64,000 nucleotides of DNA from Crocinitomicaceae bacterium (GTDB lineage: Bacteria > Bacteroidota > Bacteroidia > Flavobacteriales_D > Crocinitomicaceae): the NCBI GenBank assembly GCA_021325675.1, contig JAJTCM010000001.1:1-64000 (forward strand). The letters are read 5' to 3'. The notes below the pieces were generated by a model. It worked only from the letters and a program-made list of their open reading frames with translations, made no database searches and was not told the origin of the DNA. Made by a program: the position numbers and the translations under genes. Positions 1 through 64,000 of this stretch are shown here, piece by piece; position 1 is the first letter of the stretch, and each line of letters starts with the position of its first letter.

Positions 1-1
1 G

Positions 2-3000
2 ACTTCATATCCTGAGAATTCACCGGAAAATATTAATAAACCCGATGACCGTTGTTACATTATTTACACTTCCGGAAGTACGGGCAATCCGAAAGGGGTG
101 CAAATAAGTCACAAAAATGTGATCCGCTTGCTCTTCAACGAGGAGAATTTATTTGATTTTTCCGCTTCGGATTGTTGGACTTTGTTCCATTCTTATTGCT
201 TTGATTTCTCGGTTTGGGAAATGTACGGCGCCTTGCTTTATGGCGGAAAATTAGTGATCGTTTCCCCGGAGACAGCCCGCGATACGAATGCTTTTGCAAT
301 GCTTTGTGAAAAAGAAGCCGTGACGGTTCTGAACCAAACACCGGGTGCATTTTATAACTTCATCGAGTCTGCTGAATCCGCCAAACTGGATTTAAAACAA
401 TTGCGTTACGTGATTTTCGGTGGCGAAGCCTTGCACCCGAAACGTTTGGAAACTTGGTACGAAAACCACCCGGCAACGAAACTGGTGAATATGTACGGGA
501 TCACAGAAACTACGGTTCACGTGACTTACAAGGAAATCGGCAAACAAGAAATCTCGGAAGGCATCAGCAACATTGGAAAAGCGATCCCAACGCTGAACTG
601 TTACGTACTGGACGATTTTCTGCATGTTCAGCCGGTAGGCGTTGTGGGTGAATTGTGTGTGAGCGGTGACGGGCTTTCACGTGCTTATTTGAACCGTCCG
701 GAACTGACATCAGAGCGTTTCGCAGATCATCCATACATCAAAGGAGAAAAATTGTATCGCTCCGGAGATTTGGCCCGCTGGCTGCCGAATGGCGAATTAG
801 AATACCTCGGAAGAAAAGACCAGCAGGTGAAAATCCGCGGCTACCGGATCGAAATCGGGGAAATTGAAAAAACATTGGATTCATACCCAAATATTGCAAA
901 CGTTGTGGTCCTGGCGCGACAAGATCACGCAGGCGAAAACTATTTGTGTGCGTATTACGAAAGCGAAACTGCAATCGAAGCGGCCAATTTGAGAACACAT
1001 TTGTTGCGGACTTTGCCGGATTACATGGTTCCTTCTTTCTTCGTCCATTTGGAGCGCATTCCGCTGACAAGCAACGGGAAAGTAAACCGAAAAGCCCTTC
1101 CGGACCCACAAGTTGGCGAGCGAAGCCAGGCAAATTATGTCGCTCCGCGCAATGAAACGGAATCCCAACTGGCAGCGATCTGGCAGGAAGTGCTGGGAAT
1201 CGAACAGGTTGGCGTTCAGGACAATTTCTTCGAGTTGGGCGGACATTCCCTTAAAGCGACGCAGGTCATCGCCCTGATCCGTCACCGGATGCAAACCGAC
1301 CTGAGCTTGATGGATTTCCTCAAAGAACCTGTGATAGAAATTATTGCGGGTAAACTTTCGAAAGCTGAAGCTGTGGAAGAGATCCACTCGGACAAAAACC
1401 GTCGGGAATTTCCGTTGACGGCTTCGCAAAAACGGATTTACATCATTGAACAATTTAACAATGTCGGCACGACTTATAACATGCCGGCGCTGATCAAAGT
1501 TAACGGAAACCTTTCGGATGAAAAATTGACGGAAGCCTTTAATCAATTAATTGTCCGTCAGCAGATACTGCGCACGAATTTCCGCTTTGAACACAACGAG
1601 CCAATCCAGTTTGTTCGCGAAGAACTTGTCATGCAAATTCAGAAGGTGCATATAGATGAAAGTCAATTGACGTTTGAATATGATAATTTCGTACGTCCGT
1701 TCGACCTGGAAAATGATTCTTTGATCCGCATGAAAAGTGTCCGCACAGATTCAGGAAATCAGTACCTGATGTTTGACGTGCACCACATTATTTCAGATGG
1801 CGTGTCGATGGAAATCCTGATCACCGAATTACTCGGATTGTATCAGGGCAAGGAGCTGAACGATTTGAGTATCAGTTACGGTGATTTCGCGGCCTGGCAG
1901 CAAAAACAGCTCGAAAGCAACCCGGATAACAAGCAGCGCACGTATTGGCGGGAAGAATTCAGCGAACAAGCGCCGATTCTGGATTTGCACACGGATAAAC
2001 CCCGCCCGAAAATCAAGACATTTAATGGCGACCGACTCCGTTTTCAGCTTCCAAAAGAAACGCTCGATCAGCTCGATAATATCTTAAAAAATAATCAGGT
2101 AACCCATTTCCAGTTTTTCCTGGCTTGTTTCAAGGTCTTGCTTGCGAAATATAGCGGGCAGCAAACACTTGTCGTTGGAACGCCGGTTAGTGGACGCACG
2201 AACGCCCAAAGTTTTGACCTGATTGGGAATTTTATCAATACGATTGCCATCAAAACGGAGCTAAACATTTCCGGGTCGTTTGAAGACTATTTGACGCAGT
2301 TGGCAGCCAAAGTAAATGCCGCTATTGAAAACCAGGACTTTCCATTCGAAGAGTTGGTCGACAGCCTGAACCTCGAGCGTGATTTGTCCCGTCACCCGCT
2401 TTTTGATGTCGTGTACACGCACAATGTCGTGGAGCGTCCAATCTGGCTAGTTGATGAGATTCTGCTCGAACCACTTGAATCCGAATCCACGACAACGAAA
2501 TTCGACTTGACCCTCGCTTCGGTTGGGAACACGGAACGTATGGATTTCATCCTGGAATACAATAGCGATTTGTTTGCAGCTTCGACGATCGAAGGCCTGA
2601 CGAAACATTTTGTACGCGTAATTGAGCAGGTAACAAAGAACCTGGATGTAGCTTTGAATGAGATCGATTTACTTTCTGCTGAAGCAACAAAACTATTGGC
2701 GGAATTCAACCAAACTGAGCGATCTTATGATTTGGAGCAATCCGTAACGGAACGCATCGATGGGTATGCAGTTTCTTCACCGGATTCAATTGCACTTTCC
2801 GATCAGTCGGGAGAAATAACTTACAACGAATTAAAAACGACTACGGATGCGATCGCAGCAACATTTCTGGAAAATGGAGTCAAGCAAACAGACGTCGTAG
2901 CCATCGCCCTCGATAATTCCAACCGTTATGTACAGGCGATTCTGGGCGTACTGAAAAGCGGTGCGGCTTATTTACCAATCGATTTGAATTATCCGCCGGA

Positions 3001-4480
3001 TCGCATTCGTTACATGTTGGAGGATGCTAATTGCTCCATGTTGCTGACGGATCGTGTTTTGGATGAAACAATTACGCCGCAAGTGAGGGTACTAGATATT
3101 GAAAAATGTATTGATTCTGAGAAAAAACTGGATCATACGTCTCGTTTTTCCTCTGCAAACCGTGCTTATATCATTTACACTTCCGGCTCATCCGGTCGAC
3201 CAAAAGGAGTAGCCGTTTCCCACAAAGCTTTGAATAATCTGACCCAATGGCATGTGGATGAATATCAGTATTCCGGGGAAACACGGGCTGCAAAATATGC
3301 TGGTGTAGGCTTTGATGCTTCCGTCTGGGAAATTTTCCCGGTGTTGGAAGCCGGTGGAGCTTTACATATTGTTCCGGATAACATTCGTCTGCAAATTGAT
3401 AAAATCGCCGACTTTGTCAACGCGCGCCAGATCGATTCGATGTTTTTACCAACAGCGATGGCCGAAGAATTTAGCCGTTACGCTGCTGAACAGGAAACCT
3501 GCCTCAGGCAATTGCATACGGGCGGCGACAAACTCAGACATTACGAGCAAAATTCCTTCCGCTTGTATAATTCCTACGGGCCAACGGAAAACGCGGTGGT
3601 GGCAACGACCTTTGAAGTAAAAGAACAGCAAGCTAATATCCCGATCGGGAAGCCCATTGCAAATAACCGGATTTTCATTGTCGATCCGCAATTGAGATTG
3701 CAGGCTTTAGGCGTTCCGGGGCAGATCGCCCTTTCAGGCGCAAGTTTAGCCGAAGGTTATATCAATAATCCGCAAGAAACGGCTGCCAGATTTGTGGAAA
3801 ATCCCTTCCTAAAAGGTGCGAAAATGTACCTCACAGGCGACAAAGGCCGCTGGCTGCCGGATGGAAACATCGAATTTCTCGGAAGGATCGACGACCAGGT
3901 CAGCATTCGCGGTTACCGCGTCGAATTGCAGGAAATTGAACAGGTTCTGAAAAGTGCGCTCAAAGCAGGAAAAGTCCTCGTCAAGGGAATCAAGGACACC
4001 GAAGGCGATTTCCGGGTTATTGCCTGGATTGCGGGCGAAGCGGGCGCTGATCCCGATCAACTGAAAATGGTTGCTGCCGCTAAATTGCCTGCATACATGA
4101 TTCCTTCGGAAATCCTGCTTCTTCCGGAATTCAAATTGACTCCTAACGGGAAAGTGGACGAAAAACATTTGCTGTCGCTCGTCCATGAAAAACAAAATAC
4201 AACCCGCGAGCTGGTCGCTCCGGTGAACGATACACAACGCTTTTTGCTCACTAGCTGGAAAGAAATTTTGGCGACTGATCAGATCAGCATCACCGATAAT
4301 TTCTTTGAATTGGGGGGCAACTCGATGAAGATCGTCAAGCTTTACCGCACGGTGAACGAAGCTTATCCGGGTAAAATCCAGATCAGTGATTTGTTCGACA
4401 AACCGACGATCGAATCCCTGGCCGCTTGTATGGAAACAGTAGAAACAGCTTCAGAAAATTTTAATGTGATAGATTTTTAA
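2..4480 (+). CDS. Non-ribosomal peptide synthetase, A-T-C-A-T (5' truncated by window edge)
   Basis: This protein activates and condenses two amino acids on carrier domains. The frame is open from base 2, which falls inside an adenylation domain just before the core motif YTSGSTGNPKG, so the true start lies upstream; the GTG at 98 is internal. Visible domains, counting from base 2: A1 (1-370), carrier (GGHSLKA, Ser416), C (470-900, HHIISDG at 594), A2 (920-1390, core TSGSSGRPKG) and carrier (GGNSMK, Ser1441). By-eye alignment to GrsA gives A1 the pocket D-F-W-N-I-G-M-V-H, the classical threonine code. A2 reads D-A-W-F-H-G-S-V-V, close to leucine codes but not identical. The protein ends on a carrier domain with no TE, so its chain should pass to the KS that opens the large downstream protein. 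The next gene starts directly after the stop. Confidence 0.95.
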   Translation, partial: TSYPENSPENINKPDDRCYIIYTSGSTGNPKGVQISHKNVIRLLFNEENLFDFSASDCWTLFHSYCFDFSVWEMYGALLYGGKLVIVSPETARDTNAFAMLCEKEAVTVLNQTPGAFYNFIESAESAKLDLKQLRYVIFGGEALHPKRLETWYENHPATKLVNMYGITETTVHVTYKEIGKQEISEGISNIGKAIPTLNCYVLDDFLHVQPVGVVGELCVSGDGLSRAYLNRPELTSERFADHPYIKGEKLYRSGDLARWLPNGELEYLGRKDQQVKIRGYRIEIGEIEKTLDSYPNIANVVVLARQDHAGENYLCAYYESETAIEAANLRTHLLRTLPDYMVPSFFVHLERIPLTSNGKVNRKALPDPQVGERSQANYVAPRNETESQLAAIWQEVLGIEQVGVQDNFFELGGHSLKATQVIALIRHRMQTDLSLMDFLKEPVIEIIAGKLSKAEAVEEIHSDKNRREFPLTASQKRIYIIEQFNNVGTTYNMPALIKVNGNLSDEKLTEAFNQLIVRQQILRTNFRFEHNEPIQFVREELVMQIQKVHIDESQLTFEYDNFVRPFDLENDSLIRMKSVRTDSGNQYLMFDVHHIISDGVSMEILITELLGLYQGKELNDLSISYGDFAAWQQKQLESNPDNKQRTYWREEFSEQAPILDLHTDKPRPKIKTFNGDRLRFQLPKETLDQLDNILKNNQVTHFQFFLACFKVLLAKYSGQQTLVVGTPVSGRTNAQSFDLIGNFINTIAIKTELNISGSFEDYLTQLAAKVNAAIENQDFPFEELVDSLNLERDLSRHPLFDVVYTHNVVERPIWLVDEILLEPLESESTTTKFDLTLASVGNTERMDFILEYNSDLFAASTIEGLTKHFVRVIEQVTKNLDVALNEIDLLSAEATKLLAEFNQTERSYDLEQSVTERIDGYAVSSPDSIALSDQSGEITYNELKTTTDAIAATFLENGVKQTDVVAIALDNSNRYVQAILGVLKSGAAYLPIDLNYPPDRIRYMLEDANCSMLLTDRVLDETITPQVRVLDIEKCIDSEKKLDHTSRFSSANRAYIIYTSGSSGRPKGVAVSHKALNNLTQWHVDEYQYSGETRAAKYAGVGFDASVWEIFPVLEAGGALHIVPDNIRLQIDKIADFVNARQIDSMFLPTAMAEEFSRYAAEQETCLRQLHTGGDKLRHYEQNSFRLYNSYGPTENAVVATTFEVKEQQANIPIGKPIANNRIFIVDPQLRLQALGVPGQIALSGASLAEGYINNPQETAARFVENPFLKGAKMYLTGDKGRWLPDGNIEFLGRIDDQVSIRGYRVELQEIEQVLKSALKAGKVLVKGIKDTEGDFRVIAWIAGEAGADPDQLKMVAAAKLPAYMIPSEILLLPEFKLTPNGKVDEKHLLSLVHEKQNTTRELVAPVNDTQRFLLTSWKEILATDQISITDNFFELGGNSMKIVKLYRTVNEAYPGKIQISDLFDKPTIESLAACMETVETASENFNVIDF

Positions 4481-5323
4481 ATGATGAAAAAAATTGGAAT
4501 AATCGGTGCCGGCGTCATGGGTAGGGGCGTAGCTTATCAGTTTGCCAAATACGGTTTCGAGATCGTACTCCAGGACATCCGCGGGGAAGCTTTGGAACAG
4601 GCAAAAACAGACATCAAAAACACCCTGCGCATGGATATGTTGCTCAACAGGGCCAACCCGAAAAACAAAGAGGTGATTGATGTGATCCGTTTTACGGCGG
4701 ATTTAAACGAGCTTGCCGGGTGCAGTTTTATCGTCGAAAACATCATTGAAAACATGGATGCGAAACAGGCTTTGTACCGACAATTGGCGACAGTTCTGGA
4801 TAGAGATACTGTGGTTGCGGTCAACACGTCCTGTATTTCCATTACCAAAATCGCTTCGCTGCTCAACGATCCGTCCAAGGTGCTGGGAATTCATTTCATG
4901 AACCCGGTGTACATGAAACCGACGGTGGAAATGATCGAAGGCGTGCATACTTCGCCGGAAACAATTGCGTACGCCCTGGAAACGCTGGCCGAAGTTGACA
5001 TGGACGGCATCGTCGTGAAAGATTTTCCGGGCTTCGTTTCGAACCGGATTTCGCACCTGTTGATGAATGAAGCCGCGCTGATCGTACAGGACAACGTAGC
5101 GACCCACGAGCAGATCGATGAGATTTTTAAAAAATGCTTCGGGCATAAAATGGGACCGCTCGAAACGGCTGATCTCATTGGCCTGGACACCGTCGTGGAT
5201 TCCTTAAAAGTGTTGTACGACGAGTTCCAAGACCCGAAATTCCGGGTGAGTCCGCTGCTGAAGAAAAAAGTGGAGGCCGGTTTACTGGGGAGAAAAAGCG
5301 GGGAAGGGTTTTATAAGTACTAA
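4481..5323 (+). CDS. 3-hydroxyacyl-CoA dehydrogenase family protein (FkbK-like, extender-unit oxidation)
   Basis: This is an NAD-dependent dehydrogenase of 280 residues, the normal length for the short HAD/PaaH/HbdA form. The N-terminus has the Rossmann motif GAGVMGRG, and GIHFMNP carries the catalytic His with VEMIEG following. The C-terminal domain ends in the usual LLGRKSGEGFY. In methoxymalonyl- and hydroxymalonyl-ACP pathways (FkbK, ZmaG type) such an enzyme oxidises glyceryl-ACP. The company of ACP, acyl-CoA dehydrogenase and FkbH makes that role far more likely than fatty-acid oxidation. The ATG abuts the NRPS stop; a second ATG lies 3 nt on. It is followed by 152 nt that contain an inverted repeat. 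Confidence 0.88.
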   Translation: MMKKIGIIGAGVMGRGVAYQFAKYGFEIVLQDIRGEALEQAKTDIKNTLRMDMLLNRANPKNKEVIDVIRFTADLNELAGCSFIVENIIENMDAKQALYRQLATVLDRDTVVAVNTSCISITKIASLLNDPSKVLGIHFMNPVYMKPTVEMIEGVHTSPETIAYALETLAEVDMDGIVVKDFPGFVSNRISHLLMNEAALIVQDNVATHEQIDEIFKKCFGHKMGPLETADLIGLDTVVDSLKVLYDEFQDPKFRVSPLLKKKVEAGLLGRKSGEGFYKY

Positions 5324-5344
5324 CAAGAAAACGAGTAATAAATG

Positions 5345-5455
5345 AACCACATAGGCACATAGGTTTTTTTGATGTGTATGGTTTAATAGATGGAATAGGA
5401 AACATAGTTTTCATCAATAAAAAATAAATCTATGTCCCCCATGTGCTATGTGGTT
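5345..5455. repeat. Intergenic inverted repeat (ACCACATAGG class) inside the extender-unit operon
   Basis: The left arm (5345-5363) reads AACCACATAGGCACATAGG. The right arm (5429-5455) reads as TATGTCC..CATGTGCTATGTGGTT, its near-complement, with about 65 nt of AT-rich spacer. It lies between the dehydrogenase and the ACP gene in an otherwise gapless operon, so it could fold in the mRNA and cause processing or attenuation. The same class recurs at 42520-42687. Confidence 0.75.
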
Positions 5456-5475
5456 AAAAACTAAAACAACGAAAA

Positions 5476-5712
5476 ATGGAAGTAAAAGAAAAAGTAAAGG
5501 AGTTTTTGCAAAAGAAGATCGGTCAGGACAAGTCATTTTCATTGGATGATAACATCTTCAAACAAGGTTTGGTCAATTCGCTGTTCGCGCTCGAGTTGGT
5601 CGTGTTTTTGGAAAACACCTTTTCTATAGCCGTTGAAAATGAGGATTTAAACCTCGAAAACTTCAACAGTGTCAACAACATTGATAATTTCATTGCACGT
5701 AAAAAAGCATAA
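5476..5712 (+). CDS. Free-standing acyl carrier protein (FkbJ-like)
   Basis: This 78-residue acyl carrier protein has its phosphopantetheine serine at Ser35 in GLVNSLFALELV. The Asp that normally precedes the serine is Asn here (NSL instead of DSL), a form I associate with discrete ACPs of FkbJ type. It should carry the glyceryl, then hydroxymalonyl, unit that FkbH loads and the two dehydrogenases oxidise. Its stop overlaps the next ATG by one base (TAATG), so the two are translationally coupled. Activation needs a PPTase, and one is encoded at 32813. Confidence 0.9.
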   Translation: MEVKEKVKEFLQKKIGQDKSFSLDDNIFKQGLVNSLFALELVVFLENTFSIAVENEDLNLENFNSVNNIDNFIARKKA

Positions 5713-6875
5713 TGATCACAGACCAGTACACATTGACGGACGAGCAGATCAGGCTCCGGAAAGAGGTGAGGGCGTTTGCTGACGAGTTTCTCGTTCCGAA
5801 TGCCAATGAATTCGACCGCCAGGAAATTTTACCCCGGGAAATCATCCGGGAAATGGCTTCGAGATCTTACCTCGGTGCGACGATTCCTGCTGAATACGGG
5901 GGAAGGGGAATGGACCAGCTCGCTTACGGGATTTTGAACGAAGAAATAGGCCGCGGATGTTCTTCGGCCCGGAGCCTGATTACGGTGCATTCTTCCATCG
6001 TGGCGGAAACCATTTTGCGCTGGGGAACAAAAGAGCAAAAAGCGAGCTGGCTGCCCTTAATGGCGAAAGGCGAAAAGATTGGCGCTTTCGGGTTGTCCGA
6101 ACCTTTTGTGGGGAGCGATGCCAAAAGCATTCAAACCACGTATGAAGAAACAGACGATTGCTTCATCCTCACCGGCACTAAAAAATGGATCACTTTTGCC
6201 CAGATTGCTGATCTGATCGTGATTGTTGCCCGGAACGGGGAGCAAACCAGTGCTTTTTTGGTGGAAAATACCCTGCCCGGATTTGAAATGATCCCGATTA
6301 AAGGAATGTTGGGGACAAAAGCTTCGATGCTGGCGGAAATCCGGCTGACAAATGTCAAAGTTCCTAAAAACTGCCTGCTGGGGATCAAAGGCATGGGCTT
6401 CATGCAAATTGTAAATACCGGCTTGGATAACGGCCGCTACAGTGTGGCCTGCGGATCTTTGGGTATTGCGCTGGCTGCTTTGGAAGACAGTATCAACTAC
6501 GCCAAATCCCGGATCCAATTTGACGTTCCACTGCGTGACCACCAGCTGATCAAACAAAAAATTGCAAACATGACGGCCGGTGTGAAAGCTGCGCGTTTAT
6601 TGTGCTACAATGCCGGTGCGCTTCGGAACAGGAAAGATCCTTCTTCGCTGATCCAAACCTCGCTTGCCAAGTATTTTGCTTCGAAAGTGGCGTTTGAGGC
6701 GGCAACGGAAGCGGTTCAATTGCACGGCGCGAATGGCTGCCACGATGAATACAATGTGAACCGGTATTTCCGGGACGCCAAAGTGATGGAAATTATTGAG
6801 GGCTCTTCTGAAATTCAGCAATTGTTGATTTCAAAATATGCCCTGGACGAATTAGATACAATTTTGGAATCATGA
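5712..6875 (+). CDS. Acyl-CoA dehydrogenase family flavoprotein (FkbI-like)
   Basis: This FAD-dependent dehydrogenase has 387 residues, a typical family length. The N-terminal helical domain (LRKEVRAFADEF) is followed by the middle domain (GAFGLSEPFVGSDA and KKWIT..) and the C-terminal domain. The end FRDAKVMEIIEGSSEIQ has Glu where the catalytic base sits in many family members. In the FkbI/ZmaE role it completes oxidation of the ACP-bound glyceryl unit to the hydroxymalonyl level. Start and stop overlap both neighbours (TAATG with the ACP gene, ATGA with the next gene), so it belongs to one translational unit. A general lipid-degradation role is less likely in this context. Confidence 0.9.
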   Translation: MITDQYTLTDEQIRLRKEVRAFADEFLVPNANEFDRQEILPREIIREMASRSYLGATIPAEYGGRGMDQLAYGILNEEIGRGCSSARSLITVHSSIVAETILRWGTKEQKASWLPLMAKGEKIGAFGLSEPFVGSDAKSIQTTYEETDDCFILTGTKKWITFAQIADLIVIVARNGEQTSAFLVENTLPGFEMIPIKGMLGTKASMLAEIRLTNVKVPKNCLLGIKGMGFMQIVNTGLDNGRYSVACGSLGIALAALEDSINYAKSRIQFDVPLRDHQLIKQKIANMTAGVKAARLLCYNAGALRNRKDPSSLIQTSLAKYFASKVAFEAATEAVQLHGANGCHDEYNVNRYFRDAKVMEIIEGSSEIQQLLISKYALDELDTILES

Positions 6876-7840
6876 TCGGGATCAAAGCCATAAAACCCTT
6901 TATTGCGGGTGAAAAAACGAATATCAGCAGTCTCCGCGAATACGAAGCGCTCAACGAGCAGGAACTGGAATACCTGAACAGCGCGGGCATCAAAACGGTA
7001 TACGACGCGGAAAATTATACGTCCTATGACCTGGCGTTGGAAGCTGCGCGTAAGTTGTTTGCCGAAGAAGAAATCACACCACAGGAAATTAATGCAATTA
7101 TCTACATCAAAAGCCGCGTTCCCGAATATTTCGTGGCTTCCGAAGCAACGCGCTTACAGCATGACCTGGGAATCGAAAATTGCCTGACGTTTTCCGTCAG
7201 CGACCTGGGCTGTGTGGATAGCACGCTGGCTGTAAAAATGGCGAAAGACCTGCTGATCTCGAATTCCGCCTGGGAAAATGTATTGATCGTTTACGGCAGC
7301 AAAAAGTTTACCGAGCAGCGTTTTCGTTTCCCGGTAACCATGACCGGTGATGGCGGCGTGGCCTGCGTGATTGGTCGTACGGATCGCAATGTGATCGAAG
7401 ACGTGAAAATTGAATCCAACGGCAAATACTGGGATTTGTTTAAAATCGATTTCCGGAATGAATTGGCTGAACAATACAAGGAAGAATGCACCGATCTACG
7501 GAAATACGGCTTCGAACTGGCTCTCGAAAGCAGGAACCGCTTTGACGGACAGATCAATTCTATACTCACAGAAAACGGGCTTCAGAAGGAAGAGATTAAT
7601 GCTTATGTGATGCAAAATATTTCCGCGCGGGCTTTTCAATATTACGAAGATGCGTTCGGGATCAAAATTTCCCCGTTTTGCAAAATGAACCTTGGTCAGT
7701 ACGGGCATTTAGGTTCGGCAGATATTTTACTCAATTACCAATTGGGCTTACAGGCAAAAATGATCAAACCGGGAAGCAGGGTCCTGATCCTGAACAACAG
7801 TCCGGTAGCAGCCTGGAGTACCATTTTAATTAAAGCATAA
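6872..7840 (+). CDS. KAS III-like (thiolase-fold) protein with altered catalytic residues; candidate acyltransferase
   Basis: This 322-residue thiolase-fold protein resembles beta-ketoacyl-ACP synthase III. The nucleophile is kept as Cys114 in SDLGCVDST. By eye, FabH's active-site His falls on Gln248 (AYVMQNIS) and its Asn on His279 (QYGHLGSAD), so ordinary decarboxylative condensation is doubtful. KAS III-like proteins with altered triads, such as CerJ, act as acyltransferases, and others partner FkbH and ACP in tetronate pathways. Lying between the acyl-CoA dehydrogenase and FkbH, and with a synthase that has lost its AT, this protein could pass the extender from the ACP to the KS module. 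That role is inferred. It overlaps the preceding gene by ATGA. Confidence 0.8.
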   Translation: MIGIKAIKPFIAGEKTNISSLREYEALNEQELEYLNSAGIKTVYDAENYTSYDLALEAARKLFAEEEITPQEINAIIYIKSRVPEYFVASEATRLQHDLGIENCLTFSVSDLGCVDSTLAVKMAKDLLISNSAWENVLIVYGSKKFTEQRFRFPVTMTGDGGVACVIGRTDRNVIEDVKIESNGKYWDLFKIDFRNELAEQYKEECTDLRKYGFELALESRNRFDGQINSILTENGLQKEEINAYVMQNISARAFQYYEDAFGIKISPFCKMNLGQYGHLGSADILLNYQLGLQAKMIKPGSRVLILNNSPVAAWSTILIKA

Positions 7841-7841
7841 C

Positions 7842-8921
7842 ATGAACGAACATTTACAGGAAATCCAAAAGGCACTGGACGAAAAAAACAGCAAAAAGAC
7901 GATCAAATGCATCGTTTGGGACCTCGATCATACCTTGTGGGACGGAATTTTGACCGAAGACGTGGAAGTTCGCCTGAGAAACGGCTTGCAGCAAAAACTG
8001 GAAGAACTCGATCAAAGAGGAATTCTGCTGAGCATTGCTTCGAAAAACACCTATGAACATGCCATGGAAAAGCTGAAACAGTTAGGGATCGATCATTTGT
8101 TTTTGTATCCGCAAATTAACTGGGGGCCGAAATCCGCTTCCCTGGAAAAAATCCGGGAAAAACTGAATATCGGCATGGACGCAATTGCTTTTATTGACGA
8201 TCAGCCTTTTGAGCGGGAAGAAGTTAAACACACCCACGAAGAAATCAGCATTTACGACATCGACGTGATTGACGAATTGCTCGAACGCCCGGAGTTCAAA
8301 CCGCGTTTTATCACGGAAGAATCTGCCGCGCGCCGCAAAATGTATTTGGAAGATGATGTGCGCAAATCCGAAGAAGAATCCTTTGATGGCGCAAACATCG
8401 AATTCCTGCGTTCCCAGCAGATGCGCTTCACGATCTCGAAAGCAACGGTTGCCGATTTGCAGCGGGTGGAGGAATTGACCGTTCGTACCAATCAGCTGAA
8501 CGCTTCCGGTTATACCTATTCCTACGATGAGCTGGAATCTTTCATCACATCACCGGACCACGAACTAATAGTCGCCGAATTGATTGACAAACATGGAACT
8601 TATGGTAAAATTGGTGTGGCGTTGCTCGAAAAAGGCACGGAATACTGGACTTTGAAATCCATGCTGATGTCCTGCCGCGTGATGTCGCGTGGCGTTGGAA
8701 ACGTTTTGCTGTATTATATCATGAACCTGGTGAAAGAAAACGATGCCAAATTATTGACGGAATTCCTTCACACCGACAAAAACAGGCTGATGTTCATGAC
8801 CTTAAAATTTGCAGGTTTTACAGAATTTGGCGACAAGCTGGAAAATGGGAGAAACCTCCTGGTCCACCACCTGGACGGATCGTTTGATTACCCTGAATAT
8901 TTAACACTGACAATCGAATAG
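7842..8921 (+). CDS. fkbH: FkbH-like HAD-superfamily glyceryl-ACP synthase
   Basis: FkbH enzymes take 1,3-bisphosphoglycerate, remove phosphate and load the glyceryl group on a discrete ACP. The protein is 359 residues, the family norm. The HAD nucleophile motif is WDLDHTLWDG near residue 30, with SIASKN (motif II) and FIDDQPFEREE (motif IV). The C-terminal third has GNAT-like segments (TVADLQRVEELTVRTNQ and a GVGNVLL turn) typical of FkbH. No O-methyltransferase (FkbG) lies in the cassette, so the predicted extender is hydroxymalonyl-ACP rather than methoxymalonyl-ACP. The stop codon overlaps the alternative GTG start of the next gene. Confidence 0.92.
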   Translation: MNEHLQEIQKALDEKNSKKTIKCIVWDLDHTLWDGILTEDVEVRLRNGLQQKLEELDQRGILLSIASKNTYEHAMEKLKQLGIDHLFLYPQINWGPKSASLEKIREKLNIGMDAIAFIDDQPFEREEVKHTHEEISIYDIDVIDELLERPEFKPRFITEESAARRKMYLEDDVRKSEEESFDGANIEFLRSQQMRFTISKATVADLQRVEELTVRTNQLNASGYTYSYDELESFITSPDHELIVAELIDKHGTYGKIGVALLEKGTEYWTLKSMLMSCRVMSRGVGNVLLYYIMNLVKENDAKLLTEFLHTDKNRLMFMTLKFAGFTEFGDKLENGRNLLVHHLDGSFDYPEYLTLTIE

Positions 8922-8926
8922 TGAAG

Positions 8927-11900
8927 ATGGATATTGCCATAATAGGAGTTGCGGGGAGGTTTCCTGACGCAAAAAACGTGGAGGAGCTGCTCGCCAATTT
9001 ACGGAGAGGAAAAGACAGCGCCCGGCATTTGTCAATGGAGCGCATGAAGGCGACGAACCTGCCTTCCAAATTGAAGTATAAAGTGTTTTCTTCTTTGGAG
9101 GGAATTGACCGTTTCGACTACAAATACTTTGAAATGTCCTTTGCCGAAGCGATCCACATGGATCCGCACCAACGTTTATTGCTCGAAGTTGTCCAGGAAA
9201 TGTTCGACAGCTCGGCCTATGATCCCGAAATCTTTTACGGTTCCAATACCGGGATTTTCTGTGGCGATGTTAACCTGAAATATTACGAATTGGCCACGGT
9301 TTTCGATCCAACTTTGCTGACGGGGAATATCAACGCCGTTGCAGCCGGACGCGTTGCCCGTTATTACAACCTGCGCGGACCAATGATGATGATCGACACC
9401 AATTGTTCGTCGACTTTGGTAGCGCTCGACCTGGCCTGTAAGGAAATCCGGCTCGGAGAAGTGGAGCAGGCCATCGTTTGCGGGGCGCGTCTCGTTTTGA
9501 AACCCGATGTGGAAGAAGGCGACGACAACCTGGGGATCATGGTCAGCGACGGAAAAACAAAATCCTTTTCAGAAGATGCCGAAGGAACCGGGGCAGGTGA
9601 AGCGGTGGCGGCCATCCTGATCAAACCACTCGACAAAGCTTTGCAGGACGAAGACATCATTTACGGCGTCATCAAAGGTACGGCGGTCAACCAGGAAGCG
9701 GCTTTGTCGGGAAGTCTCACGGCTCCGAGCAGCAAAGCCCAGGCCGAAGTGATCCAAAAAGCATGGAAATCCTCCGGCGTTGATCCGTTGAGTATTCGCT
9801 ATATCGAGCCGCACGGAAGCGGAACTAAATTAGGCGACCCGATTGAAATCCAGGGAATTGACCTGGCGTATTCCGGCTTGGGAGCAGAGAAAAATACGAT
9901 CGGCGTTTCGGCGCTTAAATCCAACATCGGTCATACGGATACGGTTGCCGGTTTGTCGGGCTTAATCAAGGTTGTACTTTCTTTGCGGGAAAAGGAATTT
10001 TTTCCTTCGGTGCATTTCAACAAGCCCAACCAGCTCATTGATTTTGAGCAATCCCATACGCGTATTGTCACCAAAAACGAAAAATGGACCAGCCATCCGG
10101 ATTTTCCTCGGCGGGCCGGACTCAGTTCTTTCGGTTTGAGCGGTACGAATGCACATATTATTCTTGAAGAAGCCCCGGAAATTTCTGTCAAAACCAAAAA
10201 AGAAGGAAAATACCTCATACCTGTTTCTGGACGTTCCAACGAAGCTTTACAATACAATATTAACGCGTTGCAGGAGTATTTGCAGGATTTTCCGGAAGTG
10301 GAATTGGCTGATTTGGCGTATACTTTAGGAGTCGGAAGAAAACATTACACCCAACGCGTAATTTTCGAAGCCGAATCAGCGATCGAATTACTTGGTCTGC
10401 TCCACGAATGGAATGCTGAGAATCATAAGTCACATCCGGAAGCCAAACCGTTTTTCATTTTTTCAGAAAATGCGGGAGAGATTGATTTGAACGCCTGGAC
10501 GCAATTCGAGGAGTTTAATACGCATTACAACGAATGTCTGTCAGCAGGCGAGAATCCCGCTATTCGTAATTTTGCGTTCCAGTATGCGGCTTACAAGCAA
10601 CTTGAGGCCTGGAACATGGCTTCAAAAACCGTTTTGGGTGCGGGATTGGGTAAAAATGTCATCGATGTTGTGACTGGAGCCAAAACTTTGGAAGAAGGAT
10701 TATCAGCCTGCGCAACTCACAACAACAGCGAAATTCCCAATTTAAAAGAAAGAGTAACCGCTTTAATTGAAAAACAAGCAGCCAACGGGCCGGTAGCTTT
10801 TATCCTCCTGGGAACAGAAAGCGGCTTGTTCAACGAAATTCAGGCGCAGCAAACGACAGACGTATATGCCATTGACGGGACCGATCTTGTCCGCCTCGTC
10901 AACGATTTATATCTCTGTGGAGTTACCGTCAATTGGAAAGCGTTTTACCGGAATTCTGGAGGTCAGCGCATCGTGTTACCGGCTTACCGTTTTGATCGTG
11001 TGCGCTGCTGGCTGCGCGAACCTTTTTCGGATGCGGAGGAAGAATGGGAATACAACAAATACCATCATCCGGAACTGGCCGGAATTCCCGAAAGTTTCCA
11101 GGCAACGGTTTCCGTTAAAACCTACGATTTTGACGATTCGTGGACGCCGACAGAACAAAAAATCGCGCAGTTCTGGCTGGAAGTGCTTCGCCTCGATAAG
11201 GTCGAATTAGACGACGATTTTTTCAAGCTTGGTGGCCATTCCCTGATTGCTACACAGCTGATCGCCCGGATCGAGCAGGAATATGGTTTCAGGCTGCTGT
11301 TTAAAAATATTACTGTGTTTTCCTCCATTCGGAAACTGGCTGAGGCCGTAGATGAGCGCATCAATTCAGGCGAAAAAACAGAACTGCTGCGGATCGGGAA
11401 AACCGTGCCGCAAGATTCTTATCCGCTCAGTCACGCGCAAAAACGCCTGTACATCATGCAGCAATTCGAAGGCGGCGGAACAAGCTATAACCTGCCCGGA
11501 GCGGTTTTGTTGAAAGGAAAAATCGACAGCGACCGTTTTGAACAAGCGATTAATGAATTGATCAAAAGACATGAAAGCTTGCGTACATCGTTTATCGAAA
11601 TCGAGGGAGAACCGCGTCAGCAAGTGTTGGAAAATCTTGATTTTAAATTAAGTCAAGCCAAAGCAAATAAAGAAGAATTAACGGCTGTTATTGCGGAATT
11701 CATCCAACCTTTTGACCTGACCCAGGCACCTTTATTCCGTGCAAAGCTGGTCGAATTGGAAAATGGGGAAAACGCTTTCCTTTTTGACGTGCATCATATC
11801 ATTTCTGATGGAATTTCCCAGGAATTGCTCGTGCGGGATTTTGTGAATTTGTATTTGGGAGAAAACCTCCCCGAATTGCCGATCCAATACAAAGATTTTG

Positions 11901-14900
11901 CAGTCTGGCAAGCAGATCAGTTTGCTTCCGGGGCATTTTTGGCACAGGAAAACTACTGGAAAGATCGTTTCCGCGATGAACTGCCGGTACTGGAATTGCC
12001 TTATGATTTTACGCGGCCAAAAGTGCAAAGCTTTAAAGGCGCGAATACCGCACGTTTGTTGAACAAAGAAAAAGCAGACAAAATCCAGGCTTTGGCGCAG
12101 GAAAAATCGGCGACTTTGTACATGGCTTTGCTGGCGATTTACAATGTGCTGCTCTCCAAATTATCCGGGAACGAAGATGTTATCGTTGGCTCACCGATTG
12201 CCGGCCGTCCTGACACAGACACGGAGCAGGTACTCGGGATGTTTGTGAACACCTTGGTTATGCGCAATTTTCCGCAGGCAGATTTGTCCTTTTCGGATTT
12301 CCTCGGAACAGTCGTGCAAAACGCCAACGAAGCCTACGAAAACGCGGATTATCCTTTTGAAAAATTACTGGATGAGCTGAACATTGAACGTGATTTGGGA
12401 AGAAATCCTTTGTTTGATACGATGTTTTCCTTTCAGCGTTTTTACAATTCGGATCAAGGCGCGGCGAATGCTGATTTTACGGTGGAAGCGTTGGCGTTTT
12501 CCGGCTCTACTTCCAAATTTGACCTGACCCTCGAAGTGTTTGAAAAAGAAGAAGGACTCAGCCTGAACCTGGAATATTGCACTGATTTGTTCACGGAAGC
12601 TACGGCAAATAAACTCCTGGAACGCTTCGAATTGGTACTCGACCAGATCTTGACCAACCCGGAACTGCAGCTCAAAGATCTGGAAATTTTACAACCGCAA
12701 GAATGGGAGGAAGTGATCGTTCAAAGAAATAAAACGGAGGAAGTTTATAAGATTGAACAGTCATTTACCGCTTCATTCCTGGAAAATGTGCGTAAAAATC
12801 CGGATGCATTGGCTGTAAAATATGAAGATCAAACGCTAACTTATGCCCAGTTGAACGAAGCGGCTAACTCCGTGGCCAATTACCTGCTCGGGCAAGGATT
12901 TAGTCGTGGAACAGTTGTCGCTTTGGAAGCTGATCCATCCCTGGAAATGGTCATTGGCTTCCTGGGAATCGTGAAATCCGGCGCAGCCTTTTTACCGATC
13001 GACCCTGCTTATCCGGATGATCGCGTGCGCTATATGCTTGAAAAAAGCGGCGCGAAATTGATGCTTACGACCAAAATAGCAAACTTACGACTCGAAGACC
13101 TGGCTTTTTCTGTGCAATCCGTTCCAAAAAATACGGAAGAACCTGCTGTTTCCAGTGAGCTTTCCGATACGGCTTACATTGTCTTTACTTCCGGCTCGAC
13201 AGGCAAACCCAAAGGCGTGGAAGTGGGCTACGAAGCCTTGCTGAACTGTTTGAACTGGCACATTACCGAAAACAACATAACGTCGGCCGATTGCTTATCT
13301 AAATATGCGGGTTTTGCTTTTGACGCGTCGATGCTGGAAATTTATACGCCTTTCCTGTGCGGCGCTTCCCTGCACATTATTCCCGCAGAGATCCGTAAAA
13401 ATGTGGATGAAGTGCGCTCGTTCATGAAGAAAAGCGAGATAGCGATTGCCTTTTTACCCACACAAATGGCGGAATTTTTCATGGAAGAAGACTGTGAAAG
13501 CTTGCGCGTGCTTTTTGTCGGTGGTGATAAGTTAAAACGCTACAAAGCCAATTCTTTTGAAGTAAAAAATTATTACGGTCCTTCTGAAAATACGGTTGTT
13601 TCGACAGTCTACCGCATCCAGGCCCAAAGCGAAAATATCCCAATCGGGAAAGCGCTTCCAAATACGCAGGCTTATGTTTTGGATAAAAACGACAAGCCCG
13701 TTCCGGATGGGGTAGTGGGTGAACTTTTTGTGTCCGGGCTTAACCTCGCGAAAGGCTACATCAACGATCGGGAAACAACAGCGGAACGCTTCCTGGAGCA
13801 TCCTTTCAGAAAAGATGAACGGATTTACCGTACCGGCGACCTCGCCAAATGGAATACACAGGGCGAACTGGAATTTATGGGCCGCGTTGATTTCCAGGTC
13901 AAAATCAGGGGTTACCGCATCGAGCTGGGCGAAATCGAACATGCCATCCTGGATCTTGCGGGCGTAAAAACAACGTTCGTAACAGATTTCAACCAGGCCG
14001 ACGGAAATAAGGCATTGGTAGCGTATATTTTGGCAGAAAAACCTATTCCGCAAGAAGAAGTACAAAAACAGTTATCGGCGACTTTGCCCGATTACATGCT
14101 TCCGGCGCAGCTTGTTTTCGTGGATGAAATTCCATTGACGGCCAACGGGAAAGTCGACAAAAAAGCGCTTCCCAAACCGGAGGGAAATATACAAGATATA
14201 TACAAAGCACCGGCTTCAGAAGCGGAACAAAAAGTGGCCCGCTTGTGGAAGCAAGTGCTCGGCTTGGAGAAATGCAGCGTTGACAGCAATTTCTTCCGTT
14301 CCGGGGGACATTCCCTGAATGCAACGATGCTGATCAGCCTGATCCGGAAAGAATTTGATATTACAATCGGCTTGAAGGATTTCTTTATGGCTCCTACAAT
14401 TGAACATTTGGCAAAACTGCTCGAAAGTTCCGGGCAAAAGAATTCTGTACAACTGAAATCGATTGAAAAAGCGGATAAATACCCGGTTTCTTCGGCCCAG
14501 CAGCGTTTGTATATCTTGCAGCAGCTTGCCCCGCAGACCATCGCCTATAATTTGCCGGTTTTTGTAAAAATTAAAGGAGATTTTGACCCGCAGCGTTTTG
14601 AACTGGCACTCAACGAAGTGATCGCACGCCACGAATCCTTGCGGACAAGCTTTACCGAAATTGATAATCAGATTTACCAAATAGTTGATGATAATCTGGC
14701 CATCAGTCTTGAAAATTTGGGCAACGATCCCGATTCTTTCTGTCGTCCCTTTGATCTGAATAAAACTCAATTGCTAAGGGCAGGGTGGAAGCCTTTAAGC
14801 GAAAAGGAGTTTTTACTGGCGTTTGATATGCACCACATCATTTCCGATGGGGTGTCGATGAACAACTTGCTAACGGAAATCGCCGCGTGTTACGATGGTC

Positions 14901-17900
14901 AGACTTTGGAGCCTTTACGAGTTCAATACCGCGATTACGCTGCCTGGCAACACGAATTTTTTCAAACGAATGAATTCCTGGCCCAGCGTGATTTTTGGCT
15001 GAATTCCCTGCGTGGGGCTGAAGGGTTGAATTTACCGACCGATTTCCCGCGACCTTCGGAAATGAAATTTGAGGGGAACCGCGTGCATTACCAGTTAAGC
15101 GAAGAATATAGCGCGGCACTGGAGAAGCTGGCGCAAAAGCTGGGCGCGACGGATTTCATGGTACTTCTTTCTCTCTTCAACGTCTTGCTGCACAAAGTGA
15201 CAGGTCAGGAAAATATCATCTTGGGAACTCCGTCTGCGGGTCGAAAAGATGCCGAATTACAGCCTTTGATCGGGATGTTTGTCAATACCTTGGTGCTTCA
15301 AAATAAAGTGAAACCAAACGCAACTTTCAGCGAAGTCTTGGAAGAGCTTAAAACGACGACCTTACACGCGCTGGAATACCAGGATTACCAGTTTGATCAA
15401 TTGGTGGAAGACCTGGGCGTGAAACGAGACACGAGCCGCAATCCGCTTTTTGATGTCATGTTCCAGTTTGAGAATATGGGCGGCGGGGATATTGCAAATA
15501 CCCGGATCGGGGCCTGGGAAATCGAAGCGCAGGACCAGGATTACGGCGTTTCCAAATTCGATCTGACTTTTGAAGTGAAAAAACCGGGAGACTGTTTCCT
15601 GGTAGCCATTGAATATGCCGTTCACCTGTTCCGGAAAGAAACGGTTGACCGCTTTTTTGCGATGTTTACGGAAATCGTGAAAAATGTAGTAAACAGTCCG
15701 GAAATTGCAATCGCGAAAATAAACTTTACACCTGAACAAGACCGCAAGCTGATTCTTTCGGAATTCAATGATACGAAACATGCTTTTGCTTCGGATATTT
15801 GCTTACACAGCTTACTTGAGCAGCAGGCAGCTTTAACACCGAATAAAACCGCGCTTATTTTCCAAGATGAACGTTTGTCTTATTTCGAATTAAATACGAG
15901 AGCGAACCAATTGGCGCATACCTTGATCGCTTCCGGCATCGAACGGGGCGATATCGTTGCCCTGAAAGTGAACCGTTCCTTTGAAATGGTAATTGCCTTG
16001 CTTGCGATCCAAAAATCTGGTGCAGCATATTTGCCGATTGACCCGGAAATTCCTTCAGACCGCTTGACATATTTGCTTAAAGACAGCCGTTCCAAAGTGT
16101 TTTTGTGTGATCAGGAAATAGATGTCAACGTTCCTTTACTCAATGTTACCAACGCATCGAGTTATGCTGAAAAAACGCATAATCCGAACGTAACAATTTC
16201 GCCGGACGATCTGGCTTATGTGATTTACACTTCCGGATCAACGGGAGAACCCAAAGGCGTAATGTTGGAACACCGCGGCGTGGTAAACCGGATCGAGTGG
16301 ATGAAAACATTTTACGGTTTTACACCCGAAGACAAAGTCTTGCAGAAAACAACTTATACCTTTGACGTTTCAGTCTGGGAGTTTTTCATGACGCTTTGCT
16401 ACGGCGCAGAATTGGTGTTGTGTGAAAAAGAAGTGATTTCCGATGTCAGTTTGCTGATTGACACGATAGAAAAATACCAAATTTCCGTGTTGCATTTTGT
16501 GCCGAGCATGTTCAAACTATTCCTGCACGGGATCGATGAAACCAACAAAAACCGATTGGCTTCCATCAAACAGATTTTCACGAGCGGAGAAGCCCTGAGC
16601 GTGGAATATGTTCATCAGCATCACCGTTATTTAAAGGCGGAATTGCACAATTTGTACGGCCCAACGGAAGCTTCGGTGGACGTGAGTTATTTCGAAACAT
16701 CGGCCGCAGACAAAATGGTACCGATCGGGAAACCGGTCTGGAACACGCAGTTGTATGTGTTGAACGCAGCATCCCAATTGTGCCCGGTGGGCGTTGCGGG
16801 AGAATTGTACATTGGAGGCGTGCAGGTGGCGAGAGGTTACCTCAACAAAGCAGAATTGACGAATGAGCGTTTTGTTTCCAATCCATTTGGAGAAGGACGT
16901 TTGTACAAAACCGGCGATTTGGTGCGTTGGCTTCCGGATGGAAACATTGAATTTTTAGGCCGCATCGATTTCCAGGTGAAAATCCGTGGTTTCCGGATCG
17001 AATTGGGAGATATTGAAAGCCAATTATTGAAAATCGATGGCCTGGCGGAAGTTGCTGTGATTGACAAAACAGATTCGAACGGGGACAAATTCCTCTGCGC
17101 TTACATCGTATCCCATGAAGAACTACAAATTGGGGAGATCAAAAAAGCCCTGGCGCAAAACTTACCGGATTACATGATCCCGGCGTATTATGTGAGATTG
17201 GATCAAATGCCGCTCAATAACAGTGGGAAACTCGATCGCAAAGCCTTGCCGGAAGTAGACCAGCAAAGCGTGGAACGAGCCACTTACGAAGCGCCGCAAA
17301 CTGAAACAGAAATCCGTTTGGCGGAGCTCTGGTCTGAACTGCTGGCAATCCCGGAAATTGGGATCAACGATAACTTTTTTGCCATCGGCGGACAATCCCT
17401 GAAAGCGACTTTGCTCCTGGCTAAAATGAAACGCGCTTTTGGTGTTTCTTTTCCATTAATGGATCTTTTCAGGCATGCGACGATCAAGGAACAGGCGCGA
17501 TTGCTGGAAAATGCAACAGCTGAGGCAGATCACCAAATTACACAAGCGGCTGTTCAGGCGCATTATCCTTTGTCCCCGGCGCAGCTGCGCATGTTTGTGC
17601 TGAATAAAATCAACCCGGACACAACGGAATACAACATTTCCCAGGCCTTTGAAATTCACGGAGAGGTGAATTTAGATAAGCTGAAGCAGGTTTTCCAAAA
17701 GCTGGTGGAGCGCCATGAAATCCTGCGCACGCATTTTACCTTGGTGGATAATGTTCCCGCACAAATCATTCATGAAAAGGCAGAAATTGATCTGAAGGTT
17801 TACACCCATGTTCCGGTGAGTGAAGTGACTGAGAGTTTTATCCGGCCGTTTGATTTGAGCCAGCCTTGCCTGATGCGCGTGGCCTGCATAGCGAACGAAA

Positions 17901-20900
17901 ATGCTCCGCTCGTTGTTCTCCTGGATTTTCATCACATTGTCATGGACGGAGTTTCGATCCAGTTGCTGACGCAGCAATTTACGAAGCTTTACCGGGAAGA
18001 AAACCTTGCACTGCCGGATCTGCAGTACAAAGATTTTGTGCTATGGCAAGCCGATTCGATCCGCCAGGGAGCGCATGAAAAAGAAAAGGAATTCTGGCTG
18101 CGTAAGTTCGATGGCGAGCTGCCGGTGATGAATTTCCCACTCGATTTCCCGAGGCCGGCCATGCAGACTTTCGACGGAAATCACCTGTCCCTGTTTTTGG
18201 ACCAGGACCTTAAAAAACGCATCGATTCCCTTTGCCAGACAAGTAACGCGACGAATTACATGCTGCTGCTGGGGGCTTATTTTATTCTCTTGGGCAAATA
18301 TACTTCCCAGGAGGATTTGATCGTTGGGACACCGGTTTCCGGCCGTACGAACCCGGATGTGGAAAACATGATCGGGATGTTTGTCAATACGTTGGCGATC
18401 CGTTCGCAGCTCAAGCCGGAGGAAACTTTCCTGGACTTTTTGGAGGATTTCCGCGACCACATGATTGCTTGTTTTTCCAACCAACAATACGCTTTTGAAG
18501 AATTGGTCAACGAATTGAAAATCGAACGGGCTGCGAGCCGCAATCCTTTGTTTGACACGCTCTTTTCCTACATCGACAAATCGGCTATGGCGGACATGAT
18601 CGGCGAAAGCGGTCTCGATATTCGTCCGGTGGAATTGGATAACCCCGTGGCGCAATTTGATTTCCAGCTGGATATCCAGGACTTCGGGCAGCACATTCAA
18701 TGCGTACTGACTTACAATACCGGCTTGTTCCGGGAAGAAAGTATGCAGCGTTTCCTGGATCATTACAGCTATATTTTGAACCAATTGCTGGAAAATCCGC
18801 AAGCGAGGATCAGCGATTTATCGATTCTTTTACCAGAAGAAAAAAACCAGATTCTTTCGGAATTCAACGCTACGGAACACGCTTTTGCTTCGGATGTTTG
18901 CCTGCACACCTTATTTGAGAACCAGGCTGTCCTGACACCAACTAAAACTGCGCTTATTTTCAAGAACAAAGGTTTGACGTACGGCGAATTGAACAGCGCG
19001 GCCAACCGATTGGCGCGTACCCTGATTGCTTCCGGCATCGAACGGGGCGATATCGTTGCCCTGAAAGTGAACCGTTCCTTTGAAATGGTGATTGCTTTGC
19101 TGGCGATTCAGAAAGCGGGTGGAGCTTATTTGCCGATTGACCCGGAAATTCCGGCAGAACGTTTGACATATTTGCTTCAAGACAGCCGTTCCAAAGTGTT
19201 CATCTGCGACCAGGACGTGGAAATTGGCGTTCCATTAATTAATTTGAAAAAAGCATCCAGCTATTCGGAATTGACACAAAATCCTAATGTAGCAGTTTCC
19301 CCGGACGATTTGGCTTACGTGATCTATACTTCCGGATCGACCGGAGAACCTAAAGGCGTGATGCTCGAACATCGCGGCGTGGTGAACCGGATCGAATGGA
19401 TGAAAAGCTTTTACGGTTTTACTTCTGAGGACAAAGTCTTGCAGAAAACGACTTACACCTTTGACGTTTCCGTTTGGGAGTTTTTCATGACGCTATGCTA
19501 CGGCGCAGAATTGGTACTCTGTGAAAAAGAAGTGATTTCTGATGTGAGTCTATTAATCGAGACGATTGAGAAACACCAAATTTCTGTGTTGCATTTTGTG
19601 CCGAGCATGTTTAAAATGTTCCTGCACGGAATCGATGAAAACAACAAAAACAGATTGGCTTCCATCAAACAGATTTTCACCAGCGGGGAAGCCCTGAGCG
19701 CGGAATATGTTCATCAGCATCACCATTATTTAAAGGCGGAATTGCACAATTTGTATGGCCCAACGGAAGCTTCGGTAGATGTGAGTTATTTTGAAACATC
19801 AGCCGCAGATAAAATTGTACCGATCGGAAAACCGGTTTGGAACACGCAGTTGTATGTGTTGAACGCAGCATCCCAACTCTGTCCGGTGGGCGTTGCGGGA
19901 GAATTGTATATCGGCGGTGTGCAAGTAGCGCGAGGTTACCTGAACAAAGAAGAATTGACGAATGAGCGTTTTGTTGTCAATCCGTTTGGAGAAGGACGTT
20001 TATATAAAACCGGCGATTTGGTGCGCTGGCTGCCGGATGGAAACATTGAATTCCTGGGCCGCATCGACTTCCAGGTGAAAATCCGTGGATTCCGGATTGA
20101 ATTGGGAGATATCGAAAGTCAATTGCTGAAAATTGAGGGTCTGGCCGAAGTTGCCGTGATTGATAAAACGGACGCGAACGGAGAAAAATTCCTCTGTGCC
20201 TATATCGTTTCACAGGAAGAACTACAGATCGGCGAAATCAAAAAAGCCCTGGCGCAAAACTTACCGGATTACATGATCCCGGCGTATTACGTGAGCTTGG
20301 ATCAAATGCCGCTCAACAACAGCGGAAAACTCGACCGCAAGGCCCTGCCGGAAGTGAACGAAGAAAGCGTGGAGCGTGCTGAATTTGTGGAATTGCAATC
20401 CAAAAACGAATTGATCCTGGGCGAGCTCTGGAAACAGGTTTTGGGAATTGAGCGCGTTGGTGCCGGAGATCATTTTTTCAACCTGGGCGGCGATTCGATC
20501 AAAGCGATCCAATTAAGTTCCCTGTTGGCTCGTCAGCAGCTGAAAATGCCTTTAAACTTGTTGTTTCAATACCCGGTTTTAGCGGATTTGGCGCAGGAAA
20601 TCCAGGTGCAGGAACTGAACATTTCGCAGGAAAAAGCTTCGGGTTACCTGCCGCTGACACCGGTGCAATTGCGTTTCTTTGAGCAAAATTTCGCCGAGCC
20701 GCAGCATTATAATCAAAGTGTGATCATCGAAATCAAGGATTGGAACAAAGAGCGTTTTGAACAGGCTTTGCAGGCCATTTTGGATAAACACGATACGCTG
20801 CGCATTCAATTTGAAGTGCAGAACGGCGAAATCCGGCAGAAATACGCTGAAACGGAGTTGTCAGAAATCCTCAACTTGCCGGATGAAAACCAACTCATGC

Positions 20901-22663
20901 AACGCGAAGAAATTGCGCAGCAGGTTGATTTTCAGCAAGCCCAATTTGCTTTGTTGGATGCCCCGTTGTTCCAGGTGAACGTGTACCCGGCGGAAGATGG
21001 AACTTTTGTTGTGGCCTTTATCGCGCATCACCTCGTGATCGATGCCGTTAGCTGGCGCATTATTCTCCAGGATTTCCAGGTAGCTTATGGGGAACAAGCG
21101 GACATCGGCCCGAAAACACATACCTACAAAGATTGGGCTGAAACCTTGCAGAAATATGCCGAAACGGCTGAAAGCAAGCAAAAACTCAGTTATTGGAAAG
21201 CGGAAGATCAGCGCGCGAAAGACTTTAACTGGCCATTGAAAAATACGGAGGAGCAAATTCATAAAGTTTCATTGAACCTCAGCCAGGCGGAAACAACGGA
21301 AATTGCTTCCTGGATCAACAATAACGCATCGGGCAATTGGGAAAGCGTGTTGCTGACCGCTTTTGTGCATGGTTTCAACAAGGCAAACAAGCCGAACATA
21401 GCAATCGCGATGGAAAGCCACGGCCGCGTGGAGCTGAACGATGATTTGCTTTTGACAGAAACCGTGGGTTGGTTCACGGCGATTTATCCGCTGGCTTTTG
21501 AGCGGCTTCCGGATGATCTTTCGGCCTGTCTTACTTCAGTGGATACCAAATTAAAAGCTATTCCCGATCGCGGAATCGATTACGGCATTCAGCGTTATCT
21601 CGGAAAAGAGAATTTGAGCGCCCAGCCGCAGATGATCTTCAATTTCCTGGGCGAAGTGAATGCTTCCAATGGTGCAGAAACTTCACAGCAAAGCTGGCAA
21701 TTTTCAAGCATCGTTTCCGGAAATACGGTTTCGCCGCGCAATCACAAAGAAAGCCTGTTGACGATCAATGCCTTGTTGCTGGACGGCCAGTTGAACTGTT
21801 CCGTTGAGTTTTCCAATAAACTGTTGGACCCGAACGAATGGGAAGTGATCGCCGAAGCTGCGCAGCGCTTTTTGAACGCCGTTCCGACTTTGAAAATGGA
21901 AAGTGGAAACAATTCCGAAGAACAGGAACGCGCCCGGGCTTTGCGACAAGTGCTGGATAATTACGTGTTCCCGATGAAGCAGAATTCGGCTTCCAAAAAG
22001 CTGTTTTTCTTCCCCCCGGCCATTGGTTTCTCCATGGTTTACCAGGAATTGGCGAACGAAATCACGGGCTACGATGTCTATGGCGTGAATTTCATTGACA
22101 GCGAGGACCCGATTGATATTTATGTGCGCAAGCTGATCGAGATCAACGGACAGGAGGACTTCTATTTTGCCGGTTATTCCGGCGGGGCGAACCTGGCTTA
22201 CCGCGTGGCGCTGCGTCTCCAGGAAATGGGCTGTCGCGTTCCTGCGCTCATCATGCTTGACGGTATGCGGGAAATCGAGGGCGCCGGTTTTGCGGAAACG
22301 GAACTGATCGAGCGGGTGGAAACCTACGTCAGCGAAAAGGAAGGCCATGCGTCACACGCGATTTTGAAAACCGAAGCCGAACGCCACGTCGTAAAAGCTT
22401 TGGTGGGCAAATACCAGGTTTTCCTGAGCTCAGAAAAGGAGGAAGAACCACTCATGACGGACCTGTACCAGATCAATTCCGAGCAGCAATGGGAAGAAGG
22501 CCAGCGCAGAAAAGAAGCCTGGAAAGATATCATTGTGGGCACGGTGAACGAGATCCAGGGCGTGGGCGAGCATGGAAGCATGTTGAACGAGCCGCATTTT
22601 GAGCAAAACAAAAACGCGTTTTTAGCCGTCCTGGAGCAAATCGATCAATCTACGGGCGTGTAA
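8927..22663 (+). CDS. Hybrid PKS/NRPS megasynthase: KS-(decayed AT)-ACP-C-A-T-C-A-T-C-A-T-E-TE
   Basis: This 4578-residue assembly-line protein starts at ATG 8927 (MDIAIIG, a usual KS start); GTG 8921 is possible. Order: KS (1-418; Cys160 in DTNCSS, His296 in EPHGSG, His336 in NIGHTD, so active); linker and decayed AT (to about 690); ACP (Ser772); C (HHIISDG), A, T (Ser1796); C, A, T (Ser2824); C (HHIVMDG), A, T (GGDSIKA, Ser3857); epimerase (HHLVIDAVSW, ESHGR, GIDYGIQRYL); TE (GYSGG, Ser4418). No KR, DH or ER is seen, so the PKS module should leave a beta-ketone. Adenylation pockets by eye: D-A-L-F-F-G-Y-V-V (unassigned), then D-V-W-H-F-S-L-V-D twice (serine). The E domain should make the last serine D before TE release. 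The 3' end overlaps the convergent cytochrome gene by 19 nt. Confidence 0.96.
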   Translation: MDIAIIGVAGRFPDAKNVEELLANLRRGKDSARHLSMERMKATNLPSKLKYKVFSSLEGIDRFDYKYFEMSFAEAIHMDPHQRLLLEVVQEMFDSSAYDPEIFYGSNTGIFCGDVNLKYYELATVFDPTLLTGNINAVAAGRVARYYNLRGPMMMIDTNCSSTLVALDLACKEIRLGEVEQAIVCGARLVLKPDVEEGDDNLGIMVSDGKTKSFSEDAEGTGAGEAVAAILIKPLDKALQDEDIIYGVIKGTAVNQEAALSGSLTAPSSKAQAEVIQKAWKSSGVDPLSIRYIEPHGSGTKLGDPIEIQGIDLAYSGLGAEKNTIGVSALKSNIGHTDTVAGLSGLIKVVLSLREKEFFPSVHFNKPNQLIDFEQSHTRIVTKNEKWTSHPDFPRRAGLSSFGLSGTNAHIILEEAPEISVKTKKEGKYLIPVSGRSNEALQYNINALQEYLQDFPEVELADLAYTLGVGRKHYTQRVIFEAESAIELLGLLHEWNAENHKSHPEAKPFFIFSENAGEIDLNAWTQFEEFNTHYNECLSAGENPAIRNFAFQYAAYKQLEAWNMASKTVLGAGLGKNVIDVVTGAKTLEEGLSACATHNNSEIPNLKERVTALIEKQAANGPVAFILLGTESGLFNEIQAQQTTDVYAIDGTDLVRLVNDLYLCGVTVNWKAFYRNSGGQRIVLPAYRFDRVRCWLREPFSDAEEEWEYNKYHHPELAGIPESFQATVSVKTYDFDDSWTPTEQKIAQFWLEVLRLDKVELDDDFFKLGGHSLIATQLIARIEQEYGFRLLFKNITVFSSIRKLAEAVDERINSGEKTELLRIGKTVPQDSYPLSHAQKRLYIMQQFEGGGTSYNLPGAVLLKGKIDSDRFEQAINELIKRHESLRTSFIEIEGEPRQQVLENLDFKLSQAKANKEELTAVIAEFIQPFDLTQAPLFRAKLVELENGENAFLFDVHHIISDGISQELLVRDFVNLYLGENLPELPIQYKDFAVWQADQFASGAFLAQENYWKDRFRDELPVLELPYDFTRPKVQSFKGANTARLLNKEKADKIQALAQEKSATLYMALLAIYNVLLSKLSGNEDVIVGSPIAGRPDTDTEQVLGMFVNTLVMRNFPQADLSFSDFLGTVVQNANEAYENADYPFEKLLDELNIERDLGRNPLFDTMFSFQRFYNSDQGAANADFTVEALAFSGSTSKFDLTLEVFEKEEGLSLNLEYCTDLFTEATANKLLERFELVLDQILTNPELQLKDLEILQPQEWEEVIVQRNKTEEVYKIEQSFTASFLENVRKNPDALAVKYEDQTLTYAQLNEAANSVANYLLGQGFSRGTVVALEADPSLEMVIGFLGIVKSGAAFLPIDPAYPDDRVRYMLEKSGAKLMLTTKIANLRLEDLAFSVQSVPKNTEEPAVSSELSDTAYIVFTSGSTGKPKGVEVGYEALLNCLNWHITENNITSADCLSKYAGFAFDASMLEIYTPFLCGASLHIIPAEIRKNVDEVRSFMKKSEIAIAFLPTQMAEFFMEEDCESLRVLFVGGDKLKRYKANSFEVKNYYGPSENTVVSTVYRIQAQSENIPIGKALPNTQAYVLDKNDKPVPDGVVGELFVSGLNLAKGYINDRETTAERFLEHPFRKDERIYRTGDLAKWNTQGELEFMGRVDFQVKIRGYRIELGEIEHAILDLAGVKTTFVTDFNQADGNKALVAYILAEKPIPQEEVQKQLSATLPDYMLPAQLVFVDEIPLTANGKVDKKALPKPEGNIQDIYKAPASEAEQKVARLWKQVLGLEKCSVDSNFFRSGGHSLNATMLISLIRKEFDITIGLKDFFMAPTIEHLAKLLESSGQKNSVQLKSIEKADKYPVSSAQQRLYILQQLAPQTIAYNLPVFVKIKGDFDPQRFELALNEVIARHESLRTSFTEIDNQIYQIVDDNLAISLENLGNDPDSFCRPFDLNKTQLLRAGWKPLSEKEFLLAFDMHHIISDGVSMNNLLTEIAACYDGQTLEPLRVQYRDYAAWQHEFFQTNEFLAQRDFWLNSLRGAEGLNLPTDFPRPSEMKFEGNRVHYQLSEEYSAALEKLAQKLGATDFMVLLSLFNVLLHKVTGQENIILGTPSAGRKDAELQPLIGMFVNTLVLQNKVKPNATFSEVLEELKTTTLHALEYQDYQFDQLVEDLGVKRDTSRNPLFDVMFQFENMGGGDIANTRIGAWEIEAQDQDYGVSKFDLTFEVKKPGDCFLVAIEYAVHLFRKETVDRFFAMFTEIVKNVVNSPEIAIAKINFTPEQDRKLILSEFNDTKHAFASDICLHSLLEQQAALTPNKTALIFQDERLSYFELNTRANQLAHTLIASGIERGDIVALKVNRSFEMVIALLAIQKSGAAYLPIDPEIPSDRLTYLLKDSRSKVFLCDQEIDVNVPLLNVTNASSYAEKTHNPNVTISPDDLAYVIYTSGSTGEPKGVMLEHRGVVNRIEWMKTFYGFTPEDKVLQKTTYTFDVSVWEFFMTLCYGAELVLCEKEVISDVSLLIDTIEKYQISVLHFVPSMFKLFLHGIDETNKNRLASIKQIFTSGEALSVEYVHQHHRYLKAELHNLYGPTEASVDVSYFETSAADKMVPIGKPVWNTQLYVLNAASQLCPVGVAGELYIGGVQVARGYLNKAELTNERFVSNPFGEGRLYKTGDLVRWLPDGNIEFLGRIDFQVKIRGFRIELGDIESQLLKIDGLAEVAVIDKTDSNGDKFLCAYIVSHEELQIGEIKKALAQNLPDYMIPAYYVRLDQMPLNNSGKLDRKALPEVDQQSVERATYEAPQTETEIRLAELWSELLAIPEIGINDNFFAIGGQSLKATLLLAKMKRAFGVSFPLMDLFRHATIKEQARLLENATAEADHQITQAAVQAHYPLSPAQLRMFVLNKINPDTTEYNISQAFEIHGEVNLDKLKQVFQKLVERHEILRTHFTLVDNVPAQIIHEKAEIDLKVYTHVPVSEVTESFIRPFDLSQPCLMRVACIANENAPLVVLLDFHHIVMDGVSIQLLTQQFTKLYREENLALPDLQYKDFVLWQADSIRQGAHEKEKEFWLRKFDGELPVMNFPLDFPRPAMQTFDGNHLSLFLDQDLKKRIDSLCQTSNATNYMLLLGAYFILLGKYTSQEDLIVGTPVSGRTNPDVENMIGMFVNTLAIRSQLKPEETFLDFLEDFRDHMIACFSNQQYAFEELVNELKIERAASRNPLFDTLFSYIDKSAMADMIGESGLDIRPVELDNPVAQFDFQLDIQDFGQHIQCVLTYNTGLFREESMQRFLDHYSYILNQLLENPQARISDLSILLPEEKNQILSEFNATEHAFASDVCLHTLFENQAVLTPTKTALIFKNKGLTYGELNSAANRLARTLIASGIERGDIVALKVNRSFEMVIALLAIQKAGGAYLPIDPEIPAERLTYLLQDSRSKVFICDQDVEIGVPLINLKKASSYSELTQNPNVAVSPDDLAYVIYTSGSTGEPKGVMLEHRGVVNRIEWMKSFYGFTSEDKVLQKTTYTFDVSVWEFFMTLCYGAELVLCEKEVISDVSLLIETIEKHQISVLHFVPSMFKMFLHGIDENNKNRLASIKQIFTSGEALSAEYVHQHHHYLKAELHNLYGPTEASVDVSYFETSAADKIVPIGKPVWNTQLYVLNAASQLCPVGVAGELYIGGVQVARGYLNKEELTNERFVVNPFGEGRLYKTGDLVRWLPDGNIEFLGRIDFQVKIRGFRIELGDIESQLLKIEGLAEVAVIDKTDANGEKFLCAYIVSQEELQIGEIKKALAQNLPDYMIPAYYVSLDQMPLNNSGKLDRKALPEVNEESVERAEFVELQSKNELILGELWKQVLGIERVGAGDHFFNLGGDSIKAIQLSSLLARQQLKMPLNLLFQYPVLADLAQEIQVQELNISQEKASGYLPLTPVQLRFFEQNFAEPQHYNQSVIIEIKDWNKERFEQALQAILDKHDTLRIQFEVQNGEIRQKYAETELSEILNLPDENQLMQREEIAQQVDFQQAQFALLDAPLFQVNVYPAEDGTFVVAFIAHHLVIDAVSWRIILQDFQVAYGEQADIGPKTHTYKDWAETLQKYAETAESKQKLSYWKAEDQRAKDFNWPLKNTEEQIHKVSLNLSQAETTEIASWINNNASGNWESVLLTAFVHGFNKANKPNIAIAMESHGRVELNDDLLLTETVGWFTAIYPLAFERLPDDLSACLTSVDTKLKAIPDRGIDYGIQRYLGKENLSAQPQMIFNFLGEVNASNGAETSQQSWQFSSIVSGNTVSPRNHKESLLTINALLLDGQLNCSVEFSNKLLDPNEWEVIAEAAQRFLNAVPTLKMESGNNSEEQERARALRQVLDNYVFPMKQNSASKKLFFFPPAIGFSMVYQELANEITGYDVYGVNFIDSEDPIDIYVRKLIEINGQEDFYFAGYSGGANLAYRVALRLQEMGCRVPALIMLDGMREIEGAGFAETELIERVETYVSEKEGHASHAILKTEAERHVVKALVGKYQVFLSSEKEEEPLMTDLYQINSEQQWEEGQRRKEAWKDIIVGTVNEIQGVGEHGSMLNEPHFEQNKNAFLAVLEQIDQSTGV
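10445..10720 (+). other. Decayed acyltransferase domain inside the PKS module
   Basis: Residues about 506-598 of the megasynthase still track an AT domain: PFFIFSENAGE in place of the FLFSGQGSQ opening, then AFQYAAYKQLEAW, then VLGAGLGKNVIDVVTGAKTLEEGL in place of VLGHSLGEY..AGALSLEDAL. The nucleophile motif GHSxG is now G571-A572-G573-L574-G575, so the catalytic Ser is gone. The rest of the AT is missing; the frame passes soon to the post-AT linker LPAYRFDRVRCWL and the ACP. Confidence 0.82.
15748..17265 (+). repeat. Serine adenylation-domain duplicate, copy 1
   Basis: This segment and the one at 18847-20364 are near-identical, in register at a constant offset of 3099 nt (1033 codons, one C-A-T module) with no indel seen at either end. 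One exact shared stretch is 62 nt (15929-15990 and 19028-19089). Both copies give the same serine pocket. The flanking C and T domains are far less alike, so the A domain itself was duplicated or gene-converted. Confidence 0.85.
18847..20364 (+). repeat. Serine adenylation-domain duplicate, copy 2
   Basis: This is the partner of the copy at 15748-17265, 3099 nt downstream. Differences between copies are mostly synonymous third-position changes. The similarity stops before the carrier domain: copy 1 leads to a GGQSLKA carrier, copy 2 to a GGDSIKA carrier that precedes the epimerase. Confidence 0.85.
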
Positions 22664-23658
22664 ACCTGTACCGGTTTGGAAACTGCCGGCAGGCTCAGCA
22701 GGAAATCGTAAATCGCTCCCAGGTCGCTGTCGTTCATCCCGGCGTACATCGTCCAGTGCATCGGAGTTTGGAAACGGCCTTTGGGTGCAGGGATTTTTTT
22801 GCCTTCCTTCGTTGCGAAATACTTAAAACGAGCAATGAAATTCTCTTTCGTGTACCGCGCCGCGCCGTAGGTTTTATCGGAGCTGATGTTCGACGCCCGG
22901 ATCGTGTCCTTTCTGCCCGGAAGCACAAAAGGATAACCGCCGCCCAAGACCAAATCGCTTGTTGGCTGCCCGTTTACATACGTTTGGTGACAGGAAATGC
23001 AGGAACCCGCTTCGGCGAGGTAAGCTCCGTATTCCGCGGAAGAAGAAAACTGTTGTTTCCCGGCCAGTTGGATGTTTTCCTGCCAGGTGCGCATGTTTTT
23101 CCAGACTTCCCAGCTGGCGGGTTTTCCTTCCGGCACCTCGTTACGGATCGGTTTCAGCGTGCGCAGGTAAGCAACCATCGCTTTCAGGTCGTCGAGCGGG
23201 ATTTTTTCATATTTAAACGAAGGCATCCCGAAATACAGCGGCTCACCGTTTTTATGAACGCCCATCGTAATGGCCCGGATAATCTCGGCATCCGTCCACG
23301 AACCCAGGTTGTAAGGCGTCAAATTCGTAGAATAAAAAACGCCGTGTTCGGGGTTGGATTGCATTTTGACATTCCCGGCTCCCTGCTGCGACTCGATCAA
23401 AGGCGCTCCAAACAAGTTAAAATTGCGGGGTGTATGGCATTCGAAACACACAAAAACATGGTTCGACAAATACCTGCCGCGTTCCACGATGCTGTCGTTG
23501 GACTGCACCTCAATCGGCGAAAGCGGGCTGACAGCGGGATATTGGGTCTTGTAATAGAGATACCAGCCAGCCAGGTAAAGGCCAAAAAGCAGGGCGATCA
23601 CGAGGAGGGAACGCAGGATTTTTTTGAGGATGCTCGATTTTTTGTTGGGGATTGTCAT
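22645..23658 (-). CDS. Membrane-anchored dihaem cytochrome c
   Basis: This is an electron-transfer protein of 337 residues. A lysine-rich N-terminus precedes one membrane segment (ILRSLLVIALLFGLYLAGW), and the rest should face the periplasm. Two haem-binding motifs are seen, CFECH and CISCH, each in a separate cytochrome c domain, with candidate distal Met residues (KMQ and MHWTMYAG). The start is the ATG at 23658; a -7 box at 23676-23683 lies just upstream and inside a longer upstream frame, which argues against the earlier start. The gene converges on the NRPS gene and their 3' ends overlap by 19 nt. No partner oxidoreductase is adjacent, so the electron donor is unknown. Confidence 0.88.
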   Translation of the reverse strand: MTIPNKKSSILKKILRSLLVIALLFGLYLAGWYLYYKTQYPAVSPLSPIEVQSNDSIVERGRYLSNHVFVCFECHTPRNFNLFGAPLIESQQGAGNVKMQSNPEHGVFYSTNLTPYNLGSWTDAEIIRAITMGVHKNGEPLYFGMPSFKYEKIPLDDLKAMVAYLRTLKPIRNEVPEGKPASWEVWKNMRTWQENIQLAGKQQFSSSAEYGAYLAEAGSCISCHQTYVNGQPTSDLVLGGGYPFVLPGRKDTIRASNISSDKTYGAARYTKENFIARFKYFATKEGKKIPAPKGRFQTPMHWTMYAGMNDSDLGAIYDFLLSLPAVSKPVQVYTPVD

Positions 23659-23675
23659 GGTTACCAATGAGATAG

Positions 23676-23683
23676 CAAATGTA
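23676..23683 (-). promoter_or_regulatory. Bacteroidota -7 box for the cytochrome c gene
   Basis: On the minus strand this reads TACATTTG, an exact TAnnTTTG match, 17 nt upstream of the ATG. Confidence 0.55.
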
Positions 23684-23699
23684 GAAATATTAACCATAA

Positions 23700-23724
23700 C
23701 CTGTCCCGATTTTTTCGGGATAGG
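23700..23724. repeat. Small hairpin CCTGTCCCGA/TCGGGATAGG
   Basis: Two 10-nt arms pair with one G-U mismatch around a T-rich loop. It lies between the 3' end of the CBASS operon and the cytochrome promoter, at the left edge of the AT-rich island. It may be a terminator or a dispersed hairpin; no clear U-tract follows on the minus strand. Confidence 0.6.
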
Positions 23725-23858
23725 CAGATAGAAAATATAGATTAGGTAGCTTTGTCTGTGAAAAATATTAACAGGGCAAATAATTGTGTTACTACAAAGG
23801 ACTATGTTTCTATATGATTCAAAAACTCAGAAAATCCGCTAACCAAAAATTGTCTTAT

Positions 23859-24623
23859 CTATTGAATATTAAGCGTTGTTTTATTATTCGCCCAATCAGT
23901 TGCAAGTTGATCTTTTAGTTTCGTCCATACTTTCTCGCTAAAGACTAAACCTGCCCATGATAAAGCCTTTTCATATTTTAAAACAAGATGAACAAGATCG
24001 GCTTCCATTTTCGGATATTGACCTCTAACAAAAGAGCTTTTAAATTCATCGGTTATTCCTTTAACTGAGAAGTATAATACAAGCATTTTGGTAGTTTGTA
24101 ATATTACAGTAAATGGAAGTGCAATTTGTAAAAACATCGCAAAATTATTTTTGTCAACGGTTATTGATAGAATCAATATGCAAATAAATATTATGAAAGT
24201 AATAGTAATTTCTTTTGGAAGCATTCCTCTAACAACTGCCTTTGAGTGAAAGGCATTTTCATAACAATTAACTCCCATTTTATAGACACCATGGTTTATT
24301 TCTTCATTGGTGAAATAGTCAACTGAATTAGTATCTGAAAAGTTTGTATTAAAGCTGTTATCAATAAAGTCCTTCCTTCGTTTAAATTCAGCGTTTGGAA
24401 ACAAAAGGGTTTGTGCAATAGAAGATAAAAAATACACTACCGAAAAAAAAGTAACTAAAGCGTTTAATCCATCGATTAGAGGGTCGAAATAAATCTTATC
24501 AACACATGATAAAGTTATTAAAGTAATAGTAGTACATGCAGTTGTATATAAGATGATTAAACCAATTTGATCAATGGTTTTAACCAGATCATAATTTTTC
24601 TTAAATGGAACTATTCTATTCAT
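23859..24623 (-). CDS. S-4TM family putative pore-forming CBASS effector
   Basis: This 254-residue membrane protein has four predicted helices: about 18-42, 48-76, 138-156 and 160-186. The soluble stretch between helices 2 and 3 (FPNAEFKRRKDFIDNSFNTNF, with FTNEEIN following) and the C-terminal soluble part match my memory of SMODS-associated 4TM effectors. Such proteins are thought to breach the inner membrane when they bind the cyclic nucleotide made by the CD-NTase, killing the infected cell. It is the last gene of the operon, 9 nt after the E2-like gene. The family call rests on topology, a remembered motif and neighbours. Confidence 0.82.
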   Translation of the reverse strand: MNRIVPFKKNYDLVKTIDQIGLIILYTTACTTITLITLSCVDKIYFDPLIDGLNALVTFFSVVYFLSSIAQTLLFPNAEFKRRKDFIDNSFNTNFSDTNSVDYFTNEEINHGVYKMGVNCYENAFHSKAVVRGMLPKEITITFIIFICILILSITVDKNNFAMFLQIALPFTVILQTTKMLVLYFSVKGITDEFKSSFVRGQYPKMEADLVHLVLKYEKALSWAGLVFSEKVWTKLKDQLATDWANNKTTLNIQ

Positions 24624-24632
24624 TTTCTGAAT

Positions 24633-25064
24633 TTAATGAAATACTTTTTTTGATTCGTGTTTTACTTCTGGACCATACCATTTACCTGTCTGTAACCAAA
24701 TTTCATAAAAATAAATCCAACCTGCAACCCAGGGAACAATATCTAAAGCAAGAGAATTTTCTTTTTGCCAATAGTAATTTTTCTTATGATAAAGACATAA
24801 TGTATCGTCTTGGTGATAAAAATGGGGAGGATTAACAACTAATTTAGGCCTTATAATTTTTGCTTTGGGTCTTTTATTCCCTCTATATTCAATAGAAACT
24901 GTATATACCGGAAATTCGGGCTTCACTTGGAGTTTTCCTGTAAACATAATGCTGCCATTTCTAAGATCTTTATGTTTAAATTGAGGGAAATGAGCCTTCA
25001 TGGCATATACCTGTAAGTAAGGATTGTAGTTTTTATTCTTTTGAAACATCCCCATAATAACCAT
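24633..25064 (-). CDS. E2-like conjugating protein of short type II CBASS (Cap2-like)
   Basis: This 143-residue ubiquitin E2-like protein has the signature of CBASS E2 proteins: RPKLVVNPP, then DDTLCLYHKK, then DIVPWVAGWIYFYEIWLQTGKW. Cys90 is the only cysteine in the protein and is the predicted catalytic residue. No E1/JAB partner is encoded, so this is the short form, in which the E2 acts directly on the CD-NTase. The start lies inside the CD-NTase gene (32-nt overlap), which couples their translation; Met4 and Met6 are alternative starts. Context and motifs agree well. Confidence 0.87.
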   Translation of the reverse strand: MVIMGMFQKNKNYNPYLQVYAMKAHFPQFKHKDLRNGSIMFTGKLQVKPEFPVYTVSIEYRGNKRPKAKIIRPKLVVNPPHFYHQDDTLCLYHKKNYYWQKENSLALDIVPWVAGWIYFYEIWLQTGKWYGPEVKHESKKVFH

Positions 25065-26010
25065 CTGACTTTTTAATGTTCATGCCCTCGTTTTCAGAAA
25101 GTAATCCCGTTGATGAAATTTTAAGACTTCCATTGCTTAAGCTTTCCGAAAAAGACTTAGCTTCTTTGATATCGGGCGCAGGAAACTCCTTTCCAAATAT
25201 TTCTTTCCAAATTTCAATAGCCTCGCTTTCTTTTTTTTCATTGCTTAAACTTTCCGCTTCGGATAATCTATTTTTTATCAGTTTTATATTTTCAATTGCG
25301 GTATCATACTTTTTTTTAGTATCAAATTTATTTTGCAAAAGATATAATTCAGCATATTCAAACCATTTTCTTATAGCTTGCTCATTGTTTGTAAAAGAAA
25401 ATAAATTTTGGATGTTAATTGCCACTTCTTCAATATGAAAAGACGGGATTAATTTTTCATTATCACGATTCCATGATTTTATTGCTCTAATCACACCTTT
25501 GAGTTTATTATTGGAGTTTTTGTTTGCAGCTGCCAGATTGTCCTCTAATTTTTCAGGATCGGTCATAGTCCAAGACGTTAAATCATGATTTGGCATAAAA
25601 TACCCACCTCCTGGATTATCGAAACTTGGCAAGACATCAAAATCAATTTTACTCAGGGATATTGTTACGCATGGTCTTGATTGTGAAACCTTATCTTTAT
25701 AATCATGTATGTCTTCTAGGTATTTTTTCATTTTTGAAAGAACACTTTGTGGATTCGGAAGCTGTTTATAGTCATCTTGCCAATGTTCTCGATCAAGTAC
25801 ACAAAAAATATCAACGTCATCCAAAGGGCGTAATATTGTATCTCTTTCCCAGGAACCGCTAGAGAAAGTTTCGGAAACCCCAAGGTCATTATCCTCGTTT
25901 GTTAAGTGTTGATCCAAATTGTTAACCGAATTTTCGATCATTTCTTCCTGCCTGTCGGTTACAGTAATGTTATCAATAAATTCATTGATCGATTGTAATA
26001 GTGTTTTCAT
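25033..26010 (-). CDS. CD-NTase (cGAS/DncV-like nucleotidyltransferase) of CBASS
   Basis: This 325-residue nucleotidyltransferase has the SMODS active site: Gly52-Ser53 in FSSGSWERDT, the metal-binding DDVD (Asp65/Asp67), and a third acid in KIDFDVLPSF (Asp123 or Asp125). On phage infection such enzymes make a cyclic di- or trinucleotide that triggers the effector; the product cannot be told from sequence. The C-terminus is a flexible, charged tail ending DGYYGDVSKE, a plausible site for E2-mediated modification. It is the first gene of a three-gene minus-strand operon, with 427 nt of AT-rich DNA upstream. Confidence 0.9.
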   Translation of the reverse strand: MKTLLQSINEFIDNITVTDRQEEMIENSVNNLDQHLTNEDNDLGVSETFSSGSWERDTILRPLDDVDIFCVLDREHWQDDYKQLPNPQSVLSKMKKYLEDIHDYKDKVSQSRPCVTISLSKIDFDVLPSFDNPGGGYFMPNHDLTSWTMTDPEKLEDNLAAANKNSNNKLKGVIRAIKSWNRDNEKLIPSFHIEEVAINIQNLFSFTNNEQAIRKWFEYAELYLLQNKFDTKKKYDTAIENIKLIKNRLSEAESLSNEKKESEAIEIWKEIFGKEFPAPDIKEAKSFSESLSNGSLKISSTGLLSENEGMNIKKSDGYYGDVSKE

Positions 26011-26437
26011 AAAGTGAATTTAAATTAATTTTTCAAGACAAATTTTATGCCACGGGCTTAATAACCGACAGAAAATCAGTGACATTACTTTTTAACTGAC
26101 AGTTTTGTCAAAATGTCACAATTTCTGAGACACTAAATGTGTGAAGGTTATTCTTGTTATTTTATTATATAATATTTTTGTTATTTGTAAAACACCACAG
26201 GAGTGCTTTTTCAGTCTAAATAGTTCATAAGTTTATTGTGGAATTAGCGAATTTGTGAAATAGTGATTCATAAAGTTTATTAATTCAATTATTCAAAACT
26301 ATAAATTGAAATTAAATAAACAAGTCATATTCAGTTTTTTAGCCAAAAACACGTATAAATACGTATAGTTTACCTATTGTTTTTTAGGGGGAATTTGGAC
26401 TGAAATTGAAAAAATAATTGCAAATGAAAAATTGAAT
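26011..26437. other. AT-rich intergenic region upstream of the CBASS operon
   Basis: These 427 nt have no credible coding frame. The right part lies downstream of the small gene at 26438-26719, the left part upstream of the CD-NTase gene. It holds a nested inverted repeat (26079-26119) and a direct repeat ACGTATA-AAT-ACGTATA (26351-26367). No exact TAnnTTTG box was found before the CD-NTase; TAAAATTTG on the minus strand is one base too long. Confidence 0.6.
26079..26119. promoter_or_regulatory. Nested inverted repeat upstream of CBASS, possible operator
   Basis: The outer arms GTGACATT (26079-26086) and AATGTCAC (26112-26119) are perfect complements. Inside them, TGACA-GTTT-TGTCA (26097-26110) is a second palindrome. 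The element ends about 70 nt upstream of the CD-NTase ATG. It could bind the XRE regulator or another repressor; this is inferred. Confidence 0.4.
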
Positions 26438-26719
26438 TCAAACATACCCCACCAAAAACCGATAAATCTTCAACGCCAATTGTTTCAATTCTGCCACATT
26501 GTTTGGATGAATGGATTTGCCCAGTTTCAACAATTCAAAGTATTTTTCATACAATTCATCTGTACGAAGCTGTTTTTTGAGACCGATACTTTTGAAAATC
26601 AGCTGATCAATGTACAAGGAATAGGAACTTAAATCCACACCGATATCATTCAAAATACTGATTAATCTCGTGTTGATGATATCGTTTTCGATGAGTATTA
26701 AAATGTCTTGCTTTTTCAT
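26438..26719 (-). CDS. Small protein of unknown function, divergent to an XRE regulator
   Basis: The 93-residue product is not recognised. It starts at ATG 26719 (MKKQDILILIEN); a TTG at 26743 lies within the promoter/operator and is unlikely. The sequence is rich in Leu, Ile and Lys, looks helical, and has no membrane segment or cysteine. It is transcribed away from the XRE gene, and a 9-nt inverted repeat sits directly at its start. The pairing suggests a regulator/target module, perhaps toxin-antitoxin-like or accessory to CBASS, but nothing in the sequence proves either. Confidence 0.65.
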   Translation of the reverse strand: MKKQDILILIENDIINTRLISILNDIGVDLSSYSLYIDQLIFKSIGLKKQLRTDELYEKYFELLKLGKSIHPNNVAELKQLALKIYRFLVGYV

Positions 26720-26720
26720 G

Positions 26721-26748
26721 ATTTGTGTATTTGAGGTACACAAATATA
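26721..26748 (-). promoter_or_regulatory. Palindromic operator overlapping the -7 box of the small gene
   Basis: ATTTGTGTA (26721-26729) and TACACAAAT (26737-26745) are a perfect inverted repeat with a 7-nt spacer. On the minus strand TATATTTG (26748-26741), an exact TAnnTTTG box, overlaps its right arm. A protein bound here would block the small gene. The divergent XRE protein is the obvious candidate. Confidence 0.6.
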
Positions 26749-26789
26749 TACTTTAAATCAATAAAAATGCAAAAAAATATATAATTAAA

Positions 26790-26797
26790 TACTTTTG
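26790..26797 (+). promoter_or_regulatory. -7 box for the XRE gene
   Basis: TACTTTTG matches TAnnTTTG and lies 15 nt before ATG 26812. A short palindrome, CATAT-TTGT-ATATG (26801-26814), overlaps the start codon and could serve autoregulation. Confidence 0.45.
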
Positions 26798-26811
26798 ATA
26801 CATATTTGTAT

Positions 26812-27027
26812 ATGACACGACTCGGAACATACTTAGCTAAACGCGCGATAAACAAGGCAGAAGTTGCTCGAAAAACAGGTTTGAGTACAAAACGTTTAAG
26901 CGAATTAAGCCTGAATGAAAATACGAAGCTAAAAGCAAATGAACTTTATCTCATTGCATTGGCTATTAAAGTTAATCCTGCCGAATTACTCGAAGAAATG
27001 TGCGGTAATCTGAAATTAAAGGATTAA
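26812..27027 (+). CDS. XRE-family helix-turn-helix regulator
   Basis: This 71-residue protein is made up almost entirely of one XRE/Cro-type HTH domain: LGTYLAKRAIN, KAEVARKTGLSTKRLSEL (helices 2 and 3), then LKANELYLIALAIKVNPAELLEEM. The start is ATG 26812; an upstream TTG is only two codons earlier. It is probably a DNA-binding repressor of the divergent small gene and perhaps of neighbouring defence genes. It is the only plus-strand gene in the island, 25 nt from the convergent end of the sce7725-like gene. Confidence 0.85.
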   Translation: MTRLGTYLAKRAINKAEVARKTGLSTKRLSELSLNENTKLKANELYLIALAIKVNPAELLEEMCGNLKLKD

Positions 27028-27052
27028 ACCGAAAATGATTGTATAGAAGAGA

Positions 27053-27982
27053 TTAATTCATAATAGCAGTAATCTGCTCTAAGTGATGAATCATGGCGAT
27101 CTCTTTGTTAGTGCCATTTCCCGGAAAGTGTCCTTCTTCGTGTAAATCGAGATATTTTTGAATCCCAGATGTTCTATGAATAGTATTGTCTACTGCAACA
27201 AAATCAACTAATTCTTGAAGTGCATCAAAGAACTTTCCCTCTTGGTTAACTATTTCAGTACTGTTGACATCAGATAAAAAATGTTTCATAGATACCCTAT
27301 TATTCTCTGATCGTAAAATATGTATAGCCATGACATATGCACCACCGCCACCTTCACTATATTTATAAAAGTCACCAACCATTAAATAGTCACCAAATCC
27401 AAAAAAACCTAAGTCATTATATCTTAATGAAAGATTTGAGAACTGACTCTCTTCTGGGTAATCTGCATTTCTTTGTTGTTTACTAAATCCATCATCGATA
27501 AGTACTTTTTCGGAGCCACGAGAGGTATTATTAATATATTCTGCAGTTACTTTTTGATTGGCGTAAATATTATATAATATAGAATTGTTAAATTGTTGAA
27601 AATCGTTTAAATCCTCAGAATATTCACCTCTGTGGATAAATACTTTCTTTAAAGTTGAAGGCATATTAACGAAACTCGAAATATGATCTCTTTGAGTTGT
27701 TTTGTCTATAATGAAACCGAGTATGTAATTTGTGTGAGCGGTTAACTCTCCATTAACTAAAGTGGTTAGTACTTCTTGTTGAGTTGGTGAAGCTTGCGCT
27801 GTAGGATTAATTATCAAGATAAACTTAATGTTACGTTCACAAATAAGTCTTAGATTTTTTAATGTTTCTGAGCCCAATTTTACTGGCTCAATAATAGGAA
27901 TAGCTTTTTGATAAATCGCATCATTAGCTTTCAAAATGGCGTAGAACTCATGTCTTTTGCCTCTAAAATACGGGAAATACAT
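27053..27982 (-). CDS. sce7725 family (beta-type) protein, function unknown
   Basis: This 309-residue protein starts MYFPYFRGKRHEF, the hallmark of the sce7725/'beta family' group, and carries IIEPVKLGSETLKNL and a GFFGFGDYLMVG segment. It has no signal peptide, membrane segment or recognised catalytic motif; repeated beta/alpha stretches and the early IIEPV suggest a TIM-barrel-like fold, but this is a guess. It follows the sce7726-like gene by 47 nt on the same strand, the pairing that gives both families their names. Next to CBASS and with low GC, a defence role is plausible. The true biochemical role is unknown. Confidence 0.8.
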   Translation of the reverse strand: MYFPYFRGKRHEFYAILKANDAIYQKAIPIIEPVKLGSETLKNLRLICERNIKFILIINPTAQASPTQQEVLTTLVNGELTAHTNYILGFIIDKTTQRDHISSFVNMPSTLKKVFIHRGEYSEDLNDFQQFNNSILYNIYANQKVTAEYINNTSRGSEKVLIDDGFSKQQRNADYPEESQFSNLSLRYNDLGFFGFGDYLMVGDFYKYSEGGGGAYVMAIHILRSENNRVSMKHFLSDVNSTEIVNQEGKFFDALQELVDFVAVDNTIHRTSGIQKYLDLHEEGHFPGNGTNKEIAMIHHLEQITAIMN

Positions 27983-28029
27983 AGCAACTAGAAGTTAAGT
28001 TTAATAACCGCTAATTTACAATTTAAATT

Positions 28030-28896
28030 TCAAACTATCAATGGTTTAGAAAGAAATTGTAATATGTTATTGCATTGAATAGTTGAATAGCGTTTCGTTA
28101 AGGATAAGCTTTTTAAACTGAATGGCATCATTTCAATTAATTCTATTTGAGAGGCAAGGAGTTTTCTGGAAAAAAGTGCTCGTACCATATAGTTGTGTGC
28201 TTTTTCTTTAGACAAACTCATAAATAATGATTCACATTCTTTGTATATTTTGGTATTAGGAACATTAGGAATACCTCCAAATTCATTTAAAATGATTTCT
28301 GTATATTCTTTTTTTCTCAACGAAGCCATCAAAACACGCTTGTCAATATTTTTCTTATTTGAAGTAGCTTTTCTTATAAGTGATAAATTATCTTTTTCAT
28401 CTAAGACATATATCCCCACTGTTTTTTTTGTCAATTGTTTTACTAAGTCAACAAATCCAGAATATGTTACTACATAAATCAAATCAAAAAAATTATAGTA
28501 ATCTTCTAATTGAGATTTTAGTCTATTTAGTGTATCTAATTCGGTTTTAATTTCATAAACGGTTGACGTGCCATTGAAAACTGCTAAATCTGCTTTTGAT
28601 TGACCAACTCTGAATTCAGGTATTGTAATACATTCGTACAATGAGTGATTTTGCGTGATTAGTTCTTGAAATATCGTATTTCGATAGAGATATTCATTTT
28701 TATAATTCTTTTTTAAGTATGAATAACAGATTTCGGCAGCCTGTGAATACGTTGAACCGCTTGGTAAAAGTCCAGATTTAATAATATCTTCTGAAATTGA
28801 TTTTAATTTTTCACTATTGTTCTCGGCCAATGAGTCCATTATCACTGGTGAAAAAAATCTTGACACTAATTGATTGTATTTATTTGAACTTACCAA
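28030..28896 (-). CDS. sce7726 family protein with PD-(D/E)xK nuclease-like motif
   Basis: This 288-residue protein contains KADLAVF (Asp103) followed by VYEIKTELD (Glu115-x-Lys117) and a strand LIYVVTYSG, the order expected of a PD-(D/E)xK nuclease core; Glu78 could complete the site. The family name comes from recognition of the pair with the sce7725-like gene. The start is uncertain: TTG 28896 gives the full length with an in-frame stop three codons upstream, and ATG at Met20 (28839) is the alternative. Nuclease activity is inferred. It lies in the AT-rich island, first in a two-gene operon. Confidence 0.75.
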   Translation of the reverse strand: MVSSNKYNQLVSRFFSPVIMDSLAENNSEKLKSISEDIIKSGLLPSGSTYSQAAEICYSYLKKNYKNEYLYRNTIFQELITQNHSLYECITIPEFRVGQSKADLAVFNGTSTVYEIKTELDTLNRLKSQLEDYYNFFDLIYVVTYSGFVDLVKQLTKKTVGIYVLDEKDNLSLIRKATSNKKNIDKRVLMASLRKKEYTEIILNEFGGIPNVPNTKIYKECESLFMSLSKEKAHNYMVRALFSRKLLASQIELIEMMPFSLKSLSLTKRYSTIQCNNILQFLSKPLIV

Positions 28897-28930
28897 ACTG
28901 TATTAGTTTAAACCTTAGCATCTAACGGCT

Positions 28931-28949
28931 GTAACTTATAAATAGTTAC
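28931..28949. repeat. Short inverted repeat upstream of the sce7726-like gene
   Basis: GTAACT (28931-28936) and AGTTAC (28944-28949) are perfect arms with a 7-nt AT spacer, about 35 nt upstream of the TTG start. This is a possible operator. Confidence 0.4.
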
Positions 28950-29031
28950 ATTTTATTAAAAGTTATCAACAATTAGCCTGAAGTACATCTTAAATCAAAT
29001 AACCCGAAACCAAACTGTGAAAGCCTATGCC

Positions 29032-29055
29032 AACTATGTGCCTCTGTGGTTAAAA
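29032..29055. repeat. Solo arm of the ACCACATAGG repeat class
   Basis: CTATGTGCCTCTGTGGTTAA lies about 40 nt before the penicillin-acylase gene, with no clear facing arm. It resembles the right arms at 5429-5455 and 42654-42687. It marks the first return of the host repeat family to the right of the island. Confidence 0.55.
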
Positions 29056-29094
29056 TAAAATTCGTATTTTAGTCCCCTGACACTTATCTCATTA

Positions 29095-31452
29095 ATGAAA
29101 AAAACACTCAAAGTCCTGCTGATCGTTCTTTGTCTTGCGTGGATCGGGTTTACCTTTTTGCCCCTTTTTTCCCCGCTCGGCTCGGTAGGTGAGTTAATGA
29201 CCTATTCAACCGGGGCTTATTCCGTGGAAAACGATGAGCTTCCCGGCGAGCTGAATTTGCAGGCCAAAGGTTTTTCAAACATCCGGATCCACGTGGATGC
29301 TTACGGTGTTCCGCATATTTACGGGAAACAGAGCCGCGATGTGTGTTTCGGAATGGGCTACATGCAGGCCAAAGACCGGCTTTTCCAGATGGAAATGATG
29401 ACGCGCATGGTGCAGGGAAAACTGAGCGGATTGATCGGTTACAACGGGGTGGAACTCGATAAGCAATGGATCGTGTACGACATGGACCGCCTGGCAAAAA
29501 ACACCTTCGAAAAACTGAAATACACCGATCCCAAAACCTACCAGGACCTCCAGGCCTATGCCAAAGGCGTGAATTTTTACCTCGAAAACCAAAAGCAGCG
29601 CCAATTGCCGCCCGAATACAAGCTGATGCACGCCAAACCCCGGAAATGGGAAGCCTATTACGCGATGCTGCTTTCGTATTACATGAGTGATGTGCTGACG
29701 CATTACAACGGCCACGCCGAGCGCCAGCAGCTGCTGGATAAGTTGTCACCGGACGAAATGAACGAGCTTTTTTTCCACGATACAACGGCTTATCCCTACG
29801 CGATTGACGGCAATTTTTCGAACAGTTCGTCTCAACTGGCAGATTTCCCGGTGAGCCGGGCGAAAAGTCCTGCGCTGAGCTGCCGCGATTTTGTGGACCG
29901 CCAGATCAAAAACTCCATTGGTTCCAATCACTGGGCCGTGGGCGCCGATCAATCCAAAGACGGGACAGCGATGCTGAGCAACGATACCCACCTGAATTTA
30001 GTGCTGCCGGGCGCGTGGTACGAAGCGCATCTGGTGTGCGACGAATACGAAACCCAGGGTTTGACCTTGCCTTGCTCGCCTTACGTGGTGTCGGGTACCA
30101 ACGAATACGTTTCCTGGGGAATTACAAACGCCAACTGGGATTTGACCGAAAAATTCCACCTGGAAATCAACCCCAAAGATTCGACCAAATACCGCTTCAA
30201 CGGGCGCTGGGTTTCCATGACTTCCAAAAGCTACAGCATTTCCCTCAACGACGGCTCAACGATCCCTTTCGAGGTTGATTTTACCTACAACGGCCCGGTA
30301 ACGACGCTTGAAGGCAAAAAAGTCGTGGATTACTGGTACCCGGTGGAAGAAAACAGCTCCGTGACGAGTTTCCGCAAGCTGGCCACCACCAAAAACTGGG
30401 CGGATTTCAAAGAAGCATTGCGCTCTTACAGTTATCCTTCCCAGAACTTTGCGTATGCAGATGTCAACGGAAATGTGGGCATGATCTCCGCCGGAAAACT
30501 GCCTTTGCGTCCATCGACCTATAACGGCGGTATGCTGGACGGTTCCCGGGCGTATACGCCGGAGTTTGTGCCTTTCGATTCGCTTCCGATGCAGTTTCGT
30601 GGGAAAAAAGGCTTTGTTTTTTCAGCCAACCAGAACCCGGCAAAAACGGCGTATTATATCAACTACGACTGGCCGGAACGCTACCGTGCGCAGCGCATCA
30701 AAGATTTGCTCAACAGCAAGGATAAGCTCGATATCACTGACATGATGCGTTTCCAGGGCGATATCCGGGATATTTCGCTGCACGATTTGAAGGAAGCCAT
30801 CCGCAAACACCGCGGTAAAGAGAAAGACTGGCAATTGCTCGATCCGCTACTAAATTGGCACGGGGAAGTCAACCACGAATCGTACGAAGCCGTGCTGCTG
30901 TATTATTTCAATTTCATCCTGCAGGAAGAGCTGAAAACCAACATGACCAAAAAACTCGGCATCGGGCCGGCAATTCCTTTGTCAAACCTCTACACTTTAT
31001 TGAAGCGCGACAAAGTAAAATTTGCCGGACAGGAAGTGAAAACAAGCGCTTTTCTGCTGCAGATCATCCGCAAAACGAAACAGCAGTTTGTGACAGATTA
31101 CGGCCCGGATTTCCGGAAAAAAGCAAACCTGACCCACCACGGCGTGATGACCATCGAGCATTTCGCAGGTTTCCCGGGAATGGGGGAGTGGGTCTACAAT
31201 GCCGGCGGAAATTCCCAAACGGTGAACGTCAATGTGAATAAAACACACGGGCCTTCGATGCGCACCAATTTTAAAATGACGACTCCCGTCACGGGTTACA
31301 TCGTCATCGCCGGAGGACAAAGCGGCCGCCCGGATGATAAACATTACAAAGACCAGCTCACGGACTGGAAAAACGTGCGTTTTCATAAAATCCAGCTCGG
31401 CGCGCGGGAGAAAGATTTGGTGGGTATTCAATCCGTGATCCGGTTCAAATAA
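29095..31452 (+). CDS. Penicillin acylase family Ntn-hydrolase
   Basis: This 785-residue amidohydrolase is made as a precursor and cleaved by itself. A membrane or signal segment (LKVLLIVLCLAWIGFTFLPLF) sends it to the periplasm. The alpha part contains DAYGVPHIYG and GMGYMQAKDRLFQMEMM. The beta chain should begin at Ser277 in NSIGSNHWAVG, the autocatalytic nucleophile, with NDTHL following; an Asn in QNFAYADVNGN and Arg in NRRP-like positions were not checked. Family members hydrolyse amides such as N-acyl homoserine lactones, cyclic lipopeptides or acylated peptide precursors. It may tailor or detoxify the NRPS product, since it lies between the cluster and its TE/PPTase genes, but it may equally be unrelated. 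Confidence 0.87.
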   Translation: MKKTLKVLLIVLCLAWIGFTFLPLFSPLGSVGELMTYSTGAYSVENDELPGELNLQAKGFSNIRIHVDAYGVPHIYGKQSRDVCFGMGYMQAKDRLFQMEMMTRMVQGKLSGLIGYNGVELDKQWIVYDMDRLAKNTFEKLKYTDPKTYQDLQAYAKGVNFYLENQKQRQLPPEYKLMHAKPRKWEAYYAMLLSYYMSDVLTHYNGHAERQQLLDKLSPDEMNELFFHDTTAYPYAIDGNFSNSSSQLADFPVSRAKSPALSCRDFVDRQIKNSIGSNHWAVGADQSKDGTAMLSNDTHLNLVLPGAWYEAHLVCDEYETQGLTLPCSPYVVSGTNEYVSWGITNANWDLTEKFHLEINPKDSTKYRFNGRWVSMTSKSYSISLNDGSTIPFEVDFTYNGPVTTLEGKKVVDYWYPVEENSSVTSFRKLATTKNWADFKEALRSYSYPSQNFAYADVNGNVGMISAGKLPLRPSTYNGGMLDGSRAYTPEFVPFDSLPMQFRGKKGFVFSANQNPAKTAYYINYDWPERYRAQRIKDLLNSKDKLDITDMMRFQGDIRDISLHDLKEAIRKHRGKEKDWQLLDPLLNWHGEVNHESYEAVLLYYFNFILQEELKTNMTKKLGIGPAIPLSNLYTLLKRDKVKFAGQEVKTSAFLLQIIRKTKQQFVTDYGPDFRKKANLTHHGVMTIEHFAGFPGMGEWVYNAGGNSQTVNVNVNKTHGPSMRTNFKMTTPVTGYIVIAGGQSGRPDDKHYKDQLTDWKNVRFHKIQLGAREKDLVGIQSVIRFK

Positions 31453-31456
31453 CGAT

Positions 31457-31500
31457 GGAAATTTGCCACAAAGACACGAAGCGCCAGGCGAGCACAAAGC
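31457..31500. repeat. GCCACAAAGACAC-class repeat, left outer arm
   Basis: TTTGCCACAAAGACACGAAG and following bases pair with the reversed copy at 32074-32116 (CTTGTGTCTTGGTGCCTTGG). The two arms enclose the small membrane-protein gene and a second inverted repeat. Confidence 0.6.
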
Positions 31501-31528
31501 CTTTTTACTTGATTCAAAAAAATAATTG

Positions 31529-31900
31529 ATGAATAAAATATTTAAAATCTTAATATTGATCGTTGGAATTATTGTTCCCCAGCTTTTTCTATCAAGTTAC
31601 CCACTCATTCTCATCGATTGGTTTGTGCTGGCTGTGATTTTGGTCTCCGTGGGACTCAACCGCGCAGCGGCATGGAGTATGCTCATCCAATTGGCTTTTG
31701 CGGTAACAGTATTGTACACGCGCCAGGAAGCCTATCAATATCTGCGCAACATCGAATCGTACTACGAGCTGCCAAACCACTTGCTGGATTTGGTTTTTGT
31801 ATTGGTCAATGTACTTACGATCGGCGCGGTGACATATTTGGCTTCGCGCATCGGGCGGAGGATTAGGCGCGCACTGGAGCCGGAAGCAATAGAATTTTAG
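31529..31900 (+). CDS. Small multi-spanning membrane protein, unknown
   Basis: This 123-residue protein has about four hydrophobic segments: IFKILILIVGIIVPQLFL, LILIDWFVLAVILVSVGL, AAWSMLIQLAFAVTVLYT and LLDLVFVLVNVLTIGAVTYL. The C-terminus is basic then acidic (GRRIRRALEPEA). ATG 31529 is preferred to TTG 31526. The family is not recognised. It sits alone between two nested inverted repeats and has no operon partner, so its job cannot be inferred. Confidence 0.7.
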   Translation: MNKIFKILILIVGIIVPQLFLSSYPLILIDWFVLAVILVSVGLNRAAAWSMLIQLAFAVTVLYTRQEAYQYLRNIESYYELPNHLLDLVFVLVNVLTIGAVTYLASRIGRRIRRALEPEAIEF

Positions 31901-31915
31901 AAAACTACTAGTATA

Positions 31916-32116
31916 TTTTGGAACGCAAAGAACAGCAAAGTTTAGCGCAAAGTTAGCGGAGGTTTAAGTTAGCAAAGATTGAAAAGAGTGTGATGATGGG
32001 TTTTATTTCATGCTTCCCAAAAAACACTTAGCGTCCTCTGCGAACCCATAGCGTCCTTTGCGCTCCAAAAAAACCTTCGTGCCCGCCTTGTGTCTTGGTG
32101 CCTTGGTGGCAAAAAA
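31916..32116. repeat. Intergenic inverted repeat plus outer arm (GCCACAAAG / GCGCAAAG classes)
   Basis: The inner pair is TTTTGGAACGCAAAGAACAGC (31916-31960) against CGTCCTTTGCGCTCCAAAA (32028-32071). Immediately after it, 32074-32116 is the right outer arm that pairs with 31457-31500. Each arm is itself a run of degenerate CAAAG-type words. Confidence 0.7.
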
Positions 32117-32132
32117 GAATTTACTACCTTTG
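32103..32132 (+). promoter_or_regulatory. Promoter of the thioesterase/PPTase operon
   Basis: TTG (32103-32105) and TACCTTTG (32125-32132) are spaced 19 nt, the Bacteroidota -33/-7 layout. The ATG at 32140 follows 7 nt later. A longer upstream frame from 32095 would put this promoter inside the gene, which supports the 32140 start. Confidence 0.6.
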
Positions 32133-32139
32133 CCCTCCC

Positions 32140-32826
32140 ATGAAAATCATTTGTTTACCCTTTGCCGGCGGCAGCTCCTATTCGTACCAAACCATGCAAA
32201 ACCTGGTCACGGGCCAGCTGGAGACAATCGAACTGCCCGGCCGTGGAAAAAGGATCATGGAACCTTTGCAGAGCAACACAGATTTGTTGGTGGAAGATAT
32301 CTTTGTACAACTCCAAACTTTGGTCGAATCCGGCGAAAAATACATTCTTTTTGGTCACAGCATGGGCGCTTTGTTGGGCTATCTCTTGCTTTGTAAATGC
32401 CGGGAGAAAGGTTTTCATTTGCCACAGGCTTTTATTGCTTCTGGCGCGAACGCTCCTTCTTATCCCCGAGAAATAGAAGAGGAAGGCCCGACGTATTTGC
32501 TCGACAAGTCAGGTTTTATCAATAAACTACGCAAGCTGGGCGGCTGTCCTGAGGAAGTGTTGCAGCACGATGCCCTGATGGATTTTTACGAGCCAATCCT
32601 GCGCAATGATTTCCAGGTGGTGGAAACTTATTCTTATAACGACGCAGAGCCTTTGCCGCTCGACGTAAAAGTACTACTCGGCGAGGACGATAAAGTCAAA
32701 CCCGAATCGGCGGAATTGTGGCAAAAAGACTTTCAATCCGCAGAAGTTTACTGGTTCCCGGGCGGACACTTTTTCATCTTCGATCACCTGCCGGCCATAA
32801 CGCGCATCATCAATGAGTACTGCTGA
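32140..32826 (+). CDS. Type II thioesterase (alpha/beta hydrolase)
   Basis: This 228-residue hydrolase matches external NRPS/PKS thioesterases (GrsT type), which remove wrong or stalled acyl groups from carrier domains. It begins KIICLPFAGGSSYSY, has GRGKRI, the nucleophile elbow FGHSMGALLGY, a late Asp in LLGEDDKVKP and the catalytic His in PGGHFFIFDH. It overlaps the PPTase gene by 14 nt. Such genes normally sit in the cluster they serve; here it lies 9.5 kb from the NRPS stop, beyond the cytochrome and defence genes. Confidence 0.92.
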   Translation: MKIICLPFAGGSSYSYQTMQNLVTGQLETIELPGRGKRIMEPLQSNTDLLVEDIFVQLQTLVESGEKYILFGHSMGALLGYLLLCKCREKGFHLPQAFIASGANAPSYPREIEEEGPTYLLDKSGFINKLRKLGGCPEEVLQHDALMDFYEPILRNDFQVVETYSYNDAEPLPLDVKVLLGEDDKVKPESAELWQKDFQSAEVYWFPGGHFFIFDHLPAITRIINEYC

Positions 32827-33445
32827 TCTGCATATCGTGTACGCTTCCATCCGCGAAATCTCCGGGGACAAGCTGCAAGCCGTTTTCGAAAAACTGACGG
32901 AAGAAGAACAGCGTAAATGTTCAGCTTATCACCGCGAAAGCGATCGCCAGGCTTTTTTAATCGGAAGATTGTTGATCGAACGCTTTGTGTATTCCGATTT
33001 GCAAGCGATTTCGTATTCTGTTTACGGAAAACCGTTTATTCCAGGCGCTCCTTTTTTCAATCTTTCGCATAGCGGCGATTACGTCGTACTGGCGATTTCA
33101 GAAAACGAAGTCGGCGTAGACATTGAATTTATGGGCGAAGTAGCTTACGATGAGCTTTCCAAGTTTTTCACGCCAGCCGAGCAGGAACTCATCCGTTCAT
33201 CCGTTCATCCGCGCTATGAATTTTACCGCATCTGGACGGCCAAGGAAGCTTTGCTGAAATGTACGGGAAAAGGTTTGGGCTTACCATTGGATAGCTTTTG
33301 TGTTGCAGCAAACACCGAACTTAGAGTGGAAAATCAAAATTACTGCGTGCAACAACTGGAAATCCTGCTCCCTGAAAATTACCAAATGGCGGTATGTTCT
33401 TCTGAAAATGCTACGCTGCGGATTGAGCGTTACAATGGTTTTTAG
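32813..33445 (+). CDS. Sfp-type 4'-phosphopantetheinyl transferase
   Basis: This 210-residue enzyme converts apo carrier proteins to holo form using CoA. The signature motifs are NLSHSGDYVV, GVDIEF (Mg-binding Asp and Glu) and FYRIWTAKEALLKCTGKG. The length and spacing fit the Sfp/Gsp group, which accepts NRPS and PKS carriers. It is translationally coupled to the type II thioesterase, so the pair is clearly dedicated to an assembly line. The stop codon lies inside the left arm of an inverted repeat. Confidence 0.93.
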   Translation: MSTADLHIVYASIREISGDKLQAVFEKLTEEEQRKCSAYHRESDRQAFLIGRLLIERFVYSDLQAISYSVYGKPFIPGAPFFNLSHSGDYVVLAISENEVGVDIEFMGEVAYDELSKFFTPAEQELIRSSVHPRYEFYRIWTAKEALLKCTGKGLGLPLDSFCVAANTELRVENQNYCVQQLEILLPENYQMAVCSSENATLRIERYNGF

Positions 33446-33572
33446 CCACGAATTACACGAATTCTCACTAATGCACGGGTTGAATATTAGTTTTATAATT
33501 ACACTAATATTACTGAACTTCCATTTTTTAATAATCAAGATTTGTGTACATTGGTGTAATTCGTGGCTAAAA
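33440..33572. repeat. Inverted repeat between convergent genes, likely bidirectional terminator
   Basis: TTTTTAGCCACGAATTACAC (from 33440) faces GTGTAATTCGTGGCTAAAAA (ending near 33573), a perfect pairing of about 19 nt. Inside, AATATTAG (33483-33490) faces CTAATATT (33504-33511). The left arm contains the PPTase stop codon; the right arm ends next to the OMP gene's stop. The U-rich arm ends would suit termination both ways. Confidence 0.75.
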
Positions 33573-33575
33573 AAG

Positions 33576-34712
33576 CTAAAAAGCTTCCCCGATAAAAATG
33601 TAAACCCCATGTCCTTCGCGGGTGAAGGCAAAATCAAGCCTCGTCCAGATGTCTTTTTTCGGGAAAAGTAAAAAACGCAGTCCCGCGCCGCCCGAAAGCA
33701 CAAAATGATTCGCTTTGAAGCTTTGCAGGGAAGGGGAAACTGTTCCCATGCCCCCAAAGATCGTTGCCCCGAAGCGTTTGGTGAATTTCACCGGCAGCAT
33801 ACGGTATTCGGCCTGGAAAGCCACGAGGTTCTTGTCGCGGTAACGTCCGGTATAATAGCCGCGCATCATGCTTTCCCCGCCCATCAGCGCCATTTGGTTG
33901 AAAGGCGGTGTGCCGTTGCTGAATTGACCGATGGCATGCAGGGCGAGCACATTTCTTTGCCGGATGGGGTGAAACCAGCGGAAATCTGAAAAAATGGAGG
34001 TAAAAGTGTAATCGCTTCCATAGAATTTATCGTAGTGCAGAAAGGCAAGCTCCGCAAATGTTCCGTGGCGCACGTTTAGCACATTGTGGCGGTTGTCAAA
34101 CAGTACACCGGCGCCGATTCCAAAATTGTTTGAGCCGTGATGGCCGAGCGGAAGCTCAAGTGGGGTTTCCGGATCGTGGCTTTCAAAATTAACATTGCTC
34201 AGGTGCTGAAAATCCAGCTCAAGCCCGGTATAAAAAGAACCGTAGATTTTCCGCAGCACACGTTCCTTTGCCTGGAATTGCACAGCGTCCACCAAAGCCA
34301 GTTTTTTGTCAGGGGTTGTAGGGCCGATTCCAAAATAGGAGAGCGGAAAGCTCTGGAATTTAACCTTTCCCAGGAGAAACCAGGTGTTTTTGTCACTATA
34401 GAGTGCATGCTCAAAAAAACCGCCGAACTGCTTGCGTAACGTGTAAAAGGTAAACCCGTTGATTTCACTCAGGCGATTGTTCGTGTCACCCTTCGCGTAA
34501 CGCACATACAAACCGCTTAAACCAAATTCGACACTCGTTTCAGGTGCATAAGCCGCCACGGGATAAACCAGGAATTGCGGTTTGGTAATATCTGTTGTAT
34601 CGTAGAATATTCTATGAAAATAATTGCGTGGGAGGTTTCGTAATTGCCCGTAGCTTACAGCTGAAAAGAACAGCGTAAATAAAAGGAAAACGTATCTTGA
34701 TAAATTACCCAT
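33576..34712 (-). CDS. Omp85/D15-type outer-membrane beta-barrel protein
   Basis: This 378-residue protein has a signal peptide (NLSRYVFLLFTLFFSAVSYGQ) then alternating beta-strand sequence. The C-terminal half carries FDNRHNVLNVRHGTFAEL and GGESMMRGYYTGRYRD, similar to the barrel and L6-loop region (VRGY/F) of BamA/TamA surface antigens. POTRA domains are absent or very short. A C-terminal aromatic (GEAF) fits outer-membrane insertion. The ATG at 34712 is preferred to an upstream frame because a -7 box lies at 34721-34728. Its cargo is unknown. Confidence 0.8.
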   Translation of the reverse strand: MGNLSRYVFLLFTLFFSAVSYGQLRNLPRNYFHRIFYDTTDITKPQFLVYPVAAYAPETSVEFGLSGLYVRYAKGDTNNRLSEINGFTFYTLRKQFGGFFEHALYSDKNTWFLLGKVKFQSFPLSYFGIGPTTPDKKLALVDAVQFQAKERVLRKIYGSFYTGLELDFQHLSNVNFESHDPETPLELPLGHHGSNNFGIGAGVLFDNRHNVLNVRHGTFAELAFLHYDKFYGSDYTFTSIFSDFRWFHPIRQRNVLALHAIGQFSNGTPPFNQMALMGGESMMRGYYTGRYRDKNLVAFQAEYRMLPVKFTKRFGATIFGGMGTVSPSLQSFKANHFVLSGGAGLRFLLFPKKDIWTRLDFAFTREGHGVYIFIGEAF

Positions 34713-34720
34713 AAGCGCTC

Positions 34721-34728
34721 CAAAAATA
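34721..34728 (-). promoter_or_regulatory. -7 box for the outer-membrane protein gene
   Basis: The minus strand reads TATTTTTG, an exact TAnnTTTG match, only 9 nt before the ATG, implying a very short leader. Confidence 0.45.
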
Positions 34729-34762
34729 CAAAGATTTATAGAACGATATTGCGGGAAAAGTT

Positions 34763-34911
34763 TTTTGAACCACATAAGGCATATAAGTTTTCTTTTGGAT
34801 TTGTATCATCTGAAAGAACACATAAGATGTTTCCACTGGAAACACCTCAACTTATAAGGTCTTTTCCATTAAGTACTTCCTCCAATATCTTATATGCCTT
34901 ATATGGTTCAA
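34763..34911. repeat. Intergenic inverted repeat (AACCATATAAGGC class)
   Basis: TTGAACCACATAAGGCATAT near 34765 faces ATATGCCTTATATGGTTCAA ending at 34911, with at most a few mismatches. A perfect small hairpin, GTTTCC-ACT-GGAAAC (34829-34843), sits at the tip. It lies downstream of the helicase gene and upstream of the OMP gene. Confidence 0.75.
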
Positions 34912-34929
34912 TTCCATCATGTTCCTAAA

Positions 34930-36072
34930 TCAATACCCATGCAGATTCAAATCATTCCCGTCAATCTGCGTAGCGACCTTACCCATTTTTTTCTGGATCA
35001 CTTTAAAATGCTGCGCTTCTTCGGGAGTCACCAGCGAAATAGCTTCCCCGGAGGCTTCCGCGCGGCCCGTTCTTCCGATGCGGTGAATGAAATCCTTGGG
35101 TGAGCGCGGCAATTCGTAATTGATCACAAAAGGCAGGAACTTAATGTCGATCCCCCGGGCGATGATGTCCGTAGCGACGAGCGCCGTTGTACGCCCCGCC
35201 TTGAAATTTTCAAGCGCCTGGATGCGTGCTTGCTGGCTTTTTTTACTGTGGATCGCCACGGCCTTGATGCCATTTTTATTCAATTTGTCGGCAACAGTGT
35301 CCGCTTTATGAACGGAAGAAGTAAACACAAGAACCTGTTCCATTTTCCCGGTTTTGATGATATAGCGCAGCAAAGGGCCTTTTTTCTCTTCGCTGATGAG
35401 GTAAACGAATTGTTTGATCAGGTCAAGGTTCTTTTTTTCCTCTTCTACCTGGACGATGACCGGCTCATGCAGTAAATTTTTATTAATTGACTCCAGGTCA
35501 GGGCTTAGGGTGGCCGAAAAAAGTAAGTTCTGGCGTTTTTTGGGGAGAAGCGCAAAAATCCGGTCCATTTCTTCCCGGAAACCGAGATTCAGCATTTTGT
35601 CGGCTTCGTCCAGTACCAGGATTTGTAATTCAGCAGCTGAAAATGCTTTGTTTTCCTGCAATTCCAGTAAACGTCCCGGCGTGGCAACTAAAATCTCAAC
35701 GCCTTGCAGCGAGATCATCTGAGGATTGATCGAAACACCGCCATAAACTGCCATCGATTTCAGCTTGACAGGTAAATCCTTGCTGAAAACCTGGAAAACC
35801 TCGTTTACCTGGATCGCCAGCTCACGCGTTGGAACGAGCACCAACACTTTGATGTGCCTGTTTTTGGAAGGCTTTTGCGTTTGAAGTAATTCCAGGATCG
35901 GTAATACAAAACTCGCCGTTTTCCCGGAGCCGGTTTGTGCAATACCGAGGATATCTTTTCCTTTCAGGATCGCAGGAATCGCTTGCTGTTGAATCGGATA
36001 AGCTTTCTCGTAGCCGAGTTGTGCTAATTTGTCTAAAAAAGAGGAGGAGAGTCCTAAGTTTGAAAACGGCAT
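34930..36072 (-). CDS. DEAD-box ATP-dependent RNA helicase (RhlE-like)
   Basis: This 380-residue protein has all the DEAD-box motifs: Q motif (PIQQQAIP), AQTGSGKT (I), PTRELA (Ia), TPGRLL (Ib), LDEADKML (II), FSATL (III), and HRIGRTGRAE (VI). The short C-terminus after motif VI places it with small RhlE-type helicases that unwind RNA during ribosome assembly or mRNA decay. The start ATG follows a weak TATCTTTA box on the minus strand. Confidence 0.92.
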   Translation of the reverse strand: MPFSNLGLSSSFLDKLAQLGYEKAYPIQQQAIPAILKGKDILGIAQTGSGKTASFVLPILELLQTQKPSKNRHIKVLVLVPTRELAIQVNEVFQVFSKDLPVKLKSMAVYGGVSINPQMISLQGVEILVATPGRLLELQENKAFSAAELQILVLDEADKMLNLGFREEMDRIFALLPKKRQNLLFSATLSPDLESINKNLLHEPVIVQVEEEKKNLDLIKQFVYLISEEKKGPLLRYIIKTGKMEQVLVFTSSVHKADTVADKLNKNGIKAVAIHSKKSQQARIQALENFKAGRTTALVATDIIARGIDIKFLPFVINYELPRSPKDFIHRIGRTGRAEASGEAISLVTPEEAQHFKVIQKKMGKVATQIDGNDLNLHGY

Positions 36073-36123
36073 GTTTTTTTAGGTAAAGATAGGTCTAATT
36101 TAGATTGTGAGCTTTAGTTCCGG

Positions 36124-36501
36124 TCAGGAAACTTCACCGCTGTGAAAATACCAGTTGCCTTTTTCCTGTTTGAAGAGCGATTTTTCGTGGTGAACCTGCA
36201 CTTCCGCAGTCCCCTCGGTAAAGTAAGCTTTGAATTCGACGTAATCTCCTTGTGCAGCAACGATTTCCAGCTTGATCCATTGAACGGAATCCGCCCAGTC
36301 TGACAGCTTAGCTTTCGGATAAAATTTCCGTTCTGTTGGGTACGTGGATTCAATGATGTAGTCGATTTTTTTCAGGCAATACGCCGAATAGCGGGAACGC
36401 ATGCAGCTTTCCGGTGTTTCCCTCGCTTTTTGATTCAATATATACGGCTCGCAACAGCTGGAGAAGTCCTTCCCTGAATTGCAGTAACATGTATTTTTCA
36501 T
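36124..36501 (-). CDS. YchJ-like (UPF0225) protein with SEC-C-type zinc motif
   Basis: This 125-residue protein begins MKNTCYCNSGKDFSSCCEPY, a CxC...CC zinc-binding motif as in YchJ and SEC-C domains. SCMRSRYSAYCLKKIDYIIEST and the end GNWYFHSGE match the NTF2-like remainder of the family. ATG 36501 is preferred over an earlier start because the motif normally sits right at the N-terminus. The function is unknown. It lies 51 nt upstream of the helicase gene on the same strand. Confidence 0.85.
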   Translation of the reverse strand: MKNTCYCNSGKDFSSCCEPYILNQKARETPESCMRSRYSAYCLKKIDYIIESTYPTERKFYPKAKLSDWADSVQWIKLEIVAAQGDYVEFKAYFTEGTAEVQVHHEKSLFKQEKGNWYFHSGEVS

Positions 36502-36517
36502 ATTTGTTGTTGATAAT

Positions 36518-36665
36518 GCCACTAAGGCTCTAAGTCACGAAGTGGCACAAAGATATTTTAAATGGCTCTTGGCAAGGTGAATAAATTATACAAACTTGGT
36601 GTACCCTTGTGTCTTGGCTTCTTTGTGGCTCCTCAAAATCTATGTGCCTATGTGGTTTAAAAATA
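36518..36665. repeat. Intergenic repeat, mixed GCCACAAAG and ACCACATAGG words
   Basis: GCCACTAAGGCTCTAAGTCA (36518 on) faces TTGTGTCTTGGCTTCTTTGT GGC (36606-36629) imperfectly. Directly after, CTATGTGCCTATGTGGTTTA (36640-36659) is a solo arm of the other class. The element fills the space between the divergent YchJ-like and ettA genes. Confidence 0.6.
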
Positions 36666-36698
36666 AGGATTTTTTCAGGAAGCAAAACTAAAAAAGCT

Positions 36699-36706
36699 TA
36701 AATTTG
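36699..36706 (+). promoter_or_regulatory. -7 box for ettA
   Basis: TAAATTTG matches TAnnTTTG exactly and lies 17 nt before the ATG at 36724. Confidence 0.5.
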
Positions 36707-36723
36707 CCGAAAATCATTTCAAC

Positions 36724-38409
36724 ATGTCTGACGATAAGAAAGTAATATTTTCGATGCGTGGGGTTTCCAAATCTACCCCGCAAGGAAAACAAATCATTAA
36801 AAATATCCATTTGTCGTTTTTCTACGGCGCCAAGATCGGGATCATCGGTCTGAACGGTTCCGGTAAATCGACGGTCATGAAAATCATCGCCGGTTTGGAT
36901 AAATCCTACCAGGGAGATGTTGTTTTCGTGGAAGGCTACTCGGTGGGTTACCTGGCGCAGGAACCGGAGCTGGACCTGACAAAAACCGTAAAGGAAATCG
37001 TGATGGAAGGTGCGCAGGAAACAGTGGACGTGCTGAAAGAATACGAAGAGATCAACAATTCGTTTATGGATGAAGAAGTCCTGAACGACCCGGATAAAAT
37101 GGACAAGCTGATCGCCCGCCAGGGAGTTGTGCAGGATAAAATTGATGCGCTGGATGCCTGGGAACTGGATACGAAGCTCGAGCGTGCAATGGACGCTTTA
37201 CGTTGTCCGCCGGATGACCAGCTGATCGAAACGCTTTCCGGAGGTGAAAAACGCCGTGTGGCTTTGTGCCGTTTGTTGTTGCAAAACCCGGACGTTTTAT
37301 TACTCGATGAGCCGACCAACCACTTAGATGCCGAGTCTATCGACTGGCTGGAGCAGCATTTACAGCAATACGCAGGTACGGTAATTGCCGTGACCCACGA
37401 CCGTTACTTCCTCGACAACGTTGCCGGCTGGATCCTCGAGCTCGACAGGGGAGAAGGCATTCCGTGGAAAGGAAATTATTCTTCCTGGCTAGAGCAAAAA
37501 GGAAACCGTCTGAAACAGGAGGAAAAAACAGCTTCCAAGCGCCAGAAAATGCTCGAAAAAGAATTGGAATGGGTGCGTATGAACCCGAAAGCGCGCCAGG
37601 CGAAAAGCAAGGCCCGTTTATCCAACTACGATAAAATGCTGTCTGAAGAAATGAAAGACAAGGAAGACGTACTGGAAATTCCGATTCCGAACGGTCCGCG
37701 CCTGGGTAACAACGTAATTGATGCGATCCACGTGGCTAAATCCTTTGGCGATAAATTATTGTACGACGATTTGAACTTCAAATTGCCACCTGCCGGGATT
37801 GTTGGTGTAATCGGGCCGAATGGTGCGGGTAAAACGACGATCTTCAAAATGATCATGAACGAATTACAGCCGGATAGCGGTGAGTTTACAGTGGGTGAAA
37901 CCGTGAAAATCGGTTATGTCGACCAGACGCACAAGGACATTCACCCGGATAAAACGGTGTTCGAAGTGATTTCCGGCGGAAACGATTTCATCGAAATCGG
38001 CAACCAGAAAGTAAACGCCCGTTCCTATGTTTCGAAATTTAACTTCAACGGTTCGGACCAGAACAAAAAAGTAGGAATCCTCTCCGGTGGTGAGCGCAAC
38101 CGTTTGCATCTCGCAATGACGCTGATGACGGAAGCGAACGTTTTACTGCTTGATGAGCCAACCAATGATATTGACGTGAACACGCTCCGTGCGCTCGAAG
38201 AAGGAATCATGAACTTTGCAGGCTGCGCCGTGGTGATTTCCCACGACCGCTGGTTCCTGGATCGGATTTGTACGCATATCCTCGCTTTCGAAGGCGATTC
38301 GCAGGTATATTCGTTTGAAGGTTCTTATTCCGAATACGAAGAAAACCGCAAAAAACGCCTCGGCGACTCAGCTCCGAAACGGATCAAGTACCGTAAACTG
38401 GTGAAATAA
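36724..38409 (+). CDS. ettA: Energy-dependent translational throttle protein EttA (ABC-F)
   Basis: This 561-residue ABC-F ATPase binds the ribosomal E site and gates entry into elongation according to ATP/ADP level. There are two ABC domains: Walker A GLNGSGKST and GPNGAGKTT, signature LSGGEKRR and LSGGERNR, Walker B LLDEPTN twice. The linker between them (about residues 245-320) contains SWLEQKGNRLKQEEK and the basic KARQAKSKARL typical of EttA. The length equals the family norm, and no membrane domain is present. Confidence 0.95.
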   Translation: MSDDKKVIFSMRGVSKSTPQGKQIIKNIHLSFFYGAKIGIIGLNGSGKSTVMKIIAGLDKSYQGDVVFVEGYSVGYLAQEPELDLTKTVKEIVMEGAQETVDVLKEYEEINNSFMDEEVLNDPDKMDKLIARQGVVQDKIDALDAWELDTKLERAMDALRCPPDDQLIETLSGGEKRRVALCRLLLQNPDVLLLDEPTNHLDAESIDWLEQHLQQYAGTVIAVTHDRYFLDNVAGWILELDRGEGIPWKGNYSSWLEQKGNRLKQEEKTASKRQKMLEKELEWVRMNPKARQAKSKARLSNYDKMLSEEMKDKEDVLEIPIPNGPRLGNNVIDAIHVAKSFGDKLLYDDLNFKLPPAGIVGVIGPNGAGKTTIFKMIMNELQPDSGEFTVGETVKIGYVDQTHKDIHPDKTVFEVISGGNDFIEIGNQKVNARSYVSKFNFNGSDQNKKVGILSGGERNRLHLAMTLMTEANVLLLDEPTNDIDVNTLRALEEGIMNFAGCAVVISHDRWFLDRICTHILAFEGDSQVYSFEGSYSEYEENRKKRLGDSAPKRIKYRKLVK

Positions 38410-38410
38410 A

Positions 38411-38488
38411 TTGAAAATTAAGAATGGAGAATGGAAAATTAAGAATTCATTCTCCATTTTCAACTTTCAATTCTCCATTCTCCATTCT
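38411..38488. repeat. Inverted repeat, GAGAATGGAAAATTAAG class
   Basis: TTGAAAATTAAGAATGGAGA (38411 on) faces a run of TTCTCCATT words ending at 38488. Both arms are made of near-tandem copies of GAATGGAGAATGG and AAAATTAAG. It begins just after the ettA stop, between convergent genes, so it may terminate both transcripts. Confidence 0.7.
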
Positions 38489-38557
38489 ATAATTGTGTAT
38501 TTACCTGTGGTACTGCTTCGCGGTCGTGGCTTTTATTTAATTTTCGAATTATCGTAG

Positions 38558-39448
38558 CTACTCAATCTCCGCGTCGAAATTAATCGTCACACTTTCCTCC
38601 GGAACGAATTTGTCCCAGATTTCAATGACTACGTGGATCGGGCTTGCAGAAGCATCAGGCACATTAAACGAAACGCTCAGCTTTTCACCGATTTCTGCCG
38701 CGCTGATGCCTGTTTCATCGTAATCGCTGAATAAATCCAGGTTTTCCTCCAGCGTATTTCCTTCAGCATCCGTAATCAGCAAAGACATGCCAAAGCTGAT
38801 AACGCCATCCGATTCGGTGAAATTCGGGAGCATTCCGTCAATGATTACGCTTACTTTGTCACCCGCGCTCAGCACATTGTCGGTGATGGTCTGCTTGCTG
38901 CTTTCTGAAAACAGATATACTTCATCCATTGCCAGTTGTCCGCTGTTGCTTTCGATAGCGATTTGCTCGTTTGAGCCTACGGAAAACGGGTATTTTGCAG
39001 TGAATTTCCCGTTGGATTTTTTGTCCCAGACCATAACGGTCAGCACATACTTTTCCCCCGAAAAAATGGGGCTCGCCAGCACTAAATCTGCTGTCAGGTC
39101 CAGCGATGCAGATTCCTCAAAGCCGTTTTTTTCATCGGCATATAAATCTTCGACTGAAAATACGGTTTTGCCTTCCGAATTGGCCACCGTCATTTTCATC
39201 CCCGGGAACACGCGCCCGTTAATCGATTCAAAGCCCATAATATCAATAAACTTCATGGAAAGCGGGGTTCCATAATGGTATTTATTGGATTCCGAAACTG
39301 CTTCGCCCTGGTAAACTTCCACATTTTCACAGGTAAGGTTCAAGCCCGATGTGCTGATGCCGTTCGATAAATCCTGTTTCACGGAAATGCTGCCTTTACA
39401 GGCGTTCAGCAGGTAAAAAACAGCAAGCAATAGTGTCAATCGTTTCAT
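38558..39448 (-). CDS. Putative lipoprotein, function unknown
   Basis: This 296-residue protein has a lipoprotein signal: MKRLTLLLAVFYLLNAC, with the lipobox Cys17. The mature part is rich in Ser, Asp and Glu and appears all-beta, with two similar halves: each has a segment like ..EKYVLTVMVWDKKS.. and ..PIHVVIEIWDKFV... suggesting two related beta-sandwich repeats. No enzyme motif is seen. It is probably attached to the inner or outer membrane facing the periplasm. Confidence 0.7.
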   Translation of the reverse strand: MKRLTLLLAVFYLLNACKGSISVKQDLSNGISTSGLNLTCENVEVYQGEAVSESNKYHYGTPLSMKFIDIMGFESINGRVFPGMKMTVANSEGKTVFSVEDLYADEKNGFEESASLDLTADLVLASPIFSGEKYVLTVMVWDKKSNGKFTAKYPFSVGSNEQIAIESNSGQLAMDEVYLFSESSKQTITDNVLSAGDKVSVIIDGMLPNFTESDGVISFGMSLLITDAEGNTLEENLDLFSDYDETGISAAEIGEKLSVSFNVPDASASPIHVVIEIWDKFVPEESVTINFDAEIE

Positions 39449-39479
39449 AGTAATACGTTTAATTTGAGTTTAAATGTAA

Positions 39480-39553
39480 TGAAAATTAAGAATTAAGAAT
39501 GAAAATTAAGAATGAATATCTGACCCAAATTCTTAATTCTCCATTCTTAATTC
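39480..39553. repeat. Inverted repeat, GAAAATTAAGAAT class
   Basis: TGAAAATTAAGAATTAAGAA (39480 on) faces TTCTTAATTCTCCATTCTTA (39530-39549). The arms consist of three or four tandem AATTAAG words. It lies between divergent genes, upstream of both. Confidence 0.7.
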
Positions 39554-39642
39554 AAGTTGTTATTTTTCTGTTAACACTCTTGCCGGATTGAACGAAAATT
39601 GAAAGCTGCTGTACCGCATTTCAGTTTTAAATAAAATCCGTT

Positions 39643-41325
39643 ATGAAAAAAATTATCGCATTGGTACTTTTGCTGGGAAGCTTCACAGCATGGTCGGCAG
39701 AAAAAGAAAATGTTAAATCAACGATTACTGATGTGACCGTTTACATGCAGGGGGCACAGGTTTTCCGGAAAGCTAATTATACCGTTAAACCCGGGATCAC
39801 CGAAATCATCATCGATGGAATTTGTCCTACGATTGATGCGAAAAGCATCCAGGTAAAAGCGACAGGAAATGTGGTAATTCTCGATTCGAAGTACACGCTG
39901 TTTTACCCGAAACCTGAAGAGGTAAAGCTGATTGACGGCCTGCCGCTGAAAGTCAAAAAAGACATTGCCCTTCTCGAAGATTCGATCCTCGTAATGACTT
40001 ACGATCTGATGGAAATCCAGGACGAGATTGACGTGCTGAATGCTACCAAGGCGATCCTTTCCAATAACGGGGCAATCAAAGGAAGCGGAAAAGTGAACGA
40101 TTCTATCCAGCTGCTCAAACAGGCGGTAGAATATTACACGCTGAAAATGAATGAGCTGAACAAAAAGCTCTTGCAGCTCAACCGCCGTAAAAATGAAAAA
40201 AACCATAAAAAAAGTGAAATGCAGACGCGCTTAAATAACCTTAGGAACTTTCAGAGCACGAGCGGTCATGTCGAAGAGCAAAAAGGGCCGGTCCATCGTC
40301 TCGTGATTACCGTTTCTTCCAAAGAAGTCGTTACCGGGAAACTATCATTTTCCTACCTCGTTTCCAACGCTGGCTGGACCCCGCTCTACGATCTCAAAAG
40401 CGAAGTGCTGACAGGGAAGGTGAACCTGAATTACAAAGCACAGGTTTTCCAGAATACCGGCGTAAACTGGGATGAGGTGAAGCTCACTATTTCAACCAAC
40501 AACCCGTACATGAACAAAACCAAGCCGACTTTGCATCCGTGGTACATCGATTATTATACCCGTGTCCAGGATACTTACAATGGAGGAGCTTATAAAAACA
40601 TAACGCCAACCCCGGCCTACAAGCAAAACGAGTCCTTGTCGACAATGGATATGGAAGATGCGATGGATATGAATGCAGCACGCACTTCCGCTGAGTTTGT
40701 AACCATGGTTGACCAGGTGATTTCTGCCGAATTCCGTATTGATTTACCGTATTCAATTGCGTCCAACAACGAAGAGCACATGGTTCTGATCAAAAACGAA
40801 GACCTGACTGCAGATTTCAAATATTACACCGTTCCAAAAATCGATCCGTCAGTTTACCTGGTGGCGCAAATCTCCAAACTGGATGAGCTGCAGCTGGTTC
40901 CGGCCAAAGCGAACATTTTCTTTGACGGGACTTACATGGGCGAAACGTATATCGACCCGAGAAACATGGAAGATACACTTTCGCTGAGCCTGGGCAAAGA
41001 TCCGAACATCATCGTGAAACGAACTTTGCTGAAAAAAGAATCCAAAGAAAAAATAATCGGCAACGAAAAAGAACGTACGAATTCCTTCGAGATCGAAATC
41101 AAGAACCTGAAATCAACGAATATCGAAGTGATTGTGCAGGACCAGATCCCGGTTACGACCAATGCGGATATCACCATCGAAGCGGGTAATTTAGACAAAG
41201 CCAAGCTCGATCCGGTTACCGGCATTCTGGAATGGAAACTTGACCTGAAAACGAAAGAGTCCAAAAAACTGAACTTCAGCTACAAAGTGAAATTCAACAA
41301 GGACCAGAACGTAAGCATCCAATAA
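39643..41325 (+). CDS. DUF4139/DUF4140 (MuiA-like) secreted protein
   Basis: This 560-residue protein has a signal peptide (KKIIALVLLLGSFTAWSA). The N-terminal DUF4140 part begins TITDVTVYMQGAQVFRKANYTVKPG. A central coiled-coil (about 110-200) with many Lys and Glu is followed by the DUF4139 domain, from LSFSYLVSNAGWTPLYDLKS to WKLDLKTKESKKLNFSYKVKF. The family, called mucoidy inhibitor A-like, is of unknown biochemical function and probably works in the periplasm or outer membrane. A hairpin terminator follows. Confidence 0.87.
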   Translation: MKKIIALVLLLGSFTAWSAEKENVKSTITDVTVYMQGAQVFRKANYTVKPGITEIIIDGICPTIDAKSIQVKATGNVVILDSKYTLFYPKPEEVKLIDGLPLKVKKDIALLEDSILVMTYDLMEIQDEIDVLNATKAILSNNGAIKGSGKVNDSIQLLKQAVEYYTLKMNELNKKLLQLNRRKNEKNHKKSEMQTRLNNLRNFQSTSGHVEEQKGPVHRLVITVSSKEVVTGKLSFSYLVSNAGWTPLYDLKSEVLTGKVNLNYKAQVFQNTGVNWDEVKLTISTNNPYMNKTKPTLHPWYIDYYTRVQDTYNGGAYKNITPTPAYKQNESLSTMDMEDAMDMNAARTSAEFVTMVDQVISAEFRIDLPYSIASNNEEHMVLIKNEDLTADFKYYTVPKIDPSVYLVAQISKLDELQLVPAKANIFFDGTYMGETYIDPRNMEDTLSLSLGKDPNIIVKRTLLKKESKEKIIGNEKERTNSFEIEIKNLKSTNIEVIVQDQIPVTTNADITIEAGNLDKAKLDPVTGILEWKLDLKTKESKKLNFSYKVKFNKDQNVSIQ

Positions 41326-41349
41326 CCCGGTTTACTTCCCGGAAAATAG

Positions 41350-41388
41350 AAAAGCCCTTCGCAGCAATGTGAGGGGCTTTTGTTTTGT
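41350..41388. terminator. Hairpin terminator between convergent genes
   Basis: AAAAGCCCTTCGCA pairs with TGTGAGGGGCTTTT around CAA, allowing G-U pairs, followed by a T-rich run. It closes the DUF4139 gene and, read in reverse, the ferredoxin reductase gene. Confidence 0.8.
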
Positions 41389-41419
41389 TCGTAATAAATC
41401 AGCGTGCATCTGCGGGAGG

Positions 41420-42430
41420 TTAAAATCCCTGTACCCCGTTTACAGTCGTATATTTCAGTACATTTTTCTTATCCGGGTAAATGCGGGCGAAAGCCGACTG
41501 CAAAGCAATTGTTCCCTCGTGGAAACCGCAGAGAATGAGTTTCAGCTTGCCTTCATACGTATTCACATCACCAATGGCATAAATCCCCGGGATGTTAGTA
41601 GAATAATCAAGTGTATTCACTTTAATGGCGTTTTTTTCGATTTCCAGTCCCCAGTTGGCAATCGGTCCGAGACTTGGCTTCAATCCGAAAAGCGGGATGA
41701 AATGATCTGTTTCCACTTTGATTTCGCCTTGCGTCTGGTGCTGGATCGCAACTTCGTTCAGGACGCCGTTGCCGTTCAGGCCGGTTACTTCGGATTCGGT
41801 GATCAAACGGATCGTACCGTTTTCAGCCATATCGATGACTTTCTGAACGGAATCCAAATGTCCGCGGAAAGATGCACTGCGGTGAACGAGCACGACTTCT
41901 TTCGCAATTTTTTTCTCAGCAAGGTAAATCGACCAATCCAGGGCGGAGTCGCCTCCACCTGCAATAACACAGCGTTTGCCGCGGTAAAATTCCGGGTCTT
42001 TGATAATATATTCAACTCCTTTGTCTTCAAAATCAGCGATATTCCCGATAGGTGGCTTGCGCGGCTCGAAAACACCCAATCCTCCGGCAATCATAACGAT
42101 TGGCGCGTGGTGCTTCGTTCCTTTAACGGTTGTTACAATGAAAGATCCGTCTTCCAGCTTTTCGATGTCCGAAGCCGCTTCACCCAGCGTAAAGCCCGGT
42201 TTGAAAGGTGCGGCCTGCTCCATTAAATTATCAATCAGCTCGCCGGCGTTGATGGACGGGAAGCCTGGAATATCGTAAATTGGCTTTTTCGGGTAAATTT
42301 CGGAACACTGTCCCCCGGGCTGCGGAAGAGAGTCGATCAGGTGGCACCTGAGTTTCAGTAAACCTGCTTCGAATATCGCGAAAAGTCCCACCGGGCCTGC
42401 ACCGATTATGATAATATCTGTTTCAATCAT
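41420..42430 (-). CDS. Thioredoxin-reductase-like ferredoxin/flavodoxin-NADP reductase
   Basis: This 336-residue FAD/NADPH enzyme passes electrons between NADPH and ferredoxin or flavodoxin. The FAD motif IIIGAGPVGLFAIFEAGLL is at the N-terminus, with LPQPGGQCSEIYPKKPIYDIPG typical of this family. The NADPH motif is VIAGGGDSALDW, and the second FAD motif GIYAIGDVNTYEGKLKL. The CxxC of true thioredoxin reductases is absent. A -7 box lies upstream at 42448-42455. Confidence 0.92.
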   Translation of the reverse strand: MIETDIIIIGAGPVGLFAIFEAGLLKLRCHLIDSLPQPGGQCSEIYPKKPIYDIPGFPSINAGELIDNLMEQAAPFKPGFTLGEAASDIEKLEDGSFIVTTVKGTKHHAPIVMIAGGLGVFEPRKPPIGNIADFEDKGVEYIIKDPEFYRGKRCVIAGGGDSALDWSIYLAEKKIAKEVVLVHRSASFRGHLDSVQKVIDMAENGTIRLITESEVTGLNGNGVLNEVAIQHQTQGEIKVETDHFIPLFGLKPSLGPIANWGLEIEKNAIKVNTLDYSTNIPGIYAIGDVNTYEGKLKLILCGFHEGTIALQSAFARIYPDKKNVLKYTTVNGVQGF

Positions 42431-42447
42431 TGCTCAAAAATTGCGCA

Positions 42448-42455
42448 CAAAAATA
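42448..42455 (-). promoter_or_regulatory. -7 box for the ferredoxin reductase gene
   Basis: The minus strand reads TATTTTTG, an exact match, 17 nt before the ATG. Confidence 0.5.
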
Positions 42456-42519
42456 GTGGTTTTTTTGGAAACAGGATGATAAATGATGTTAAAAGAGAAA
42501 TACTATGTTTAAATCATTT

Positions 42520-42687
42520 CACCACATAGGCACATAGGAAACAAAGATTTGTGACGGATGTGGTTTGATCTGGAAATACAATTCGATTCATAGAGAAGGC
42601 TAATAAATATTTACAGCCATATTCAAAAAAAACCGGCATTATAACACAAAAAAATAAGTCTATGTCTCCTCTGTGCCTATGTGGTTT
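42520..42687. repeat. Intergenic inverted repeat (ACCACATAGG class)
   Basis: CACCACATAGGCACATAGGA (42520 on) faces TCTGTGCCTATGTGGTTTAT ending near 42689, across about 110 nt of AT-rich sequence. Its arms closely match those at 5345-5455. Confidence 0.75.
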
Positions 42688-42694
42688 ATTTCAC

Positions 42695-43078
42695 TTACTC
42701 GCTTTCGATGTTGAGTCGGATGATCTTAAAAGCCGAGTCGTTTTTCTTGAAATGGAACGTAAAACGGTAAGCTTCAGCTTTGCATTGGTAGTTGGCGATT
42801 GCAAAAGAACCGTCCTGGTTTTCCTTGCCTTTGAAAATAAATTTGAAATCTACAACGGGATGCTTGCCGAAAAAATCCTTCAAAACATGGGTTGCCTGCT
42901 GGTTGCTGTAGATGCTTTCTTTGCCCAGAACGGAGATCAAAAGCTTGTCGTTGCCCATCCTGGCAATAGCGTCAGCATTTTTTTTCTGGAAGGCAGATTC
43001 AATCTCGGTGTAAGGCACGTCAGCCGGTGCACCGAAGGTTATCATCATGAACGAAAGGATTCCAAATATAAATTTCAT
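42695..43078 (-). CDS. DUF4783 domain-containing secreted protein
   Basis: This 127-residue protein has an N-terminal signal sequence (KFIFGILSFMMITFGAPA) and a compact alpha/beta body: EIESAFQKKNADAIARM, then KDFFGKHPVVDFKFIFKG, then SDAFKIIRLNIE-like strand. It matches DUF4783, a small NTF2-like family found mostly in Bacteroidota. The role is unknown. A -7 box lies at 43092-43099. Confidence 0.82.
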   Translation of the reverse strand: MKFIFGILSFMMITFGAPADVPYTEIESAFQKKNADAIARMGNDKLLISVLGKESIYSNQQATHVLKDFFGKHPVVDFKFIFKGKENQDGSFAIANYQCKAEAYRFTFHFKKNDSAFKIIRLNIESE

Positions 43079-43091
43079 ACCCCGAAACTAG

Positions 43092-43099
43092 CAAAAATA
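43092..43099 (-). promoter_or_regulatory. -7 box for the DUF4783 gene
   Basis: The minus strand reads TATTTTTG, an exact match, 13 nt before the ATG. Confidence 0.5.
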
Positions 43100-43106
43100 A
43101 TACCAT

Positions 43107-43190
43107 AAAAATGGAGAATTAAGAATTTAAAATAGAAAATGGGGTTTAATATCCTTCATTTTCAGTTCTCCGTTTTCAATTTTCCATTCA
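43107..43190. repeat. Inverted repeat, GAGAATTAAGAAT class
   Basis: AAAATGGAGAATTAAGAATT (43108 on) faces a T-rich arm with TTCAGTTCTCC and TTTTCAATTTTCCATT ending near 43190. It lies between the divergent DUF4783 and SOD genes, just upstream of the SOD promoter. Confidence 0.65.
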
Positions 43191-43196
43191 AAACCG

Positions 43197-43204
43197 TATT
43201 TTTG
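43197..43204 (+). promoter_or_regulatory. -7 box for the superoxide dismutase gene
   Basis: TATTTTTG matches TAnnTTTG and lies 14 nt before the ATG at 43219. Confidence 0.5.
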
Positions 43205-43218
43205 TAAAAAACAAATCT

Positions 43219-44220
43219 ATGAAAAAATCTGCTGCACTTTTTGCGATAACCATACTTGCCCTGGCTGCCCAGGCACAAAATTTCACCCTTCCCAGGCTCG
43301 CTTACGATTACAAGGCGCTGGAGCCTCATATTGATGCACAAACGATGGAAATCCACCATTCGAAGCACCACCAGGCTTACGTGACCAATCTCAACAAAGC
43401 GGTTGCCGGAACCAAATTTGAAGGACAGAGCCTCGAAGATCATTTGCTGGGGATCAGCCGCCGGAGCGATGCGATCCGCAATAACGCCGGGGGACATTAC
43501 AACCATTCCTTGTTCTGGGAAATCCTGACGCCGAAGAAAAATACGAAGCTTTCCGCTGAGCTCGAAAATGAGATCAATGCGACTTTTACGTCCGTTGATT
43601 CGTTGAAAAAACTGCTCAACCAGGCTGCGTCAACACGTTTTGGTTCCGGCTGGGCCTGGCTCATCGTAACGCCGGACCGTAAATTGCAGGTATGTTCAAC
43701 CGGTAACCAGGACAACCCGCTGATGGATATCAACCCCGACCGCGGGATCCCGATTATAGGAATTGACGTGTGGGAACATGCATATTACCTCAAATACCAA
43801 AACAAGCGCGGAGATTACCTGACAGCGATCTGGAACGTAGTCAACTGGGATGAAGTGTCTGAAAAATACGCAGAAGCCCTCAAAAGCCCGCTGCTCAAAT
43901 ACATGGAGCTGGACACCTGGAAAGTGCTGAAAGAATTCCATAAAGTACTGGCGGAAACCTATCATCCGGCTGAAGAAGGTAACCTCGATCCCATCAAAAC
44001 ACGCAGCTCAGAGCTGATGATGAACGCCCTGAACATGAAAACGTCCACGATTCCCAAATCAATCGATACGCCTGAATTGCGCAAGCACATCGAAGCTTTG
44101 GTGAAAGAATCCAATGCGCTGCATAAGCTGGTGAAAAAGAAGATGAAAGACGCCGTGATCAAAGCCAAGTTGTTCGAAGTACACGAGATTTTTCATAAGA
44201 TCCAGGAAGAATGTAAATGA
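43219..44220 (+). CDS. Secreted Fe/Mn superoxide dismutase with C-terminal helical extension
   Basis: This enzyme converts superoxide to oxygen and hydrogen peroxide. A signal peptide ([18 protein letters not shown]) sends it out of the cytoplasm. The metal ligands are visible: His46 in EIHHSKHH, His96 in YNHSLFW, Asp183 and His187 in DVWEHAYY. The SOD domain ends near residue 222, where most SODs stop. A further 110 residues follow, rich in Lys, Glu and Leu and apparently helical ([27 protein letters not shown] in pieces). This extension is unusual, and its role is unknown. No neighbour suggests a partner. Confidence 0.9.
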
Positions 44221-44251
44221 TTGTGTAAAATGATTGTTTGGTATGGCTGGA

Positions 44252-44273
44252 GGTGCGTAAGATCTTATGGACC
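44252..44273. repeat. Imperfect palindrome between SOD and rlmH
   Basis: GGTGCGTAAGA faces TCTTATGGACC with two mismatches; the core TAAGATCTTA is a perfect 10-nt palindrome. It could be a weak terminator for the SOD gene. Confidence 0.4.
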
Positions 44274-44305
44274 CACCAACCCACCTAAACAGGATATAAC
44301 AAAAC

Positions 44306-44779
44306 ATGAAAATCAAATTCATTTACATCGGAAAAACCTCCAAAAAATTCCTGGTGGAAGGAGAGGACGAATATTTCGGGCGGCTGAAGCATTATTGCTC
44401 GATCGAACGCATTGAGCTGCCGGATATTAAAAATCAGAAAAGCCTGACCTTTGAAGAAATTAAAAAAGCCGAAGGAGAGAAATTTATTTCCCAGCTGGCG
44501 AAAAATGACACGGTTTTCCTGCTGGACGATAAAGGAAAGCAGTATACCTCGCCGCAGCTGGCGGATTTTATACAGAAACAGCTGAATTACAATCCCGGGA
44601 CTTTGGTTTTTCTCGTTGGCGGAGCCTTTGGCTTTTCGAATGAGGTCTATGCACTGGCAAATGGAAAAATTTCCTTATCTTCGCTCACTTTCTCGCATCA
44701 GATGGTGCGGATGATTTTTTTAGAACAGCTCTATCGGGCTTTTACAATTTTGAAAGGAGAAAAATACCATCATGAGTAA
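44306..44779 (+). CDS. rlmH: 23S rRNA pseudouridine-1915 N3-methyltransferase RlmH
   Basis: This 157-residue SPOUT-class methyltransferase modifies helix 69 of 23S rRNA using S-adenosylmethionine. It shows the N-terminal KIKFIYIGKTSK, then FLLDDKGKQYTSPQLADF, the knot motif FLVGGAFGFSNEVYALA, and the C-terminal SLSSLTFSHQMVRMIFLEQLYRAF..YHHE, all typical. The length equals the family norm. It overlaps galE by 8 nt. Confidence 0.95.
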   Translation: MKIKFIYIGKTSKKFLVEGEDEYFGRLKHYCSIERIELPDIKNQKSLTFEEIKKAEGEKFISQLAKNDTVFLLDDKGKQYTSPQLADFIQKQLNYNPGTLVFLVGGAFGFSNEVYALANGKISLSSLTFSHQMVRMIFLEQLYRAFTILKGEKYHHE

Positions 44780-45809
44780 AAAGATTCTCGTTACGGGGGG
44801 AGCAGGTTATATTGGTTCACATACAATCGTTGAACTGATTGAAAAAACGGGCTACGAGATTATTTCGGTGGATAATTTTTCCAATTCCGCGCCGCTTACT
44901 TTTGACAGGATCGAGCAGGTGACCGGAAAACGCGTTCGCAATTACGAGGTTGATTTATGTTCCATAGAAGAGACGGAAGCTTTTTTTCAGCAAGAAAAAG
45001 ACATCGCCGGCGTGATCCATTTCGCGGCTTTTAAATCCGTGCCGGAATCGGTTGCCAACCCCCATAAATATTACCACAATAACATTTCAGCTTTGTTGAA
45101 TTTGCTGGAAATGTGCTTAAAATATCAAGTAAACGATTTTATTTTTTCGTCTTCCTGCTCCGTTTACGGAAATATTGACGAAATGCCGGTTTCCGAGGAT
45201 TCGCAGTTGGGGAAAGCAGTTTCACCTTATGCGTACACCAAACAGATCGGTGAACAGGTGCTGGTGGATTATGCGCGCGTTTACCCGCAGCTGCAAGTGA
45301 TCGCCCTGCGTTATTTCAACCCGGCCGGCGCACACCGGAGCGCTTTGATGGGTGAGGATCCCATTAATGTTCCTACGAGCCTGGTGCCGGTAATCACTAA
45401 AACTGCTATCGGGAAAATTCCGCAAATGGCAGTTTACGGCTCGGATTACGCCACGCGCGACGGCTCTTGCGTCCGGGATTATATCCACGTGTGCGATATC
45501 GCCGAAGCCCACATCCTGGCATTGGAATACCTGTTCGACGGTAAAAACGAGTCCAATTTTGATATTTTTAATTTAGGGACCGGCCAGGGGATTACAGTCC
45601 TGGAAGCGATTGCCTCCTTCGAAAAGGTGAGCGGACAAAAGCTGAATTATGTCATGGGGCCGCGCCGTGACGGAGATGTGGAAGCTATCTATTCGGATAC
45701 GAAAAAATCTAAAACAATGCTCGGCTGGGAACCCCGGTATTCCCTGGACGAAATCATGGATTCCACCTGGAAGTGGGAGAATAACGTAAAAAACAATGAA
45801 GTACATTGA
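44772..45809 (+). CDS. galE: UDP-glucose 4-epimerase
   Basis: This 345-residue SDR-family epimerase interconverts UDP-glucose and UDP-galactose (or the N-acetyl forms), supplying surface glycan synthesis. The NAD motif is GGAGYIGSHT, the catalytic set SSSCSVYG..YAYTKQ contains Ser, Tyr and Lys, and LRYFNPAGAH and the C-terminal RDGDVEAIYSDT are typical of GalE. It overlaps rlmH and the next gene (14 nt) and opens the long glycan region. Confidence 0.93.
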   Translation: MSKKILVTGGAGYIGSHTIVELIEKTGYEIISVDNFSNSAPLTFDRIEQVTGKRVRNYEVDLCSIEETEAFFQQEKDIAGVIHFAAFKSVPESVANPHKYYHNNISALLNLLEMCLKYQVNDFIFSSSCSVYGNIDEMPVSEDSQLGKAVSPYAYTKQIGEQVLVDYARVYPQLQVIALRYFNPAGAHRSALMGEDPINVPTSLVPVITKTAIGKIPQMAVYGSDYATRDGSCVRDYIHVCDIAEAHILALEYLFDGKNESNFDIFNLGTGQGITVLEAIASFEKVSGQKLNYVMGPRRDGDVEAIYSDTKKSKTMLGWEPRYSLDEIMDSTWKWENNVKNNEVH

Positions 45810-47142
45810 GCTTGGCCCGTATGAGCTGGTCATGTGGCTGCTATACATTGCTTTAGGGGCTTTTTTACTCTATTTATATAAATCCTTTTTTGAAGATAAA
45901 AAGCTGGAGTTCCTGCTCCCCGGCTACTTTCTGAAAATCATCGGCGGACTTATTTTTGCCTTGATCTACGTGTTTTATTACCGCGGAACGGGCGATACCA
46001 TTGAATATTTTTACGGTTCCAAACAATTAGCGGATTTTTTCTGGGGACATCCCTCGTTTTATATGGACCTCATGTGGGCTGACTCCGAACAGGCACAGGT
46101 CCTGCTCAAAGCCCGGCATGAATTTATCCGTTTTAGCCTCACGGAAGAAGAATGGTTCATGATCAAGTTGATTTCCCCGCTGAATATCATGGGCTTGCGC
46201 TCCTACCTTGGGATTACGTATTTTATGTCTGCCATTTCCTTTTTAGGTTCCTACAAAATGTACCAGCTTATGCGTGACATTATGGGAGGCAGAAATAAAA
46301 ACATCCTCTTTGTGCTCAACTTCCTCATTCCTTCCGTTTTGTTCTGGGGCAGCGGCGTATTGAAAGATACCATTACTTTGTCCAGTTTCTCCTTTGCCAC
46401 GTTTATTCTTTACAGCATCCTGATTAAAGGGAAGATCAAGCCTGTTTATTTTGTCGGGCTCCTGGTATTTGGTTTCATCATCCTCAAGCTGAAAGCCTAC
46501 ATTTTGATTTGCTTTTCACTCTGGATCCTCATCACGCTCTTCTTTGTGTTTATGAAAAAGAGCAGTAACCCGATACTGAAGTTTCTTTTGCTGCCCTATA
46601 TTACAGCGATAATCGTCGGTGTGGGTTATTTCGGTTTGCAGTTGCTCCTCACCAGCTCAGCTGATTACCGCCAGGAAATAATCCTCAAAAAAATCGAAGG
46701 TTTCCAGCAGTATCACTCTACTTTGGGTGGTTCGGCTTATTCCCTGGGTGAGGTCGAATACACGCCTTTCGGTTTGTTGAAAAAGCTCCCTGAGGCAATC
46801 AATGTGACGCTTTTCAGGCCGTATATCTGGGAAAGCAATACGGTACTCGTACTCATAAACAGTTTGGAAAGCTTATTCCTGCTGATTTTCTTCCTATATA
46901 CGGTGTTCCGGTATAAGATTTCCTTCTTCAAACACCTGAGGGATAACCCTTTCCTGATCGGCGGGGTGATTTTTTGTCTCGTTTTCTCTTTCTTTATCGG
47001 GATTTCATCCTATAATTTCGGGGCCTTGTCGCGCTTTAAAATCCCCATCGTTTCTACCTTATATTTTATTATTTACTACGTTTTTAAAACGAAAGAAGCT
47101 GAAAAGCTCAAAGAAATTGAAGCAAAAAAAGCGCATGCCTGA
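45796..47142 (+). CDS. Polytopic membrane protein, unknown (possible glycan-locus polymerase-like protein)
   Basis: This 448-residue protein has about ten hydrophobic segments, the first at 12-31 and the last near 415-432, with a hydrophilic region around 70-120 and another near 285-325. It is not recognised with certainty. Size, topology and position between galE and pse genes resemble Wzy/EpsG-like polymerases, but no conserved motif confirms this. It is coupled to galE by a 14-nt overlap. Confidence 0.65.
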   Translation: MKYIELGPYELVMWLLYIALGAFLLYLYKSFFEDKKLEFLLPGYFLKIIGGLIFALIYVFYYRGTGDTIEYFYGSKQLADFFWGHPSFYMDLMWADSEQAQVLLKARHEFIRFSLTEEEWFMIKLISPLNIMGLRSYLGITYFMSAISFLGSYKMYQLMRDIMGGRNKNILFVLNFLIPSVLFWGSGVLKDTITLSSFSFATFILYSILIKGKIKPVYFVGLLVFGFIILKLKAYILICFSLWILITLFFVFMKKSSNPILKFLLLPYITAIIVGVGYFGLQLLLTSSADYRQEIILKKIEGFQQYHSTLGGSAYSLGEVEYTPFGLLKKLPEAINVTLFRPYIWESNTVLVLINSLESLFLLIFFLYTVFRYKISFFKHLRDNPFLIGGVIFCLVFSFFIGISSYNFGALSRFKIPIVSTLYFIIYYVFKTKEAEKLKEIEAKKAHA

Positions 47143-47157
47143 ATTGAAAAAGATGGT

Positions 47158-47165
47158 TATATTTG
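47158..47165 (+). promoter_or_regulatory. -7 box upstream of pseB
   Basis: TATATTTG matches TAnnTTTG, 76 nt before the ATG. The 99-nt gap here is the only real space between galE and the wzx-side genes, so a promoter for the glycan operon is expected. Confidence 0.4.
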
Positions 47166-47241
47166 CATAACCCCACGCTTTTTAACACCTTAACATAAAT
47201 GTAAATATCATTATATTTACCAACTGAAAATTACTATACGA

Positions 47242-48249
47242 ATGGATTTAAACGGGAAATCAATCTTAATAACGGGAGGCACAGGATCTTTAGGGAAGGC
47301 TTTGGTCAAAACAATTTTGCAGAAGTGGCCGAATGTCAAGCGCCTGGTTGTTTTTTCAAGGGATGAACAGAAACAATTCCAGATGTCCCAGGATTTTCCG
47401 GAGACAAAATACCCGGCTATCCGTTATTTTATTGGCGATGTGAGGGATTATGAACGTGTAAAGCGTGCTTTGTACGGTATCGAATACGTGATCCACGCAG
47501 CAGCGATGAAGCACGTGCACATTGCAGAATACAACCCGGACGAGTGCGTAAAAACCAATATCGGCGGTGCGGAAAACATCATCAAAGCCAGTCTTGAAAC
47601 AGCTGTGACGCGGGTTGTAGCCCTTTCTACCGATAAAGCCTGTGCGCCAATCAATTTATATGGTGCAACGAAGCTCACTTCTGATAAATTATTTGTAGCT
47701 GCTAACAACATCAAGGGAAATAAAAATATTGTCTTTTCAGTAGTTCGCTACGGAAACGTGATGGGCTCCAATGGCTCGGTGATCCCTTTCTTTCAGAAAA
47801 AAGCGGCTGAAGGTGTTTTACCGATTACTGACCCGAACATGACCCGTTTCAATATTTCCCTTGAGGAAGGAGTGGATATGGTGCTACATGCGCTGGATAA
47901 TGCCTGGGGAGGAGAAATCTTCGTGCCGAAAATCCCTTCTTATAAAATTACGGATGTTGCCATGGCAGTAGGTCCGGATTGCGAGCACCGGATTATCGGG
48001 ATTCGTCCCGGGGAAAAGATCCACGAAGAAATGATCACCAGCTCGGATTCGTTTATGACCTATGATTTGGGGAAATATTACGTGATCCTGCCGCAATTGA
48101 CCGAGTGGGACAAAGGTGAATTCCTCGAAAATTTCAACGGTCAGCAGGTTGCTCCGGGCTTCAATTATTCGTCCGGATCAAATACCGAATGGCTAAATGT
48201 AGAGCAACTGCGCCGCTTAATTTCAGAACACGTTACCCATGAATTATAA
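47242..48249 (+). CDS. pseB: UDP-N-acetylglucosamine 4,6-dehydratase (inverting)
   Basis: PseB starts pseudaminic acid synthesis by dehydrating and C5-inverting UDP-GlcNAc. The 335-residue SDR protein has GGTGSLGKAL, FSRDEQKQFQM, HAAAMKHVHIAEYNPDE (the dehydratase-type active-site stretch with Lys), LSTDKACAPINLYGATK and RYGNVMGSNGSVIPFF, all close to PseB. It overlaps pseC by 11 nt. Retaining dehydratases of related pathways are the alternative, but downstream pseI and pseF favour PseB. Confidence 0.92.
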   Translation: MDLNGKSILITGGTGSLGKALVKTILQKWPNVKRLVVFSRDEQKQFQMSQDFPETKYPAIRYFIGDVRDYERVKRALYGIEYVIHAAAMKHVHIAEYNPDECVKTNIGGAENIIKASLETAVTRVVALSTDKACAPINLYGATKLTSDKLFVAANNIKGNKNIVFSVVRYGNVMGSNGSVIPFFQKKAAEGVLPITDPNMTRFNISLEEGVDMVLHALDNAWGGEIFVPKIPSYKITDVAMAVGPDCEHRIIGIRPGEKIHEEMITSSDSFMTYDLGKYYVILPQLTEWDKGEFLENFNGQQVAPGFNYSSGSNTEWLNVEQLRRLISEHVTHEL

Positions 48250-49387
48250 GATTCCGTACGGCAAACAAAACATCGACGAAAAAGATCTTGCCGCCGTAAC
48301 GGAAGCCCTGCAATCCGATTTCCTGACCCAGGGGCCGCGGATCACTGCTTTTGAAGATGCTTTTGCGAAATATGTTGGAGCGAAATACGCCGTAGCTGTC
48401 AATAACGCTACTTCAGGCCTGCACATTGCAGTAAAAGCGTTAGGGCTGAAAAAAGGCGAACGCGTCATCACAACACCGGTAACCTTTGCTGCAAGTGCGA
48501 ATTGCGCCCGTTTCGAGGGTGCCGAAGTTTGGTTTGCGGACATCGATCCGGATACTTATTTGCTCTCTTTCGAAAAAACAAAAGCGTTGATTGAAAGCAA
48601 GCCGGCCGGGTTTTTTACGGGCATTATTCCTGTTGATTTCGGAGGGCTCCCGGTAGATCTCGAAAAGTTCAAAGAGTTGGCCCGTCAGCACGATTTGTGG
48701 ATCATTGAAGATGCCTGTCACGCTCCCGGAGGTTATTTTACGGATACCGCTTCCAAAGAGATTCGCTGTGGCAGCGGAATTTACGCCGATTGCGCCGTTT
48801 TTTCCTTTCACCCGGTGAAGCACATTGCCTGCGGTGAAGGTGGCATGGTGACAACCAATTCCGAAGAAGTTTACCAAAAGCTGAAGCTCTACCGCACACA
48901 CGGGATTACGAAAGAAAATATGTCTTCATCCGACGGCGGCTGGTATTATGAAATGCAGGAGTTGGGCTACAATTACCGGCTCACGGATTTCCAGGCGGCT
49001 TTGGGCCTGACCCAGCTCGGAAAAAACCCTGCAGGTGTTGTCCGCCGGAATGAAATTGCGGATAAATACCGCCAGGCGCTGGAAGGAACGGTGAAGTGCC
49101 AGTTTGTCCCGTCATCGGCGTACCACGCTTACCATTTGTTCGTCATCGAAACGGAAAACAGGAAAGAATTATACGATTTTTTACACCAAAACGGGATTTT
49201 TGCCCAGATTCATTATATCCCGCTCCATAAATTGCCGTATTACAAAGAAATTGGTTACGGCGATGCAGATTTAAGCGCTGCCGAAAACTATTACTCACAG
49301 TGTATCAGCTTGCCGATGTATCCGACTTTGACTAATGAAGAGCAGGATTACGTGATTTCAAAAGTTTTGGAATATGTTCGCCGGTGA
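48239..49387 (+). CDS. pseC: UDP-4-amino-4,6-dideoxy-N-acetyl-altrosamine transaminase
   Basis: This 382-residue PLP-dependent aminotransferase of the DegT/DnrJ/EryC1 family adds the 4-amino group to the PseB product. It begins IPYGKQNIDEKDLAAV and has the family's TQGPRI.AFEDAF. The PLP lysine is in FSFHPVKHIACGEGGM, and YNYRLTDFQAALGL is conserved. The pathway position between pseB and the GNAT genes fixes the assignment. It overlaps the next gene by 14 nt. Confidence 0.92.
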   Translation: MNYKIPYGKQNIDEKDLAAVTEALQSDFLTQGPRITAFEDAFAKYVGAKYAVAVNNATSGLHIAVKALGLKKGERVITTPVTFAASANCARFEGAEVWFADIDPDTYLLSFEKTKALIESKPAGFFTGIIPVDFGGLPVDLEKFKELARQHDLWIIEDACHAPGGYFTDTASKEIRCGSGIYADCAVFSFHPVKHIACGEGGMVTTNSEEVYQKLKLYRTHGITKENMSSSDGGWYYEMQELGYNYRLTDFQAALGLTQLGKNPAGVVRRNEIADKYRQALEGTVKCQFVPSSAYHAYHLFVIETENRKELYDFLHQNGIFAQIHYIPLHKLPYYKEIGYGDADLSAAENYYSQCISLPMYPTLTNEEQDYVISKVLEYVRR

Positions 49388-49937
49388 ATACAAAGCGCTG
49401 AAGAAGCAAAGCTGGTCAGACGGCGATTTCCGCATTGTCCCGATCCGCTATGAAGACCGTTTGCAGATCATGCGCTGGAGGAATGAGCAAATGTACCACC
49501 TGCGCCAGGACAAGCTGTTAACGGAAGAAAACCAGGAGCGTTATTTTAAAGAAGTTGTTTCCGGCTTGTTTGCGCAGGAAAAACCCGGGCAGATTTTGTT
49601 TTCCTATCTCAAAGGCGACACCTGCATCGGTTACGGAGGTTTGGTTCACATCAACTGGAACGACAAGCATGCCGAAATTTCCTTTATCATGGATACAGCT
49701 CTTGAAGCCGGTGAGTTCCATGAACACTGGGTGCGTTATCTTTCTTTGATTGAGCAAACAGCTTTTGGAGAACTGGGCTTCCGCAAGATTTTTACATACG
49801 CTTACGATATTCGCCCGCATTTGTACAAAGCACTCGAAGCTTCGGGTTTTTTAAAAGAAGCGGTTTTGAAAGAACATTGCTTTTTTGACGGCAGCTTCGT
49901 TGATGTTATTATTCATTCCAAAATTGCGCATTCATGA
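49374..49937 (+). CDS. GNAT family N-acetyltransferase (first of two in the pse operon)
   Basis: This 187-residue RimJ/RimL-like GNAT shows FRIVPIRYEDRLQIMRWRNEQ at the N-terminus, then IGYGGLVHINW, HAEISFIMD and a FRKIFTYAYDIRPHLYKALEASGF end. It lacks a classic Q/RxxGxG/A acetyl-CoA loop, being replaced by LEAGEFHEHW. It may acetylate an amino group of the sugar nucleotide or a side branch of the glycan. Its overlaps with pseC (14 nt) and the next GNAT (4 nt) tie it to the pathway. Which of the two GNATs is PseH cannot be settled by eye. Confidence 0.78.
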   Translation: MFAGEYKALKKQSWSDGDFRIVPIRYEDRLQIMRWRNEQMYHLRQDKLLTEENQERYFKEVVSGLFAQEKPGQILFSYLKGDTCIGYGGLVHINWNDKHAEISFIMDTALEAGEFHEHWVRYLSLIEQTAFGELGFRKIFTYAYDIRPHLYKALEASGFLKEAVLKEHCFFDGSFVDVIIHSKIAHS

Positions 49938-50401
49938 AGGACGAGCTCTCATACCGCCGGGTGGATTTTTCGGATAAGGACCTCTTGTTTGAATGGACGA
50001 ACGATCCTGTGACCCGCTCCAATTCGTTTCAAAGCAATGCTGTCGCTTACGACGAGCATGTCAACTGGCTTGAAAAAAAACTGGAAAGCCCGGATACGTT
50101 TTATTTAATTGCGGAAGTTTCCGGTGAACCGGCCGCTTTTGTGCGTTTTGACGGGATTTCAGCTGAAACGGTGATCGGGATTAACATTGCAAAAGATTTC
50201 CGGGGGAAAGGCCTGGCAGGACAGATTTTAATGGATAGCTGCACGCTTTTCCATTACCAGTTCGAAGGCGATATTTACGCGTATATCAAAACTGAAAACG
50301 AAGCATCTGTGAAGGCTTTCCAAAAAGCGGGCTTTCATTTGGTGGAAAACGTAATAATTCATAATTTTAAGGCTTACAAATACAGATTGGAGCAGGCATG
50401 A
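49934..50401 (+). CDS. GNAT family N-acetyltransferase, PseH candidate
   Basis: This 155-residue GNAT has LSYRRVDFSDKDLLFEWTND at the N-terminus and a good acetyl-CoA loop, NIAKDFRGKGLAGQIL. The end KTENEASVKAFQKAGFHLVEN is standard. PseH acetylates the 4-amino group made by PseC, and this gene sits where pseH is expected, right before pseI (4-nt overlap). The ATTACK-like catalytic residues cannot be named safely. PseG, normally acting between PseH and PseI, is not fused here. Confidence 0.82.
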   Translation: MKDELSYRRVDFSDKDLLFEWTNDPVTRSNSFQSNAVAYDEHVNWLEKKLESPDTFYLIAEVSGEPAAFVRFDGISAETVIGINIAKDFRGKGLAGQILMDSCTLFHYQFEGDIYAYIKTENEASVKAFQKAGFHLVENVIIHNFKAYKYRLEQA

Positions 50402-51420
50402 ACTGGGAGTTTGAGAAGGTATTTATCATTGCGGAGCTTTCCGCCAACCACAACGGGAGCCTGGAAGTGGCCAAAGAAACGGTACGCGCAGCCAAACGTG
50501 CAGGAGCAGATTGCATTAAATTGCAGACTTACACGGCTGATACGCTGACAATTGATTCCAAAAAAGACGATTTTCTGATCTCCAGCGGCACGATCTGGGA
50601 TAAGCAATACCTGCACGATTTATACAAGCAAGCTTACACACCGTGGGAATGGCACAAAGAGCTGTTTGACCTGGCAAAAGAAGAAGGTCTCGTATATATG
50701 TCGTCCCCTTTTGATTTTACCGCCGTTGATTTCCTGGAGAAACTTGATGTGCCGGCCTACAAAATTGCTTCTTTTGAGATTACGGACATTCCCCTGATCG
50801 AGTACACGGCCCGGAAAGGTAAGCCGATGATTATCTCTACGGGAATAGCGGAATATGAAGACATTCGCCTGGCAGTGGAAACCTGCCGTAAAGCGGGAAA
50901 CAAACATTTAGCGCTGCTGAAATGCACTTCCAGTTATCCCGCGCCGCTCGAAGAAGCGAACCTGACTATGATCCGCGAGCTGTCTTCGGAATTTGACGTT
51001 GTTACAGGCTTGTCTGACCACACGATGGGCGATCTCGCGCCGGTTTTGTCCGTAGCTTTCGGGGCAAAAATAATTGAAAAGCATTTTATTCTCGATCGCA
51101 GTATCGGCGGGCCTGACGCAAGTTTTTCCATGAATGAGCAGGAGTTCAGGATCATGGTCGACCGCGTGCGGGATGCCGAAAAAGCGATTGGGAAGGTAGA
51201 TTATACCTTAACGGAAAAACAGGCCGGCGGAAAAGATTTTTCGCGTTCGCTCTATATCGTGGAAGACATCAGGCAAGGTGATGTTTTTACGAAAGAAAAC
51301 GTGCGTTCCATCCGTCCGGGCTTTGGTCTGCATCCCAAATATTATCCTGAAATTTTAGGCAAAAAAGCAAAGCGCGACCTCGAAAAAGGCGAGCGTATGA
51401 CGCTGGATGCTGTAGAATAA
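50398..51420 (+). CDS. pseI: Pseudaminic acid synthase
   Basis: PseI condenses the 6-deoxy-altrose derivative with phosphoenolpyruvate to give pseudaminic acid. The 340-residue NeuB-family protein has IIAELSANHNGSLEVAKE, KLQTYTADTLTID, SSPFDFTAVDFLEKL, IISTGIAEYEDI, KCTSSYPAPLEEANLTMI and a metal/PEP site GLSDHTMGD. The C-terminal SAF (antifreeze-like) domain starts near FSRSLYIVEDI. These details fit PseI better than NeuB or LegI. Confidence 0.92.
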   Translation: MNWEFEKVFIIAELSANHNGSLEVAKETVRAAKRAGADCIKLQTYTADTLTIDSKKDDFLISSGTIWDKQYLHDLYKQAYTPWEWHKELFDLAKEEGLVYMSSPFDFTAVDFLEKLDVPAYKIASFEITDIPLIEYTARKGKPMIISTGIAEYEDIRLAVETCRKAGNKHLALLKCTSSYPAPLEEANLTMIRELSSEFDVVTGLSDHTMGDLAPVLSVAFGAKIIEKHFILDRSIGGPDASFSMNEQEFRIMVDRVRDAEKAIGKVDYTLTEKQAGGKDFSRSLYIVEDIRQGDVFTKENVRSIRPGFGLHPKYYPEILGKKAKRDLEKGERMTLDAVE

Positions 51421-51422
51421 AC

Positions 51423-52118
51423 ATGAAGAATTTAGCGGTCATAACAGCAAGAGGGGGCAGTAAGCGCATTCCGCGGAAGAATATCCGGGATTTTTGCGGC
51501 ATGCCGATCATCGCGTATCCCATCAAAGCGGCGCTGGATTCCGGTCTTTTTGACGAAGTTATGGTTTCCACGGACGACGCCGAAATTGCTGAAATCGCCC
51601 GCGAATATGGTGCAAAAGTGCCTTTTATGCGCAGCCCCGCAAATTCGGACGATTTTTCAGGAACTGCTGAAGTTTTGCTGGAGGTCCTGGCAGAATACAC
51701 CAAAGAAGGAAAACATTTCGATACGGTGTGCTGCATTTACCCGACGGCGCCTTTCGTAAACCCGGAAAAACTACAGGAAGCTTTTCGTATGCTCAGGGAA
51801 AAAAAGGCAGATGCGGTATTGCCCATTACGGCTTTCAGTTTCCCGATCTGGCGCTCGTTTAAGCTCGAAAACGACAAAGTGGCCTACAACTGGGAAGAAT
51901 TTGCCCCGAAACGCTCGCAGGATTTGCCTAAAGCCTACCACGACTGCGGGCAGTTCTATTTCCTGGACTGCGAAAAATTTATCCAATCTAGGAAAATGGT
52001 CCCGGAAAACACCTGCGGAATTGAAGTTCCAGAAACGGAAGTACAGGATATCGACGAAGAAACGGATTGGAAGATTGCCGAGCTGAAATATCTCTTATTT
52101 AAAGAAGGCGCAAAATGA
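51423..52118 (+). CDS. pseF: Pseudaminic acid cytidylyltransferase
   Basis: PseF activates pseudaminic acid with CTP to CMP-Pse, the donor for glycosyltransferases. The 231-residue protein starts NLAVITARGGSKRIPRKNI, the CMP-sugar synthetase nucleotide motif, and has MVSTDDAEIAEIAREYGAKVPFMR in pieces, CCIYPTAPF and HDCGQFYFLDCEKF. Length and motifs match PseF. It sits 2 nt after pseI and overlaps hisH-like by 4 nt. Confidence 0.93.
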   Translation: MKNLAVITARGGSKRIPRKNIRDFCGMPIIAYPIKAALDSGLFDEVMVSTDDAEIAEIAREYGAKVPFMRSPANSDDFSGTAEVLLEVLAEYTKEGKHFDTVCCIYPTAPFVNPEKLQEAFRMLREKKADAVLPITAFSFPIWRSFKLENDKVAYNWEEFAPKRSQDLPKAYHDCGQFYFLDCEKFIQSRKMVPENTCGIEVPETEVQDIDEETDWKIAELKYLLFKEGAK

Positions 52119-52723
52119 TTGGAATTATAAATTACGGGATGGGCAACATCAAATCGGTGGGAAATGCCCTGAATTTCATCGGCAGCGAATATTTCATCAT
52201 AGAAGACGAAGCCGGTTTCAAAAAAGCAGATAAATTGATCCTCCCGGGCGTTGGCGCGTTCGGAAAGGCAATGGAAAATTTATCTTCCCGGAACCTGGTA
52301 AACCCTTTGACGGAAGCCGTTCTGACGGACAAAAAACCGCTCCTGGGACTTTGCCTGGGCATGCAATTGCTTTTCGAAGACAGCTGCGAACATGGTTTTC
52401 ATAAAGGCCTCGGCTTTATAAAAGGCCACGTGCTTGCTTTGGCGGATGAGGTAAAAAATCTTCCCGTGCCGCACATGGGCTGGAACAACCTGCGTATTGC
52501 CCGCGAAAACGAAATTTTTAATCAGGAGGAAGACAACGATTTTTACTTTGTACATAGTTTTTACTGCAAATGCGACAAAGCGGAAAATGTGCTCGCCACC
52601 GTTGATTATGGCGTTTCAGCAGATGTCATGGTAAAAGAAGGAAATATCTTCGGGTGCCAGTTTCACCCCGAAAAAAGCCAGCAAAATGGCTTGGAATTAA
52701 TGCGTAACTTTTGCAGCTTATAG
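52115..52723 (+). CDS. HisH-type glutamine amidotransferase for sugar amidation
   Basis: This 202-residue class I glutaminase releases ammonia for its partner synthase. The catalytic Cys is in LLGLCLGMQLLFE and the His-Glu pair in GCQFHPEKSQ. It resembles HisH of histidine synthesis, but no other his gene is nearby; the next genes encode an AglZ/HisF2-like protein and a WbpG-like amidotransferase. In LPS loci of Pseudomonas this trio makes acetamidino groups on sugars, so it is read as the glycan paralogue (HisH2). Confidence 0.87.
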   Translation: MIGIINYGMGNIKSVGNALNFIGSEYFIIEDEAGFKKADKLILPGVGAFGKAMENLSSRNLVNPLTEAVLTDKKPLLGLCLGMQLLFEDSCEHGFHKGLGFIKGHVLALADEVKNLPVPHMGWNNLRIARENEIFNQEEDNDFYFVHSFYCKCDKAENVLATVDYGVSADVMVKEGNIFGCQFHPEKSQQNGLELMRNFCSL

Positions 52724-52726
52724 AAA

Positions 52727-53512
52727 ATGGTAAAAACCAGGTTAATTCCCGTGCTCTATATCAAAAACGGGCTCATCGTCAGGAGTGAGGATTTTTCCTA
52801 CCACCAGCTGATCGGAAATATTGTCAACGAAGCCCACCGCTACAACGAGTGGAACGTCGACGAATTGATTTACATTGACATCAGCCGTGATGAAGTATAC
52901 GACGCCAACCGCGACGATCACAAGATCAGCTCGTTCAATTCACATGAATCCATGCTTGAGGCGATTGCGGCCACCTGTTTTATGCCTTTGTGCTTTGGCG
53001 GCGGCATCCGTACGATTGAACAGATCGATTACCTGATCAAAAACGGCGCTGACAAAATCACGCTGAACACCGGCGCTTATGAAAACCCGGCGCTGATCCG
53101 TGAAGCTGCCGAAAAATATGGCTCACAGGCCGTTGTGCTTTCCATTGATTACAAAGTTATTGACGGCGTTCCCAAAGTTTTTACTAATTTTGGGACTACG
53201 AATACTGAGGTTAGCCTGTTTGACTGGATGAAGGAAGCGGAAGGCCATGGCGCCGGTGAGTTTTTCATCAATGCAATCGACAGGGACGGCAAAGCTTCCG
53301 GTTACGATATCGCGAATATCGGAAAAGCGGTTGAAAGCACGCAAATCCCGGTTGTGGCCTGCGGCGGGGCAGGGGATATGTACGATTTCCTCGACCTGGC
53401 AAGCGAAACGAAAGTTTCGGGAATCGCAGCCGGCAACTGGTTCCATTTTGTCGAACGAAGCTACCCCAGGGCGAAACAACTGTTAAAGAAAAATGGTATC
53501 AATGTCAGATAA
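52727..53512 (+). CDS. AglZ/HisF2-type acetamidino modification protein
   Basis: This 261-residue TIM-barrel protein is related to HisF: TRLIPVLYIKNGLIVRSEDF at the N-terminus, LCFGGGIRTIEQIDYLIKNGADKITLNT in pieces, VVLSIDYK, EFFINAIDRDGKASGYDI and VACGGAGD. True HisF has its first catalytic Asp in ..CLDV..; here that position reads VLYI, so histidine synthesis is unlikely. It probably carries ammonia from the HisH-type protein to the WbpG-type enzyme. It overlaps the next gene by 20 nt. Confidence 0.88.
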   Translation: MVKTRLIPVLYIKNGLIVRSEDFSYHQLIGNIVNEAHRYNEWNVDELIYIDISRDEVYDANRDDHKISSFNSHESMLEAIAATCFMPLCFGGGIRTIEQIDYLIKNGADKITLNTGAYENPALIREAAEKYGSQAVVLSIDYKVIDGVPKVFTNFGTTNTEVSLFDWMKEAEGHGAGEFFINAIDRDGKASGYDIANIGKAVESTQIPVVACGGAGDMYDFLDLASETKVSGIAAGNWFHFVERSYPRAKQLLKKNGINVR

Positions 53513-54677
53513 AAAATATTTTATTGAGCCGGAAAGGCCCCCGAAAATGATTTATTGCAGCAAATGCGTTTATCCGAAAAGCTCGGCAACACCGCTCGCC
53601 TTTGATGAAAACGGGGTTTGTTCGGGGTGCAGAACGGCAAGCCAGCGCGTGGAAGTAGATTGGGACAGGAGAAAAAAAATCTTTGAGCGCATCATTGAAG
53701 AATACCGCTCCGAAGACCAGTCCAATTACGATTGCATCATTCCCGTCAGCGGCGGAAAAGACAGCTATTACCAGATTCACCTGATAAAAAAAGTGTATGG
53801 TTTGAACCCGCTTTTGGTCACTTACCACGGAAACAATTATACGCCTACGGGCATGAAAAACCTCTACAACATGCGCGAAGCATTTGGAGTGGACCATATT
53901 TTTTTCACGCCGAGCATTGACGTCCTCAAAACGATGAACCGCATGGGAATGGTGATGATGGGCGACATGAACTGGCATGCACACGCCGGGATTTTTACCT
54001 ACCCGATCCGCGTTGCCGTTCAGCAAAAAGTTCCCCTGATGATCTGGGGTGAACACGGTTTCATGGATCTTGGCGGAATGCATTCCTACAATGATCTGGT
54101 CGAATTTACCTACCGTTACCGCCATGAGCATTGCCTGCGCGGGTACGAGTGGACCGATTTCCTTGAAAAGGCTCCGGAATATGGTGAAAAGCTCGAAAAA
54201 AACAACCTTTTCCCGTGGATGTACCCTTCAGACGAAGAAATCGAAAATGTGGGCGTGCGCGGGATTTACATTTCCAATTATTTTAAATGGGAAGCCAACG
54301 AACACGGTGAGCTGATGAAAGAATTATACGGTTTCCTGGAAGCAGAAGAACCGTTTGAGCGCACTTACCGCACGATGTCGAACCTCGATGATATGCACGA
54401 AAATGGCATTCATGATTATATGAAATACATCAAGTTCGGTTACGGCCGGGCGACAGACCACGTGTGCAAGGATATCCGCGCAGGGCAGATGAGCCGCGAG
54501 GAAGGTGTGAAAATTGTTGAGAAGATGGACCCTGTTAAATCTAAAGATTTGTACCGCTGGCTGGATTATGTCGGTTGGACGGAAGCCCGGTTCGATGAAG
54601 TAGCCGACCGTTTCCGCGACCCGCGCGTGTGGTGGAAAGACCAGCAGGGCAACTGGAAGAAAGACAATCTAATTTAA
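53493..54677 (+). CDS. WbpG/PseA-type N-acetyl sugar amidotransferase
   Basis: This 394-residue PP-loop ATPase uses ATP and ammonia to turn an N-acetyl group into an acetamidino group. A zinc ribbon is seen at the start (YCSKCVYPKS..CSGCR) and the PP-loop is IIPVSGGKDSYYQI. WGEHGFMDLGG and the region around RGYEWTDFLE match WbpG-like proteins. In Campylobacter the related PseA acts on pseudaminic acid, so the likely product here is an acetamidino derivative of Pse (such as Pse5Ac7Am). Starts at 53493 or 53502 (MSDKK) are both possible. Confidence 0.9.
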   Translation: MVSMSDKKYFIEPERPPKMIYCSKCVYPKSSATPLAFDENGVCSGCRTASQRVEVDWDRRKKIFERIIEEYRSEDQSNYDCIIPVSGGKDSYYQIHLIKKVYGLNPLLVTYHGNNYTPTGMKNLYNMREAFGVDHIFFTPSIDVLKTMNRMGMVMMGDMNWHAHAGIFTYPIRVAVQQKVPLMIWGEHGFMDLGGMHSYNDLVEFTYRYRHEHCLRGYEWTDFLEKAPEYGEKLEKNNLFPWMYPSDEEIENVGVRGIYISNYFKWEANEHGELMKELYGFLEAEEPFERTYRTMSNLDDMHENGIHDYMKYIKFGYGRATDHVCKDIRAGQMSREEGVKIVEKMDPVKSKDLYRWLDYVGWTEARFDEVADRFRDPRVWWKDQQGNWKKDNLI

Positions 54678-54682
54678 GAGCT

Positions 54683-56014
54683 TTGAATGGTTTAAAAGCT
54701 AAGCTTACTTCTTATCTGTTTACCAAAGAAAACAAACATTCCCTTGTTTATTTTTTCAGCGCGGTTTTCGGGGCGATCCTCGGTTTCCTCACGCTGCCGT
54801 ATTTTGCGAATGCTTTGTCCAAGGATGATATCGCGATTTATGGCTTTGCAGCTGCGTTGAATACTTTTTTTATCCCGGTTTTTTTCCTTTCGTTTGAAAC
54901 GTATTTCATCAAGCGGTTTTACGAAACGGAAGGGGAAGACGGCGTCAAAAAGCTCGTCAGCACGACAGTTCTCTTCGTGTTCGGCTGGTCGGCGCTGATT
55001 ATTTTATTGATGACTTTCCTGGGGCCGCTTTTGTTTCATTACGCTCAAATTGAAATTCCTTTTTCGCCTTACGTAACAACGATTTGCCTGGGAAACATCT
55101 TCTTTTCGTTTTTTTCCTACCATTTGCTGATGCTCCGGATCAGGCAGCAAGTCTGGAAATATTTCTTCTTATCCTTGCTGCAAAACGTCCTGATTACAGG
55201 TTTGTCGATTGCCCTGGTGTATTTTGTTTATACCAATGCTTTTGGCCGGATTTTGGGAATGTCCGCCGCAACCCTGATAATTGGCGTAATAAGCCTGGTT
55301 TTACTCCGCAGGCAGCTGTCTTTTAAATACATTGACACCAGAATTATCCGCGAAGGCGTCCGCTTTTCGGTCCCGCTGGTGATGTACGTATTGATTAACA
55401 TGATCTTTGACATCACGGACCGTTTTGTGATTGAAAAATACTACGATTTATCTTCCCTGGCGAATTACAACATTGCTTTCCAGTATGCTTCCATCAGTAT
55501 CCTGGTTTCAATTTCCCTGTTCAAATCATACGAAACGGAGCTGTTTAACCTGCTGGCCGCCAAAAAGGTAAAGGAAGTTGTGAAGAAAATGAAAGCGCTC
55601 AATCTCATCAATTTCGGAATTTGCTCCATCATGATGCTGTGTGCGGATTTTTTGATCACTTTTTTGACCAACGACAGTTATGCCGGTGCGGAAATCATTG
55701 CTAAACTGCTGCTGCTGGCTTTTTTCCTGAGATCGGTTTACCTGAACTGCAACACGATCCTTTCGGCCCACAATAAAAATAACCTTTTGATGGTTTTGTC
55801 GTTTTTTGGTTTACTTTTCAGCCTGACGGTTTTTTACTTTATCGGGTCAAGCCTGGGAGTGGAATCCATAATCTGGGTGAAAATTATTGTATACGGAATG
55901 CTCGTGATCGGAACAACGGTTTCGATGATCCTCAAAAAAAGGGAATTTGCGAATTACTTGTACAATTCGGTTATTTATAGTTTAATTTTAATACTTTTGA
56001 TCTTCATTTCATAA
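54683..56014 (+). CDS. Wzx-type polysaccharide flippase
   Basis: This 443-residue MATE/MVF-superfamily protein has about twelve to fourteen hydrophobic segments (first LVYFFSAVFGAILGFLTL, last LYNSVIYSLILILLIFIS). It should flip lipid-linked glycan repeat units across the inner membrane. The start is unclear: the frame is open upstream into the preceding gene (GTG 54629), but TTG 54683, just after that gene's stop, fits the usual start ahead of KLTSYLFTKENKHS. Confidence 0.83.
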   Translation: MNGLKAKLTSYLFTKENKHSLVYFFSAVFGAILGFLTLPYFANALSKDDIAIYGFAAALNTFFIPVFFLSFETYFIKRFYETEGEDGVKKLVSTTVLFVFGWSALIILLMTFLGPLLFHYAQIEIPFSPYVTTICLGNIFFSFFSYHLLMLRIRQQVWKYFFLSLLQNVLITGLSIALVYFVYTNAFGRILGMSAATLIIGVISLVLLRRQLSFKYIDTRIIREGVRFSVPLVMYVLINMIFDITDRFVIEKYYDLSSLANYNIAFQYASISILVSISLFKSYETELFNLLAAKKVKEVVKKMKALNLINFGICSIMMLCADFLITFLTNDSYAGAEIIAKLLLLAFFLRSVYLNCNTILSAHNKNNLLMVLSFFGLLFSLTVFYFIGSSLGVESIIWVKIIVYGMLVIGTTVSMILKKREFANYLYNSVIYSLILILLIFIS

Positions 56015-56025
56015 GTATTGCCGCG

Positions 56026-57384
56026 TTGGAAAACCAGTATAAAAACATTGTCGACCGCTTTTTTGAGCTTGAATCCCGGGAGGGATTTTTCCATTTAAAG
56101 AGCAAGGACGGACTGCTGTTCTGGGACTTGGTGCGCTATGATATTTTATCCCATATCCTCGAAAAGAAAGGCATTTTGCCACCGGGATCAGCCGCTTTGC
56201 AGTCACCGGTTTCTGCGAAACAACGTTTAATGGGTTTCTGTAAAGTGCTGCCTTTCTGGCTCTATCAGAAAATAGCGCGTATCGGGAAGAACGGCCGGAA
56301 AGATAACCTGCTCCAGCTTATTTCCCGCAACAAGGCAGAAGACCGTTTCGTGGACCTGATCATGAATGACATCGTCCGGGAATACAGCGGTGACAGTTGT
56401 TTTATCCTCGAATATTATTCTGCTTTCCGTTCGGAAGTTCTGAAATCGGCCCGCCGGAAAATGTTCGTTTTGGATATTGAGCTCGGGAAAACGATCCGGA
56501 AACCCGGAAATGAGCATTTCGCGAACATAAACGAAATCCTGGCCCGTGAATTTGGGTTTGACTGCGATTACAGCAATCACATCAACCTGCATATCAGGAA
56601 TTATCACATAGAATACCGTTTTTACCGGAAATTACTGAGGCGCATCCAGCCTAAACGGGTTTTTTATCAGTCCCTTCCGAAAAGCCTCATTGCCGCTGCC
56701 CGGGAATTGAATATTCCTTCTTTTGATGTGCAGCACGGGCATTTCAACGCATTCGATCCGCTTTATTCCTATCCGCAAAACACTGAGCTGGGACATCTTA
56801 AAACGGTAACGGACAATTTCCTGGCTTCCGGAGAATACTGGAAACAGTTTCAGCCGGATTTTGTGAAAGTTGTCAATCTGGGGAGCAGCTATTTTTACAT
56901 GGATGAATCCGGGAAAAAGAAAAACGCCGGTAAAAATGTGCTTTTCGTTTCAAACGCTTTCATCCACGATTACATGATCAGCGCCCTGGATCGGCTGTGC
57001 ACACAGCATCCCGGCATTGATTTTTGCTATAAGATGCACTCCAACCAGGTGGGACAATTTGACGATACGGTGAAGCGTTTTAGTGAAAAGAGCAACATTT
57101 CTGTCCGGATATTCAATAACATTGAAGAGAATTTATACGAAGCGGATTACGTTGTTTTGATCCAGTCTACGGTTGCGTACCAGGCGTTGCAGATCGGCTG
57201 CCGGGTAGTGGTGCTGAAAAAGTTCTTCTACGAAGCCTCGCTTGATTTATACGGTTTGGAAGGTGTTGACTTCGTGGGGGAAATCGATGAATTAGACCGT
57301 ATCTTGCAAACTGATTTGGCCGTTCCGGATGAGAAGCCGCAGTTTTTTGAGAAGTTCAAGCCGGAAGAGTTGCATAAACTTTAA
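56026..57384 (+). CDS. Glycosyltransferase-like protein with QHGH motif, possible pseudaminyl transferase
   Basis: This 452-residue protein starts at TTG 56026, 11 nt after the flippase stop. The N-terminal half is not recognised. The C-terminal half looks like a GT-B fold: VFYQSLPKSLIAAARELNIPS, then DVQHGHFNAFDP, NFLASGEYWKQF, KNVLFVSNAF and YEADYVVLIQSTVAYQALQIGC (in pieces), as in capsule and sialyl/polysialyl-type transferases, which use a QHG motif. Sitting at the end of the CMP-Pse operon, it may attach pseudaminic acid. This remains an inference. Confidence 0.6.
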   Translation: MENQYKNIVDRFFELESREGFFHLKSKDGLLFWDLVRYDILSHILEKKGILPPGSAALQSPVSAKQRLMGFCKVLPFWLYQKIARIGKNGRKDNLLQLISRNKAEDRFVDLIMNDIVREYSGDSCFILEYYSAFRSEVLKSARRKMFVLDIELGKTIRKPGNEHFANINEILAREFGFDCDYSNHINLHIRNYHIEYRFYRKLLRRIQPKRVFYQSLPKSLIAAARELNIPSFDVQHGHFNAFDPLYSYPQNTELGHLKTVTDNFLASGEYWKQFQPDFVKVVNLGSSYFYMDESGKKKNAGKNVLFVSNAFIHDYMISALDRLCTQHPGIDFCYKMHSNQVGQFDDTVKRFSEKSNISVRIFNNIEENLYEADYVVLIQSTVAYQALQIGCRVVVLKKFFYEASLDLYGLEGVDFVGEIDELDRILQTDLAVPDEKPQFFEKFKPEELHKL

Positions 57385-57404
57385 CCACGTAGACCTATGC
57401 GCTT
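57383..57404. repeat. Short solo arm of the ACCACATAGG class
   Basis: AACCACGTAGACCTATGCGC overlaps the stop codon end of one gene and lies next to the convergent glycosyltransferase stop. No facing arm is seen. Confidence 0.4.
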
Positions 57405-58413
57405 AAATCAACCCTATCTCCTTGATCGTGGCGATCAGCTCATCCGTGCGGTGCTTCCAGGTGTGGTTTTGAAGCGCAATTTCATAAGCATTTTTCCGGA
57501 TGGTTTCCAAAGCGCTGTCGTTTTTGACATAGAACAGCAATTTTTCCTGGAATTCCTCAACGCTGCTGTAAAACAGGCAGTGAACGCCATCCGTAAAAAA
57601 ATCCCGGGCTACTTTCTGCGAATCGATCAGCTGGGCATTTCCGCTTCCCATAATCTCAAAAGAGCGCACGTTCAGTCCTTCGATGGATTGCTTATGGTGG
57701 ATATTGATGTTGATTTTACTCCGGTTGAAAAGCGCATTGGTCTCGTCAATGGAAATTTGCTGCTGCGAGTTCCTGGCTTTGATTTCTTCTGAATCCGAAC
57801 GTTTGAAATCGCCGATAATCAGCCCGTTCAGGGAATTTCCCGCCACGGATTTCAACAGCTCATTGCGATTTTCGTAGAAGCTGCCAATAAAACTGTAGTC
57901 AATGTCTTTTTCAGTTTGGAGGGGAAAAAAACGCTTCGGGTTAAAACCCAGGTGGAGAACATGCGCATCCAGTCCCAGTTCTTGCTTTACGTAAGGAATA
58001 TCAGTCGGCTCGAAGAGGAAAACAGAATCAAAAAACCGGAATTTATGCTGTAAATGCGGGTAAAACTTCACGCCGTCCATGAACCAGAGCGCTTTCGGGA
58101 TACTGATTTCCTGCAGCCATTCCGGGTCGAGGGTTTTAGCGCCGATGACAAGCAAAAGATCGTATTTACTGCGTTTGAGCTCCGCTTTCAGGGCTTTGTT
58201 GTAGTTTGCAACCGAGAGATTTTTGAAGTATTGAACCTTCATTTTATCCGGCAAAATCCCGAAACGGATCTTTTTACCCAAATCTGCCAGGCGGTTGAAA
58301 GGCCCGTGGATGTTATTGAAGATTGCTTTGACTTCGTGTCCGCTGGCCGCAAGCGCTTCTACCAGGTCGTGATCGTAGCCGTGAAACGTATTGCCGCTGA
58401 GTAAAATTCTCAT
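57403..58413 (-). CDS. Glycosyltransferase, CgeB/DUF3880-like
   Basis: This 336-residue GT-B protein begins MRILLSGNTFHGYDHDLVEAL. The middle has VIGAKTLDPEWLQEISIPKALWFMD and FLFEPTDIPYVKQELG; the C-terminal half has YSFIGSFYENRNELLK and INIHHKQSIEGLNVRSFEIMGSGN (in pieces), which match the CgeB family donor-binding region. Acceptor and donor sugars are unknown. It overlaps the epimerase gene by 4 nt (ATGA), so the two form one operon. Confidence 0.83.
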   Translation of the reverse strand: MRILLSGNTFHGYDHDLVEALAASGHEVKAIFNNIHGPFNRLADLGKKIRFGILPDKMKVQYFKNLSVANYNKALKAELKRSKYDLLLVIGAKTLDPEWLQEISIPKALWFMDGVKFYPHLQHKFRFFDSVFLFEPTDIPYVKQELGLDAHVLHLGFNPKRFFPLQTEKDIDYSFIGSFYENRNELLKSVAGNSLNGLIIGDFKRSDSEEIKARNSQQQISIDETNALFNRSKININIHHKQSIEGLNVRSFEIMGSGNAQLIDSQKVARDFFTDGVHCLFYSSVEEFQEKLLFYVKNDSALETIRKNAYEIALQNHTWKHRTDELIATIKEIGLI

Positions 58414-59543
58414 TTAAACAGGCCTTTTTTGTTCATTTCAGCCAGCGAGCGTTCGTAGCCGTTGTCTTTTTCAATTTCCTGGCTTTTCACCCATTCGGAA
58501 AACAAAGCTACGCCTTCTGAAAAGCTGACTTTGGTTTCAAAGCCGATGCGCTCTTTGATTTTGTGCATATCTGCAAAATTATGGCGGATGTCACCGATCC
58601 GGAAATTGCCCGAAATCGTGATAGAAGATTCAGAGCCGTAAATTGCTTTCAATTTATTCGCCACTTCGATCACAGTAGTAGCCTGGCCGGTTCCCACGTT
58701 GAAATAATCGTTTTGTACTTTTTCGCTTTCAATGCAGGCGATTGTTGCGTCTACCACGTCAGTGATGTAAACAAAATCCCGTGTCATTTGGCCGTCTTCA
58801 AAAATATTGACCGCCTGGTTGTTTAAAAACAGCGTGGAGAAAATCGATAAAATTCCCGTGTACGGATTTTTCAGGGACTGGCCCGGGCCGTAAACATTCT
58901 GGTAACGAAGCGCCGCCGCTGCAATTCCTAAGGATTTACAAACGGAAAGGATCATGTCTTCCTGGTTTTGCTTCGTGATCCCGTAAACGGAGCTCGGGTG
59001 GATTTTCGACTCTTCATCCGTGGCCGCAACCTGGAGCTTTTCACCGCTTGCCGGGTTGATCACATCAAAAATTCCTTGCTGCATAGCTTCGGCATTTCTC
59101 GAACCGGGATAATGTACTTTTCCTGCCCGATCGAGGTATTTTCCTTCACCGTAAATTGCCCGCGAAGAAGCAACAAGCACCTTTTTGACAGCGTGTTTTT
59201 CGTTTGCCAAAAGGTCGAGCAAAAGGGCAGTTCCCGTTACATTGGTTTGTACATATTCATTGATCTTGTACATGGATTGACCGGTTCCGGTTTCGGCAGC
59301 ATAATGCACAATAATATCCTGTCCTTCAATGGCTTGTTTCCAGTCGCTGATATTTCTGACGTCGCCATGAATAAAGCGGCATTTATCTTTAATTTTCAAA
59401 AACAAAAATGATTCTTCCGGCATTTCACCATGGATTTGTGCAGATAAATTATCCAGTACAGTCACCGTATGACCTTTTTCCAGTAATTTCAGGGCTAATT
59501 CCCCTCCGATAAATCCTGCGCCTCCTGAAATAAGAATATTCAT
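58410..59543 (-). CDS. NAD-dependent sugar epimerase/dehydratase (SDR, dTDP-rhamnose 4-epimerase-like)
   Basis: This 377-residue extended SDR protein shows NILISGGAGFIGGELALKLL, HYAAETGTGQSMY, SSRAIYGEGKY and the catalytic HPSSVYGITKQNQE (Tyr and Lys). A 50-residue insertion around GKVHYPGSRNAEAMQ..EKLQVAATDE is typical of WbiB-like/rhamnose 4-epimerase relatives. It likely makes an NDP-sugar for this glycan. A -7 box lies upstream at 59557-59564. Confidence 0.85.
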   Translation of the reverse strand: MNILISGGAGFIGGELALKLLEKGHTVTVLDNLSAQIHGEMPEESFLFLKIKDKCRFIHGDVRNISDWKQAIEGQDIIVHYAAETGTGQSMYKINEYVQTNVTGTALLLDLLANEKHAVKKVLVASSRAIYGEGKYLDRAGKVHYPGSRNAEAMQQGIFDVINPASGEKLQVAATDEESKIHPSSVYGITKQNQEDMILSVCKSLGIAAAALRYQNVYGPGQSLKNPYTGILSIFSTLFLNNQAVNIFEDGQMTRDFVYITDVVDATIACIESEKVQNDYFNVGTGQATTVIEVANKLKAIYGSESSITISGNFRIGDIRHNFADMHKIKERIGFETKVSFSEGVALFSEWVKSQEIEKDNGYERSLAEMNKKGLFK

Positions 59544-59556
59544 GTGTTTTTTTAGA

Positions 59557-59564
59557 CAAAAATA
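59557..59564 (-). promoter_or_regulatory. -7 box for the epimerase-glycosyltransferase operon
   Basis: The minus strand reads TATTTTTG, 13 nt before the ATG. It lies back to back with the plus-strand box at 59569-59576, forming a divergent promoter. Confidence 0.5.
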
Positions 59565-59568
59565 GAAT

Positions 59569-59576
59569 TATATTTG
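59569..59576 (+). promoter_or_regulatory. -7 box for the PhyH gene
   Basis: TATATTTG matches TAnnTTTG, 18 nt before ATG 59595. It overlaps a TTG in the same frame, which argues that this TTG is not the start. Confidence 0.5.
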
Positions 59577-59594
59577 TGTTTATTAAAATTGGGC

Positions 59595-60437
59595 ATGAAA
59601 AAGATAGGTTACCACGACGCTGACACGTACGAGTTCTACAAAAAATATGGTTTTGCGATTTTCAGAAATGTTTTCACACCGGATGAAGTGAAACAACTCC
59701 GCCAGGGCCTGGTAGAAAGTTTCTCTCAAAAATCATCCTATCCCGACGATTGGGACAACAAGGAGCTGCTGACGAGTGTGCGTTTCGATTTTTTCAACCG
59801 TTACAAGGATTTCCGCTGGGTGTTGTTCAAACAGGGAATTACTGACGCTTTAAACACGGTGCTCGGGAAGCCGCACTTCATCCTGACGGAAAGCGTAGCG
59901 CATTACGAAGGTTTTGGCGCATGGCATAAAGACACGACGACCCAGGAAAAAATGGGTGAGCGCTTTCATTACGATGAAGATTTTAATATGATCGAATGCG
60001 GGATCTACCTGCAGGACAACGACCCTGTTTACGGTGGCGGATTGGACATCGTGCCTTTCAGTCATTTGGATAAATCAGACCCTTTTGTTCCCGTGAGCGG
60101 AAAAGGAAAGCTTTCCGGCCTGATGAACCGGATCAAAAATTACACTTCCCAGAAAAATGCCACCAAAAATGGTGTGCAGCTGGAAACAAAAGCCGGTGAT
60201 TTTGTGGTATTCAATAAAAAAGCAACTCACCGCGCAAGTCCGTGCAATGTGCCGTCCAAACCCAAAGAAATGGAAAAATACGCGATTTTCTTCCTGGCAG
60301 GTTCAGATAACGTGCATGTAAAGCTGTACACGAATTTTATCAAAAAGCGCTACGACTACATGAAAGATTACAAGCTGGATGAAGGCTACAGGCAAGCATG
60401 TGAGGAAAAAGGCGTGAAGCTGGTCCTGCCGGATTAA
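59595..60437 (+). CDS. Phytanoyl-CoA dioxygenase family protein
   Basis: This 280-residue Fe(II)/2-oxoglutarate oxygenase has an N-terminal YEFYKKYGFAIFRNVFTPDEV, the iron ligands His and Asp in AWHKDTT, and a distal His in KKATHRASPC with an Arg beside it for 2-oxoglutarate. CGIYLQDNDPVYGGGLDIVPFSH (in pieces) is typical of PhyH proteins. Between the epimerase and the acetyltransferase it may hydroxylate or otherwise oxidise a sugar or lipid of the glycan. The substrate is unknown. Confidence 0.85.
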   Translation: MKKIGYHDADTYEFYKKYGFAIFRNVFTPDEVKQLRQGLVESFSQKSSYPDDWDNKELLTSVRFDFFNRYKDFRWVLFKQGITDALNTVLGKPHFILTESVAHYEGFGAWHKDTTTQEKMGERFHYDEDFNMIECGIYLQDNDPVYGGGLDIVPFSHLDKSDPFVPVSGKGKLSGLMNRIKNYTSQKNATKNGVQLETKAGDFVVFNKKATHRASPCNVPSKPKEMEKYAIFFLAGSDNVHVKLYTNFIKKRYDYMKDYKLDEGYRQACEEKGVKLVLPD

Positions 60438-60533
60438 ATGGTTTGATTTCCAGATATTGATGTGTTGTTAGTGAGCGGACTGTGGTTTCAATAACTTTGG
60501 TACAAAAATTCCAAGTGGTTAAAACTATCGTTT

Positions 60534-61100
60534 TTATACTTTCTCCCAGGCTTGGGTTTCGGGGTTGAATTTTTTGATCACGCGCGCCGGGTTTCCAACG
60601 GCAATGGCATAATCAGGAACATCTTTCGTTACCACGGAGTTGGATCCGATAATGGAGTTTTTGCCAATTGAAGCGCCGATAACAGAAACATTTTCACCAA
60701 TCCATGCGCCGTCGCCGATCTGCACCTGTTTCAGGAGCTTAACGCCCTGGCTGATCACCGGGATATTTACGTTTTCGTAGGAATGTGTGTTGTCTGTCAC
60801 GAAAATTTTATCCGCAAACAACACGTTTTCCCCGATAATCATTTCCCCGGCACAGGAAAAATGGTTGAAATGACCGACGCAGGTCCCTTTTTTGAAAACC
60901 AGTCTCGGCGTTGATCCGTTCATTGGGTAAGCGCCAAGCCAGCATTGGTCGTGGATGATCACATTTTCATGCACTTCGATGAATTCTTTCCCTTGGATTT
61001 TCAGCGGACGAACGATAATTCCATCTAAAACCTTGAATTTACCTTTATTAAAAAGGCGGAACAACCCGGTTCTCAGCTTAAAATTAATCTTCTCAATCAT
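60534..61100 (-). CDS. Left-handed beta-helix acyltransferase (WcaF/LbH-type O-acetyltransferase)
   Basis: This 188-residue protein has hexapeptide repeats through most of its length: IIGENVLFADKIFVTDNTHSYEN, VQIGDGAWIGENVSVIGASIGKNSIIGSNSVV (in pieces) and the closing AIAVGNPARVIKK. Such enzymes move acetyl from acetyl-CoA to sugars. The His in TDNTHSY is the likely catalytic base. It is a single-gene unit with a -7 box at 61125-61132 and no co-directional neighbour. Confidence 0.87.
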   Translation of the reverse strand: MIEKINFKLRTGLFRLFNKGKFKVLDGIIVRPLKIQGKEFIEVHENVIIHDQCWLGAYPMNGSTPRLVFKKGTCVGHFNHFSCAGEMIIGENVLFADKIFVTDNTHSYENVNIPVISQGVKLLKQVQIGDGAWIGENVSVIGASIGKNSIIGSNSVVTKDVPDYAIAVGNPARVIKKFNPETQAWEKV

Positions 61101-61124
61101 CGTTTCAACGCATCAATTTAACTT

Positions 61125-61132
61125 CAAATTTA
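61125..61132 (-). promoter_or_regulatory. -7 box for the acetyltransferase gene
   Basis: The minus strand reads TAAATTTG, an exact match, 24 nt before the ATG. Confidence 0.45.
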
Positions 61133-61183
61133 ATCAATATATTTGCAAAAAGTATTGTTCAACACAATATGACGTAAAGTTTT

Positions 61184-61328
61184 TTGAACCGTATAAGACA
61201 TAGAAGTTTTTTAAAAGTATTTCTTGAAGTACATAAAAAGAGTTGGCCATGGTATGTTAAGATAATTTGATATGTACTTTGAAAGTCAAAAACATCTTAA
61301 GTTTTTATATGTCTTATATGGATCAAAA
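61184..61328. repeat. Intergenic inverted repeat (AACCATATAAGAC class)
   Basis: TTGAACCGTATAAGACATAG (61184 on) faces ATGTCTTATATGGATCAAAA ending at 61328. An inner pair TTGAAGTACATA / TATGTACTTT supports a long hairpin. It resembles the element at 34763-34911 and lies between divergent genes. Confidence 0.7.
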
Positions 61329-61379
61329 AGAATGAGCACATCAATACAATATACATAAAACGACAAGGGGCTTTCCCGG

Positions 61380-62495
61380 ATGAAAATACTGATTATCGAT
61401 AACAGCATAGGTGTCACAGGCGCCATCAAAGCGGTCCTGGATACCATTGAGGGCCTGGGGCCGGAGTTTTCTTTTGTGTTTGCTATTCCCAAAGGCGGCA
61501 GTCTCAAAGCGATGATTGAAGAAAAAGGCTATTCCTGCATCGAGATGAATTTTGTGGAAATCAGCCGTCGTCCGCTGGGAAACCTCGCTTACCCGTTCGT
61601 ATTACTGGCTAACGCTTTCCGGATTTCCCGCCTGGTGCGCCGCGAAAAGATCAATATCATCCAGGTCAACGATATTTACAATCTGAGCGCGCTCGTTGCC
61701 CGGTTATTTGTAAAGGTTAAAGTCCTGACGCACATTCGCCGGATGCCGGAATCTTTTCCGTTGAAATTGTATAGTTTGTGGGTGAAGCTCCACAGCCGTT
61801 TTTCCACTAAAATCCTGCCGGTTTCAAAAGCCAACGCCCGGATTTTCGGGAAACTGGAAAAAATAGAAGTGTTTTACGATCCTGCCATGTCTGACAGGCG
61901 GGAAGCAGCTTTTAAGCACAAACAAAGCGTCGAGCCGCTTGAAATCCTTTACCTGGCGAACTACACCCGCGGGAAAGGGCAGGAACACGCGCTTGGTGCC
62001 CTGAAGATTTTACTCAGTGAGGGTTTGAATGTGCCGTTCAGGCTTCGTTTTGTAGGCGGCGATTTTGGCTGGCAAGTCAACAAAGATTTCAGGGAAGAGC
62101 TGCAGCAAATAGCAAAAGCGGACGGTTTGGAACAATATGTTGTTTTCGACGGGCCTTCCGATACTATTTTCGAAGAAATAAAAAAAGCGGATATCATGCT
62201 GAACTTTTCCGAATCGGAGTCCTTGTCGCGCGTAACGATGGAAGCTTTGTATTACCGCATCCCGCTGATTGCAACCGACGTGGGCGGAACCAATGAAATG
62301 ATCGAAGACGGTTTTAACGGTTTCCTGGTGGAGAAAGGCAATGTGCAGCAAATGGCTGAAAAAATAAAGCAGCTGATGCTTTCCCCGGAAAAAAGATTTT
62401 ATTTTTACCGCAATAATGAAAATCTGATTGCATCGAAGTTCTCCCAGGAAAAAATCAGGGAACAGCTGAAGACAATTTATAAAAGCATTTCATGA
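61380..62495 (+). CDS. GT4-family glycosyltransferase
   Basis: This 371-residue GT-B protein begins MKILIIDNSIGVTGAIKAVLDT. The C-terminal donor domain shows EILYLANYTRGKGQEHAL, RFVGGDFGW, VVFDGPSD, and the GT4 signature FSESESLSRVTMEALYYRIPLIATDVGGTNEMIEDG (in pieces), with the conserved Glu. The donor sugar is unknown. It overlaps the next gene by 4 nt (ATGA), so the two glycosyltransferases work in one operon. Confidence 0.9.
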   Translation: MKILIIDNSIGVTGAIKAVLDTIEGLGPEFSFVFAIPKGGSLKAMIEEKGYSCIEMNFVEISRRPLGNLAYPFVLLANAFRISRLVRREKINIIQVNDIYNLSALVARLFVKVKVLTHIRRMPESFPLKLYSLWVKLHSRFSTKILPVSKANARIFGKLEKIEVFYDPAMSDRREAAFKHKQSVEPLEILYLANYTRGKGQEHALGALKILLSEGLNVPFRLRFVGGDFGWQVNKDFREELQQIAKADGLEQYVVFDGPSDTIFEEIKKADIMLNFSESESLSRVTMEALYYRIPLIATDVGGTNEMIEDGFNGFLVEKGNVQQMAEKIKQLMLSPEKRFYFYRNNENLIASKFSQEKIREQLKTIYKSIS

Positions 62496-63568
62496 AGAAG
62501 ATCCTGTTTCTGAACCCTTACCCGGAGAACGTTGCCCCAAGCCAGCGCCTGAAATTTGAGCAATACTACCCGGTTTTTGAATCGGAAGGCTTCATCCTGG
62601 ATAAAAAAGCGTTCATTTCGGAAGATTTTTGGCAGATCGTCTACAAAAAAGGCATGTTCGGCCGCAAGATTTTATACACCATCCTGGCGTATTTTCGCCG
62701 TTTTTTCCAGCTGTTTACGATCCGCAAATACGATGTTGTTTATGTGCACCTGTGGGTAACGCCTTACGGGCCGCCGGTATTTGAGTTTTTCGTGTGCCTT
62801 TTGGCTAAAAAAGTGGTGTACGACATCGACGATCTTATTTTTACAGGCCACACGAGCCGGGTGAATAAATTCTTTAAGTTCCTGAAAGGCAAAAACAAGA
62901 TGATTTACCTGATGAAGCATGCAGATCACGTCATTACCTGCACGCCTTTCCTCGATACTTTTGTCAGAAAATACAACCAGCATACAACGGATATTTCCAG
63001 CACGGTAGATACAGCTGCCCGTTACCTTCCCACGGAAAATAAGGGAAATAAACCGGTCATAATCGGGTGGAGCGGGAGCCACAGCACTTCGCGCTACCTG
63101 CATTTGCTGGATGAAGCTTTACAAATGCTGGCGAAAGAAACCGATTTTGAGCTCGTAGTGATGGGCGACAGCTCTTTTGCAATCGAAGGCGTCCGGGTTA
63201 AAGCGATGGAGTGGCGGGAAAATATCGAAATGGATACTCTCAGAACCTTTGATATTGGCTTGTATCCCTTGCCTTACGAAGAATGGGTACTCGGGAAAAG
63301 CGGCTTGAAAGCAATCCAGTACATGGCTTTGGGAATTCCGACCGTAGCAACGGATGTAGGCACGATTCACCGGATCATTGAACACGAAAAGAACGGTTTT
63401 CTCGTAGCTGACAATCAAGCCGGATTATGGAAAGAATACCTTTTGAAGCTTATCGGGGACCATCAGCTGAGAGAGGAAATGGGCAAGCTCGCCCGCCGGA
63501 AAATTGTAGCCGAATATTCCATCGAAGCGAATAAAGATAAGTACCTGGACGTGTTCAGGGCGCTTTGA
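62492..63568 (+). CDS. GT4-family glycosyltransferase
   Basis: This 358-residue GT-B protein has the N-terminal KKILFLNPYPENVAPSQRLKFEQY, then DVVYVHLWVTPYGPP and VVYDIDDLIF. The donor domain has PVIIGWSGSHSTSRYLHLL and FDIGLYPLPYEEWVLGKSGLKAIQYMALGIPTVATDVG (in pieces). This resembles glycosyltransferases of capsule and O-antigen loci. No regulatory features lie between it and the preceding gene. Confidence 0.88.
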   Translation: MKKILFLNPYPENVAPSQRLKFEQYYPVFESEGFILDKKAFISEDFWQIVYKKGMFGRKILYTILAYFRRFFQLFTIRKYDVVYVHLWVTPYGPPVFEFFVCLLAKKVVYDIDDLIFTGHTSRVNKFFKFLKGKNKMIYLMKHADHVITCTPFLDTFVRKYNQHTTDISSTVDTAARYLPTENKGNKPVIIGWSGSHSTSRYLHLLDEALQMLAKETDFELVVMGDSSFAIEGVRVKAMEWRENIEMDTLRTFDIGLYPLPYEEWVLGKSGLKAIQYMALGIPTVATDVGTIHRIIEHEKNGFLVADNQAGLWKEYLLKLIGDHQLREEMGKLARRKIVAEYSIEANKDKYLDVFRAL

Positions 63569-63570
63569 TT

Positions 63571-63619
63571 TTAACCATATAAGAGCTTTAAGATATTTTT
63601 GCTTAATATGGTTCAAAAA
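63571..63619. repeat. Short inverted repeat (AACCATATAAG class) after the glycosyltransferase operon
   Basis: TTTAACCATATAAGAGCTTT (63571 on) faces GCTTAATATGGTTCAAAAA (63601-63619). It is the most compact member of the class and could serve as a terminator. Confidence 0.6.
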
Positions 63620-63747
63620 ACTCATTTGTAAACAGATCGTTTACCTTATTTTACATTTTACCATTGTAACTTTAACTAAAATTAACGTTAAAATCGAGGG
63701 CTTAAATGCCCGCAAAAACTATTTTTACCCCGAACAAATTGAAAAAG

Positions 63748-64000
63748 ATGAAGCATTACTTACTCGCCCTGTTTTTATTAATTCTCTCTTCTTTCCAGGC
63801 ACAAACAATGCCTAAAACCCAAAAATCGCTGGCTGTCTTTTTGGATTGTTCCAACGGTGGCGAATGCTTTTTGGATTTCATCCGCCAGGAGCTGAACATC
63901 CTTACTTTTGTGCGTGACCGGACAGACGCTGACGTACAGGTTTTAATTGCCAACCAGTACAATTCCAATGGCGGCGCAGTGAGTAATCTCATGCTGATCG
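63748..64000 (+). CDS. Secreted protein of unknown function (3' truncated by window edge)
   Basis: ATG 63748 opens a frame that runs to the window end (84 codons seen). It begins with a signal peptide (MKHYLLALFLLILSSFQAQ), then KSLAVFLDCSNGGECFLDFI and FVRDRTDADVQVLIANQYNSNGG. The FVRDRxxADV phrase recalls an uncharacterised secreted or outer-membrane family of Bacteroidota, but I cannot name it. The opposite-strand frame here is a shadow. Confidence 0.72.
   Translation, partial: MKHYLLALFLLILSSFQAQTMPKTQKSLAVFLDCSNGGECFLDFIRQELNILTFVRDRTDADVQVLIANQYNSNGGAVSNLMLI

Follow-up and report, generated by a model that had tools for sequence, protein, structure and literature searches.

In zwittermicin and FK506-type pathways, a cassette of FkbH, an acyl carrier protein (ACP), an acyl-CoA dehydrogenase and a 3-hydroxyacyl-CoA dehydrogenase, with no KSIII-like gene, produces hydroxymalonyl-ACP, or methoxymalonyl-ACP if an O-methyltransferase is added. 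ClbK of the colibactin pathway carries a non-working partial acyltransferase (AT) domain and is served by a trans-AT; ClbK (8cjh) and OzmQ KS1 of the oxazolomycin pathway (4oqj) are both solved ketosynthase (KS) structures with part of an AT, and we know of no KSIII-like loader for either. A serine-protease-like site is attributed to all PKS ATs in a 2024 review, which describes the loaders of trans-AT PKSs as discrete ATs with a Ser/His site (both statements from the part of PMC11907408 available to us). The zwittermicin AT, ZmaA, is a hydroxymalonyl-ACP AT with the motif GYSFG according to the excerpted text of PMC4207774.

The window analyzed here (the whole stretch of 64,000 nucleotides, positions 1–64000 of the contig) encodes a PKS-NRPS that follows such a cassette (Table 1). 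We favor, with a probability of roughly 0.6, the reading that this is a stably AT-less PKS module in an NRPS line, in which a KSIII-fold enzyme of deduced activity would have replaced the AT as loader in trans. The sequence evidence makes the KSIII-like gene two genes upstream of the module gene the likely loader; this gene was not mentioned in the first-pass annotation. The hydroxymalonyl-ACP cassette is complete in the window (FkbH, ACP, acyl-CoA dehydrogenase, and 3-hydroxyacyl-CoA dehydrogenase, based on Pfam and TIGR01686), and FkbH presumably transfers a glyceryl unit to the ACP. No O-methyltransferase is encoded between 4481 and 8921, in a cluster truncated on its left side where the contig ends, so the operon as it stands lacks the gene that marks a methoxymalonyl-ACP cassette. 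The last carrier domain of the upstream NRPS probably hands over to the KS of the PKS-NRPS.

Table 1. Features of the biosynthetic locus, in nucleotide positions of the window.
Feature	Position	Strand	Basis
NRPS, (A)-T-C-A-T, cut by contig end	98..4480	+	Pfam domains, translation
3-hydroxyacyl-CoA dehydrogenase, FkbK-like	4481..5323	+	PF02737/PF00725
Discrete acyl carrier protein, FkbJ-like, Ser35	5476..5712	+	PF00550
Acyl-CoA dehydrogenase, FkbI-like	5712..6875	+	PF00441/PF02771/PF02770
KSIII-like protein, proposed trans loader, Cys114/His279/Asp284	6872..7840	+	KSIII fold; conserved residues and motifs
FkbH, HAD-IIIC family	7842..8921	+	TIGR01686, 253 bits (cut-off 146.65)
PKS-NRPS: KS - linker - mini-AT - post-AT linker - T - (C-A-T)x3 - C-family domain - TE	8927..22663	+	Pfam
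KS, catalytic Cys160/His296/His336 present	8930..10018	+	Domain search, residue reading
KS-AT linker subdomain	10208..10440	+	PF22621, PF22336, PF16197
Mini-AT: first AT strand, helix, dead nucleophile elbow GAGLG, last AT strand	10445..10849	+	phmmer, 15-row profile, AlphaFold model
Gly573 at AT nucleophile site	10643..10645	+	Translation, alignments
Post-AT linker	10883..11017	+	phmmer and 15-row profile
Module carrier domain, LGGHSL, Ser772	11137..11370	+	Pfam, residue reading
Type II thioesterase, likely same cluster	32095..32826	+	PF00975
Phosphopantetheinyl transferase, likely same cluster	32813..33445	+	PF01648

In a relative of the same class (G177), genes for a thioesterase and a phosphopantetheinyl transferase likewise follow the NRPS. 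In the window, CBASS-type defense genes identified by PADLOC (4TM effector, E2, and oligonucleotide cyclase; 23859–26010, minus strand) lie between the NRPS gene and these two genes, an arrangement suggestive of insertion into the cluster. A penicillin-amidase family gene (29095–31452, plus strand) is also located downstream of the NRPS, and is possibly an acyl-peptide maturation or self-protection enzyme; a penicillin-amidase gene directly follows the NRPS in a relative of the same genus as well (G002; L007 1416–3755); in G177, the gene of similar size that follows the NRPS belongs to another family. Foxicin was considered as the product, but the modules described for it in the excerpted text of PMC5318452 contain ATs, which does not match this locus.

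The first-pass annotation had recognized an AT-like layout between KS and ACP, a nucleophile motif reading G-A-G-L-G, and a KS that keeps Cys160, His296, and His336, all of which held when the protein was read from 8927: KPFFIFSENAG is found at residue 507 (nt 10445) and FAFQYAAYKQLEAW at 549, and Gly573 (nt 10643–10645) replaces the AT Ser within VLGAGLGK. Its further claim, that the remainder of the AT is missing, is right for the region of the catalytic His but not for the last AT strand, VAFILLGTESGLF (residue 623), or the post-AT linker, both of which are kept; the element therefore ends at about 10849 rather than at 10720. After the KS-AT linker, the order is the opening motif at residue 507, FAFQYAAYKQLEAWN, the VLGAGLGK elbow and the last AT strand, then a normal post-AT linker and the carrier domain. 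Pfam Acyl_transf_1 gave no reported match at a limit of E 10, with HMMER filters dropping most matches above ~0.1. Against solved structures, phmmer matched the KS-AT of CurL (4mz0) with a whole-chain E of 2.5e-16, split over three collinear segments; the central one aligns GAGLGK with GHSVGE (i-Evalue 0.013 when taken alone). The second match of the single sequence was the ZmaA AT (4qbu). A 15-row profile matched CurL over 446–621, 647–712 (i-Evalue 5.8e-05), and 851–936, and the gap between these collinear pieces leaves CurL ~713–850, the rest of the active site, without a counterpart; a deletion has removed about 140 residues surrounding the catalytic His from the mini-AT. The mini-AT core alone matches CurL 647–711 (E 1.7e-08 for the chain) and, over the elbow, the ZmaA AT and many other ATs.

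An AlphaFold model of the linker, mini-AT, and post-AT linker (pLDDT 85.8, pTM 0.82) superposes on the ZmaA AT with Z 22.0 and an rmsd of 2.9 over 262 residues, linkers counted in. Sequence profiles and this superposition agree on descent from an AT and on the fold of the AT large subdomain, and the combination of collinear matches and fold rules out a chance likeness. The mini-AT measures about 135 aa, with a core of 102–151 aa across 15 rows vs 319 positions in the Pfam model. As judged from its residues, the mini-AT is derived from an AT and catalytically dead. With the AT nucleophile lost and the KS intact, the extender unit must come from another protein, as the first-pass annotation had concluded.

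The Ser of the GxSxG motif expected of a PKS AT is Gly in all 15 aligned mini-ATs, and the carboxylate- (malonate-)binding Arg is present in none (0/15); this alignment excludes one locus without an AT remnant (L023) and one contig without a KS (L028), and L019, the named twin of G002, was left out of the counts. When 29 Streptomyces loci were searched with the mini-AT profile, a mini-AT was recovered from 27, every one with Gly (27/27; at least one is a repeat, L140 duplicating L025). Another 50 genomes of the class have PKS frames that the profile matches, in most cases over the central portion of the profile. In KS trees, the modules with a mini-AT form one side of a branch (91/91 with 17 rows, 95/90 with 24 rows), and this clade splits into a Bacteroidota part, joined by the Streptomyces loci L131 and L132 that have no KSIII-like gene nearby, and an Actinomycetota part. 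Clusters with a discrete AT are represented in the trees by a single KS (that of L023), and the tree row for G177 carries a KSIII-bearing label, although no KSIII-like gene was found there. The occurrence of the same compact Gly form in one KS clade of Bacteroidota and Actinomycetota indicates that the mini-AT is an old, fixed state.

This bears on the proposal of the first-pass annotation that the domain is "on its way to an AT-less module", that is, a dying module with its AT caught in decay. Evidence of that kind does exist, in that dN/dS in one close pair is higher for the mini-AT (0.097/0.230, ~0.42) than for the KS (0.025/0.166, ~0.15), and G177 has lost the operon or never had it. The constraint on the mini-AT is looser than that on the KS, but the domain is not free to drift. 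One KS clade spanning two phyla retains the compact form and the same Gly, and the KS catalytic residues are present in 17/17 modules with a mini-AT. The shared clade and the invariant Gly rule out recent decay, and a dying module is scarcely credible.

The KSIII fold of the proposed loader is supported by a predicted structure, the matches of which include DpsC (32.3), NatS (32.3), and ChlB3 (31.6), tied together and with type III PKS and OleA; the predicted fold alone cannot separate acyltransferases from type III PKS or OleA. Cys114, His279, and Asp284 are invariant in 17/17 KSIII-like sequences, and 18/18 carry the LGC and GHLGxxD motifs. The same fold, together with the finding that FabH enzymes are the closest solved sequences in profile searches, would also suit a condensing enzyme that starts or extends the chain rather than loading the module. 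Against this, the catalytic His position of FabH is occupied by Gln in 16/18 KSIII-like rows and by His in two, and the FabH Asn position is occupied by His with Asp five residues on in 18/18, FabH itself having Asn and Ser where the KSIII-like rows have this His and Asp. The resulting pattern is that of the acyltransferases ChlB3 and CerJ: in the accessible text of PMC9573744, the ChlB3 triad is Cys113, His296, and Asp301 (His-x4-Asp), CerJ likewise has Cys/His/Asp, and CerJ mutants in Cys and His lost malonyl transfer. The register between the KSIII-like protein and ChlB3/CerJ is derived via the FabH alignment and published spacing, not from direct sequence alignment. The module, moreover, already has an intact KS. 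Based on these active-site residues, the KSIII-like protein looks like an acyltransferase, and a role in condensation seems very improbable.

The distribution of the KSIII-like gene was followed in a GTDB genome scan with three KSIII-like sequences and two short patterns, which is not a census, and in 392 Streptomyces genomes. The GTDB scan gave 15 KSIII-like loci, of which 13 have a KS with a mini-AT on the fetched DNA; the exceptions are a cluster with a discrete AT (L023) and a 6 kb contig without a KS (L028). The cassette and the KSIII-like gene directly precede the KS gene in our genome, in G002, and in G095 (same taxonomic order), and this gene order is also kept in four named Bacteroidota loci (L018, L020, L021, and L022). 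As a control, three FkbH cassettes without a KSIII-like gene were found in S. uncialis, each adjoining a KS with a full AT that can be aligned to FabD over 280–314 aa; the motifs of these ATs are GHSQGE, GYSIGE, and GYSLGE, the latter two resembling that of ZmaA. Near the Goodfellowiella cluster lies a gene for what we take to be a UvrA-like ABC protein (L026 9689–11956, minus strand). The presence of such a gene near this cluster hints at a DNA-binding product.

In the Streptomyces survey (392 genomes), the mini-AT profile matched at 28 places, spread over 25 genomes. Matches to the KSIII-like profile comprised 23 strong ones (E 1e-130 or better) and a group of 14 weaker ones. This survey is not independent of the GTDB scan, since G529 is the genome of L024 and G658 has a contig as long as that of L025. 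A strong KSIII-like match lies within 7.3 kb of 22 of the 28 mini-ATs, or 23 if a split weak one is counted (G716). In the latter (L139), a single open frame contains the KSIII-like gene as two separate parts, which may reflect an insertion or a sequence error. Conversely, 22 of the 23 strong KSIII-like loci are near a mini-AT match, and the 23rd (G924) shows a mini-AT when read (L136). FkbH is encoded within the fetched stretch of 16–18 kb at 16 of the 22 loci with both, and not at the other six: it lies ~15 kb away on the same contig in G876, and only elsewhere, beside a KSIII-like gene of the second group, in G571, G583, and G872, with no FkbH found at all in G912. S. uncialis L024, with a KSIII-like gene and a mini-AT, has no FkbH on its contig, and Chryseolinea L023, the KSIII-like gene of which is in the discrete-AT cluster, has none in its genome.

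In the weaker group, 13 loci were read, with FkbH in 11 and a visible KS in 11, and no AT or mini-AT was detected in 10 of the 11 loci with a visible KS; L162 has a KS with a full AT, at a contig edge. The AT model used here was built from the three S. uncialis ATs and hence matches there by construction; it found ordinary ATs in an outside positive control (L133). The distance from the end of the KS to the post-AT linker is 158–209 aa in the nine measurable loci of this group, compared to 274 and 325 in two mini-ATs and 436–443 in three full-AT modules. Relatives thus present a graded series of full AT, mini-AT, and no detected AT, and the KSIII-like gene goes with AT loss to two degrees, with a mini-AT in the strong group and no AT in the second. 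The combination of a second-group KSIII-like gene, an FkbH cassette, and a KS without a detectable AT is seen in L137, L160, L161, and L163–L169; in L137, as read by eye, the module is KS-linker-carrier, followed by an apparent thioester reductase. A second KS without an AT in L079 is on the other strand from a full-AT module and has no KSIII-like gene there.

A more conventional loader was sought in our own genome, as the first-pass annotation had suggested, and the single PF00698 match, on another contig, is a frame of ~300 aa with GHSLGE that is taken as FabD from its size and count. A classic trans-AT gene can be set aside for this genome, PF00698 giving nothing beyond this one FabD-sized copy. 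The locus has the AT-less KS module of a trans-AT PKS without a discrete AT of the usual fold other than FabD. One PF00698 gene each is also found in G002, G095, and G177, and the operon-bearing relatives L018, L020, L021, and L022 have 4, 2, 2, and 10 matches, respectively, so other ATs are possible in those four. The single FabD-sized gene would fit a scheme in which the fatty acid synthesis enzyme FabD supplies the module with unmodified malonyl in trans and the cassette serves another step, and FabD was the only candidate found in G177. This would leave unexplained why the cassette and the KSIII-like gene directly precede the KS gene in our genome and in G002, G095, L018, and L020–L022, and why FkbH is close by in most of the Streptomyces loci read, and we consider loading by FabD improbable.

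There are six mini-AT modules without a KSIII-like gene: that of G177 and those of the Streptomyces loci L131–L135. In G177, the module is present with GIGLG and the KS residues, the place of the operon is closed up, and the genome (rated 100% complete) gave no KSIII-like match, no FkbH match, and no PF00698 match other than the FabD-sized gene. For five of the 28 Streptomyces mini-ATs, there was no KSIII-like match within 12 kb. G177 and L131–L135 show that the mini-AT does not strictly depend on the KSIII-like gene. L133–L135 belong to cis-AT lines with the motif GHG(I/V)GE (GHGIGE in L133 and L135, GHGVGE in L134); L133 still has a partial Pfam AT match (7.8e-12), and the KS of L134 groups with ordinary cis-AT KSs (100/100), which indicates that the same contraction arose at least twice. 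L133 and L135 are placed with L134 by like motif and sequence only, as their mini-AT KSs gave no tree row. The separate origin of L133–L135 implies that a mini-AT as such does not require a KSIII-like protein, and repeated contraction makes a structural reason for keeping the stump, the bridging of two linkers, likely. These three loci (~5–15 kb of each) appear as an independent and younger AT contraction with the same internal deletion, and L133 is a one-module protein ending in C-A-T-TE.

We propose the following route. FkbH, the two dehydrogenases, and the small ACP would build hydroxymalonyl on the ACP, a step that is well supported for the family. The KSIII-like protein would then take hydroxymalonyl from the ACP onto Cys114, aided by His279/Asp284, and pass it to the module carrier domain, so that a protein of thiolase-type fold would do in trans the job of the AT domain in other hydroxymalonyl modules. 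The intact KS would condense the upstream peptidyl-S-carrier with hydroxymalonyl, giving an α-hydroxy-β-keto, γ-amino unit, and the mini-AT would be kept as a scaffold bridging the linkers on either side of it (KS-AT and post-AT), with a possible second role as a docking face. An alternative that also accounts for the gene set and the acyltransferase signature is that the KS uses hydroxymalonyl directly on the discrete ACP, which is encoded beside the KSIII-like gene in most loci, and the KSIII-like protein moves the elongated chain to the module carrier. Such chain transfer demands a KSIII-like pocket wide enough for a peptidyl-polyketide and gives no reason for keeping the mini-AT scaffold; we regard it as rather unlikely. 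Loading of the extender by the KSIII-like protein is the reading we retain, and the exchange of an AT for a stump plus a putative KSIII-like loader probably recurs in two bacterial phyla.

There is perhaps an even chance that this represents a mode of feeding beside cis-AT and trans-AT, "trans-KSIII", denoting a thiolase-fold Cys-His-Asp acyltransferase that delivers an ACP-bound extender to a module, along which ATs shrank from full to mini-AT to none, with the contraction taking place again in L133–L135. If so, a KSIII-fold loader would be an exception among PKS loaders and a new tool for introducing hydroxylated extender units into peptides; the series of full AT, mini-AT, and no AT, with the loader gene as a correlate, makes AT-domain loss directly testable.

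Compared with described systems, the locus shares with zwittermicin A the type of extender cassette, and the mini-AT model has the ZmaA AT among its best structural matches; ZmaA is a full cis-AT with Ser192, His297, and Arg217, whereas the element here has lost the Ser, the Arg, and the His region, and the locus has a KSIII-like gene in addition. With methoxymalonyl-ACP cassettes of the FK506 and bafilomycin type it shares FkbH, ACP, acyl-CoA dehydrogenase, and 3-hydroxyacyl-CoA dehydrogenase, but the operon in the window is without an O-methyltransferase and with a KSIII-like gene, and the AT is contracted. As in trans-AT PKSs (bacillaene, leinamycin), there is no working AT, loading would take place in trans, and both linkers are kept; the difference is that a single FabD-sized AT gene is the only one here and the proposed loader is of another fold. 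ChlB3 and CerJ have the KSIII fold (ChlB3 scores Z 31.6, level with many other thiolase-fold enzymes), the Cys, and the His-x4-Asp, but the transfers described for them are of 6-methylsalicyl to an ACP and of malonyl to a sugar, not of an extender to an assembly-line module. Most solved AT-less KSs match in the linkers only, except for ClbK and OzmQ, in which the 15-row profile reaches past the linkers to positions 201 and 168, respectively; both are Foldseek matches of the AlphaFold model, and the mini-AT core has a weak match to ClbK 540–611 (E 0.031). A search of open-licence PMC papers turned up no description of hydroxymalonyl loading by a KSIII-like protein in connection with AT loss. 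Given the solved precedents of ClbK and OzmQ for truncated AT remnants, the stump is less novel and the link to the loader is unaffected; what is new is an AT-less module paired with a proposed loader of another fold.
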